Source: Sphingorhabdus sp. EL138
GTDB lineage: Bacteria > Pseudomonadota > Alphaproteobacteria > Sphingomonadales > Sphingomonadaceae
Length of the DNA stretch: 41,977 bases
Direction of reading: 5' to 3'
NCBI RefSeq assembly: GCF_945890115.1
Contig: NZ_CAMDCK010000021.1
Span: 1-41,977 of the forward strand
Below the pieces are notes generated by a model. It was not told the origin of the DNA, made no database searches, and was given only the letters and a program-made list of their open reading frames with translations. This document shows positions 1-41,977 of this stretch, piece after piece. Made by a program: the position numbers and the translations under genes. The stretch's first letter is position 1. Every line of letters starts with the position of its first letter.

Positions 1-124
1 AAATTCTGAAATGCAGGCGCTCCTTCCAAAACTGCGCGAACTCAGGATGGGTTTGGACAAACTGCGCGACTAGGCTGTCGAACCATGTAATTATGTGCGG
101 CGACTTTTGGAAAGCGTGCCTGAC
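1..124 (-). other. Open frame running off the window edge, possible gene remnant
   Basis: On the minus strand an open frame of about 41 codons follows an in-frame stop at 125-127 and runs off the left edge of the window. It contains no ATG, GTG or TTG. The translation looks protein-like, with several aromatic residues and a W-F-D-S-L-V segment, but I do not recognise a family. It lies just downstream of the GH92 gene on the same strand. It may be the decayed or frameshifted 5' part of a gene whose body is outside the window, or chance. Positions 128-185 hold nothing I can support. Confidence 0.2.
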
Positions 125-185
125 CTAACAAACGTCCGCAAGTGGGTCGAGAGCGGACAAGCAGCTTTCGGTTCGAACTCAGAAA

Positions 186-2198
186 TTAGTTGCCGGTTGT
201 GAATTCGGAATGGGATATGGTGGTATCAACGATAGGCACACCATCAATTTGCAAACGGCCCTCAGCATCTCGGTTGAGAAATATCCGTTTCGACTTGCTC
301 GGTCGGATGATCGCGGACGGCACCTGCGGCTTAGTCACCACGTAATAAGGCTGCCCAGGCGTGATTGGATAAAGACCGAGCGTTGACCAGATGTACCAAG
401 CGCTCATCGTCCCAGCATCATCATCCATACCGTCGGCAGCGCCCTGTGGCGCGAGATCAAAACTGCGCCCGATAAAGGGCACGGCGCGCACGGCTGAATT
501 GGTATAGCGGTGTACGACTTCCTCTGTCAGATAACGACGTACAATGGTGGTGGATGCCCCACGGTCCCCGTCCCATGCCAATAGATACGGAACATGTATA
601 TCGGGCTGGTTCGTCATATTGAACAGATTGTCTGCAAAGAAGCGCGTTAGCTCTGGCTGAAACTGTTCCCCCATCGCAACCTTTAGCCATGGCAGGTCAA
701 ACACAGCTGCCCATCGATATTGGGCCAAGGTGCCCTGATAAAGCCCGCGCGCCTTTACGATATCTTGATCTGGCCCTAAATTTTTAAATGTTTCCAACCA
801 CATTGGGCGGTATGAAACGGCAAGCTGCCTGTGGCGCTCGGCAATCTTTGGTATCTTCAAATCATCCGCTAACTCAGCGACCGCCCAGTCATCATAGGCA
901 GCTTCGATCTGTTCATCGGGAGTGCCGCGCGCCAGGGTGTCGCTTTCAGCTGCCATGCCATTCAACGCCGCCTGCGCGTCAAAACCTAATATGCCCTTAC
1001 GCCGAAAATCTAACAGGGTGATACCAGAATGCTCAGTACGTACTGTCAAGAAGGGTTCATTCTGGGTGGCCCAGCGTTGTTTTCCGCTACCGTATAGTCT
1101 GACCAAAGAGCGCGCTATGTCCTGCGCACGTTGAGGATCAATAAGGGCTAGCAGCGGCATCTGCGTGCGATAATTATCCCACATGGCCCAGCTTGTATAA
1201 TGTTGCTCGCCGTTTTTGAGCACCGCAATTTGCCCGTCGCTACCTCTAAATCGACCATCGGGGTCCGCAATGGCTACAGGTGTTTGCATGACACGAAAGA
1301 GAGAACTGTAGAACAAAGCGCGCTCTTGACGGGTCCCTGTGATTTCGAGACGTTTAAATTCGCGGTTCCAGTTCGCGCGCGCCATTGAAACGATGTTATC
1401 AAATCTGCGCTGCCCCATCTCTGCTGATCGAACAATTGCAGCAGCAGCCGGATCGATAGAAGACAGACCAGTCTGAACCTCGATGGTATCCCCGGCCTTT
1501 ACAGTCAGCACCGTAGACGCCAGCTTATCCGATTCTCCCCGCCACTTCGCGTGAACTGTTCTGCCGCGATGCGCTAATCGCGTTGAAGAATGCAGATGAT
1601 ATGTCCCCGCATCGCAAACTGTGCCGGCCGAAAAACTGGCTTTTAACGCACCATCATCAGCTGAAGTCCATATTGCGGAACCATGCCGCGTATATTGCGC
1701 CGCAAAATTTACCGTCAATTCCATCTGACCGCTGCGGGGCACAGTGAAACGCATTGCACCAGCGCCGCGCGTTGCGGTCATTTCCGCTTGGATACCGGGA
1801 ACAGATGCATCCCCGCCATACGTCACGCGATAATAGCCAGCACTTGCCTTCTCGCTGGACTTGTCGATTTGCGCCAAAGCTGGATCGCCGACGTACGACA
1901 GCATGACGCGGACATCGCCACCTGCACCGCCACAGCCTACTCCAACGGCACGGGTATGCGAAAATCCTGCAATCTGGCTGGCTGCAAAATCATAGCCCGC
2001 ATGGTTTGCAGGCCGCGTATCAGGGCCGATTTGCACCATACCAAATGGTGCGACTGCAGCCGGGCTAAGCTGTCCAAAGTCAGCCAAAGTGCCAACAAAG
2101 GGGTTCACCAATTCAGCAGGCGTCTCCGCGCTTGCCGCGACAGAACACAGAAAGCCGCTGCAAGATACAGCGAACACAAGAACCTGGCGCATAATCAT
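186..2198 (-). CDS. GH92 family exported glycosidase (alpha-mannosidase family)
   Basis: The 670-residue protein has a signal peptide (residues 1-24, ending VAASA). It then shows the GH92 order: an N-terminal beta-sandwich with V-N-P-F-V-G-T at 31-37 and a C-terminal helical barrel with SWAMWDNYRTQ at 336-346 and DDAGTMSAWY at 593-602. GH92 enzymes are calcium-dependent exo-alpha-mannosidases acting in the periplasm or outside the cell. The position that normally holds the general-acid Glu (E-G-x-x-x-Q-Y) is Gln488 here (Y-Q-G-T-L-A-Q-Y), and the usual N-E-P is N530-Q531-P532. The protein is therefore either not a standard mannosidase or uses a substrate that needs no acid, such as a mannosyl phosphate. 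The start overlaps the upstream gene's stop (ATGA), implying translational coupling. Family call is firm; substrate is open. Confidence 0.88.
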   Translation of the reverse strand: MIMRQVLVFAVSCSGFLCSVAASAETPAELVNPFVGTLADFGQLSPAAVAPFGMVQIGPDTRPANHAGYDFAASQIAGFSHTRAVGVGCGGAGGDVRVMLSYVGDPALAQIDKSSEKASAGYYRVTYGGDASVPGIQAEMTATRGAGAMRFTVPRSGQMELTVNFAAQYTRHGSAIWTSADDGALKASFSAGTVCDAGTYHLHSSTRLAHRGRTVHAKWRGESDKLASTVLTVKAGDTIEVQTGLSSIDPAAAAIVRSAEMGQRRFDNIVSMARANWNREFKRLEITGTRQERALFYSSLFRVMQTPVAIADPDGRFRGSDGQIAVLKNGEQHYTSWAMWDNYRTQMPLLALIDPQRAQDIARSLVRLYGSGKQRWATQNEPFLTVRTEHSGITLLDFRRKGILGFDAQAALNGMAAESDTLARGTPDEQIEAAYDDWAVAELADDLKIPKIAERHRQLAVSYRPMWLETFKNLGPDQDIVKARGLYQGTLAQYRWAAVFDLPWLKVAMGEQFQPELTRFFADNLFNMTNQPDIHVPYLLAWDGDRGASTTIVRRYLTEEVVHRYTNSAVRAVPFIGRSFDLAPQGAADGMDDDAGTMSAWYIWSTLGLYPITPGQPYYVVTKPQVPSAIIRPSKSKRIFLNRDAEGRLQIDGVPIVDTTISHSEFTTGN

Positions 2199-3448
2199 GG
2201 GTCGAGCGGGTCAGTCACTTCGACATAAAATGCTGTTCGATCAGGGGTAAATAAGGCTGTGAATTTGTCAGGGCCAGCTTCCACCCGACCAGGCTGCACA
2301 CCCATTTCACGCATATTGCGGTCAAACAGTACATTGCTTTTGATATACTGAATTGTGAGGTGGTCGGACACAATCAGCGATGGGCGATCGGTGGGAACGC
2401 CCGTTGCGAAAAGTAGGCGCGCGCTATTGCGTAAATTGGTTGTCGTGTGGCGGGCGTGAGGTTCAATCAATATCCGGTTTGAAGGGATATTATGCAACTC
2501 CACCAAAAGGCGCTTCATCTCCACGGACTCGTTCGACTTTGTCCGGTTTGGATGAACGTTACCACCAGACACAATGACGAAAGGAGCCAGACCACGCACA
2601 AACATCTGTGCCGCAAGGCGAAGGCGTACATGCGCCAATGGGCCAGTTCCTGATTGAGGATCCTCTGGTCCATGTCCGAAAACAAGGATCGCCGGATATG
2701 CATATCGCGCCCAATTGGTGTTCGATATTTCCTTAACGGTCGCTGCATTCACTCCTTCCAACAAGGGTCTGAACGCGGCGGCCTCTGTTCGCTCATTCAT
2801 CATAAGCAATCCTGCTGCGAACCGCACAGCAGGTTGAAAAAATATATCGGTAGCCTGTGTTAGGCTAGCGGTCGCAACACTATGCACACGCATCAGGTTT
2901 GGAAATTCAGCACTTGTCGTGTCGAAAATCATCGAGTCGATTTTGGGATACATTGGCGCTTTGCCTTGCCCATATACCGCGATAACACGATTGTTGCCGC
3001 GCGCAGCATCCTGCCATGCCGCAGATAGCAAGTCCGCGTCATTCACAGCCTCATGCCGTGCGAAACGAGCTGATGGTCGCATATGCTGCTTTATCAAAGC
3101 ATCCGCCAGGTTGGACTGCTTCACTAAGCTTCGCAGTCTTAAATCAACCAATTTGATATCTTCGTCAGTCCAGACCCAAGCATCGGTAATGCACTGCGGA
3201 GCAGCTGTGCAGGCTTCAGCTGGCACACGCGCTGCACGCTCCAATGCCAAGCGCTGCAGAGCTGGATCGGCCGCCAACGATTCTTGCCAAGCAGGCAGGG
3301 CAAGAAAATAGGAAAACAATGGAAAAACCCGCGCTTCCAACGACTCATCTAGAACTGAATTATATCCTCGCGGATCTTGCGCTCTTGCCGAGGGAGGCGC
3401 TGCAATCAGCGCGGCGAAAAGCACAACAACCCATGACAGACAGCGCAT
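2195..3448 (-). CDS. Exported YdcF/SanA-like (DUF218) protein
   Basis: A 417-residue protein with a signal peptide (about residues 1-23, ending SARAQ). The C-terminal half carries the DUF218/YdcF pattern: an ILVFGHGP strand, VIVSGGNVHPNRTKSNES (the usual S-G-G followed by E-S), IEPHARHTTTNLRNS and LIVSDHLT. Proteins of this family (SanA, ElyC, YdcF) are linked to cell-envelope biology but their chemistry is mostly unknown. The N-terminal half is unrecognised. The gene ends inside the GH92 start codon and follows the TonB-dependent receptor on the same strand, so it probably belongs to one glycan-uptake operon. A role in processing the same glycan is inference only. Confidence 0.75.
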   Translation of the reverse strand: MRCLSWVVVLFAALIAAPPSARAQDPRGYNSVLDESLEARVFPLFSYFLALPAWQESLAADPALQRLALERAARVPAEACTAAPQCITDAWVWTDEDIKLVDLRLRSLVKQSNLADALIKQHMRPSARFARHEAVNDADLLSAAWQDAARGNNRVIAVYGQGKAPMYPKIDSMIFDTTSAEFPNLMRVHSVATASLTQATDIFFQPAVRFAAGLLMMNERTEAAAFRPLLEGVNAATVKEISNTNWARYAYPAILVFGHGPEDPQSGTGPLAHVRLRLAAQMFVRGLAPFVIVSGGNVHPNRTKSNESVEMKRLLVELHNIPSNRILIEPHARHTTTNLRNSARLLFATGVPTDRPSLIVSDHLTIQYIKSNVLFDRNMREMGVQPGRVEAGPDKFTALFTPDRTAFYVEVTDPLDP

Positions 3449-3487
3449 CGTTTTTTCGCCTTTTCATTCAAAATATATACAGCAGTC

Positions 3488-3520
3488 AACATCGGCGGTC
3501 AGGGAAGACCAGCCGATGTT
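3488..3520. terminator. Strong hairpin between receptor and DUF218 gene
   Basis: A perfect 9-bp stem (AACATCGGC / GCCGATGTT) is extended inward by GGTC/GACC around a 6-nt loop, with one unpaired A. It lies 40 nt downstream of the TonB-receptor stop and 40 nt upstream of the DUF218 start. No T-run follows it on either strand, so it is not a textbook Rho-independent terminator. It may be an attenuator or RNA-stability element that lowers expression of the two downstream genes relative to the receptor. Confidence 0.45.
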
Positions 3521-3560
3521 AACATTACTCAAAACACAGAAGTAAGCTTACGTTTTTCTA

Positions 3561-6110
3561 CTACCAACTTTTGCTGACGATTAGGCGGAAATTCCGACCG
3601 AATAGAGGTCTGCCGTATATTGCCTCAGAAGCATCTTGCCCCGCCAATTGGTCCGTACGCGGATTACCTTCAGTCAGGCCTTTTGCATTAGTCAGATTGT
3701 CACCGACAATTTGGAAGCGCCAGCTGCCTGTGGTGATCGCTGCGCTTGCCCCAAAAGTTTGATAGGCAGGCAATGACGTGCGGTTAAACAAGTCAACAAA
3801 ACGCTCACCCACAAAGTCATATTGGCCACGGATTTCCAAATTCGCGCCGCCCAAGTCGAAGTTAAATGTCGGACGAATGTTACCGAACAATTTGGGCTCA
3901 CGAATTATCTGGTTGCCGTTCACCGCACTTGGATCTGCGCCCGAGTTGTTTTCAAGGTTGCGATATTGTGGATCAGCAAAGGTTACCGATGCAGAAAGAT
4001 CGAACCAACTCGTTGGTGCAAAGCGCCCATCGACTTCAACACCTTTTGCGACAGCTTGGCCAACAAATGGAACTGTCTGGTCGTTACGGCCTGTCACCGG
4101 GTTAAACGCTACGAACGACGCATTAAAGGGATCGAAATCGGTATAAAACCCAGTCAAATAGATATACGACCGGCCAAAGTCCGCTTTTAAACCTGCTTCA
4201 TATTGACGCAGACGAGTCTTGATAATGGTTGGTGCAGCATTGAGCGCGATACCAGCGCCTGGTGGCACTTCAAGATTGGATACGCGACCATAAGCGCCGA
4301 TATTGTCGGCAAAATCGTAGCTTAATCCCACTGTCCAATTGGTAGCAGATGTGTCTAGATCCCGCGTTACCTTTTGGCCTGTGAAGCCGCGCGTATTGTC
4401 GTCCGCGAGCGTGCCTGCTTTACCGAGATTTACGCCGCCTGCCGAAAGTAAGGTATAACCTGAAAGGTTGATCCATTCTTTACGGATGCCCGCATCCAAC
4501 CGGAGATCAGGCGTAATTTCCCACGTGTCGTTTGCGTAGAATGCAATGACTTTACCATTGCTATCGCCATCGGTGAGCGTTGTTGAAGCGCGCAGTGTTC
4601 CATTGTCGGTAACATAACCCAAAATCTGGTTAGCGGCATTGTACGCTACCAAATCAAGGGTTCGAGGCTTGCCGGCCAATTCAAGTAGCATGTCATTGTA
4701 AACGGCAAAGGCCGTTGTTCCATAAATGGATCCATAGCCACCGATCTTAATGTCATGGGTGCCTAAGCCTGTCGCAAATTCTTTCGTGACGCTGAAGTCA
4801 GCTTGCGTCGAATTGAATTTCGCTTCGACTGCGCGGTACTGCGCAGACAATACAAGGCCGGAAGCTGTGCTGGGATCGTACAGCGTTGCGCCGTTCGTGC
4901 CCGCAATCGCATATCCAATGCGTGTGACTGGATTAGCCACCGAACCAAATGCGGTATTGGCTGCCGTTAGAAAGCCATTTGCAAAGGTAGTTGCCGTAGC
5001 TGGGTTTGTCGTTGAATAAAGCGCGTCAAAGCTGTTTTTACCGCTTGTGACTCCCATTTTGGCGGAGAACAAATAGCCACCAAAATCACCTTCATATTGC
5101 AACCCGACATTACCGAACCGCATGTGGCGGCCATTGGCCAGATCGCGACTTAATGTTTCAACTGCACCGGTGCCGGTCCGGTAACTCATGTTCAACCCAC
5201 GCAATGAAGGTGAAGAGGTGTTTCCGGTGTGGTAGTCAAGATACGGATTCAAAGAGATCGCTGGGTTGCGCGGATCTGCAACCGGGATCGGAAGATAAAA
5301 TAGATTCTTATCGTTGACGTATGTTCCCGTTAATTTGACAAAGCCGTTGGTCAATTCACGCTTTAAATTCGCACGGATCTGCCCACCTTGGTCGCTTGGA
5401 AATCCGCTGTCGCGGTAACCGTCATGGTGACGCAGAAAGCCGCCAATGGCAAAATATGTTTTCTCGCCCAGCTTGCCGGATTGCATGCCGTCGGTACGAT
5501 ACAGCCCGGTATCTCCAAGCGTTAATTGCGCCTTGCCCCGGGCCACTTCACCACCCGTTACCGTTATATTGTTGGCAATCGCGGCTGCGTTGCTGCTGTA
5601 AATCGGGGCCGGACCACCGCGCACGATTTCAACGCGCTCAGTCATAAGGTCGAACCGGTTCATGCCTTCGCCAGAGTTGAAGAAATACCCATCAATTTCG
5701 TGATATAGCGGCAAACCGTCCTGTTGAAAAATAAGATATCCCCGGTCGGTGGGGATACCACGGACACGCGTGATATTCTGAACTTCACCGCCTGTGGCTT
5801 CGATATGAATTCCAGGGACATTGCCAAGCAACTCTGCATAGTTTTTCGGCGCGGCGGCCAGTACATCGTCTTGCGACAGCGAATTGACGGCATACGAAAC
5901 ATCGAAACGGCGCTCTGCGCGCGCTGAGCCAGTAACAACGATCTGTGCGTTGTCATTATCGTCAGCATCGGTCTGTTCGACCTCGGCATTGCCGACAGAC
6001 TTTGTCGCTGCCATTGGCTGATCTGCAGCGACGGCTGGAGCTGTGTATGCAAGCAGACTGGTTGAGCCAAAAAGGCCAATAGTCAGTCGAAGATAGTTTC
6101 TAGAAATCAT
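3561..6110 (-). CDS. TonB-dependent outer-membrane receptor
   Basis: With the ATG at 6110 the product is 849 residues and begins with a clear signal peptide (MISRNYLRL... ending APAVAA). An AGGGA ribosome site lies 8 nt upstream, which favours this start over one 21 codons further up. A short acidic linker leads to IVVTGSARAERR and a plug domain (NVPGIHIEATGG, RGIPTDRGY, VEIVRGGPAPIYSS). The rest is a long beta-barrel ending in an aromatic residue (IVSKSW), typical of outer-membrane proteins. Such receptors import large or scarce ligands using TonB energy. Its place upstream of the GH92 gene suggests a mannose-containing glycan ligand rather than a siderophore, but the sequence alone cannot settle that. 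The 85-nt leader (6174-6258) is AT-rich and probably holds the promoter. Confidence 0.92.
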   Translation of the reverse strand: MISRNYLRLTIGLFGSTSLLAYTAPAVAADQPMAATKSVGNAEVEQTDADDNDNAQIVVTGSARAERRFDVSYAVNSLSQDDVLAAAPKNYAELLGNVPGIHIEATGGEVQNITRVRGIPTDRGYLIFQQDGLPLYHEIDGYFFNSGEGMNRFDLMTERVEIVRGGPAPIYSSNAAAIANNITVTGGEVARGKAQLTLGDTGLYRTDGMQSGKLGEKTYFAIGGFLRHHDGYRDSGFPSDQGGQIRANLKRELTNGFVKLTGTYVNDKNLFYLPIPVADPRNPAISLNPYLDYHTGNTSSPSLRGLNMSYRTGTGAVETLSRDLANGRHMRFGNVGLQYEGDFGGYLFSAKMGVTSGKNSFDALYSTTNPATATTFANGFLTAANTAFGSVANPVTRIGYAIAGTNGATLYDPSTASGLVLSAQYRAVEAKFNSTQADFSVTKEFATGLGTHDIKIGGYGSIYGTTAFAVYNDMLLELAGKPRTLDLVAYNAANQILGYVTDNGTLRASTTLTDGDSNGKVIAFYANDTWEITPDLRLDAGIRKEWINLSGYTLLSAGGVNLGKAGTLADDNTRGFTGQKVTRDLDTSATNWTVGLSYDFADNIGAYGRVSNLEVPPGAGIALNAAPTIIKTRLRQYEAGLKADFGRSYIYLTGFYTDFDPFNASFVAFNPVTGRNDQTVPFVGQAVAKGVEVDGRFAPTSWFDLSASVTFADPQYRNLENNSGADPSAVNGNQIIREPKLFGNIRPTFNFDLGGANLEIRGQYDFVGERFVDLFNRTSLPAYQTFGASAAITTGSWRFQIVGDNLTNAKGLTEGNPRTDQLAGQDASEAIYGRPLFGRNFRLIVSKSW

Positions 6111-6258
6111 TACGCGTCCCTGTTTTTGTGATACTTGAGCGCGCCATACGGGAGCTTTGCGTCTAATCGACATCTAATTTGCTTCAGCTGTATTTCAGAT
6201 TTAATATATATATTACAGACTTAGTCTTTATGCGGCTCCGCCACGCGCCGAAACATAA

Positions 6259-6972
6259 CTGACGAAGATACAGCGGTGTCGAAACTGCAATCTGCAGCCT
6301 GCGGGTCAACGACGTCGCGGCAAAATCTACAGTTATTATAGCTGCGCTGGCTGTAAGCTCGGCGGTCGGTCTGTTTGCAAGGGCGGCAACATACCGCTTG
6401 AAAAACTGGACGGGCTAATTCTGGACAATGTGACCCAGCAGCTATTTAATCCTGAGCGGATGGCCATAATTCTTGGGGCGCTCGTGAAGCGGACAAATAC
6501 CAAAGATGCTGCCGTAGATGATCGGCGGGGTCGGCTAGAAGCCGAACGCAAGGACAAACAAGAAAAGCTAGCCCGGCTTTACCGCGCCATCGAAGACGGC
6601 ATTGTAGAGCTCGACGACGACCTCAAAGTGCGAATCGCAACCATCAAGCAAGAACGCGACATCGTTCAAACCTCGCTTGATCGAATCCACGTGCAAGCTT
6701 CGACCAGCCAAGAATTGACACCTGACAGGATCGCGGCGTTCGCTAAACTTGCACAGGACAAACTGCTGAAGGGCGAGGCGCAGGCCCGCCGTGCATATTT
6801 GCGATCAATCATCACGCGCATCGAAGTGAGCAAAGAAAAGATCCGGATTATCGGGGATACCAACGTACTGGCAGGAGCGGTTTCAGGCCGAAAAGACGGC
6901 CCGCAAAATGTTCGCGGTTATGTTCGCAATTGGCGCGCCCTACAGGAGTCGAACCTGTGGCCTCAAGATTAG
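6259..6972 (+). pseudogene. C-terminal remnant of a large serine recombinase
   Basis: The frame is open from 6259 after a TAA at 6256. From about residue 19 it matches the zinc-ribbon region of resolvase-type large serine recombinases: G-K-I-Y-S-Y-Y-S-C, then G-C, then VCKGGNIPLEKLDGLILDNV. A coiled-coil segment rich in charged residues follows (about 6510-6720). The N-terminal catalytic resolvase domain and the recombinase domain are absent, so this is a truncated relic; the first usual start, GTG 6430, lies well inside the fragment. The last 14 codons or so read through the antisense strand of the tRNA-Arg gene and stop at TAG 6970-6972. This suggests the recombinase end once abutted an attachment site in that tRNA gene. 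The recombinase assignment is confident; how the rest was lost is unknown. Confidence 0.8.
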
Positions 6973-7007
6973 AAGTCTCGCGCTCTATCCAGCTGAGCTA
7001 AGGGCGC
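6931..7007 (-). tRNA. tRNA-Arg (anticodon UCU)
   Basis: Read on the minus strand, the 77-nt cloverleaf is complete. It has acceptor GCGCCCT/AGGGCGC, D-arm GCTC/GAGC, anticodon stem CGAGA/TCTTG (with an apparent terminal mismatch or wobble) around loop CTTCTAA with anticodon TCT, a 5-nt variable loop, T-arm ACAGG-TTCGACT-CCTGT, discriminator G and an encoded CCA. The serine recombinase remnant converges on its 3' end and terminates inside it. tRNA-Arg genes are common integration targets, which fits the neighbouring remnant. Confidence 0.96.
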
Positions 7008-7065
7008 GCGCTGTTTCGCGCAATAACGGCTTTGCGCGCGAACGCAAAGCTGCTTATGTCAAATT

Positions 7066-7797
7066 ATGCAGGACACTCCAATTATCTCCCAAAGCGCAAG
7101 TGACGTTGCTGGCCGCCAGTTTCGCTATTATGATTTTGTTATGGCGGCCTTTGTCGCCATTTTGTTGCTTTCCAACATCATCGGTGCAGCCAAGCCTGCG
7201 GCGCTGACAATATCGGGCGAGCAATGGATTTTTGGCGCTGGGATATTGTTCTTCCCCTTAGGCTACGTCATTGGCGACGTCCTGACAGAAGTCTATGGCT
7301 ATGCGCGCGCGCGTCGTGTCATCTGGGTTGGCTTTGTCGCGCTTGTGTTCATGGCCTTTATGAGCTGGGTTGTTGTTACCTTGCCGCCCGCACCCGGTTG
7401 GGAAGGGCAAGCGGCGTATGAAAGCGTGTTTGGACAAGTCTGGCGGATCGTCATTGCCTCCATCACCGCGTTTTGGGCGGGCGAGTTTGTAAACAGCTAT
7501 GTCATGGCACGTATGAAAATTTGGACTGCTGGAAAGCATTTATGGTCGCGCACCATTGGTTCAACGATTGTGGGGCAAGGCATCGATAGCCTCATTTTTT
7601 ATCCGCTCGCCTTTTGGGGGGTGTGGAGCAACGAGCAGGTTATCAGTGTTATGATTACCAACTGGCTGTTGAAAGTGGGCTGGGAAGTTGTGTTGACGCC
7701 CGTCACTTATGGCGTTGTTGGCTGGCTGAAGCGCAAAGAGGGCGTCGAGATTTTTGACCAAGATACAAATTTTTCGCCATTCAAAACAAAAATATAG
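7066..7797 (+). CDS. yhhQ: Queuosine precursor transporter, YhhQ/VUT family
   Basis: A 243-residue integral membrane protein with about six hydrophobic segments. Diagnostic YhhQ/DUF165 stretches are present: LLLSNIIGAAKP near residue 35, FPLGYVIGDVLTEVYGYARARR near 65, FVNSYVMARMKIWT near 145, and R-T-I-G-S-T-I-V-G-Q-G-I-D-S-L near 165. Family members import 7-cyano-7-deazaguanine across the inner membrane to make queuosine in tRNA. The start is the ATG at 7066; no strong ribosome site is visible. The gene follows tRNA-Arg, which is on the other strand, and is followed 6 nt later by a small membrane-protein gene, so the two probably share a transcript. Confidence 0.9.
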   Translation: MQDTPIISQSASDVAGRQFRYYDFVMAAFVAILLLSNIIGAAKPAALTISGEQWIFGAGILFFPLGYVIGDVLTEVYGYARARRVIWVGFVALVFMAFMSWVVVTLPPAPGWEGQAAYESVFGQVWRIVIASITAFWAGEFVNSYVMARMKIWTAGKHLWSRTIGSTIVGQGIDSLIFYPLAFWGVWSNEQVISVMITNWLLKVGWEVVLTPVTYGVVGWLKRKEGVEIFDQDTNFSPFKTKI

Positions 7798-7803
7798 GCC
7801 GTC

Positions 7804-8181
7804 ATGCAGGACCGTGTGCAGCTTCTGGCCGAGCATTGGGTTAGCTATAAAACCTGGCTGATCGAAACAGTTGGCCTGACCAATGATGCGATGCACGTTC
7901 ATGGGGCGCTTTTGATCTTATGCGTATCGGCTTTGGTGTTACGGCGCAGGCCCGACAGCCCGTGGTGCTGGTTAATCGTATTTGTCGCCCAGTTATTTAA
8001 TGAGTATGCCGATTTGAGGGGTGCAGCACCTGGCGAGGCTGTAATGGATGCAGCTTTGCATGACATTTACAACACCATGTTCTGGCCAACTGTGATCTTG
8101 ATATTGGGGCGTTTGTTATACCCGCGACAGAAAGCGGATCTCGTCAGGCCCACCGCGCCGTCAAGCGATTTGCCGCAATAA
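7804..8181 (+). CDS. Small membrane protein of unknown function
   Basis: A 125-residue protein with three hydrophobic stretches at about residues 30-47, 54-70 and 93-107, and a short hydrophilic C-terminal tail. It contains H-V-H-G and FNEYADLRG motifs between the segments, but I do not recognise a family with confidence. It starts 6 nt after the yhhQ stop and is probably co-transcribed with it. Its last 21 nt overlap the 3' end of purQ, which converges from the other strand, so neither gene has room for a separate terminator. Confidence 0.7.
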
Positions 8182-8826
8182 CCCCTCAAACAAGCGACGC
8201 CCGTCTAACCCGCCATGCACGGCTTCGGTCATGCGTTCGGGGTGAGGCATCATGCCCAGCACATTTCCGGCGGCGCTCAATACGCCCGCAATGTTGCGCG
8301 CTGAACCATTGACGTTTTCGGCGTAGCGGAAAGCAACACGGCCTTCGCCTTCAAGCCTATCAAGTGTATCGCTGTCGGCGAAATAATTGCCGTCATGATG
8401 CGCAACGGGAATTCGGATCTGTTCACCGACTGAATAGCCGCTGGTAAAAACAGAGCGATCATTTTCGACCGTCAGGCCAACTGTGCGGCACACAAAGCGG
8501 ATCCCTGCATTGCGCATGAGCGCGCCGGGCAACAGGCCTGCTTCTGTTAAAATTTGAAAGCCATTGCACACACCCAGAACGGGGACCCCGCGTTCTGCGG
8601 CCTTAATGACCGCCTGCATAACCGGAGAGCGCGCAGCCATGGCACCGGACCGCAGATAATCGCCATAAGAGAAACCGCCAGGAATAGCGATAAGATCAAG
8701 CCCATCGGGCAGTTCACCAGCGCCGTGCCAAACCAAAGTCGTTTCGGCACCTGTAATGTCGCGAATGGCAACGGCCATGTCACGATCACAATTAGAACCC
8801 GGAAATTGGATAACTGCCGCGCGCAT
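8161..8826 (-). CDS. purQ: Phosphoribosylformylglycinamidine synthase, glutaminase subunit PurQ
   Basis: A class I glutamine amidotransferase of 221 residues, the usual length. Visible are the N-terminal [12 protein letters not shown], the oxyanion region [12 protein letters not shown], the nucleophile Cys in [11 protein letters not shown], and the catalytic His/Glu in MMPHPERM. PurQ supplies ammonia to PurL for conversion of FGAR to FGAM in purine synthesis. It directly follows purS (TGATG, one shared base), giving the PurS-PurQ pair of the three-part synthase found in alphaproteobacteria and Gram-positives; purL is not in the window. Confidence 0.97.
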
Positions 8827-9056
8827 CAGGCCTGCTCAATCTCGAAATTCTCAATAACCATATTGGCTAGTAACTTGGTACACATCGTTTCCAAGTCAGC
8901 CTTTGAAACGCCCGACTCATGTTCGATTTCGATGAGGCGTCCGGCCCGTACGTCATGAACGCCCGAAAAACCCAAGCCCTCTATGGCGTGATGGATGGCT
9001 TTTCCTTGCGGGTCGAGCACACCGTTTTTTAATGTTACAAAAATGCGCGTTTTCAT
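8826..9056 (-). CDS. purS: Phosphoribosylformylglycinamidine synthase subunit PurS
   Basis: A 76-residue protein with PurS features: a [21 protein letters not shown] start, then HAIEGLGF and the late [17 protein letters not shown]. PurS dimers bridge PurL and PurQ in the FGAM synthase complex. The length is normal. It is the first gene of a purS-purQ pair transcribed leftwards, divergent from cluster A across a 237-nt gap. Confidence 0.95.
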
Positions 9057-9225
9057 GAGGACCCGTCCACTTGCCAGTTTCCGTTTCTATAGAAGCCGCC
9101 ACGTGCGATTCAAGCGTAAGCTGACCTCAATCGTATTTTAACGCGGCTTGGAAAGCGTGGCGTTTGGAAATCATGCTACAAGCTAATATTTAACATTAGA
9201 AAAAACTATATAGGACTAATTGGGG

Positions 9226-9240
9226 CGCAATCCAATTGCG
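9226..9240. promoter_or_regulatory. Small palindrome in the purS / cluster A divergent region
   Basis: CGCAAT-CCA-ATTGCG is a perfect 6-bp inverted repeat with a 3-nt centre, located 54 nt before the first gene of cluster A. An AT-rich TATATA stretch lies just upstream (about 9207-9212) and could be part of a -10 element. The palindrome may be an operator for a regulator of cluster A. The rest of the 9057-9293 gap shows no gene or RNA that I recognise. Confidence 0.3.
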
Positions 9241-9293
9241 GCACCGCCATGTCATCTGACATAGCCACATCCTCATAAAGTTGAGTGGATAAA

Positions 9294-11801
9294 ATGAAAA
9301 AAACGGCACGGGCGGTAGTGATTGGTGGCGGCGTTGTAGGCGTGAGCACTCTGTATCATCTCGCCAAAATGGGGTGGGGCGATGTTGTCTTGCTAGAGCG
9401 CAAGGAACTGACTTCGGGGTCAACATGGCATGCCGCCGGGCTTCTGCCTTTATTTAATCTCAGCTATTCCGTCGGCAAGTTGCATCAATATTCGGTGGCT
9501 CTATATCCCACGTTGGAGGCCGAAACAGGGCTGCATGCCGGATTGTCGCAAGTTACCAATATCCGACTCGCGACGACCAAGGACCGGATGGATGAATATC
9601 ATTATTACGCCGGTGTTGCCCGCACTATTGGTGTTGATGTCAACTTCCTAACGCCAGAACAGGTTAAAGAGATTTGGCCGCTTGCCAATATGGACGGTGT
9701 CATTGGCGCGATTCAGCATCCCGATGACGGCTATATCCAGCCTGCCGACCTTACGCAGGCGCTAGCAAAAGGTGCGCGGCAATGCGGGGCGACGATTTAT
9801 CGCAATACAACGGTTACCGGTATCGCGCAGCAACCCAATGGTGAGTGGCTGGTCTCCACGGATCAGGGGGACATCATGTGCGAGCACGTCATATCCTGTT
9901 CGGGTAACTTTGCGCGGCAAACAGGGGCGATGGTTGGGTTGGATATTCCTGTCATCCCAGTCGAGCACCAATATCTGGTGACTGAACAACATCCTGCAAT
10001 CATGGAGCGCAAAAAGGCTGGTCTGCCGGAAATGGGCGTGCTGCGCGAATCTGACGCGAGCTATTATATGCGTGAGGAAGCTGGCGGCCTGTTGCTTGGG
10101 CCATATGAAGTCGGCGCGCCCGCTTGCTATGTTGATGGCCCTGCTGCGAACAGCGAATATGAATTGTTTCCTGATGCACTCGAGCGGCTCGAGCCATATA
10201 TCGTCGCGGCAATGAACCGCGTGCCTGCCTTTGGCGAAGTGGGCATCAAGAAAGTCTATAACGGCGCGATTGCCTACACACCCGACGGATCGCCGATCAT
10301 CGGACCGGCATGGGGCCTGAAAAACTTCTGGCTGAACGAAGGGCACAGCTTTGGGATCACGGCCGCAGGCGGCGCGGGTTGGCAGTTGGCGCACTGGATT
10401 GTGGACGGGGAACCCACCATCGATATGATGGGCGTCGATCCGCGCCGCTTTGGCGAATATGCTGGTCGGGGCTTTCTGGTCGAAAAGAATGAGGAGGCCT
10501 ATGCCAAGGTCTTCACGGTGCATTATCCCGATGAAGAACGCGAGGCGGGGCGGGCGTTACGGCGCACGCCATGCTATGACCGGATGAAGGCACTTGGCGC
10601 GGTGTTTGGCAGTGTATTTGGCTGGGAACGCCCCAATTGGTTTGCGCCGGCTGGCTATACATTAAGCGAAGCCGATCTCGACAAGCCCGATGTCTTGTTG
10701 AATGACAATCATCCCGTCGTGTCCGGCGAACCCGTCCGTGAAAAATGGTCGTTCCGCCGCTCCAATTATTTCGAACATGTCGGTAATGAATGCCTGCACG
10801 TGACGAAGCATGTCGGCATTCAGGATATGAGCGCTTTTGCCAAATGTGAGATATCGGGACCGGGCGCGGAAAGCTGGCTGGACCAATTGCTGACAAATGC
10901 AGTGCCCAAAAAGGTCGGACGCGTCACTTTGTCCTATTTGCTCACCCACAAAGGCGGCGTCCGCAGTGAATTCACGGTCTATAAAGTTGGGCCGCAGCGT
11001 TATTATCTGGTGTCGGCAGGCGCATATGAGCGGCACGACCATGATTATCTGAAAAAGGCCATGCCAAAAGATGGCTCCGTCAATTTCGAACGGCTAACAA
11101 CGTCCATGGGCGTGCTGGTGCTCGCTGGCCCACGGTCGCGCGACGTGCTGGCACAACTGACCGACACGGATTTGTCAAACGAGGCCTTCCCATGGCTGAC
11201 GGGTAAGAAAATGAGCATTGGCCTAGCGCAAGTCGACGCGTTGCGGGTGAACTTCATTGGCGAGCTGGGTTGGGAAATCCACCATCCGATTGAAATGCAG
11301 AATTATATTTTCGACAGACTGATGGAGGCCGGGGCTGCGTTCGACATTAAGCCATTCGGCATCCGCGCGATGACGTCCATGGCGCTGGAAAAAAGCTACA
11401 AGCTTATCCCACGCGAATTGTCGGTTGAATATTCGGCTTATGAAAGCGGCTTGGACCGTTTTATCAGCCTCAAGAAACCATCATTTTTTGGACGGGAAGC
11501 GTTGCTGGCGTGGAAGGAACGCGGTAGCGCGAACCAGCTGGTCACCATGGAAGTGCATGGTGTCACCGATGCCGACGCACGTGGGTCTGAACCCATTTAT
11601 CAGGGCGATGATTTGGTTGGCCGAGTGACATCGGGTGGCTATGGCTGGCGCGTCGGCAAGTCGCTTGCGCTTGCGATGGTCCGGCCGGATTTGGCAGTAC
11701 CGGGCGCGGAATTGGAAATCCTCATTTTAGGCGTTCGGCATAAAGCGACGATCATAACCGATTCACCCTTCGATCCTGACAACATGGCACTTAGGAGCTA
11801 A
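9294..11801 (+). CDS. Dimethylglycine/sarcosine dehydrogenase-like flavoprotein (DAO + GcvT domains)
   Basis: The product is 835 residues from ATG 9294; a GTG three codons upstream is possible but overlaps the GAGTGG ribosome site. It has a FAD Rossmann motif (VVIGGGVVGVST, residues 8-19). GSTWHAAGL follows at 42-50, where His46 is the equivalent of the residue that carries covalent FAD in DMGDH. The DAO domain runs to about 390, and a C-terminal aminomethyltransferase (GcvT/T-protein) fold that binds tetrahydrofolate fills about 430-830. Family members oxidise dimethylglycine or sarcosine and pass the methyl to folate. As first gene of a cluster with a Rieske betaine oxygenase, sarcosine oxidase and a betaine transporter, the most likely step is dimethylglycine to sarcosine. 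The exact substrate is inferred from context. Confidence 0.85.
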   Translation: MKKTARAVVIGGGVVGVSTLYHLAKMGWGDVVLLERKELTSGSTWHAAGLLPLFNLSYSVGKLHQYSVALYPTLEAETGLHAGLSQVTNIRLATTKDRMDEYHYYAGVARTIGVDVNFLTPEQVKEIWPLANMDGVIGAIQHPDDGYIQPADLTQALAKGARQCGATIYRNTTVTGIAQQPNGEWLVSTDQGDIMCEHVISCSGNFARQTGAMVGLDIPVIPVEHQYLVTEQHPAIMERKKAGLPEMGVLRESDASYYMREEAGGLLLGPYEVGAPACYVDGPAANSEYELFPDALERLEPYIVAAMNRVPAFGEVGIKKVYNGAIAYTPDGSPIIGPAWGLKNFWLNEGHSFGITAAGGAGWQLAHWIVDGEPTIDMMGVDPRRFGEYAGRGFLVEKNEEAYAKVFTVHYPDEEREAGRALRRTPCYDRMKALGAVFGSVFGWERPNWFAPAGYTLSEADLDKPDVLLNDNHPVVSGEPVREKWSFRRSNYFEHVGNECLHVTKHVGIQDMSAFAKCEISGPGAESWLDQLLTNAVPKKVGRVTLSYLLTHKGGVRSEFTVYKVGPQRYYLVSAGAYERHDHDYLKKAMPKDGSVNFERLTTSMGVLVLAGPRSRDVLAQLTDTDLSNEAFPWLTGKKMSIGLAQVDALRVNFIGELGWEIHHPIEMQNYIFDRLMEAGAAFDIKPFGIRAMTSMALEKSYKLIPRELSVEYSAYESGLDRFISLKKPSFFGREALLAWKERGSANQLVTMEVHGVTDADARGSEPIYQGDDLVGRVTSGGYGWRVGKSLALAMVRPDLAVPGAELEILILGVRHKATIITDSPFDPDNMALRS

Positions 11802-11805
11802 ACCC

Positions 11806-13020
11806 GTGTCGCACTTCGTCCCGATCGCCAACTGGCTTGCCAATGACCGCAAAGGTCATACGCTACCGCGTGGCTTATATGTCAGTGATGAAGCGTTCGC
11901 ATTCGATACGCAGGTCATGCTCAAATCGGTCTGGCTATATGCCTGCACCGTCGCCCATGTGAAAAATCCGGGTGATTATTTCCTGTTCGAACTTGCCGAT
12001 AACTCCATCATCATCGTGCGTGGGCGCGATAATGAGGTGCGGGCATTTTGGAATAGTTGTCGGCATCGCGGTGCAAAGGTTTGCCTTGAACAGCGCGGTC
12101 GTGCGCCACGTTTGATGTGTCCTTATCATCAATGGACCTATGGCCTTGATGGGCAGTTATTGGCTGCGCGCAGTATGGCAGATGATTTCGACAAGGCAGA
12201 CCATGGCTTGAGTCCAGTTGCGCTGGAAAATGTCGGTGGGCTGATATTCATCTGCCTAAGCGACAATCCGCCGCCGATAGATCGCGTGAAAGCTGACATT
12301 GTGAACCAGATCGCTGTCTATGACCTCGAAAATCTAAAGGTCGCGGTGCAGGATGATTATATCGAAGACGCCAATTGGAAGCTGGTTATGGAAAATAACC
12401 GCGAATGCTATCATTGCGACGCGGGCCACCCCGAACTGATCAGCGTGTTAGGAACAACAGGGTTCGGCAAGGACGCGCCTGCCGATGATTACCTGGAAGA
12501 AAAACGTGCAGAATGGCAGGCGTTAGGCATTGACCATGATTTAGTCGAGTTTCCCGATGGCTGGTGGCATCGGGTTGCGCGTTTGGCATTGGCAAATGGC
12601 GCGGTGACGCAATCGATTGATGGCAAGCTTGCGTGCCAAAAACTGATTGGGCCATTCAAGGCGCCGGAAACATCGAGCCTCTCGGTCTGGACTCAGCCCA
12701 ATAGCTGGCACCATTTTTGTTGCGATCATGTGGTCACATTTTCTCTGACTCCGATTGGCCCCGACAAAACTCTGCTTCGGACAAGCTGGCTCGTGCATAA
12801 GGATGCTGTTGAAGGGGTTGATTACGATCCTGATCATCTTGCCGCATTGTGGCGGGCTACGAATGTGCAAGATGGACATTTCTCTATGGTTAACCATCAA
12901 GGCATTGCGAATGACGGCTATGTACAAGGGCCCTATGCGGTCGAGGAAAAGCTGGTTGAGGATTTCAAAGATTTCTATGTCGACCGAGCCAAGGCGGCGT
13001 TGAAGGCGGAGACAAGATGA
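11806..13020 (+). CDS. gbcA: Rieske oxygenase alpha subunit, glycine betaine demethylase type (copy 1)
   Basis: A 404-residue ring-hydroxylating-type oxygenase. The Rieske [2Fe-2S] ligands are Cys85-x-His87 and Cys105-x2-His108 (SCRHRG, CPYHQW). The mononuclear iron site begins at NNRECYHCDAGHPEL, with His203 and His208 the likely ligands. The CYHC-x4-HPEL signature and HKDAVEGVDYD near residue 330 match GbcA-type enzymes, which remove one methyl from glycine betaine as formaldehyde to give dimethylglycine. It starts 4 nt after the DMGDH-like gene and overlaps the cupin gene (ATGA). No reductase partner (GbcB) is in the window. The symbol rests on family resemblance plus the adjacent transporter and sarcosine oxidase; related stachydrine or carnitine oxygenases are the alternatives. 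Confidence 0.82.
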   Translation: MSHFVPIANWLANDRKGHTLPRGLYVSDEAFAFDTQVMLKSVWLYACTVAHVKNPGDYFLFELADNSIIIVRGRDNEVRAFWNSCRHRGAKVCLEQRGRAPRLMCPYHQWTYGLDGQLLAARSMADDFDKADHGLSPVALENVGGLIFICLSDNPPPIDRVKADIVNQIAVYDLENLKVAVQDDYIEDANWKLVMENNRECYHCDAGHPELISVLGTTGFGKDAPADDYLEEKRAEWQALGIDHDLVEFPDGWWHRVARLALANGAVTQSIDGKLACQKLIGPFKAPETSSLSVWTQPNSWHHFCCDHVVTFSLTPIGPDKTLLRTSWLVHKDAVEGVDYDPDHLAALWRATNVQDGHFSMVNHQGIANDGYVQGPYAVEEKLVEDFKDFYVDRAKAALKAETR

Positions 13021-13352
13021 CGACACTTCCCATATCAGGTTCGATAAAGATGACGGGCGATGGCTGGAAGCCGGGCAAGCGGTCTGGTGAGACCAACCTT
13101 TCGCTTATCGATGATCCGCGCGGGTACCGCACGATGCTGACGAAAATTGCCGCCGGCCCCTTGGGCGAGATGCACGCACATGACGAGATCGAGCAGATCT
13201 ACGTCATTGAAGGTGATTTTTTTGATGATGATGCCAGCTATGGTGCAGGTGATTTCCTATTGCGTATGCCGGGCACGATGCATCGGGCAGGCAGCAAAAA
13301 CGGATGTACGATGGTAATCGTTTACACCCCTCTGGTTGCAGGTGCCGCATGA
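13017..13352 (+). CDS. Small cupin protein in betaine cluster A
   Basis: A 111-residue single-domain cupin. Metal-binding motif 1 is visible as [17 protein letters not shown] (about residues 44-60) and motif 2 as [10 protein letters not shown] (about 83-92), giving three His and one Glu as probable ligands. It overlaps gbcA upstream and soxB downstream by ATGA junctions, so it is clearly part of the operon. Its role is not known. Possibilities include a sensor or chaperone for the oxygenase, or a small enzyme acting on a demethylation product. Cluster B has no counterpart. Confidence 0.8.
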
Positions 13353-14602
13353 CCCGCTTCAGCGCGTTAAGCCTGTTTACGAAGGCGTTTGGTGGGCACC
13401 AAAATTGGCCTGAACAATGGCCCGATGCTGCGCCGAAGCCAGCTTATGACGCGATTATCGTCGGCGGCGGCGGGCATGGTCTGGGCGCGGCATATTATCT
13501 CGCCAAGAAATATGGGATCACCAACGTCGCCGTGCTTGAAAAGGGCTGGATCGGTGGCGGCAATACCGGACGGAATACGACGATCATCCGCTCCAACTAT
13601 CTGTATGACGAAAGCGCGCATCTTTACGATCACGCGGTGAAATTGTGGGATGGCCTCAGTCAGGAGCTGAACTATAACATCATGTATTCCAAGCGCGGCG
13701 TCATGATGCTCGCGCACAATGTGCATGACGTACAAAGCCTTCAACGGCACATTAACGCCAACCGCCTCAACGGTGTTGATAATGAATGGCTGACGCCCGA
13801 ACAGGCCAAGGCTTACTGCCCGCCGTTGAATATATCGCCGGATGCGCGGCACCCGGTCTTGGGCGCGGCGCTGCAACGGCGCGGCGGCACTGCGCGGCAT
13901 GACTCGGTGGCCTGGGGCTATGCGCGTGCGGCGGCTGCTTTGGGCGTCGATATCATTCAGAACTGCGCCGTGACGGGTATTCGTCGCGGTGCCGATGGCG
14001 CCGTAGAGGGCGTGGAAACCACACGCGGTTATATAGGGGCAAAGCGTGTTGGCGTATCGGCTGCGGGTAACACGTCGGTTATCATGCAAATGGCCGGCCT
14101 CGACTTTCCGCTCGAAAGCTATCCTCTGCAGGCACTGGTGTCTGAACCGATCAAACCGACTTTCCCATGCGTCGTGATGTCGAACACGGTCCACGCCTAT
14201 ATGAGCCAGTCGGACAAGGGCGAGTTGGTGATTGGCGCGGGAACAGATCAATATGTCAGCTATTCGCAACGCGGTGCGCTGCACATTGTGGAACATACTC
14301 TGGCGGCCATTTGCGAGATTTTTCCGATTTACCGTCGGATGCGGATGTTGCGGACATGGGGCGGCATCGTCGATGTGACGCCCGATCGATCGCCGATTTT
14401 GGGTAAGACGCCGGTCAAGGGGCTTTACGTGAACTGTGGTTGGGGCACGGGCGGGTTTAAGGCCACGCCGGGGGCAGGGGATTTGTTGGCCTATACCATT
14501 GCAAAAGATCAACCGCATGATATCAACGCCCCGTTCAATCTCGACCGTTTCCGTAATGGCCGGTTGATTGACGAAGCGGCAGCAGCAGCAGTGGCGCATT
14601 GA
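13349..14602 (+). CDS. soxB: Sarcosine oxidase beta subunit (copy 1)
   Basis: Starting at ATG 13349, which overlaps the cupin stop, the product is 417 residues, typical for SoxB; a start 15 codons upstream would run through the cupin gene. It has the FAD motif [14 protein letters not shown] at 36-49 and [12 protein letters not shown] at 66-77. His184 in [11 protein letters not shown] is where heterotetrameric sarcosine oxidases attach FMN covalently. SoxB carries the oxidative site that converts sarcosine to glycine plus a methylene unit channelled to folate on SoxA. The order soxB-soxD-soxA-soxG is canonical. Confidence 0.94.
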
Positions 14603-14603
14603 T

Positions 14604-14876
14604 ATGATCCTGATCCACTGCCCATATTGTGACGAGAAGCGTCCCGAAATTGAATTTGCCAATGCAGGACAAGCGCATATCGCGCGGCCGCTCGACCCAT
14701 CCGGTCAAAGCGACGCGGATTGGGAGACCTATCTGTTCATTCGCGCCAACCCGCGTGGGCGGCACCATGAACGCTGGCGGCATATCCATGGGTGCGGACG
14801 TTTCTTTAACGCGGTGCGCGATACAGTGACCGATAAATTTGAAACAACCTATAAAGCTGGGGAGCCGCGCCGATGA
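14604..14876 (+). CDS. soxD: Sarcosine oxidase delta subunit (copy 1)
   Basis: A 90-residue protein from ATG 14604, one base after the soxB stop. The zinc ligands typical of SoxD are present: Cys6 and Cys9 (HCPYC) and His60/Cys64 in WRHIHGCGRFF. It is a structural subunit of the heterotetramer. It overlaps soxA by ATGA. An extension 12 codons upstream is open but would lie in the soxB end and is rejected. Confidence 0.93.
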   Translation: MILIHCPYCDEKRPEIEFANAGQAHIARPLDPSGQSDADWETYLFIRANPRGRHHERWRHIHGCGRFFNAVRDTVTDKFETTYKAGEPRR

Positions 14877-17734
14877 GTGGCTTTCGCCTTGAAACTGGCG
14901 GACGCATTGACCGCAGCCAGCCTGTTCGATTCGATTTCGACGGCAAGACCTATCAGGGCTTTGCGGGCGATAGTTTGGCGTCGGCTTTGCTCGCCAATGG
15001 TGTCATGCTGTTTGGCAGATCCTTCAAATATCACCGCCCGCGCGGGCTAGTTGCGGCGGGCAGCGAGGAACCAAATGCCCTGATTTCGGTCAATCGTGGA
15101 CCAGGGCGATTTACCCCTAATTTGCGGGCGACGGGTGTTGAAATTCACGATGGACTCATTGCGACCAGTCAAAATCGCTGGCCATCTTTGGCGATGGACT
15201 TTGGTGCTATTAACGACCGGCTGGGCATGTTTTTTCCAGCAGGTTTTTACAACAAAACATTCATGTGGCCGCGTTCTTTTTGGGACAGAGTATACGAACC
15301 AGCCATTCGCAAAATGGCGGGACTTGGCGATGCGCCGACCACCGAAGATCCCGATGTTTATGCATCAACCTACGCCCATTGTGATCTATTGATTATTGGC
15401 GCAGGGCCCGCCGGTATCGACGCCGCACTTGGCTTTATGGATACGAACAAGCGGATTGTCCTGATAGATGAGCAGGATGAATTGGGCGGCGGTGCTTTGG
15501 CCGACCCTGCTTTATGGCCATGGCTGGAGCGTAGCGTCAAAGCATTGACCGATGCACCCAATGTTACAATCCTGACGCGCACGACAGCGTTCGGTTATTA
15601 TCACGACAATTTCATTGGCGCGGTACAGCGGCTGACCGACCATCTTCCTGATGTAACGGATGCGCCGCGCGAGAAATTATGGCGCATCAGGGCAGGTGAA
15701 GTCGTGCTGGCACAAGGTGCAATCGAACGACCGCTTGTTTTCGATGGCAATGACACGCCCGGCGTCATGCTGTCGTCCGCTGCGAAGGTCTATGCCAATC
15801 GTTACGGGGTAGCGGTGGGTAAAGCGCTCGCGTTAATGGCATCGCACGATAGCGGTTGGCATGATGTATTTGCACTGGCCAAAGCGGGCGTTGGCATTTC
15901 CGTCATTATCGATGTTCGTGAAAGCGTAGACAGCGCGTTAATACTCGAGGCTAGCCGTCTGGGCATCACAGTTTACTTGAACCACGGCGTTGTTGGCGTG
16001 AACGGCAGGCATAATGTCAGTTCCATCGACATCTGCGATTATGGCGATCAACGGGTAAGCCGCATTGATTGCGATGCGCTATTGATGGCGGGGGGCTGGA
16101 CGCCAAGCGTGCATTTATGGTCGCACAGCAAGGGCAGCCTGAAATGGCGCGATGACCTGGGTGCTTATGTCCCAGATGTGCCAAATGAAAATGTGCATTG
16201 TGTTGGTGGATGTTCAGGTGATTGGGATTTTGGCACGGGCGCAATTATCGATATGTTGCCGACGCCTAAGGACCAAAGCCGTATAAAGGCATTTGTCGAT
16301 TTCCAGAATGATGTGACGGCAAAGGACATCATGCTTGCGGTGCGTGAGGGCTTTCGGTCTATCGAGCATATCAAGCGGTACACCACCAACGGCATGGCGA
16401 CCGACCAAGGTAAGACATCCAACCTCAACGGCTTGCAAATCGCTTCGTCTGCGCTGAATAAACCCGTTACCGATATTGGGCTGACGAGCTTTCGCCCGCC
16501 TTACACGCCGCAGACATTTGGGGCATTGGCCGGACATGCCAAAGGGGCTTTGTTCCAACCCACACGGACAACCAATATCGATGACTGGGCGCAAGCGCAT
16601 GGCGCGGTATTTGAACTGGTAGCGCAATGGCGAAGGGCACGTTACTTCCCGCATTCAGGGGAAGATATGCATGCCGCCGTGAACCGCGAATGTGTTGCGG
16701 TGCGTTCGTCGGTCGGTATTTTTGATGCATCGACGCTGGGTAAGATTGAAGTTGTCGGTCCCGACGCCGCCGAATTCCTAAACCGCATGTATACCAATCC
16801 GTGGAAGGCGCTCGAGCCCGGGCGGTGCCGTTACGGCCTGTTGTTGAAGGAAGATGGTTTCATCACCGACGACGGTGTGTCGGCACGGCTGGCACCAGAT
16901 CGGTTCCACCTGACCACGACAACTGGCGGCGCGGCGCGCGTGCTGAATATGATGGAGGATTATCTCCAGACCGAATGGCCCGACCTTGACGTCTGGTTAA
17001 CGAGCACGACCGAGCAATATGCGGTCATCGCCCTGCAAGGCCCCAATGCACGCAAGGTTCTTGAACCACTATTGGAGGGCATTGACCTGTCGGCAGAGGC
17101 CTTTCCACATATGGCGATCCGGGAGGGCAGAATATGCGGCATAGAAACGCGCTTGTTCCGCGTGAGCTTCACCGGTGAACTGGGCTTTGAGATCAACGTG
17201 CCGACGGCTTATGGACGGGCGGTATGGGAACAATTGATGGCGCAGGGCGCGCAATATGGCATCACGCCTTATGGTACCGAGGCGATGCATGTTTTGCGCG
17301 CCGAAAAAGGCTTCATCATTGTAGGGCAAGATACTGACGGCACGGTCACGCCCTTTGACGCCGGTCTCGATTGGGCCGTGGGCAAGAAAAAGCCTGACTT
17401 TGTTGGCAAACGATCCATGGCCCGCTCGGATATCGTCGCATTGGGCCGTAAGCAGTTGGTCGGCCTGCTGACCGACGACCCCAATCTTGTGTTAGAGGAA
17501 GGCGCGCAGATTGTTGCTGACCCCAAGCAACCTATCCCGATGACGATGATTGGCCATGTTACATCGTCCTATTGGAGCGAGACGCTTGGCCGTTCGATTG
17601 CGATGGCGCTGGTTGCTGGAGGACATGATATGACGGGCAATACGCTCCATATTCCGATGCCAGGCAAGACGCATACCGCCAAAGTCAGCGGCGTTGTTTT
17701 CTACGACCCGGAAGGAGCACGGCTGCATGTCTGA
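14873..17734 (+). CDS. soxA: Sarcosine oxidase alpha subunit (copy 1)
   Basis: A 953-residue protein, the normal SoxA size. From the N-terminus it has a ferredoxin-like segment with GRSFKYHRPRGL (about 47-58), a nucleotide-binding domain with LLIIGAGPAGIDAAL (about 171-185, NAD+ in known SoxA) and a central FPPYTPQTFG-type linker near 545. A GcvT-like folate-binding domain runs from about 590 to the end (FDASTLGKIEVVGPDAAEFL, ALQGPNARKVL, SFTGELGFEINVP). SoxA accepts the methylene group on tetrahydrofolate or releases it as formaldehyde. Compared with the second copy it has about 15 extra N-terminal residues. Confidence 0.95.
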   Translation: MSGFRLETGGRIDRSQPVRFDFDGKTYQGFAGDSLASALLANGVMLFGRSFKYHRPRGLVAAGSEEPNALISVNRGPGRFTPNLRATGVEIHDGLIATSQNRWPSLAMDFGAINDRLGMFFPAGFYNKTFMWPRSFWDRVYEPAIRKMAGLGDAPTTEDPDVYASTYAHCDLLIIGAGPAGIDAALGFMDTNKRIVLIDEQDELGGGALADPALWPWLERSVKALTDAPNVTILTRTTAFGYYHDNFIGAVQRLTDHLPDVTDAPREKLWRIRAGEVVLAQGAIERPLVFDGNDTPGVMLSSAAKVYANRYGVAVGKALALMASHDSGWHDVFALAKAGVGISVIIDVRESVDSALILEASRLGITVYLNHGVVGVNGRHNVSSIDICDYGDQRVSRIDCDALLMAGGWTPSVHLWSHSKGSLKWRDDLGAYVPDVPNENVHCVGGCSGDWDFGTGAIIDMLPTPKDQSRIKAFVDFQNDVTAKDIMLAVREGFRSIEHIKRYTTNGMATDQGKTSNLNGLQIASSALNKPVTDIGLTSFRPPYTPQTFGALAGHAKGALFQPTRTTNIDDWAQAHGAVFELVAQWRRARYFPHSGEDMHAAVNRECVAVRSSVGIFDASTLGKIEVVGPDAAEFLNRMYTNPWKALEPGRCRYGLLLKEDGFITDDGVSARLAPDRFHLTTTTGGAARVLNMMEDYLQTEWPDLDVWLTSTTEQYAVIALQGPNARKVLEPLLEGIDLSAEAFPHMAIREGRICGIETRLFRVSFTGELGFEINVPTAYGRAVWEQLMAQGAQYGITPYGTEAMHVLRAEKGFIIVGQDTDGTVTPFDAGLDWAVGKKKPDFVGKRSMARSDIVALGRKQLVGLLTDDPNLVLEEGAQIVADPKQPIPMTMIGHVTSSYWSETLGRSIAMALVAGGHDMTGNTLHIPMPGKTHTAKVSGVVFYDPEGARLHV

Positions 17735-18233
17735 GGCCCTTATTCGTCATGAGCCTGTGTCCGATGCCCCCTTTGTAGCCGAGGGTGTCTGTATCAGCCT
17801 TGCGCCGCCGATGCAGCGTCATGCGTTGCGGGCGCGCAACGCAGAGGATTTGGAAGGCTTGTTAAAGGTCAAGATACCACGGAAAATCGGCGCATCCCAT
17901 GGCGGCATTATGTGCCTTGGTCCCGACGAATGGTATTTCCGCAGCGAAGTTGGCACGGCGATCCCGACAGGGGAAGGGCTGCCTGTGGCCATTACCGACA
18001 TTAGCGAACGGTCCATATGCCTTATCGTCGAAGGGCCGCGCGCATCGGAAATTTTGATGGCGGGCTGCCCGCTTGATCTTGACCAATTTGCCGTCGGTCA
18101 AGCGACGCGAACCATTTATGAAACGGTCGAAATCATCGTCATGCGTGCGGCAGAAGATCGCTTTCATGTCGAAGTTTGGCGCAGTTTTTCTGCATGGCTG
18201 TGGATGGCGATGACCATGGCGGCACGCCATTGA
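17727..18233 (+). CDS. soxG: Sarcosine oxidase gamma subunit (copy 1)
   Basis: A 168-residue SoxG from ATG 17727, which overlaps the soxA end by 8 nt and has a GAAGGAGC ribosome site about 9 nt upstream. The sequence has the family's MCLGPDEWYF strand near residue 65 and ITDISERSICLIVEGPRASEIL near 90-112, followed by a closing F-H-V-E-V-W-R-S-F segment. SoxG is the smallest catalytically silent subunit of the complex and is related to GcvT. It completes a canonical soxBDAG set. Confidence 0.9.
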   Translation: MSEALIRHEPVSDAPFVAEGVCISLAPPMQRHALRARNAEDLEGLLKVKIPRKIGASHGGIMCLGPDEWYFRSEVGTAIPTGEGLPVAITDISERSICLIVEGPRASEILMAGCPLDLDQFAVGQATRTIYETVEIIVMRAAEDRFHVEVWRSFSAWLWMAMTMAARH

Positions 18234-18266
18234 CCGAGCGGCATCGCACCTTTGGGGGAGGGTTCA

Positions 18267-19853
18267 ATGGCAGATTGGGATAAAGCAATAGATCTGGGCA
18301 ATTACGGCCAGTTCAATCGCAATTGGGGCGGGATGCACATCAACCCCGCTGTCTTCTTGCCCACGGCGTTCATTTCCTTCGCGGTCATATTATTCAGCCT
18401 GATAGCGCCCAAAGCGTCGACGGACCTGTTCGCCGCTTTGCGCAGTGGTGCCGTTTCCCATTTCGACTGGTTCTTCATGACGTCGGGGAACCTGCTTTTG
18501 CTGTTTTGTGTTGTTGTGGCGGTGTCGCCGCTGGGTAAAATCCGCTTAGGCGGCAAAGGCGCCACGCCCGATTATTCGCGGCTGTCTTGGTTTGCGATGT
18601 TGTTTGGCGCTGGCATGGGCATCGGCCTTGTCTTTTATGGCGTTGGCGAACCGGTAACCCATTTCACCTCGGCCATGGCCGGCGGCCCTGCCGCGCCATT
18701 GGGAGGCGCCGTGGGTGATGCTGCTGCTGCACGCAGCATCGCAATGGCGGCGACTATCTTTGACTGGGCGCTGCACCCTTGGGCGATTTTCGCCGTAACT
18801 GGCCTGGCGCTCGCTTTATTCAACTTTAACTTCAACATGCCGCTCTCCATGCGGTCTGCATTCTACCCCTTGTTCGGCAAGGCTGTTTGGGGCCGCACAG
18901 GCGATGTTTTGGAGGTCTTGGCAGTCCTCGCTACAATCTTTGGGCTGGCGACGTCTCTTGGCCTTGGCGCGCAACAAGCAATGGCAGGGATTGCCTATCT
19001 ATATGACGTGACCAGCTCGTCTCTGACGATATTGGCGCTGATCCTCGTGATGGCGGGCGTCACCTTTCTGTCGATCCGGGGCGGCATTGATCGTGGCATC
19101 CGGATTTTGAGCGAAGTGAACATGTGGGTCGCCTTTGCGTTGTTGATCTTTGTTTTGACCACGGGCTCCACGCTGCAACTGCTTAGCGACCTTGCCAGCA
19201 ATATTTACAACTATCTCAAACTGCTCCCGGCCTTATCCAACCCCGTTGGGCGCACGGACACGGGTTTTTACAACGATTGGTCGGTCTATTATTGGGCATG
19301 GTGGATGAGCTGGGCCCCCTTTGTCGGCATGTTTATGGCGCGTATTTCATTGGGCCGCACGGTGCGTGAATTTATTGCCGGGGCTATGATTTCGCCAAGC
19401 TTGCTTGGCATATTGTGGCTGACTATTTTTGGTGATGCCAGCATCGCGCAGATCGTTGCTGGCAATGGTGCGGACTTGGCTAAAGCATCGCTCGACACGC
19501 AATTATTTGTGCTGCTGGGTGCGTTACCTTGGGCGCAGCTCACGTCCTTTGTGGCGATTGCTCTCATCCTAATCTTTTTCGTGACAGGTTGGGATTCGGG
19601 TACTTTGGTCATCGATACGATGACAGCGGGTGGACGCACCGATACGCTGCTGCGGCAAAAGACAATTTGGTTAGTCGCGGTTGGCGGTATCGGCGTCCTT
19701 CTCCTCCTCAATGGCGGTCTGACCTCGCTGCAGGCAGGGGCCATCGCAACGGGATTGCCCTTGGCCTTCATCTTGCTAGGCATGTGCGTTGGCACATTAA
19801 AAGGGTTGCTGGCTTTGCATCGGCGTCCGGTTAGTGCGGATGACCCGGTATAG
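18267..19853 (+). CDS. BCCT family betaine/carnitine/choline transporter
   Basis: A 528-residue membrane protein from ATG 18267, preceded by a strong GGGGGAGGG ribosome site; a TTG five codons upstream lies inside that site and is unlikely. About twelve transmembrane helices can be traced. The BCCT signature WAWWMSWAPFVGMFMARISL (about 341-360) is followed by GRTVREFI and holds the tryptophans that cage the trimethylammonium group. GMGIGLVFYGVGEPVTHF near 118-135 is the sodium/substrate-site helix. It lies 33 nt after soxG on the same strand and most likely imports glycine betaine for cluster A. The relatively short C-terminal tail suggests an uptake role for catabolism rather than osmosensing. 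Confidence 0.93.
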   Translation: MADWDKAIDLGNYGQFNRNWGGMHINPAVFLPTAFISFAVILFSLIAPKASTDLFAALRSGAVSHFDWFFMTSGNLLLLFCVVVAVSPLGKIRLGGKGATPDYSRLSWFAMLFGAGMGIGLVFYGVGEPVTHFTSAMAGGPAAPLGGAVGDAAAARSIAMAATIFDWALHPWAIFAVTGLALALFNFNFNMPLSMRSAFYPLFGKAVWGRTGDVLEVLAVLATIFGLATSLGLGAQQAMAGIAYLYDVTSSSLTILALILVMAGVTFLSIRGGIDRGIRILSEVNMWVAFALLIFVLTTGSTLQLLSDLASNIYNYLKLLPALSNPVGRTDTGFYNDWSVYYWAWWMSWAPFVGMFMARISLGRTVREFIAGAMISPSLLGILWLTIFGDASIAQIVAGNGADLAKASLDTQLFVLLGALPWAQLTSFVAIALILIFFVTGWDSGTLVIDTMTAGGRTDTLLRQKTIWLVAVGGIGVLLLLNGGLTSLQAGAIATGLPLAFILLGMCVGTLKGLLALHRRPVSADDPV

Positions 19854-19992
19854 TGATGCAAGCATGCAACGCTGCTAAAGCATAATCCGTCTATGTCGAA
19901 AATGCATGGCATTATTACGTAAAGTCTCGAATAGCCATTAGCGCAGGTAATATTAACCGACGCTATGCCTGAGCGCTTGAAGGGGCTGTTGT

Positions 19993-20982
19993 ATGAAATT
20001 GCCACAGGAATTTGATCTGCACGCGTTGGAAGTGTTCATCATGACCGTTGAACTTGGCGGCATGTCGCAATGCGCCGCGCATCTGCAGGTCACGCAATCG
20101 GCGGTTTCGCAAACGATTGCTCGGCTGGAAACGGGTATTGGCGCGTCCTTATTTGATCGCACAATGCGCCCATTGGGCTTAACGGCAAGCGGAAAATCGC
20201 TGTTTGCGCGCGGTCACAAGCTGATCGCCCATGCCCGCCTTGCCTATGATGAGGTCCGCGAAGGCGCAAACCTGCCGATTTCGAGCGTCACGGTTGCAAT
20301 GTCTTTCAGCTTGGCCAATGAACTTACCGCGCCCATTCTTCAACATCTGGGGCCGCGGGCAGACCGATGGAACATCCGCTCAGGCATATCGCTGGAGCAT
20401 CAAGGCGAATTTCTGGCGCGGGACATCGACATGATGGTCACCGGCAGCTTCAGCCTTGAACATCGCGACACGGTGGAACTGCACCCTGTGTTCGAGGAAA
20501 GCTTCATCATGGTTTTCCCGAGAGATTTTCGCGAACCATTGGACATAAACGGCGTGCCATCATCCTTGCCGTTCATCCGTTTTTCCCGCCTGACGGGTAC
20601 AGGGCAGCAAATCGAACGCCAGATTGTCCGGATGAAGTTGAAACTGCCGCAGATGGTCGAAGTGGAATCGTCGCATCAGCAATTGGCATTGGTTGCCGCA
20701 GGCATCGGATGGACCATCACAACGCCAGTGTGCTTGGCGGCTGTGCCGGAGCTACTGCCCGAACTGCGCGCCGAACCGATGACGCGTGGGCGCTTTTCCC
20801 GCGCGATTCAGGTTGTGGCGCGGATGGATGAACTGGGCGATATTCCGCAGCGCACCGCGGCTTTATGTCAGCAGGTTTTGCAGGAAAAAACCTTCCCGCC
20901 GCTGATTGCCGAATATCCATGGATGGCCGAACAATTGTCATGGCCCTCTCCAACGCTCGACGGCGCGGAGATGATGGCATGA
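19993..20982 (+). CDS. LysR family transcriptional regulator
   Basis: A 329-residue LTTR with an N-terminal winged helix-turn-helix (HALEVFIMTVELGGMSQCAA, then Q-S-A-V-S-Q-T-I-A-R-L-E, residues about 10-50) and a C-terminal effector-binding domain. An AAGGGG ribosome site lies 7 nt before ATG 19993. It follows the BCCT gene by 139 nt on the same strand and overlaps the hydrolase start by ATGA, so it is co-translated with that gene. Control of cluster A is a reasonable guess. The 139-nt gap contains an AT-rich stretch but no clear operator. Confidence 0.9.
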   Translation: MKLPQEFDLHALEVFIMTVELGGMSQCAAHLQVTQSAVSQTIARLETGIGASLFDRTMRPLGLTASGKSLFARGHKLIAHARLAYDEVREGANLPISSVTVAMSFSLANELTAPILQHLGPRADRWNIRSGISLEHQGEFLARDIDMMVTGSFSLEHRDTVELHPVFEESFIMVFPRDFREPLDINGVPSSLPFIRFSRLTGTGQQIERQIVRMKLKLPQMVEVESSHQQLALVAAGIGWTITTPVCLAAVPELLPELRAEPMTRGRFSRAIQVVARMDELGDIPQRTAALCQQVLQEKTFPPLIAEYPWMAEQLSWPSPTLDGAEMMA

Positions 20983-22280
20983 TCCGCAGCATCTTGCTTG
21001 CGGGCCTTGCCCTGCTCGCCCCACCCGTCCACGCAGGCGTACCGAGTATCCCCGGCGTTGACGCGCCGGAACTTGCGACATCGGGCCCAAATAAGGTTGG
21101 TTACCGGTCTGTGCTGTTGACTCATCAAAATCAGCCGGATGTCGAAAATGGGGCTTCCGGCGGTACCGAAGTTCCGCTTGTTGATCGCAATTTGCGGGTG
21201 GATATCTGGTACCCCGCAACGGTCAAAAATGGCGCAAAGCCCGTTATCTATCGCGGAAGCCTGTGGGCCGAACCACCGTTCCCGCCGGTAAACTTCTCGC
21301 AAAAGGGCATGGCTGTGGCCGACGCGAAGGCCGCAGGCGGCAAGCATCCATTGGTGATCATCAGCCATGGCTATAGCAATAATCCCGCCATGATGACGTG
21401 GTTGACCGAAAATTTGGCGTCCAAAGGCTATGTCGTTGCGGCGATCCATCACAATGACCCCAACCCTTATGTCGTGTCGCCCAGCACCCGCGCCGCGCCC
21501 AATTTCAACCGACCGCGCGACATCGTTTTTGTTGCAGGCGAACTGCGCTCTGCTTTGGGCGAACTTATCGAGGCGGATAATGTGGCGCTGATTGGCTATT
21601 CACAAGGCGGCTATGGCGTGCTCACCGCTGGCGGGGCATCGCTGGATCCGGCGGGGCCGAATATGGAACTGGTCGCGGGCGGATCACTTAAGGCATTTGC
21701 GCGGGGGCGGGCGCAGGCCGATGCCATGGCGTTAAAAGGCGTGAAGGCCATTGTGGCGCTGGCACCGGCGGGCGGCGCGCCACGCAGCGCATGGGGCGCA
21801 GAAGGTCTTGCCGCACTCACCGCGCCTTTGCTGTTAATCCATGGCGATAGCGACGCGACTGTTGACTATAAAACCGGCGGGCTTGCGGTCTTTGGTGGCG
21901 CTGTAAACAGTGATCGCACTTTGCTGACCTATAAGCAGGCTGGCCATTCGATTGCCCTTAACCCTGCACCGTCCGAAATGCGCGGGACCGTCTGGGATAT
22001 CGACTGGTTTGAAGACCCGATCTGGCGGCAGGACCGGATTAACGCCATCAACCTGCATTTCATCACTGCGTTTCTGGCCGTGCATCTGCGAAAAGACGAC
22101 AGCAAGGCGGCCTATCTGAATGTGGCCGTTGAAAATTCGGATGACGGGCAATGGAATGCGCCTGCCGGAACAGCATGGGGCGCATATAGCCCGGGCGGCG
22201 AAGGCGTGACATTATGGAAGGGCTTCCAACGCCGCCATGCACAAGGGATGACCTTGCAGCATCAGGAAGCGGCGAAGTAA
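20979..22280 (+). CDS. Exported alpha/beta hydrolase (dienelactone hydrolase / PAF-acetylhydrolase-like)
   Basis: The product is 433 residues from ATG 20979, which overlaps the LysR stop. A signal peptide is clear (MIRSILLAGLALLAPPVHAG). The alpha/beta hydrolase triad can be placed as Ser208 in GYSQGG, Asp292 in HGDSD and His323 in AGHSIAL. H-P-L-V-I-I-S-H-G at 123-131 forms the oxyanion region. A longer frame starting 38 codons upstream would lie in the LysR gene and is rejected. The enzyme probably hydrolyses esters in the periplasm. Next to a betaine transporter it could free choline or betaine from an ester, but nothing in the sequence proves this. A terminator-like hairpin follows. Confidence 0.85.
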   Translation: MIRSILLAGLALLAPPVHAGVPSIPGVDAPELATSGPNKVGYRSVLLTHQNQPDVENGASGGTEVPLVDRNLRVDIWYPATVKNGAKPVIYRGSLWAEPPFPPVNFSQKGMAVADAKAAGGKHPLVIISHGYSNNPAMMTWLTENLASKGYVVAAIHHNDPNPYVVSPSTRAAPNFNRPRDIVFVAGELRSALGELIEADNVALIGYSQGGYGVLTAGGASLDPAGPNMELVAGGSLKAFARGRAQADAMALKGVKAIVALAPAGGAPRSAWGAEGLAALTAPLLLIHGDSDATVDYKTGGLAVFGGAVNSDRTLLTYKQAGHSIALNPAPSEMRGTVWDIDWFEDPIWRQDRINAINLHFITAFLAVHLRKDDSKAAYLNVAVENSDDGQWNAPAGTAWGAYSPGGEGVTLWKGFQRRHAQGMTLQHQEAAK

Positions 22281-22295
22281 CGATAGGGTCGCTCC

Positions 22296-22323
22296 GTCGG
22301 GCGTCAAAGAGCCAGACTTTTTT
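22296..22323 (+). terminator. Probable Rho-independent terminator after the hydrolase gene
   Basis: GTC-G-GGC, an 8-nt loop, then GCC-A-GAC is followed at once by TTTTTT (22318-22323). The stem is short with one G-A mismatch, but the six-T run 16 nt after the gene's stop supports a terminator for the LysR-hydrolase transcript. Confidence 0.45.
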
Positions 22324-22362
22324 GCGGCAGGGTGGATATGCACAAAGCCCGCCCGCCGCAAA
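22321..22362. repeat. Long inverted repeat (hairpin) in the 22.3-23.0 kb gap
   Basis: TTTGCGGC pairs perfectly with GCCGCAAA. The stem continues inward as GGGTGG/CCGCCC (one G-T wobble, one bulged A) around a 13-nt loop. It begins in the T-run of the preceding terminator and is followed by AAGGAGG. No T-run follows it on either strand, so its role is not clear; it could be the leader structure of a small RNA. Confidence 0.4.
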
Positions 22363-22860
22363 GGAGGCCCCCAAAACCCGCAGAATTGCTTGCAAGTTCA
22401 CACCCAAATCGCACCATGACCAGTTTGCGCAAAATGGCGTGCGCGCAATAAAATTACCTATAGCATTGCGGCGGGAGAGATGCTTGTCTGAACGGGGAAT
22501 ATTCTAAGCCGCATTTGGCTGTCAAGTTCGGCGATGACTGATCTGACAGTGACGCGACGCCGGGGCGGTACAAAGGATGGGCCACTACAACGAACAATCA
22601 CCAGAAGCAGACGTTCTGGACACGACCCAATTACGGTCGTTCGCTCCAAAGCCCTTCTCGTGACAGCCTTGCGCCCACAACTAGCCAAATGATTCGTAGG
22701 TAAATCGTCCAATAAGCGGACGCGCGCGCAACGCCTTGCTAATAACATGGACTGACCACAATCGACCTTGCGCCAATGCACTGCGTACGGCACTTGCACT
22801 TGCACTTGCACTTGCACTTGCACTTGCACGCGACATTGCGCTGCGCCAGAAAGGCGCTAA
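22363..22860. other. Gene-poor stretch with no convincing coding sequence
   Basis: Apart from the hexamer repeat listed separately, I find no credible gene, RNA or insertion sequence here. Open frames on both strands are long only because they cross the repeat, where every frame gives two-residue repeats, and their flanks resemble no family I know. The region may be decayed DNA or carry an unrecognised small RNA. Confidence 0.5.
22791..22829. repeat. CACTTG hexanucleotide tandem repeat, 6.5 copies
   Basis: CACTTG is repeated six times without mismatch from 22791 and ends with a partial CAC before GCGACATTG. Because the unit is six bases, changes in copy number would not shift a reading frame. 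It lies in non-coding DNA about 215 nt upstream of an FAD oxidoreductase gene. It is the only simple tandem repeat I noticed in the window. Confidence 0.9.
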
Positions 22861-23043
22861 GAGGAGACCGAGCATTTATACGAAGACCGATTTGGCTGGC
22901 TGCACAGCGGCGGAGCGGCAGGCGCGTTGCAAGACAAGACTTTGCTGCTGTGCAACCATAAAGTTGTCGCAACCTGCGCGCGTGTCGCGGCTGCATTCAA
23001 CACGCTGATAATGCTGCCTGCGGTCGAAAGGATGGTCAAATAA
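22861..23043 (+). other. Short coding-like open frame upstream of the FAD oxidoreductase
   Basis: Between TAA 22858 and TAA 23041 the frame stays open for 60 codons with GC-rich third positions and a sensible amino-acid mix (e.g. LLLCNHKVVATCARVAAAFN). It lacks an ATG near its beginning, though a TTG lies about 23 codons in. Its stop is 2 nt before the ATG of the next gene. It may be the 3' end of a truncated gene, a small leader peptide or chance. I recognise no family. Confidence 0.25.
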
Positions 23044-23045
23044 TT

Positions 23046-24389
23046 ATGCAGCGGAATATATCTACCGATGTCCTCGTTGTCGGCGGCGGCACTGCTGGGT
23101 TTGGCGCTGCCTGCGCGGCGGCTAGTCAAGGCGCCCGAGTCCGGTTGATTGAGGGAACCAGCAAGATCGGTGGAGTTATGTCTTTCTGTCCTGGAATGCC
23201 TTGGGGCGGCGGGTTCCCGATAGGCCGGAGCATCGGCGGCATCTTCGACACATTGACAAATATGCTTTGCAACATGCAACCGCCCTTGGCCGAGGTCCGG
23301 CCGTCCACGCTCGAGAATTTCGGTGCCGAAGTGATCTACGACCACGAAGCGGCCGTGTTCGCCATGTTCCAGATGCTGGAGGATGCGGGCGTCACTGTTC
23401 ATCTTAACACTTTCGCGGGATCTCCCGTGTTGGACGGCCAGCGCATCGTGGCGGTAGATTGCTATGACCGGACCGGGCCGCTGACTATCGCGCCAGACAT
23501 TGTGATCGATTGCTCGGGCGATGGTGACATATCCGCCAAGGCTGGCGTACCCTTCGCACTCGGCGACGAGCGCGGAAACATGATGGGCGTGACATTGTCC
23601 TTCTCGATGCTCAATGCGCCTTGGGAACAGGTCTTCGCCAGTGATGATCCCTATTTTACCAAAGAGGCCGCGCGCGGCATTGCCGAGGGCCGGTTGCACC
23701 CCGATCTTGCCAAGCTTTACCTGATGCGCGGATTTCACCGGGATACGGTCTTCTGCAACTCCGTCCATATCCGCGGGGTGGACGGAACCGATCCGCAGCA
23801 GGTGGCAACGGCAACGCAGGAAGGTCGGCGGCGCTGCCATCAGTTGGCGAAGTTTCTTATCGACTGCGTGCCGGGCTTTGAGCACGCCCGGATAAGCGAA
23901 CTAGGCCCGACCATCGGGGTGCGCGAAACTCGGAAGCTTGAGGCAGTGCGTCGTATCCTTGCCCGGGAGCTTGTGGCGGCTACCAAGTTTGCGGATGGGA
24001 TCGTCTGCTGCGACAATCCAATCGACGATGTAATGCGAAGCGACTCCGCCATGACGCATGACTCGATTGTGGCGCAGGGTAGCTATTACACCATTCCCTT
24101 CCAGGCGATGGTGCCGCGCGAAATCGAAAATCTGCTGTTCGCCGGGCGGCTGGTCTGCGCCGACCCTGCCGCCTTTGCCTCGGTTCGCGGCATGCCCCAA
24201 TGCATGGCGATGGGTGAGGCGGCGGGTATCGGGGCGTCGATCGCCCACACACAAAAGCGCGCTGTTCAAGCGCTTGATCCTGCCGAAATTATCGCTGCCC
24301 TTACTGCCCGTGGCGTCAGGGGCATAGGCGGTGAGGCTCTGTCCGATTACGCCCCGGCCTTGAAGTCATTTTCGGTCGACAAAAATTGA
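23046..24389 (+). CDS. FAD-dependent oxidoreductase (FAD_oxidored, PF12831-like), substrate unknown
   Basis: A 447-residue flavoprotein. The FAD-binding start VLVVGGGTAGFGAACAAASQ (about residues 9-28) is followed by GGVMSFCPGMPWGGGFP and the second nucleotide motif VIDCSGDGDISAKAG near 155. The C-terminal TIPFQAMVPREIENLLFAGR and G-M-P-Q-C-M-A-M-G-E-A-A-G are typical of the FAD_oxidored family (fumarate-reductase-like fold). GAAAGGATGG upstream of ATG 23046 could be the ribosome site. Third codon positions look richer in G and C than in the neighbouring genes, and the gene stands alone between gaps of about 765 and 179 nt, hinting at separate acquisition. The substrate cannot be read from the sequence; a link to the flanking sarcosine clusters is possible but unsupported. 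Confidence 0.85.
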   Translation: MQRNISTDVLVVGGGTAGFGAACAAASQGARVRLIEGTSKIGGVMSFCPGMPWGGGFPIGRSIGGIFDTLTNMLCNMQPPLAEVRPSTLENFGAEVIYDHEAAVFAMFQMLEDAGVTVHLNTFAGSPVLDGQRIVAVDCYDRTGPLTIAPDIVIDCSGDGDISAKAGVPFALGDERGNMMGVTLSFSMLNAPWEQVFASDDPYFTKEAARGIAEGRLHPDLAKLYLMRGFHRDTVFCNSVHIRGVDGTDPQQVATATQEGRRRCHQLAKFLIDCVPGFEHARISELGPTIGVRETRKLEAVRRILARELVAATKFADGIVCCDNPIDDVMRSDSAMTHDSIVAQGSYYTIPFQAMVPREIENLLFAGRLVCADPAAFASVRGMPQCMAMGEAAGIGASIAHTQKRAVQALDPAEIIAALTARGVRGIGGEALSDYAPALKSFSVDKN

Positions 24390-24509
24390 GAATGATCGAT
24401 AGAATAGACATTGAGCGCAGATGCTTGGGCAGATTTTTGTTCTGATGCCTATGTGATGCTTGGCACCACATTCCGGCGATACAGACAACAATGTTCCGAC
24501 GTCGGTAAC

Positions 24510-24540
24510 TGCCGTTCGTTTATCTACTAAACGAAGGGCA
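24510..24540. terminator. Perfect hairpin between convergent genes
   Basis: TTCGTTTA-TCTAC-TAAACGAA is a perfect 8-bp stem with a 5-nt loop, extended by TGCC/GGCA beyond one G-G mismatch. It sits in the 179-nt gap between the FAD oxidoreductase and the convergent soxG of cluster B, where a bidirectional terminator is expected. No T-run follows on either strand, so termination is plausible but not proven. Confidence 0.5.
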
Positions 24541-24568
24541 ACTATTTACGAGATCCGACAAACCAAAC

Positions 24569-25060
24569 CTACCCTACCAAACTCTCCGCGGCTTGCTCCC
24601 AAAAGTGCAGCAGGCCCTGACTGAAGCTTAAGGGCACATAGGCGACGCAGGTGGTTTCATCGACCACGTGCAGGCGGACGTTGACATGGTCGATGATTGT
24701 CGCTGCGCTGCATCCTGCGGCGAAAGTTGGGCTTTCGGCGTCGAATACGCCGCCTTCCATCAGGAGCGTGCGCCAGCCTCTGCCTGACAGGCGGAGGCGG
24801 ACGATGCCGCCGCCGATGGCCGTTACCGCGCCGCCGTCGGATAATATGCCGGATAGTGCCGACGTATCGCCCTCGACCAGCCAGACCGTGGGTTCAAAAC
24901 GGATCAGGCGTAGCGCATCGTTGCCGCCTGACCGTCCGGTCGCGGGTAGTGCAAAGCCCATCGCAGCTTTGAAGCGTTTGGCGACAGAAGCTGCGTTGCT
25001 CCAGATTTCAAGCACATGCAGCGGGGCGGCGGGCAGGGTGGAGATTGTCAGTTCAGTCAC
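24569..25060 (-). CDS. soxG: Sarcosine oxidase gamma subunit (copy 2)
   Basis: A 163-residue protein starting at GTG 25060, which overlaps the soxA end by 8 nt, exactly as in cluster A; CAGGGGAGC upstream is a good ribosome site. A longer reading 33 codons upstream lies in soxA and is rejected. SoxG features are present: IRFEPTVWLVEG near residue 60, then G-G-V-F-D and C-S-A-A-T-I-I-D-H-V-N-V near 120. It diverges clearly from the first copy, so the two clusters are not a recent duplication. It is the last gene of cluster B. Confidence 0.83.
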   Translation of the reverse strand: MTELTISTLPAAPLHVLEIWSNAASVAKRFKAAMGFALPATGRSGGNDALRLIRFEPTVWLVEGDTSALSGILSDGGAVTAIGGGIVRLRLSGRGWRTLLMEGGVFDAESPTFAAGCSAATIIDHVNVRLHVVDETTCVAYVPLSFSQGLLHFWEQAAESLVG

Positions 25061-27788
25061 GATAACGCTCCCCTGCGGCATCATAGAAATGCGGGGCCAC
25101 AACGCGCACCCGCGCCTGTTGCCCGCGTGTGGGGGACGAGGCGATGAGAATTTCGCCATGTCGCGAAAAGCCGTCGGTCAATTGACCCAGCGCAACAGAC
25201 CCGCCCGCGATGATGCGGAAAGCCGCCGCGCTGACATGGCCCTGCGGTGATGCGCCTTCGCTGGGGATCAGCATCGCGCCTTCGGGAATGTCGCCTGCAA
25301 TCGCCTCCAAACCGACCAATTGCCGCCGTCCGGCTTCGGACAAGGCGGGGCGGGCAAGGCCCGATGCGCCAATATATCCACCCGCCTTGTTAAGCATTTT
25401 GTCGAGCGCCAGATCATGGGGCGTCATGCGCCCATCGACTTCGCCGCCGACGACCAAATGCCCCTTTTCAATGCGCAGAAACTCCATCGCCTCCAGCCCG
25501 TATAACGCGCCGCCTGCTTCGTTCACTTGCGCCTCGCAGGCGGCCCAGACGGCTTCTGCTTGGCTGGCATCGACATAGATTTCAAAGGCGCGTTCGCCGC
25601 TATAGCTGGCGGCCAAGATGATGACCGGAACGCCCGCGATTGCCGCCGGAACGGTCGACATGTGGCGCGGTGGTTCTTCACCGATTAACGTGGCGAGCAC
25701 CGCTTTTGCCTGTGGCCCGGCGACGGCAATACCAGCATAATGTTCCTGCACATTGACGGCAGATACGCGCAAATGCGGACACAGAAATTGGCGGACATAA
25801 GAGATATGCGTCGCCATGCGGTCCGCGCCGCCGGTGGAGCTGGTGAGCAGATAGCGGTTCTTGTCCAGCCGCCACACGGTGCCGTCATCAAAGACAAAGC
25901 CGTCCTCACGCAGCATGAAGGTGTAGCGTCCGCGCCCGACGGCCAGCTTGTTGACGGTCGTGGCGCAGATGATCTCCAGAAATGCCGCCGCATCGGGGCC
26001 GCTGACTTCAAATTTGGCGAGCGTAGATACGTCGGTCATGCCAACATTGTTGCGCACGGCCTTTGCCTCTCGCAGCGCGGCTTGCGCCAATGTCTCGCCG
26101 CCGGTTGGATACGCGCGCGGGCGGAACCAATAACCCAATGGCTGCCAGATCGGGTTTTTTGCCGCATGCAGATCATATAAGGCCAGGCGACGGACATGCG
26201 CGCCCGCATCTTTCGCGCTTGCGCCTGCGATCAAGCCCATAGTGACGGGCGTATAAGGCGGACGGAATGTGGTCAAACCGGCTTCGGGAATGGCGACGCC
26301 CTGCTTTTCGGCCAAGCGCCCCAAAGCGGCCATATTGCTCAGCTTGCCCTGATCAGTGGCCATGCCCAAAGTGGTGTAGCGCTTGAGATGCTCGACCGAA
26401 CGATAGCCCTCGGCCCACGCCAAATCGACATCCGCCAGCGTCACATCATTTTGAAAATCGATGAAGCTTTTCTTGGGGCTGGAAACGGGCACCATTTGGA
26501 ATATCGCTTGCGGCTCTGCGGCCCCGCCGATGGTCGTCACATTCTGACGCGAACTGGCGGGGATGAAGGCTTGCGCATCCTCATTCCAGTCAAGCGTCCC
26601 GCCCGCTTGCATGTGCAGGTGCACGACAGGGGTAAATCCGCCGGACACGGCCAGCAGATCAGCATCCCAGTCCATCGCCTTACCATCGACCAGCGCGCTT
26701 ACGCTTTTCAGGCAATGCCGTGCGCCTTTGGTCGAAAGCGGAACGGCGTCATTATAGACGCGATGCCCGCTGTTTGCACCGGCAGGGGCTGGCCGTGCGT
26801 CGAGGATAGCAACAATGTGCGCGCCTGCGTCTTTTAGCGCCTGCGCGCTTTTATAAGCATCGTCATTGTTGGTGGCGATCACGACGCGCTTGCCGGGAAC
26901 GACGCCGAAGCGGTGGACATATGTCCGCACAGCTTGTGACAGCATGACACCGGGGCGGTCATTATGGGCAAAGGCCATGGGCCGCTCAATGCTTCCGGTG
27001 GCGAGAATGACTTGGCCAGCGCGGACATGCCATAAACGTTGCGCAACGCCCTGCGCGGGAATTTGCCCCGGCTCCGATATGCGCTGGGTTAAGGTAACAA
27101 GATCATGTTCCCAATAGCCAGAGGCCGTGGTGCGCGTGAGGATGACGCCCCCTGCGGCGCGGATGCGTTCGGCGGTCGCGTTGATCCAATCTGCATCCTG
27201 TTCTTGGCGATCACGCAGCAAGGACGGGGCGAGGATATTGTCTTGTTCGACCAAGATGACGCGCTTGCCGCTTTCGGCAGCGTCGAGCGCCGCCTGCATA
27301 CCTGCGGGGCCAGCGCCGACGACCAAGACATCACAAAAGGCGGCACGCTGGCTGAAACGGTCGGGGTCCGCCAGGGTGGGTGCATTGCCAAGGCCAGCTG
27401 CTTTGCGGATGAAATATTCGTAGAACATCCATTTTTTGGCCGAACCAAAAAAGGTCTTATAATAAAATCCGGCTGACAAAGCTGGCGCAGCAAGGCCCAA
27501 AACCGCCCCGACATCGAACGACAAATTTGGCCAGCGGTTCTGGCTTTTGGCGACAAGGCCTTCATAGACGAACACATCGGTGGCGCGCGTGTTGGGCTCG
27601 GCCCTGCCGCCTTCGCCGACGGTGACGAGCGCATTTGGCTCTTCAACGCCTGCGGTCATGATGCCGCGGGGGCGGTGATATTTGAAACTGCGGCCGACAA
27701 GGCCAATGCCGTTGCGCAACAATGCTGCCGCCAGCGTGTCGCCTGCCTGCGCGGTATAGGTTGTACCATCAAAGCGGAAGGTGGTCAT
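25053..27788 (-). CDS. soxA: Sarcosine oxidase alpha subunit (copy 2)
   Basis: From ATG 27788, which overlaps the soxD stop and has GGAGG 8 nt upstream, the product is 911 residues. A start 10 codons earlier would lie in soxD. The domains match SoxA: FRFDGTTYTAQAGDTLAAAL and GRSFKYHRPRG near the N-terminus, VLVVGAGPAGMQAALDAAES near 150, the linker FRPPYTPVTMG near 505, and a GcvT-like C-terminal half with MTDVSTLAKFEVSGPDAAAF and YSGERAFEIYVD. It is about 40 residues shorter than copy 1 and well diverged. As part of a second soxBDAG set it may act on sarcosine or another N-methyl amino acid. Confidence 0.93.
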   Translation of the reverse strand: MTTFRFDGTTYTAQAGDTLAAALLRNGIGLVGRSFKYHRPRGIMTAGVEEPNALVTVGEGGRAEPNTRATDVFVYEGLVAKSQNRWPNLSFDVGAVLGLAAPALSAGFYYKTFFGSAKKWMFYEYFIRKAAGLGNAPTLADPDRFSQRAAFCDVLVVGAGPAGMQAALDAAESGKRVILVEQDNILAPSLLRDRQEQDADWINATAERIRAAGGVILTRTTASGYWEHDLVTLTQRISEPGQIPAQGVAQRLWHVRAGQVILATGSIERPMAFAHNDRPGVMLSQAVRTYVHRFGVVPGKRVVIATNNDDAYKSAQALKDAGAHIVAILDARPAPAGANSGHRVYNDAVPLSTKGARHCLKSVSALVDGKAMDWDADLLAVSGGFTPVVHLHMQAGGTLDWNEDAQAFIPASSRQNVTTIGGAAEPQAIFQMVPVSSPKKSFIDFQNDVTLADVDLAWAEGYRSVEHLKRYTTLGMATDQGKLSNMAALGRLAEKQGVAIPEAGLTTFRPPYTPVTMGLIAGASAKDAGAHVRRLALYDLHAAKNPIWQPLGYWFRPRAYPTGGETLAQAALREAKAVRNNVGMTDVSTLAKFEVSGPDAAAFLEIICATTVNKLAVGRGRYTFMLREDGFVFDDGTVWRLDKNRYLLTSSTGGADRMATHISYVRQFLCPHLRVSAVNVQEHYAGIAVAGPQAKAVLATLIGEEPPRHMSTVPAAIAGVPVIILAASYSGERAFEIYVDASQAEAVWAACEAQVNEAGGALYGLEAMEFLRIEKGHLVVGGEVDGRMTPHDLALDKMLNKAGGYIGASGLARPALSEAGRRQLVGLEAIAGDIPEGAMLIPSEGASPQGHVSAAAFRIIAGGSVALGQLTDGFSRHGEILIASSPTRGQQARVRVVAPHFYDAAGERYRD

Positions 27789-28048
27789 GGCAACGCCTCC
27801 GGCCCGATAGCGCGGCACTCGGAAATTTCATTCGTGACGCGGTGGCGCGTCAAAACCATCCATGCCCGGCAGCCATAAGTATGCCGCCAGATTTCCTCAT
27901 CCACGCCGCGCGGATTATTGCGGGTGAAGAGCTTGGTCATGGCCTCTTGTGATGGCGCATCCAGCGGCACGACGGAATCGACCGTGCGCTCATAAATGAA
28001 TTCTGATTGCGCCCGTGGGCCGCAATGGGGGCATGGAATGCGCATCAT
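27785..28048 (-). CDS. soxD: Sarcosine oxidase delta subunit (copy 2)
   Basis: An 87-residue SoxD with zinc ligands Cys6 and Cys9 (PCPHC) and His56/Cys60 (WRHTYGC). The start ATG shares one base with the soxB stop (TAATG) and the end overlaps soxA by ATGA. The residues after the last ligand, R-A-W-M, differ from the G-R-F-F of copy 1. Confidence 0.92.
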   Translation of the reverse strand: MMRIPCPHCGPRAQSEFIYERTVDSVVPLDAPSQEAMTKLFTRNNPRGVDEEIWRHTYGCRAWMVLTRHRVTNEISECRAIGPEALP

Positions 28049-29304
28049 TAGCGGCTATTCGGCATCGGGCCGCTCCCCGTTTCATCAATGGTTGCGCCGC
28101 GTTCAAAGCGGTCGAGTGAGAAAGGCGCGTTCAGCGCATGCGGCTTTCCAGTGGCAAGCGTATGGGCGTAGGTCCAACCGGACGCTGGCGTTGCCTTGAA
28201 CCCGCCATAGCACCAGCCACCGTTGAGGAAGAGGTTGCGCATCGGCGTTTCACCAATGATGGGCGCGCCATCAAAACTCATATCGGTAACGCCGCTCCAC
28301 GTCCGCACCATGCGCAGGCGGGACAAAGCGGGCACGAGCGCCAGACCTTGCGCCACCGCGCCTTCCATCACCATCGGGTGGCCGCGCTGGGCATAGCTTG
28401 GCCAATTATCCGGGTCGCCGCCAAAGACGACGCCGCCCTTGTCCGATTGGCTGATATAGCAATGCAAGGATTGCGACATGATCACGCTGTTGATCATCGG
28501 CTTGACACCTTCGGTCACCATGGCTTGCAGGGTTTGGGATTCAATCGGCAGTTTTAGGCCTGCAAGGCCCGCGACATGGCCGCTATTGCCTGCAACGCAA
28601 ATGCCGACGCGCCCCGCGCCAATACGTCCGCGCGTGGTCTCCACGCCCACTACGCCGTCGCCATCACGCACAAAGCCTGTGACTTCGCATTTTTGAATGA
28701 TATCGACGCCCAGACTGTCCGCGCCCCGCGCATAGCCCCAGGCGACGGCATCATGCCGCGCGGTGCCGCCACGGCGCTGGATCAGGCCACCTTGAATGGG
28801 AAAGCGCGCGTCGCGCGACATATCGAGCAAAGGCTCAAGCTTTGCCACCTGATCCCGGCTTAATAGATCAGCATCAATCCCGTCGCAGCGCATGGCGTCG
28901 CCGCGTTCCGCCAGCTTGACCATATCGGCGTCGCTATGACCAAGGAACATCGCGCCACGCGGGCTGAACATCACATTGTAATTCAACTCATCGCTCAGGC
29001 CGTGCCACAGCTTCAGGCCAAATTCGAAGAGATTATGCAGAGGCTCAAGCCGATAATTGGACCGCACAATCGTCGTATTGCGGCCCGTATTGCCGCCACC
29101 AATCCAGCCTTTTTCCAGAACGGCAATATTCTTCAGACCATGCACCTTGGCTAAATAATATGCCGTCGCCAACCCATGACCGCCACCGCCGATTATGATG
29201 ATATCATAATGCGATTTGGGTTCTGGGTCACGCCATGCTGGTTGCCAGTGGCGCTGCCCGGTAAGAGCGCCGCGCAACAGGCTGAAGGCGGAATATCGGC
29301 TCAT
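28048..29304 (-). CDS. soxB: Sarcosine oxidase beta subunit (copy 2)
   Basis: From ATG 29304, overlapping the upstream stop, the protein is 418 residues. It keeps IIIIGGGGHGLATAY at 35-49, [12 protein letters not shown] at 66-77 and His184 in GGTARHDAVAW, the expected covalent FMN site, all at the same positions as copy 1. The region after RSNY (84-98) and the C-terminal GGWCYGGFKATPASG are diverged. It lies directly downstream of an OoxB-like oxidase gene rather than a cupin, which sets cluster B apart. Confidence 0.93.
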   Translation of the reverse strand: MSRYSAFSLLRGALTGQRHWQPAWRDPEPKSHYDIIIIGGGGHGLATAYYLAKVHGLKNIAVLEKGWIGGGNTGRNTTIVRSNYRLEPLHNLFEFGLKLWHGLSDELNYNVMFSPRGAMFLGHSDADMVKLAERGDAMRCDGIDADLLSRDQVAKLEPLLDMSRDARFPIQGGLIQRRGGTARHDAVAWGYARGADSLGVDIIQKCEVTGFVRDGDGVVGVETTRGRIGAGRVGICVAGNSGHVAGLAGLKLPIESQTLQAMVTEGVKPMINSVIMSQSLHCYISQSDKGGVVFGGDPDNWPSYAQRGHPMVMEGAVAQGLALVPALSRLRMVRTWSGVTDMSFDGAPIIGETPMRNLFLNGGWCYGGFKATPASGWTYAHTLATGKPHALNAPFSLDRFERGATIDETGSGPMPNSR

Positions 29305-30437
29305 GCGATGGGCATCCACCCACGCTTTTCACGCCAATCCTTTTCAAGACCGTCAAAGCGCGACAGTTTGAGAAGGTCGATATTGGTAAAGGAACACGCG
29401 CCGTCGATCACGAGATCGCGGATCGCATGGCCTGATGCCGGCGACAGGCCAAAGCCGACGCTGGACATAGAGGCGACGACGACATTGTCGGGGCTGGTGA
29501 GCCGATCAATGATCGGGCGGCCATCGGGTGAGTTCTCAATCACACCTGCCCAGCTACGGATGACGTTCAGATGCGCGGCCTTAGGCAATAGTTCGGCCAA
29601 ACGCTTTGCCAGATTGCGCGCCAGCGGCGTCGATGGACGGGCAGCGGGGCCTGTCGCATCCACATCCAGCCATTCATGCGGCCCGCCACCATAAGCAAGG
29701 TTGCCGCGCAACGTCTGGCGACCATAAATCTTATGTCCATCGACGCCGCCCAGCGGCATCATGGGGGCAGGCTCTGTAATGATCATTTCCGCGCGTGCAG
29801 CAGCGAGCGGGACATCGACGCCCAATTGCGCCATCAACTGCGGGATTTGCGGTCCAGCCGCGACCACAACCGCATCACAGCCATAAGTGGCATTGGCCGT
29901 CTTCACCGATGTGACCTTGCCACCAGCGGTTTCAAACCCCGTGACTGGGCTGTGCTGAATGATTGTGCCACCCAGATCTTGCAACGCCCAAGCATAAGCC
30001 TGAACCGTGCGTTGCGGGTTGGCATGACCGCCAAATTTATAATGCACGCCGCCAAAGCTGTTGTCGCCCGCCAGCGGAACGGCCTCTTGCACTTGCTTGA
30101 CGTCAAGCACCTCGACAGGGTGGTTGAGGCGGGTGTGGCGTTCGGCAATAAACCGATATTGGTCCCATTGACGTTCCGTCATCGCAATCAGGATGCGGCC
30201 TTTTTGATGTTCCGTCGGATAACCGAGTAGCTCATCCATTTGCGGCCAAAGCCTTTGTTCTTCATCGAACAAGGGGCTGGAATAATGTGACGCGCCGCCG
30301 CCATTGCGTCCAGACGCTTCCCAGCCGACGATGAACTTTTCGAGCACGGTGACCTTCACACCCGAACGCGCCAGCCACCAGCCTGCGCTGAGACCAGTGA
30401 CGCCACCGCCGACTATGACTACTTCAGAGCCGCTCAT
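29301..30437 (-). CDS. DAO-type FAD oxidase subunit, OoxB/HcnC-like
   Basis: A 378-residue single-domain flavoprotein from ATG 30437; earlier starts would lie inside the upstream gene, whose stop it overlaps (ATGA). The FAD motif VVIVGGGVTGLSAGWWLARS is at about residues 5-24, W-E-A-S-G-R-N-G-G-G-A-S-H near 41-53, and the C-terminal IENSPDGRPIID and GFGLSPASGHAI close the DAO fold. It pairs with the preceding HcnB/OoxA-like gene. Together they resemble membrane-linked heteromeric dehydrogenases for opines, glycine (HcnABC) or D-hydroxyproline, in which this subunit oxidises the C-N bond. Here the likely substrate is a secondary or tertiary N-methyl amino acid produced by the Rieske oxygenase, which is inference from context. 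Confidence 0.82.
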   Translation of the reverse strand: MSGSEVVIVGGGVTGLSAGWWLARSGVKVTVLEKFIVGWEASGRNGGGASHYSSPLFDEEQRLWPQMDELLGYPTEHQKGRILIAMTERQWDQYRFIAERHTRLNHPVEVLDVKQVQEAVPLAGDNSFGGVHYKFGGHANPQRTVQAYAWALQDLGGTIIQHSPVTGFETAGGKVTSVKTANATYGCDAVVVAAGPQIPQLMAQLGVDVPLAAARAEMIITEPAPMMPLGGVDGHKIYGRQTLRGNLAYGGGPHEWLDVDATGPAARPSTPLARNLAKRLAELLPKAAHLNVIRSWAGVIENSPDGRPIIDRLTSPDNVVVASMSSVGFGLSPASGHAIRDLVIDGACSFTNIDLLKLSRFDGLEKDWREKRGWMPIA

Positions 30438-31897
30438 GTATACATCCCCGTGTAGAGCATCTCGCGATGCGCATCCTGATATTCTGTGCCAATATCTTCG
30501 ACCGGCACCCATTGGGTTGGAATGCCGAACCAGACATCCCAGGCCGCATCCATGGCCGCAGGCTCATCCCATTCTGCCAAAATCTTCAGCGGCAGGGGAC
30601 GCACGGGGGCGCGATGCGTTGCGAGCGGAATAGTGCCAAATGGCTTATTCGATTCAATGGCCAGCATCATCGCCACCTGATCGCGACAGCGACGGCCCTG
30701 ACACACACCCATGCCAGAGCGCGTCAGCCGCTTGATCTGATCCGGATTGGCCGGGCCATCGTTGAGCAGCGTGTCGAGCGAGCGGGCCTGAAGCGTCGCG
30801 GGGCGCGGCAAATAGTTGGGCGGCTGAATACCGATCAGGTCCGCCAGTGTTACGTCTTCACATTGGCAGATGATTGTATCGGGCGCGTTGACGCGCAGCG
30901 CCGCACGCACCCAATCCATCCGATAGGCGACATGGTCAAAACCCGTGTCGGGCAAGCCAGCGCACAGACCCACAGCCGTTACATTTGGTTCTCCCGCCGG
31001 AATATATCCACCGCGCGCCGCGTTCAGCGCCCTTGGGCCATGCATGGCATCAACCAGCTCAATTGAGGGGATAAGGCCAATGGCGACGCAAACGGTGTCG
31101 CACGCAATCTGTGTGCCGTCGGTCAAGGTGATGGATTCAATCCCATCCAGCCCGCCTTTGCTTGCCGCGATGCTTTGCCCATAAAATATGGCAATGCCCG
31201 CCGACGTAATTTTTTCGAGGAGCGCAGCATCGCCTTGCGGGGTATCGCGCACCTCCACCAGAGCGGCGACATCCAACCCATGCTCCAGCGCCAAAAGCGC
31301 AGTTTCGAGCGCGAGGTCATGCGACCCCAAAACGACAATCCGCCGTCCAGAAAAGGCGCCATAACGCGACAACAACATCTGCAAGGCGGCGGCTCCCATC
31401 ACACCGGGCTGGTTCCAGCCGGGAAAGGCAATGGCCAAGTCGCGGGCGCCCGTGGCGAGCACAATCCGGTCAAAGCCGACCAACCAAGACCGTTCCGCAT
31501 CGGCAAGACCAACAACTTGCTCTGGCAAGCTCTGCACGCCGGGCCCGTTGCGATATACGCCCCAGGCGGTGGTACCGAGCAGCAGTTCAACGCCCGCTTC
31601 CATCGCCTTTTCAAGATCCGGCATGCTCATGAAAATCGCTTCGAGCATTCGGTCTGCATTCTGCGTCGCGGCCGTCATGCGGCCACCGAAATAGAGCGGC
31701 GTATCATTGCCCATCAGCCCGCCAGACACGGGATTTTCATCCACCAGAAGCACAGATGCGCCGCTGGCCGCGCCTTCGATAGCCGCGGCAATGCCGCTTG
31801 GTCCGGCGCCAATGACAACAAGGTCATATTTTGCTTCGGGCGCGCTTCGTGTGCCATTAACGGCGCACACATCGGTTCCGGTAAAGTTCAGATCCAT
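30434..31897 (-). CDS. NAD(P)/FAD oxidoreductase with BFD-like [2Fe-2S] domain, OoxA/HcnB-like
   Basis: From ATG 31897, sharing one base with the upstream stop (TGATG), the product is 487 residues. It has a pyridine-nucleotide-disulfide-type fold with YDLVVIGAGPSGIAAAIEGA at about 23-42, a second motif IVVLGSHDLALETALLALE, and IVLATGARD. A bacterioferritin-associated-ferredoxin-like cluster site follows: C-Q-C-E-D-V-T and G-V-C-Q-G-R-R-C, four Cys for a [2Fe-2S] cluster. The arrangement is that of opine oxidase OoxA and HcnB, the electron-transfer partner of a DAO-type subunit, which is encoded next. A C-terminal tail of about 50 residues after P-L-P-L (W-D-V-W-F-G-I-P-T and so on) looks longer than in those relatives. 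Confidence 0.83.
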   Translation of the reverse strand: MDLNFTGTDVCAVNGTRSAPEAKYDLVVIGAGPSGIAAAIEGAASGASVLLVDENPVSGGLMGNDTPLYFGGRMTAATQNADRMLEAIFMSMPDLEKAMEAGVELLLGTTAWGVYRNGPGVQSLPEQVVGLADAERSWLVGFDRIVLATGARDLAIAFPGWNQPGVMGAAALQMLLSRYGAFSGRRIVVLGSHDLALETALLALEHGLDVAALVEVRDTPQGDAALLEKITSAGIAIFYGQSIAASKGGLDGIESITLTDGTQIACDTVCVAIGLIPSIELVDAMHGPRALNAARGGYIPAGEPNVTAVGLCAGLPDTGFDHVAYRMDWVRAALRVNAPDTIICQCEDVTLADLIGIQPPNYLPRPATLQARSLDTLLNDGPANPDQIKRLTRSGMGVCQGRRCRDQVAMMLAIESNKPFGTIPLATHRAPVRPLPLKILAEWDEPAAMDAAWDVWFGIPTQWVPVEDIGTEYQDAHREMLYTGMYT

Positions 31898-33156
31898 CAA
31901 ACTGCTTCCAATGCCTGTTTCAAATCGCCGATCAAATCGTCAACATGTTCCAACCCGACCGATAGCCGCATCGTGCCATCGGTTATCCCGCCTTCCAATC
32001 GCTTTTCCTGTGCGACTGCATAATGCGTTGTGCTCGCCGAATGGCAGATCAATGTTTCTGACCCGCCAAGGCTGACCGCCAATTTCATCAGTTTGAGTTG
32101 ATCCAACATCCGGAACGCCTCTGCCTCACCGCCATGCAGGTGGAAGGAGAAGGTTGATCCGGCGGCGTTGCACTGCCGATCATATACCGCGCGGGCGCGG
32201 CTGCCTTCTTCAAGGAAGCCGAGATAAGTCACGTCCGCGACCTTAGGATGACTGCGCAAAAACTTTGCGACGCCGCGCGCATTTTCCATCGCGCGTTCGG
32301 TGCGCACGGCTACCGATTCAAGTGAACGCAGGACCAGCCACGCGGTATAGGGGTCAAGATGATTGCCCCAAGTCGTGCGTTGCATACGCAAATGTTCAAC
32401 CAACTCTTTACGACCTGTAATCCCGCCAGCCAGTAAGTCACTATGTCCACCGCAATATTTGGTGAGCGACGTCATGCATAGGTCAACCCCATGCGCAATG
32501 GGCCGTTGCGCAAATGGACCCAGCAAAGTGTTGTCAACGACCACAAGCGGGCGGTGCCCCTGCTGCTCCCCAATCTCGTCGGCAATCCGCACCATCAGGT
32601 CAAGGTCAACCAAGGCTGCGGTCGGGTTTGCGGGCGTTTCTGCGATAATAAGCTTGAGCGGGCCCTTGGCCATTGCTGCTTGCGCCGCTGCGCGCACATC
32701 GACCTCGTCCGTACCATCAAGATATGCGGCGGCATGCGACCCGAATTGCGGCATGATGCCATTGTAAAGCATGTCGACCCCGCCATAGATAGGGCGGCCG
32801 TGCAATATGCTGTCGCCGGGGCGGACATACGCAAGCGCGATGCTCGAGTGCGCGGCCATGCCGCTGGAATAAGCAACCGCCTCTTCTGCACCGTCAATGG
32901 CGGCCAGACGCTTTTCCAGAAAATCCAATCCGGGATGGCCAAGCCGGGAATAAATATGGTTGGTTTCGCCGACCAATGGCCCCGTGCCGTCAAAATACGC
33001 CTCATGGACATTTTTGGCATGCTGCGCTGTGGGATAGACAAAGGTAGATGTCATGAAAATCGGTGGCTTCACCGATCCCATGCCCATTTCAGGGTCATAG
33101 CCATAAGCGACCGCGAGCGTTTCGGGACGCAACCCCTTGATGTTATCCTTTGCCAT
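31897..33156 (-). CDS. PLP-dependent Cys/Met-metabolism family enzyme (gamma-lyase/synthase fold)
   Basis: From ATG 33156 the product is 419 residues, the normal size; it overlaps the upstream oxygenase stop by 14 nt. Schiff-base Lys233 lies in MTSLTKYCGGHSDLLAG and the PLP-ring Asp208 in VVVDNTLLGP. The phosphate-binding loop is AYSSGMAA (95-102). The tyrosine/arginine pair of the neighbouring subunit appears as Y69-S-R71, but the usual N-P-T after it is H-P-G (74-76), and Y-G-x-T is Y124-G-G-V. This is therefore not a standard methionine gamma-lyase or cystathionine enzyme. Its place between a Rieske demethylase and demethylating flavoenzymes suggests gamma-elimination or replacement on a demethylated amino acid with a gamma substituent. 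The actual substrate is unknown. Confidence 0.8.
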   Translation of the reverse strand: MAKDNIKGLRPETLAVAYGYDPEMGMGSVKPPIFMTSTFVYPTAQHAKNVHEAYFDGTGPLVGETNHIYSRLGHPGLDFLEKRLAAIDGAEEAVAYSSGMAAHSSIALAYVRPGDSILHGRPIYGGVDMLYNGIMPQFGSHAAAYLDGTDEVDVRAAAQAAMAKGPLKLIIAETPANPTAALVDLDLMVRIADEIGEQQGHRPLVVVDNTLLGPFAQRPIAHGVDLCMTSLTKYCGGHSDLLAGGITGRKELVEHLRMQRTTWGNHLDPYTAWLVLRSLESVAVRTERAMENARGVAKFLRSHPKVADVTYLGFLEEGSRARAVYDRQCNAAGSTFSFHLHGGEAEAFRMLDQLKLMKLAVSLGGSETLICHSASTTHYAVAQEKRLEGGITDGTMRLSVGLEHVDDLIGDLKQALEAV

Positions 33157-34354
33157 GAGTCGCAATATACTCACGGGCCTTGTCGCAATAATAGTCGGTA
33201 AAACGCAGCGCGAGCATTTCAGCTTCTTGCGAATAAGGGCCGGGTGTGTAGCCAAGGCTGTTGACGCCAATTTGATTGTTTTCGGCCAGCGCCTTGTCTT
33301 CCAAATTGGTCATAGTCCACAATGCAATCAGCTTTTCGACATCATAATCGACGCCTTCTACGGCATCCTTATGCACATACCATTTGCCCGTCACATGGGT
33401 TTCATTGGGGCCAACGGGCATGGCGCTGAACATGAAAGCATGGTCCGCCGTGCAATGAACAAAGCAATGCGGATCAACCGCCCAGCGCATCGAACCGATA
33501 TCGCCGTCATTGGCCTCGCACATCAACTTTTTGGACAAATGCTGGCCATCACTCGATATCGAAACACAGCCTTCGTTCAATGCAAAACGGGCGATTTGCC
33601 AGTAATGCCCTTCAACAGGGGTTTGTGGCAGGCCGAGCGCGTCCATTTGGGTTTCAAACGCGATGACGCGGGCATCATGGCCACTGTCAAAATGCTTCGA
33701 CATGCCCACCGGGAATGTCTTCGACAATTCGGGATGACCAGTACTGCAATGATAGCATTCCCGGCCATTTTCCATCACCAGTTTCCAATTGGCATTTTCG
33801 ACCAGAACGCTTTCATACGCTAGCTTTGCATCTTTCAGATTATGCGGCGCGGCATATTCGGTCAGTTTTGCACGGAAGTCGTCAATTGGCGGCGGCCTAT
33901 CCGACAAGCAGATAAAAATCGTTCCCGATATGCATTCAATGGCAATCGGCTTTAGGCCATGTTCGCTTTTGTCAAAATCGCTCTCCATCCGGCCTGCCGC
34001 GAACAGGGAGCCGTCGAGATCATAGGTCCAACGATGATACGGGCAAACCAGCTTTGGCGTTGTGCCAGTGCCCGGCGCGCAAATCATGGAGCCACGGTGG
34101 CGGCAGCTATTATGAAACGCACGGATCGTGCCTTCTTTATCGCGCGTGATAACCACAGGCCATTTGCCGACCATCATCGAGACATAGCTGCCCGCTTTTG
34201 GCAGCTCGCATTCCATGCCAGCCATCAACCAGCTTTGGCCAAAAATCGCGGCCATATCAAAATCAAAGCTTTCAGCCTCGATGTACAAAGCCTGCGGTAA
34301 CGTATGCCCTTCGCGACGCTGTTCAAAAAGCGTGCTTATCCGCTTCAAATCCAT
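33143..34354 (-). CDS. Rieske oxygenase alpha subunit, GbcA type (copy 2)
   Basis: From ATG 34354 (AAGGTC upstream) the product is 403 residues; 39 further open codons upstream have no ribosome site and are not used. Rieske ligands are Cys84-x-His86 and Cys104-x2-His107, and the iron site is ENGRECYHCSTGHPEL with His202 and His207. HCTADHAFMF, HKDAVEGVDYD and NQIGVNSLGY-x-PGPYS are strongly GbcA-like, so either copy could be the true glycine betaine enzyme. It opens cluster B and is divergent from a LysR gene. No ferredoxin-reductase partner is encoded nearby. I leave the symbol blank because cluster B appears to handle another or an additional substrate. Confidence 0.82.
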   Translation of the reverse strand: MDLKRISTLFEQRREGHTLPQALYIEAESFDFDMAAIFGQSWLMAGMECELPKAGSYVSMMVGKWPVVITRDKEGTIRAFHNSCRHRGSMICAPGTGTTPKLVCPYHRWTYDLDGSLFAAGRMESDFDKSEHGLKPIAIECISGTIFICLSDRPPPIDDFRAKLTEYAAPHNLKDAKLAYESVLVENANWKLVMENGRECYHCSTGHPELSKTFPVGMSKHFDSGHDARVIAFETQMDALGLPQTPVEGHYWQIARFALNEGCVSISSDGQHLSKKLMCEANDGDIGSMRWAVDPHCFVHCTADHAFMFSAMPVGPNETHVTGKWYVHKDAVEGVDYDVEKLIALWTMTNLEDKALAENNQIGVNSLGYTPGPYSQEAEMLALRFTDYYCDKAREYIATHGKG

Positions 34355-34530
34355 GACTTGACCTTTATGCAAAACCCTCAGCGTTTCGAATGGGCCAGAT
34401 ATGGAAGCGAATAAAATCGCATTTTCGCATAGCCCTATGTCAAAATGTCGGGCAATAACGCGGGCGTCCAATTGCCCGCATTTGAAAGGTCGATATCATA
34501 TCCAATCGTAGCACCATTAACCGTCGCTGG

Positions 34531-35445
34531 TTGCCGTTAAATGCCCTGCGCGCATTTGAAGCGGTAGGACAGAATTTAAGCTTCACCGGCGGTGCGTCGG
34601 CGCTTTCGGTGTCGCAAAGTGCCATGAGCCGTCATGTTGGCGGACTTGAGGAACTATTGGGCAAGCAATTGTTGGTACGCGACGCGTCGCGGCTTTCGCT
34701 TACGGCGGCAGGCGAAGAATTGTTGCCGGTGGTGAGCAAATGCCTCGACCGACTGGAGCAAACGATGAACTCCATTCGCGATGATGATGTGACTGGCCGT
34801 TCGCTGCGACTGCATGTGCCGCCCTCGCTGCTGCAACAATTGTTCCTGCCGATGCTGCGTGATTTTCACGTTGAACATCCCGATCTGCGCCTCGATGTCT
34901 CGAGTGCGCATGTGACGGGGCTGCCCGCAACCGATTTCGACATGGCGATTGTGTATGACCGGCCCAATGTTGATGACCGGATTACCGATCTTCTCTGGAT
35001 GGTGCGCGTCGCGCCTTTATGTTCGCCGGCAACAGCGGCCAGCGGTCAGGGCAAGTCACTGGAGGATTTTTTGAAAAGTGCAGAGCTTTTGCATCTGAAA
35101 CTGGATGGCGAGCCGCGCGACCTTTTATGGACGGCCTATCTCCGGCAAAGTCAGTTGGCTGTTGCGACGCATGGTGGTCTTGCCTTTGATACCACGATTG
35201 CCGTTGCGCAATATGCTATGGCGGCCGACGGCGTCTTTTTGGGCGATATTGATATGTTCGCGCAGGAAATTGCCGATGGGCGGCTTGTGATGCCTTATGA
35301 CGCCGTGATTGAAGACGGCTATGGCTATTATTTGAAACTGCACGCCGATGATTTGGCTGACCCCGCCATTTCGATGCTCCGAAGCTGGTTGATCAGCCGT
35401 TTTGGGGCATTGCGGCAAGCGCCGAATCCGCGCGCGCCAGACTGA
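34531..35445 (+). CDS. LysR family regulator, GcvA-like, divergent from cluster B
   Basis: An LTTR of at least 304 residues with P-L-N-A-L-R-A-F-E-A-V at the start, the helix-turn-helix F-T-G-G-A-S-A-L-S-V-S-Q-S-A-M-S near residues 18-33, and a GcvA-like effector domain. The only standard start is TTG 34531. GcvA relatives begin a few residues earlier with R-R-x-L-P-P-L-N, and here the frame is open upstream to TGA 34483 with AAAGGT at 34485-34490, so translation may begin at a rare codon near 34495-34516. It shares a 176-nt control region with gbcA copy 2, the usual LTTR layout for regulating the divergent operon. Its 3' end overlaps fdhD by 53 nt. Confidence 0.88.
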   Translation: MPLNALRAFEAVGQNLSFTGGASALSVSQSAMSRHVGGLEELLGKQLLVRDASRLSLTAAGEELLPVVSKCLDRLEQTMNSIRDDDVTGRSLRLHVPPSLLQQLFLPMLRDFHVEHPDLRLDVSSAHVTGLPATDFDMAIVYDRPNVDDRITDLLWMVRVAPLCSPATAASGQGKSLEDFLKSAELLHLKLDGEPRDLLWTAYLRQSQLAVATHGGLAFDTTIAVAQYAMAADGVFLGDIDMFAQEIADGRLVMPYDAVIEDGYGYYLKLHADDLADPAISMLRSWLISRFGALRQAPNPRAPD

Positions 35446-36193
35446 TCAAGCGCAGGCCAGCTTTTTGCGCGATATGAATCGCCAAGTCGGTCGCAGCGGA
35501 AATCGTCACGAGCATGGGACAGTTTGCAAGGATCGTCTTTTGCACCAGTTCAAGGCTGCACCGCGCGGTCAGGATGATGAAGCCAGCCGAGATATCGATG
35601 CCCGCACGGGCCAGTGCCCCAATTAACTTGTCGAGCGCATTATGACGACCAACATCCTCGCGCGTCATTAGGATAGCGCCGTCGGGCGCGCAAAATGCCG
35701 CCGCATGTGCAGCACCCGTATCGGCATTCAATGTCTGATGCGACCGCAATGCAGATAGCGCCAAAAAAATCGCCGCATCGGCGACCGCAATCTGCGCCGT
35801 TACCGGCGGCAAAGGGCGCATGACTTCTTCGAGATTGTCCATGCCACACAGGCCGCAGCTGCTTTCCGAGACACGCTGACGGGCGCGGGCAACGACTTTC
35901 TCGGCGTTTTTCTGGGGTAGCTGAATACGCAATATCCAGCCCAATTCTGACTGATGGACGTCAAGGGCCAGAATATCGTCTGGGCGCTCAATCAACCCTT
36001 CCGACAGGCTGAAACCCACGGCATAGTCGGCAAGATCAATCGGCGTCGCCATCATCACGGCATAGCCGATGCCATTATATTCAATCGCGATGGGCGCTTC
36101 GGAGATGACGGCCCGGACTATAGCTTCGGGGGAACCATGATCGGGTTTAAGCACCGCAAAGCGTATAGGTTTTGCGCCTTGTTCAACCGCCAT
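35393..36193 (-). CDS. fdhD: Formate dehydrogenase accessory sulfurtransferase FdhD
   Basis: A 266-residue FdhD. The sulfur-carrier Cys pair is C113-G-L-C116 in SSCGLCGMDN, and the family stretches VGFSLSEGLI (59-68), DTGAAHAAAF, TREDVGRHNALDKLIG and FIILTARCSLELVQKT are all present. FdhD moves sulfur from a desulfurase to the molybdenum cofactor, a step needed for active formate dehydrogenase. It overlaps fdsD by 11 nt and is the last gene of the fds operon. Its C-terminal codons overlap the convergent LysR gene by 53 nt. Confidence 0.95.
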   Translation of the reverse strand: MAVEQGAKPIRFAVLKPDHGSPEAIVRAVISEAPIAIEYNGIGYAVMMATPIDLADYAVGFSLSEGLIERPDDILALDVHQSELGWILRIQLPQKNAEKVVARARQRVSESSCGLCGMDNLEEVMRPLPPVTAQIAVADAAIFLALSALRSHQTLNADTGAAHAAAFCAPDGAILMTREDVGRHNALDKLIGALARAGIDISAGFIILTARCSLELVQKTILANCPMLVTISAATDLAIHIAQKAGLRLISLARADSALAAMPQNG

Positions 36194-36395
36194 TTTGCGC
36201 GTCGGCCAGCAAGCTTATGGCGGCCGCAGCAATTGGCGACAGGCCATCTGTCCCATGGGCAAAAATCATCTTTTTCATCCGCGGGTCCCAGAATGTCTGG
36301 ATATGGTCTGCGACCGCCGCAGCGGGCGCAGCGTCGGTTGCCAGATTGGTCGCAATCTGGTTCGCCATGTGGATGAGGCGCTCCACACTGTTCAT
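36183..36395 (-). CDS. fdsD: NAD-dependent formate dehydrogenase delta subunit
   Basis: A 70-residue FdsD with RLIHMANQIATNLA at 6-19 and V-A-D-H-I-Q-T-F-W-D-P-R-M-K at 28-41, the family's conserved core. This small subunit is needed for assembly of the soluble FdsABG complex. It overlaps the fdsA stop (ATGA) and fdhD, giving strict coupling. Confidence 0.93.
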   Translation of the reverse strand: MNSVERLIHMANQIATNLATDAAPAAAVADHIQTFWDPRMKKMIFAHGTDGLSPIAAAAISLLADAQNGG

Positions 36396-39250
36396 TCGGA
36401 GGCAATCCCCGTTTCCACGCGGCGGGAGCGGGCCGACAAGGCTTCATATTCTTCCTGCCACTCGGTTGGTCCGTTGGAGGCGCTGATTTGAACTGCCGTG
36501 ACCTTATATTCGGGGCAATTGGTTGCCCAGTCGCTATAGTCGGTGGTGACAACATTGGCCTGCGTTACCGCATGGTGGAATGTGGTATAGACAACGCCTG
36601 GGGCCACGCGGTCGGTCACATCGGCGCGCAACGTGGTTTCACCCGCGCGGCTCGCCAGCTTCACCCAATCCCCAGATTTAACGCCGCGATCTTCGGCATC
36701 AACGGGGTGGATTTCGAGCAGATCCTCGGGATGCCAAGCGACATTCTCGGTCCGCCGTGTTTGCGCACCGACATTATATTGCGACAATATCCGCCCCGTG
36801 GTCAGTAATAACGGGAAACGCGGGCCGGTTTTCTCATCTGTTGGCACATAATCGGTTACAACAAATTTGCCCTTGCCGCGCACAAAGCCATCAATGTGCA
36901 TGATGGGTGATCCGTCCGGCGCGTCTTCTGTCACTGGCCATTGCAGCGAGCCCACCTCATCCAACCGTGCGAAGGATACGCCCGCAAAAGTTGGCGTCAG
37001 TCGCGCGATTTCGTCCATGATTTCCGACGGGTGGCTATAGTTCCAATCCAGCCCCATTGCTTGTGCCAGCTTTTGCGTGACTTCCCAATCCTCTAGGCCG
37101 TTCATGGGGGTCATCACCTTGCGCACGGGTTGAATGCGGCGTTCGGCATTGGTGAAGGTGCCGTTCTTTTCCAAGAAGGTCGACCCCGGTAGAAAGATAT
37201 GCGCGTAATTTGCGGTTTCATTGAGGAAAAGATCATGGACAATGACACATTCCATCGCCGCCAATCCTGCGGACACATGGGCGGTGTTCGGGTCGGACTG
37301 GAGGATATCCTCACCTTGGCAATATAGCGCCTTGAACACGCCATCGACTGCCGCGTCGAGCATGTTGGGAATGCGCAGGCCGGGTTCCGGATCCAACGTC
37401 ACGCCCCAGTCATTTTCGAACAAGGACCGCGCGTTGCTGTCGCTAATGTGGCGATAGCCGGCAAGCTCGTGCGGGAAGCTGCCCATATCGCACGCGCCTT
37501 GGACGTTGTTCTGGCCACGAAGCGGGTTTACGCCAACGCCCCTGCGACCAATATTGCCCGTTGCCATTGCCAAATTGGCGATTGCCATAACGGTTGAGCT
37601 GCCTTGCGAATGTTCGGTGACGCCCAAGCCATAATAGATCGCGCCATTGCCGCCTGTGGCATAAAGCCGCGCCGCTGCACGCAGCTCGTCTGCATCGACC
37701 AATGTTACGGGTTGCAGATTTTCGGGGCTGTTACGGGCTTGCGAAACAAATTCGGCCCAATGGCTATATTCGTCCCAATCGCACCGTTCGCGGACGAAGG
37801 CTTCATCGGCTAGGCCCTCGGTCACAATCACATGCGCCATCGCGGTCAGTACGGCGACATTGGTGCCGGGGCGTAAGGGCAGATGATGCTGCGCCTCAAT
37901 ATGCGGCGAACGGACAATATCGGTGCGGCGTGGATCGATAACGATCAACTTCGCCCCGGGGCGGCCGTCTTGTCCACGCAAACGGCGCTTCATCCGGCTG
38001 GCGAAAACGGGGTGACCGTCGGTGGGATTTGCACCAATGATCAAGATGACATCGCTGTCTTCGACGCTATCAAAATCCTGCGTTCCGGCGCTTGTGCCAA
38101 AGGTAGTTTTGAGGCCATATCCGGTCGGCGAATGGCATACGCGCGCGCAGGTATCGACATTATTGTTGCCGAAGCCAGCACGCACAAGTTTTTGCACAAG
38201 GAAGGTTTCTTCATTGGTGCAACGGCTTGACGTGATGCCGCCAAGGGCATTGCGACCATATGTATCGCTAATCCGCTTCAATTCGGATGCGGTATAGGCA
38301 AAGGCCTCGTCCCATTCGACCTCGCGCCACGGGTCACTGATCGACTTGCGGATCATAGGCTTCAGGATGCGTTCCTGATGCTGGGCATAGCCCCAGGCAA
38401 AGCGGCCCTTGACGCAGCTATGGCCGCGATTGGCTTTGCCGTCTTTATACGGAACCATGCGGACCAATTGCTCGCCGCGCATTTCGGCACGGAAGGTGCA
38501 GCCGACGCCGCAATAAGCGCAGGTCGTAACAACACTACGTTCGGGTGTGCCGACCTCGACAACTTTTTTCTCGACTAACGTCGCCGTGGGGCAGGCTTGC
38601 ACACAGGCACCACATGAAACGCATTCCGAACCCATGAAATTGTCGCTGGCAAATCCTGCGGATATCTTGGAGTCCCAACCCCTGCCTTCCATGGTGAGCG
38701 CAAGCGTGCCTTGCACTTCATCGCAGGCGCGGATGCAGCGGGAGCAGGCGATGCACTTACTGGGATCAAAATCGAAATAAGGGTTGGAGTGATCTTTTTC
38801 TTGCCCCAGATGTGTCTCCTGCACATCATAACGCACATCGCGTAAGCCAACGGCCCCTGCCTGATCCTGCAATTCGCAATCGCCATTGGCGGCGCATGTC
38901 AGGCAATCGAGCGGATGGTCGGAAATATATAGCTCCATCACGCCCTTGCGCAATTTCGCCAGTTGCGGGGTTTGCGTGCGCACAACCATGCCCGGTTCAA
39001 CAGGCGTTGTGCAGCTGGCGGGCGTGCCCCTGCGGCCGTCAATTTCGACAAGACATAAGCGGCATGAGCCATAGCTTTTGACGCTGTCCGTTGCGCATAA
39101 TTTGGGAATTGCGGTGCCTTGTTCGGCGGCTGCGCGCATGACGCTGGTGCCAGCAGGGACAGTGACATTGCGGCCGTCAATGGTCAGCGACACCGCCTCG
39201 TCCGAGCGACTTTCCGGCGTTCCGAAATCTTTTTGCGGCTGGTATGTCAT
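36392..39250 (-). CDS. fdsA: NAD-dependent molybdenum formate dehydrogenase alpha subunit
   Basis: A 952-residue catalytic subunit. An N-terminal [2Fe-2S] domain has Cys52, 63, 66 and 80, followed by the H-x3-C type cluster near 112-125. Two ferredoxin-type [4Fe-4S] sites are CIACSRCIRAC (166-176) and CVSCGACVQAC (210-220). The molybdopterin domain's [4Fe-4S] Cys are 244, 247, 251 and 279. Cys372-His373 (ARVCHSPTGYG) are the molybdenum ligand and its catalytic partner. All cofactor ligands are intact, so an active soluble NAD-linked enzyme converting formate to CO2 is expected. mobA sits 8 nt upstream, an unusual insertion in the fdsB-fdsA order. Confidence 0.96.
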   Translation of the reverse strand: MTYQPQKDFGTPESRSDEAVSLTIDGRNVTVPAGTSVMRAAAEQGTAIPKLCATDSVKSYGSCRLCLVEIDGRRGTPASCTTPVEPGMVVRTQTPQLAKLRKGVMELYISDHPLDCLTCAANGDCELQDQAGAVGLRDVRYDVQETHLGQEKDHSNPYFDFDPSKCIACSRCIRACDEVQGTLALTMEGRGWDSKISAGFASDNFMGSECVSCGACVQACPTATLVEKKVVEVGTPERSVVTTCAYCGVGCTFRAEMRGEQLVRMVPYKDGKANRGHSCVKGRFAWGYAQHQERILKPMIRKSISDPWREVEWDEAFAYTASELKRISDTYGRNALGGITSSRCTNEETFLVQKLVRAGFGNNNVDTCARVCHSPTGYGLKTTFGTSAGTQDFDSVEDSDVILIIGANPTDGHPVFASRMKRRLRGQDGRPGAKLIVIDPRRTDIVRSPHIEAQHHLPLRPGTNVAVLTAMAHVIVTEGLADEAFVRERCDWDEYSHWAEFVSQARNSPENLQPVTLVDADELRAAARLYATGGNGAIYYGLGVTEHSQGSSTVMAIANLAMATGNIGRRGVGVNPLRGQNNVQGACDMGSFPHELAGYRHISDSNARSLFENDWGVTLDPEPGLRIPNMLDAAVDGVFKALYCQGEDILQSDPNTAHVSAGLAAMECVIVHDLFLNETANYAHIFLPGSTFLEKNGTFTNAERRIQPVRKVMTPMNGLEDWEVTQKLAQAMGLDWNYSHPSEIMDEIARLTPTFAGVSFARLDEVGSLQWPVTEDAPDGSPIMHIDGFVRGKGKFVVTDYVPTDEKTGPRFPLLLTTGRILSQYNVGAQTRRTENVAWHPEDLLEIHPVDAEDRGVKSGDWVKLASRAGETTLRADVTDRVAPGVVYTTFHHAVTQANVVTTDYSDWATNCPEYKVTAVQISASNGPTEWQEEYEALSARSRRVETGIASE

Positions 39251-39258
39251 GTCTCTAC

Positions 39259-39804
39259 CTACCTTATACTTATTTGCGATTGTTGCGCAGCATATTGCGC
39301 AAGTTCCAAAGGCGTGTTCAAATTGTGAAAAGCAGATGAAGATGCGACGGCCTGCGCCCCACTAAATGTGATCCAGCGTCGCATCGAAAGATCGTCTTGA
39401 TGTCGCAAATGCCTGTCAAGAAGAGGCGCAAGCGCAACGGGCCACACGCCGAACAGATAATGCCCGCCGATATAGACGGCATGTTCATCGGCCATATTGC
39501 GCGGCAATTCCGGTACAGGGACGACGTCGCAGCCAGCGGTCACTATTTCATCAAAGCCGTTTTGAAGCGCATATTGAAAAGCAGCATTCAGGCCGCCCAA
39601 TGGCCCCATATCGGCAAAGGGGGTGTCTTCTACCCAATCCATTCCCGGCCATGCGCGCCCGACGACAATGAGCTTATCAACCTGGTCGCGCAGCCCATCG
39701 GCCACATGTTCGATCAACGGGCGACCGTTCAATACCGCAGCGGCCTTGTCACTGCCAAAGCGGGTTGCCTTACCTCCGGCAATGATCGCCCCCAGCCTTC
39801 TCAC
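39259..39804 (-). CDS. mobA: Molybdenum cofactor guanylyltransferase
   Basis: A 181-residue MobA with the nucleotidyltransferase start IIAGGKATRFGSDKA (8-22), L-N-G-R-P-L-I-E-H and the metal-site strand TAGCDVVPV, plus D-M-G-P-L-G-G-L-N near residue 65. MobA adds GMP to molybdopterin to make the guanine-dinucleotide cofactor used by formate dehydrogenase. It starts with GTG 39804, which overlaps the fdsB stop (GTGA) and follows GGAGGA. It is encoded inside the fds operon, so cofactor maturation is made together with its client enzyme. Confidence 0.92.
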   Translation of the reverse strand: MRRLGAIIAGGKATRFGSDKAAAVLNGRPLIEHVADGLRDQVDKLIVVGRAWPGMDWVEDTPFADMGPLGGLNAAFQYALQNGFDEIVTAGCDVVPVPELPRNMADEHAVYIGGHYLFGVWPVALAPLLDRHLRHQDDLSMRRWITFSGAQAVASSSAFHNLNTPLELAQYAAQQSQISIR

Positions 39805-41243
39805 CGGAAATCCTCCGGAAAATGCTTGATGGCGCTCATGACCGGATAAGGTGTGAAGCCACCCAAAGCGCAGAGTGACCCAAATTTCATGGTTTCAGAC
39901 AGATCGGCAAGCAGCGCGAGATTCGCCTCGACATTTTTACCTGCAATAATCTGGTCAATCGTCTCGACGCCGCGTGTGCTGCCCAAGCGGCAAGGCGTAC
40001 ATTTTCCGCAGCTTTCAATGGCGCAAAATTCCATCGCAAAACGCGCCATTTGTGCCATGTCGACGGTGTCGTCGAACACAGTGATGCCGGCATGGCCAAC
40101 CAGCGCATCGGCAGCTGCAAAGGCTTCATAATCGAGCGGGAGATGAAATTGCGCAGGCGGCAAGTAAGCGCCCAATGGTCCCCCGACTTGCACACAGCGC
40201 ACCGGACGGCCACTCGCTGTGCCACCGCCAATATCATTGACCAATTCGCCCAGTGTGATGCCAAAGGCGACTTCATAAAGGCCGCCATGCTTTACGTTGC
40301 CTGCAATCTGGATGGGCATCGTGCCTTTGGATCGGCCCGCACCATATGCGGCATAAGCGTCACCGCCATGCGTCAATATCCATGGCACAGCGGCAAGCGT
40401 CAGCACATTATTAACGATGGTGGGTTTGCCAAACAGGCCTTCCAAAGCGGGCAGTGGCGGCTTGGCCCGTACTTCGCCCCTTTTGCCTTCAAGGCTGTTG
40501 AGCAGCGATGTTTCCTCGCCGCACACATATGCACCTGCGCCGACGCGGACTTCGACGACAAATGGCGCAACCAAATGGGCCGAAAGCTTGATAGCAGCTT
40601 CCATCTTGGCGATAGCGTGCGGATATTCGGAGCGGATATACACATAGCCCTTGTTTGCCCCGACCGCGAAGCCGGCAATCGCCATGCCTTCAATCAGCAT
40701 GAAGGGATCGCCCTCCATCACCATGCGGTCGGCAAAAGTCGCGCTATCGCCTTCGTCGGCATTACAGACGATGTATTTTTGGTTACCGTTGGCACGCGCG
40801 ACGGTTTGCCATTTTATGCCTGCAGGGAAACCCGCGCCGCCGCGACCGCGAAGCCCCGACGCTATAACCGTATCGATGGTCGCTTGGGCACCCATTTCAC
40901 GCGCTTTTGCTAACCCAAGCCAACCTTCCGTTGCGTAATAATCGTCGAGTGAAAGCGGACGGGTTTTGCCCGCGCGTGCAAAAGTCAGGCGGGTTTGGGT
41001 AGCGATAAAGGGGTGATCCGCGATGCGACCCAAGGACGAAGCTTTACCGTTGATTATATCCGCAACCTGATCGGCTGACACCGGACCAAAACCGACGCCA
41101 TCGATATCCACCAATGGTTCTAGCCATTGCATACCCCAGCTAGAAACGCGCTCGACGGCAACGCCCGCGGCCATGAACGCAGCCGCAACCGCGTCCGCCC
41201 CGCACGCGATGGCCACGGCATCGTCAGATATCCGGACGGTCAC
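39801..41243 (-). CDS. fdsB: NAD-dependent formate dehydrogenase beta subunit
   Basis: A 480-residue diaphorase subunit related to complex I NuoF. It has a short thioredoxin-like N-terminal part, the NADH/FMN site G-R-G-G-A-G-F-P-A-G-I-K-W near 132-144, CNADEGDSATFADR and GAYVCGEETSLLNSLEG, and the [4Fe-4S] ligands in E-S-C-G-K-C-T-P-C-R plus the later S-L-C-A-L-G-G. It passes electrons from FdsA to NAD+. It starts with GTG 41243, overlapping the fdsG stop (GTGA). Confidence 0.95.
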   Translation of the reverse strand: MTVRISDDAVAIACGADAVAAAFMAAGVAVERVSSWGMQWLEPLVDIDGVGFGPVSADQVADIINGKASSLGRIADHPFIATQTRLTFARAGKTRPLSLDDYYATEGWLGLAKAREMGAQATIDTVIASGLRGRGGAGFPAGIKWQTVARANGNQKYIVCNADEGDSATFADRMVMEGDPFMLIEGMAIAGFAVGANKGYVYIRSEYPHAIAKMEAAIKLSAHLVAPFVVEVRVGAGAYVCGEETSLLNSLEGKRGEVRAKPPLPALEGLFGKPTIVNNVLTLAAVPWILTHGGDAYAAYGAGRSKGTMPIQIAGNVKHGGLYEVAFGITLGELVNDIGGGTASGRPVRCVQVGGPLGAYLPPAQFHLPLDYEAFAAADALVGHAGITVFDDTVDMAQMARFAMEFCAIESCGKCTPCRLGSTRGVETIDQIIAGKNVEANLALLADLSETMKFGSLCALGGFTPYPVMSAIKHFPEDFR

Positions 41244-41650
41244 ATGGCTTCCAATAATGTTTTGAACTTAGCACTGTCCAAACGGGCATAGACTGTGTCG
41301 CCAACCATTGCAGATGGACCAACCGCGCATAAGCCCAGGCAATAAATCGCCTCCACTTTTATGCGGCTTTGGCTATCGGCGATGGGGACCAAGGTCTCTA
41401 CGCCGCGTGCTTTGCAGGCTTCGGCCCGGCACAATTTCAAAACGGGCCGGGCTTCGGCTTCTTTACGGAAATCATGATAGAAGCTGACGACGCCATAAAC
41501 TTCGGCGCGTGTCAGGTTCAGTACGCTGGCAATCTCGCGCATTGCATCCTCGCTGATATAGCCGAACAGCTTTTGCACATCGTGCAAGATGGGCAGGAGC
41601 GGACCTTCTCTGCCCTTATGTTCGGCCAAAATGTCAGCGATGGACGCCAT
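41240..41650 (-). CDS. fdsG: NAD-dependent formate dehydrogenase gamma subunit
   Basis: A 136-residue NuoE-like subunit with thioredoxin-fold [2Fe-2S] ligands: C-x4-C in LKLCRAEACKARG and C-x3-C in YCLGLCAVGPSAM. LPILHDVQKLFGYISEDAM near residues 20-38 matches the family's helical N-terminus. Its ATG immediately follows the stop of the formaldehyde dehydrogenase gene (TAA then ATG), so the two are read from one message. Confidence 0.94.
   Translation of the reverse strand: MASIADILAEHKGREGPLLPILHDVQKLFGYISEDAMREIASVLNLTRAEVYGVVSFYHDFRKEAEARPVLKLCRAEACKARGVETLVPIADSQSRIKVEAIYCLGLCAVGPSAMVGDTVYARLDSAKFKTLLEAM

Positions 41651-41977
<327 letters not shown>

Follow-up and report, generated by a model that had tools for sequence, protein, structure and literature searches.

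An eight-gene operon conserved in freshwater Sphingomonad-type bacteria appears, from its sequence, to demethylate an N-methylated amino acid and then to cleave it with a PLP enzyme. The operon consists of eight intact open reading frames on the minus strand at positions 24569-34354 of the window, by which we mean the whole 41,977-nucleotide stretch analysed, a single contig (NZ_CAMDCK010000021.1) of the 2.31 Mb genome of Sphingorhabdus sp. EL138. It is present in the family of this strain and in three further families of its class. Cultivated species with the operon include Sphingorhabdus rigui (DSM 29050), S. wooponensis, and S. contaminans. Because the gene order is kept across genera and in these other families, the operon is more than a chance grouping.

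Domain content of the operon

The gene order is Rieske, PLP, OoxA-like, OoxB-like, SoxB, SoxD, SoxA, and SoxG, and from Rieske to SoxG the successive genes overlap by 14, 1, 4, 4, 1, 4, and 32 bases. A first-pass annotation of this stretch had described a head-to-tail operon of eight genes, which is borne out by the overlap of every neighbouring pair and by the same order elsewhere; the gene identities that it had assigned agree with the Pfam and NCBIfam domain matches.

The Rieske gene (33143-34354) encodes a GbcA-like alpha subunit of a Rieske non-haem iron oxygenase (PF00355 Rieske and PF00848 Ring_hydroxyl_A in Pfam), which putatively carries out the first N-demethylation. Examined by eye, it contains the Rieske ligands CRH...CPYH and the H-x4-H of the iron site. 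Its nearest PDB entries are 3n0q, 3vca, and 4qup. On the GbcA model it reaches 448.4 bits, below the cut-off of 670, and the Rieske protein of cluster A, which adjoins the operon (cluster B) in the window, likewise falls below with 422.8, so this cut-off does not separate the two clusters. Cluster A also holds a DAO, FAO_M, GCV_T protein. The first-pass annotation had assigned glycine betaine to cluster A; the gene content is in favour of this, but the GbcA score is not, being no better than that of cluster B. No GbcB reductase above the cut-off is found in the strain's own genome (best 38.8 bits against 500).

Dimethylglycine dehydrogenase is absent from cluster B, which has an OoxAB-like pair instead. 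The FAD subunit (30434-31897) matches PF07992 Pyr_redox_2 and PF17806 and has SO_alpha_A3 and BFD-like cysteine regions, with PF04324 at 22.5 bits, below its cut-off of 26; the name OoxA-like was assigned from this domain make-up. Its OoxB-like partner (29301-30437; PF01266 DAO, 2e-63) is a DAO-family amine dehydrogenase subunit and a putative catalyst of the second N-demethylation. No OoxAB model is among the best 25 NCBIfam matches of either subunit. The nearest PDB entry to the OoxB-like subunit is 1y56_B, and the best PDB matches for the pair include both chains, 1y56_A as well as 1y56_B. OoxAB opine oxidase and the PH1363/PH1364-type dehydrogenases (1y56) thus share paired FAD subunits with the operon, but the similarity is low, and where those enzymes take an opine or proline, the operon's pair presumably acts on an N-methyl amine.

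The remaining four genes are SoxB (28048-29304), SoxD (27785-28048; PF04267, 6e-21), SoxA (25053-27788; Fer2_4, SO_alpha_A3, and the folate-binding GCV_T domain), and SoxG (24569-25084). SoxB belongs to the sarcosine oxidase beta family (DAO), passes TIGR01373 with 657.3 against 529.45, and is 53% identical to the SoxB of cluster A. The alpha-family protein SoxA (995.5 on TIGR01372, cut-off 1164) and SoxD (77.9, cut-off 116.5) score under their cut-offs, and SoxG, which has no Pfam match, was assigned from its position after SoxA and a weak match to TIGR01375 (45.8 bits, cut-off 143.95). Between 43 B-type and 4 A-type SoxB sequences, 50 positions differ at a level of at least 95%, and in B-type sequences 'CY' replaces the 'GT' of A-type directly before GGFK. 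The R and K of 'IVRSNY' and 'GGFKATP', which correspond to the carboxylate-binding residues of monomeric sarcosine oxidase, are conserved, and Sox therefore probably continues to act on an alpha-amino acid.

A distinct clade of PLP enzymes

The PLP gene (31897-33156) encodes a Cys/Met metabolism family protein (PF01053 Cys_Met_Meta_PP, E 9e-97) that falls in an operon-specific clade and is a putative catalyst of beta- or gamma-elimination. With 520.1 against a cut-off of 504, the protein narrowly passes the 'cystathionine gamma-synthase family protein' model (NF005455/PRK07049); two PRK07049 members with other gene surroundings reach 677 and 682 on it. It does not reach the cut-off of the methionine gamma-lyase (MGL) model (337.8 against 549.7), and the cystathionine synthase, cystathionine lyase, and sulfhydrylase models among the best 25 of 48 are far under theirs. 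The nearest named contigs are from Sphingorhabdus and other Sphingomonadales, at no more than 91% identity over the full length.

Residues Y69, R71, Y124, D208, K233, and R397 of the PLP protein are kept. In an alignment of the operon proteins with an MGL sequence, the sites at MGL Y59, R61, Y114, D186, S208, K211, and R375 are kept, with one exception at the S208 place (A for S in locus L071). The places of MGL C116, K240, and D241 are taken by G126, R260, and T261 in the window. The first two replacements are shared with the other PRK07049 members, and at the third, operon proteins have T, V, or L where the other members have G. Sixteen positions are diagnostic for the clade (41 operon rows against 14 others). 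Among them are H67, I68, L72, and G73, which surround the Y69/R71 loop, D128, which comes two residues after the site of MGL C116, and Y379, which replaces S. With its catalytic residues kept and positions of its own, the protein seems to be a Cys/Met enzyme for elimination or substitution whose pocket has been rebuilt, and not an MGL.

In a tree of 67 rows, a branch supported at 96/100 sets the 49 operon PLP proteins apart; it was recovered in 95% of bootstraps and 0/500 shuffles, although eight branches are long (including L096, L072, L071, and both outgroups) and branch length may draw L096 toward the others. The operon clade sits on a long stem, separate from other PRK07049 proteins. Those proteins (PDB 5ijg and 7swh) resemble the operon enzyme in the model passed and in the main catalytic residues, but in the loci read, Rieske and OoxAB neighbours occur only with the operon clade.

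The strain's genome encodes two more Cys/Met-family enzymes. One scores best on O-succinylhomoserine sulfhydrylase models without reaching the cut-off of any (for example 515 against 675), and the other passes the cystathionine beta-lyase model TIGR01324. Given these two enzymes, the operon PLP gene is probably dispensable for ordinary transsulfuration.

Linkage of the genes and variation among lineages

We tallied 66 fetched loci, grouped by identity to the PLP protein. The operon partners accompany the PLP gene in all 50 loci at 57% identity or more and in none of the 16 loci at 48-54%, though several loci are near-duplicates from one species and the tallied loci are thus not independent events. 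Among the fifty, a divergent LysR gene lies within 4.5 kb upstream of PLP in forty-nine (the remaining locus has no room), and a Rieske gene that shares the strand of PLP is found no more than 1.5 kb upstream in forty-eight; one of the other two has no room, and the second (L109, genome G982) truly lacks the gene. OoxA follows within 400 bases downstream in 49/50, with no room in the last, and OoxB is found within 2.5 kb in 46/50, the other four having too little room. SoxB is within 5 kb downstream in 41/50. Five of the other nine loci have too little room; L034, L071, L072, and L096 have the room and no Sox in line behind OoxB. None of LysR, Rieske, OoxA, OoxB, or SoxB is beside PLP in the 16 loci at 48-54%.

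In the genome draws, the PLP protein was matched at E<=1e-130 in 13 of 249 genomes of the family, 11 of them at 66% identity or more and two (52-54%) located elsewhere; the 11/249 genomes that carry the operon-type PLP are also precisely those with an OoxB orthologue at E<=1e-90. Among 385 genomes of the class there were 11 PLP matches, including the strain itself: those of G600 (59%) and G287 (58%) are in the operon, and the other eight, at 51-53%, are outside it. A second, overlapping family draw yielded PLP at E<=1e-160 in 24/397 genomes; the neighbourhood was read in 17, G137 and G192 were placed through neighbouring coordinates, and G1025, G1054, G1075, G992, and G1052 were left out. At the level of the phylum, OoxB was found at E<=1e-70 in 6/398 genomes. 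Four of these (G000, G050, G600, G971) hold the operon. In the other two (G961, G435), OoxAB adjoins SoxBDAG with neither PLP nor Rieske, so OoxAB does not necessarily act on the substrate of the PLP enzyme.

Six records of homologues at 48-49% identity (from Rhizobium, Sinorhizobium, Shinella, and a Methylocystis plasmid) have no LysR_B, Rieske, OoxA, OoxB, or SoxB adjoining. In Shinella, a glycine-betaine ABC transporter adjoins the non-operon PRK07049 gene, so neighbours of this kind are not specific to the operon clade. The canavanine-lyase context (B3/4 protein) appears in none of the annotated 48-49% homologue records, from which the unannotated Sinorhizobium M103 was left out. The first-pass annotation had suggested a search for co-occurrence of the PLP, Rieske, and OoxAB genes, the absence of which would have refuted its reading, and they are together in other genomes almost without exception. 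The PLP gene belongs to the operon and is no passenger. This linkage, the separate clade, and the other transsulfuration enzymes present led us to reject, as the main reading, a PLP gene that is carried along by chance or serves ordinary methionine metabolism.

The composition of the operon varies by lineage. In G287 (L072), the genes behind a divergent LysR encode an OpuAC binding protein, a permease of betaine/choline type (below cut-off), and an ATPase that passes the proV model; the operon then reads Rieske, GbcB-like reductase, PLP, OoxA, OoxB, and an N-methyl-amino-acid-oxidase-like DAO. The reductase, placed between Rieske and PLP, scores 213.5 against a cut-off of 500. G971 (L096) has LysR, Rieske, PLP, OoxA, OoxB, and a DAO 54% identical to that of L072. 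Both of these DAOs, which replace Sox, score best on the N-methyl-tryptophan oxidase model, below its cut-off. In G600 (L071), OoxB is followed by a formaldehyde dehydrogenase (TIGR02818 passed) and an esterase-family protein, with Sox (on the opposite strand) and Fdh genes nearby on L099. A Novosphingobium capsulatum plasmid (L034) carries LysR, Rieske, PLP, OoxA, and OoxB, followed by a CocE/NonD hydrolase, in which a signal peptide is apparent by eye, and by a TonB receptor; a SoxB homologue (75%) lies about 75 kb away on it. Another Novosphingobium locus (L031) has two MTTB-family genes, which pass Pfam and not the trimethylamine equivalog TIGR02369, and a formate-THF ligase adjoining the operon; in L068, PurU is two genes after SoxG. 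G982 keeps LysR-PLP-OoxAB-SoxBDAG and three DMGDH-like genes, one of which is that of cluster A, and has no Rieske homologue in its genome at E<=1e-60. L097 and L098 have OoxAB beside SoxBDAG-type genes and peptide-, nickel-, or amino-acid-type ABC transporters, with neither PLP nor Rieske. No uptake gene is found inside the operon, and the kinds of transporter adjoining it differ between lineages.

From this variation, the common core is PLP with OoxAB, nearly always joined by Rieske and, in most lineages, by SoxBDAG or a DAO as a further demethylase. Three consecutive demethylations had been proposed in the first-pass annotation. The three enzymes are indeed present, but the number of steps is not fixed, as G982 lacks Rieske and four loci have no in-line SoxB, two of which carry the N-methyl-amino-acid-oxidase-like DAO instead.

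The neighbouring genes in the window include a LysR-family regulator (34531-35445, plus strand; PF00126 and PF03466), divergent from the operon, whose best NCBIfam match is GcvA (174.3, under the cut-off of 288). Beyond it, the minus-strand genes at 35393-41956 encode FdhD (PF02634), formate dehydrogenase, and the C-terminal end of a formaldehyde (S-hydroxymethylglutathione) dehydrogenase; this last fragment (41651-41956) shares 74% identity with L071:13398-14504, whose product passes TIGR02818, and the names FdhA and FdhB were given from order and context. These genes putatively dispose of released formaldehyde.

On the other side, an alpha/beta hydrolase (20979-22280, plus strand), convergent with SoxG, has PETase and PAF-AH-like Pfam and PDB matches and an apparent signal peptide read by eye (MIRSILLAGLALLAPPVHA). 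It neighbours SoxG in Sphingorhabdus-type loci, and homologues occur in 20 fetched loci, of which two pairs are overlapping stretches of one genome. The hydrolase, possibly an esterase that releases the substrate, may belong to cluster A or to cluster B, between which it lies. In G090, a run of genes follows LysR_B on its strand: a PDH-E1-like 2-oxo-acid dehydrogenase, whose aceE score of 144 is far under cut-off, then GlpK (647.8 against 590.35) and GlpD (712.1 against 360), the latter two passing. The E1-like gene recurs in three more loci; in L027 it neighbours the operon, in L103 and L104 cluster A. The run in G090, the recurring E1-like gene, the secreted-looking hydrolase beside SoxG, and the different hydrolase in L034 are circumstantial support for the lipid substrate discussed below. 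GlpK adjoins the operon in only 1/24 operon genomes (G090), and in G1091 it is on the same contig about 31 kb off. It is present in 23/24 operon genomes and 170/199 of the family, and over its cut-off in 17/24 and 106/199 (the family counts include the operon genomes). With such rare adjacency and hardly any enrichment of GlpK, we dropped GlpK with GlpD as a general mark of glycerol release and keep it as a weak hint.

Candidate pathway, alternatives, and significance

Building on the genes, their order and conservation, and the PLP clade, all of which were observed, we infer from sequence the reactions, their order, and the substrate. Our best explanation, to which we give about an even chance, is that the operon serves to break down an N-methylated alpha-amino acid, most likely a betaine-type (N,N,N-trimethyl) one, with a leaving group on its beta- or gamma-carbon. 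Rieske, OoxAB, and Sox (or the DAO) would each be able to remove one N-methyl: the Rieske oxygenase would hydroxylate one, giving formaldehyde, OoxAB would take off the second, and SoxBDAG would transfer the third onto tetrahydrofolate. Since a PLP enzyme requires a free amino group, its step would come last. The free amino acid would form an aldimine, and elimination of the side-chain leaving group would give a 2-oxo acid and ammonia. Formaldehyde and CH2-THF would pass to the neighbouring formaldehyde and formate genes, the formaldehyde being oxidised via formate. The first-pass annotation had also proposed a quaternary-ammonium substrate, for which the betaine/choline-type ABC transporter and GbcB-like reductase of G287 and the MTTB-family genes of L031 provide support.

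Within this explanation, the substrate that we tentatively prefer, as a possibility and at clearly lower confidence, is the head group of the betaine lipid DGTS (glyceryl-O-trimethylhomoserine, or trimethylhomoserine). It fits in being quaternary, an alpha-amino acid once demethylated, and equipped with a gamma leaving group. The PLP lyase would then cut at the ether carbon, releasing glycerol (or water), 2-oxobutyrate, and ammonia. Canavanine gamma-lyase provides a chemical precedent for PLP gamma-elimination, likened by reaction and not by sequence, and the bond broken there is, by our own chemistry, presumably that between the gamma-carbon and oxygen. That PLP enzyme converts canavanine into homoserine and hydroxyguanidine (PMC10018355). 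BtaA has no match in the strain's own genome, so DGTS would come from outside and recycling of the cell's own DGTS is unlikely. The same logic could apply to another substrate, such as methionine betaine (methanethiol elimination), a betaine derived from a cysteine- or serine-type amino acid and undergoing beta-elimination, or an amino acid with one or two methyl groups. This alternative, which takes its share of the same even chance, seems to us rather unlikely. The closest solved relatives of the PLP protein among named enzymes are methionine gamma-lyases, and G982, without Rieske, fits a dimethyl or monomethyl substrate, but MGL C116, K240, and D241 are replaced in the aligned operon proteins and the term methionine betaine is absent from the two papers examined for it.

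Glycine betaine catabolism (GbcAB, DMG dehydrogenase, SoxBDAG) is the nearest known kind of system. It shares with the operon a Rieske oxygenase, a flavin demethylase, SoxBDAG, and nearby formaldehyde and formate genes; cluster B differs in that OoxAB stands where DMG dehydrogenase would be expected, the operon includes a PLP enzyme, the Rieske score is under the GbcA cut-off, and the Sox scores are partly under theirs. The operon could accordingly be a second glycine-betaine pathway, in which Rieske, OoxAB, and SoxBDAG would lead to glycine and the PLP enzyme would be an accessory (for homocysteine or sulfur amino acids, with C1 units going into methionine). The Rieske protein scoring as high on GbcA as that of cluster A, the SoxB passing the sarcosine oxidase beta model, and a MetE-domain gene adjoining one other PRK07049 member (L075) are in line with this. 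We nevertheless judge it improbable, since clusters A and B are adjacent in the window and in relatives (L103, L104, L031), the genome has its two other Cys/Met enzymes (OSHS-like below cut-offs; TIGR01324 passed), the operon contains no methyltransferase gene, and the PLP clade is distinct and outside the operon in none of the 66 loci. We consider it very improbable that OoxAB is an opine-oxidase-type enzyme cleaving the secondary amine of a larger conjugate, with sarcosine going to Sox and the other half to the PLP enzyme. L097 and L098, with OoxAB, SoxBDAG, and their transporters in the absence of PLP and Rieske, would suit such an enzyme, but it leaves the Rieske gene and the betaine transporter of G287 unexplained, and the Sox-replacing DAOs of G287 and G971 point to N-methyl-tryptophan oxidase as their best, below-cut-off model.

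DGTS is a phosphorus-free membrane lipid of many algae. When phosphate is limiting, algae and some bacteria substitute betaine lipids for phospholipids (PMC8752610 and PMC4796936), and DGTS is found in P-starved Phaeobacter (PMC10132767). In the titles and abstract openings of the literature matches listed, and in passages of PMC10132767, PMC10018355, and PMC12478193, we found neither a route for the breakdown of the DGTS head group in bacteria nor an account of this gene set. A conserved operon with a defined PLP clade is a direct handle for seeking such a route. It would also assign a function to a clade so far only named 'cystathionine gamma-synthase family protein'. Even with another betaine as the substrate, N-demethylation followed by PLP elimination would be a module added to the known glycine-betaine and proline-betaine routes. 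If the preferred substrate is correct, Sphingomonads would recover glycerol, 2-oxobutyrate, and ammonia from the phosphorus-free algal lipid DGTS.

Cluster A and the Rieske enzymes

Cluster A lies beside the operon on the plus strand (window 9285-19853) and is made up of genes for a DMGDH-like protein, a Rieske protein, SoxBDAG and a BCCT transporter. The two clusters also adjoin each other in several relatives among the loci that we compared. Against the model for GbcA, the Rieske oxygenase of glycine betaine catabolism, the cluster A Rieske protein scored 422.8 bits, which is under the cut-off of 670, as is the score of its cluster B counterpart. No GbcB-like reductase over the cut-off of 500 bits was found in the whole EL138 genome (best score 38.8 bits).

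Genes flanking the operon

The window also encodes an FAD_oxidored protein (23046-24389), and relatives of it (27-32 per cent) are found close to the operon in L031 (Novosphingobium), L064 and L071, accompanied by an MFS transporter in the latter two. At locus L066, genes for a PDH-E1-like protein, GlpK and GlpD (1690-7063) come immediately behind LysR_B, the divergent LysR gene.

Two FA_desaturase-family proteins adjoin the operon (L064:14365-15306 and L096:6845-7843); they share 45 per cent identity, and the operon carriers belong to two distant families. An ADH gene and a 3-hydroxyisobutyrate-dehydrogenase-like gene both recur near the clusters (L063, L071 and L121), with an additional ALDH in L071 and L121.

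PRK07049 genes in other neighbourhoods

The Shinella locus L038 (9586-12659) has a glycine betaine ABC transporter next to a PRK07049 gene from outside the operon clade.

Two further members sit outside the operon with other neighbours, one with an aromatic amino acid lyase nearby (L073:12549-13949) and one adjoining a MetE-domain protein (L075:7979-9001). The PRK07049 family thus occurs in several gene contexts.
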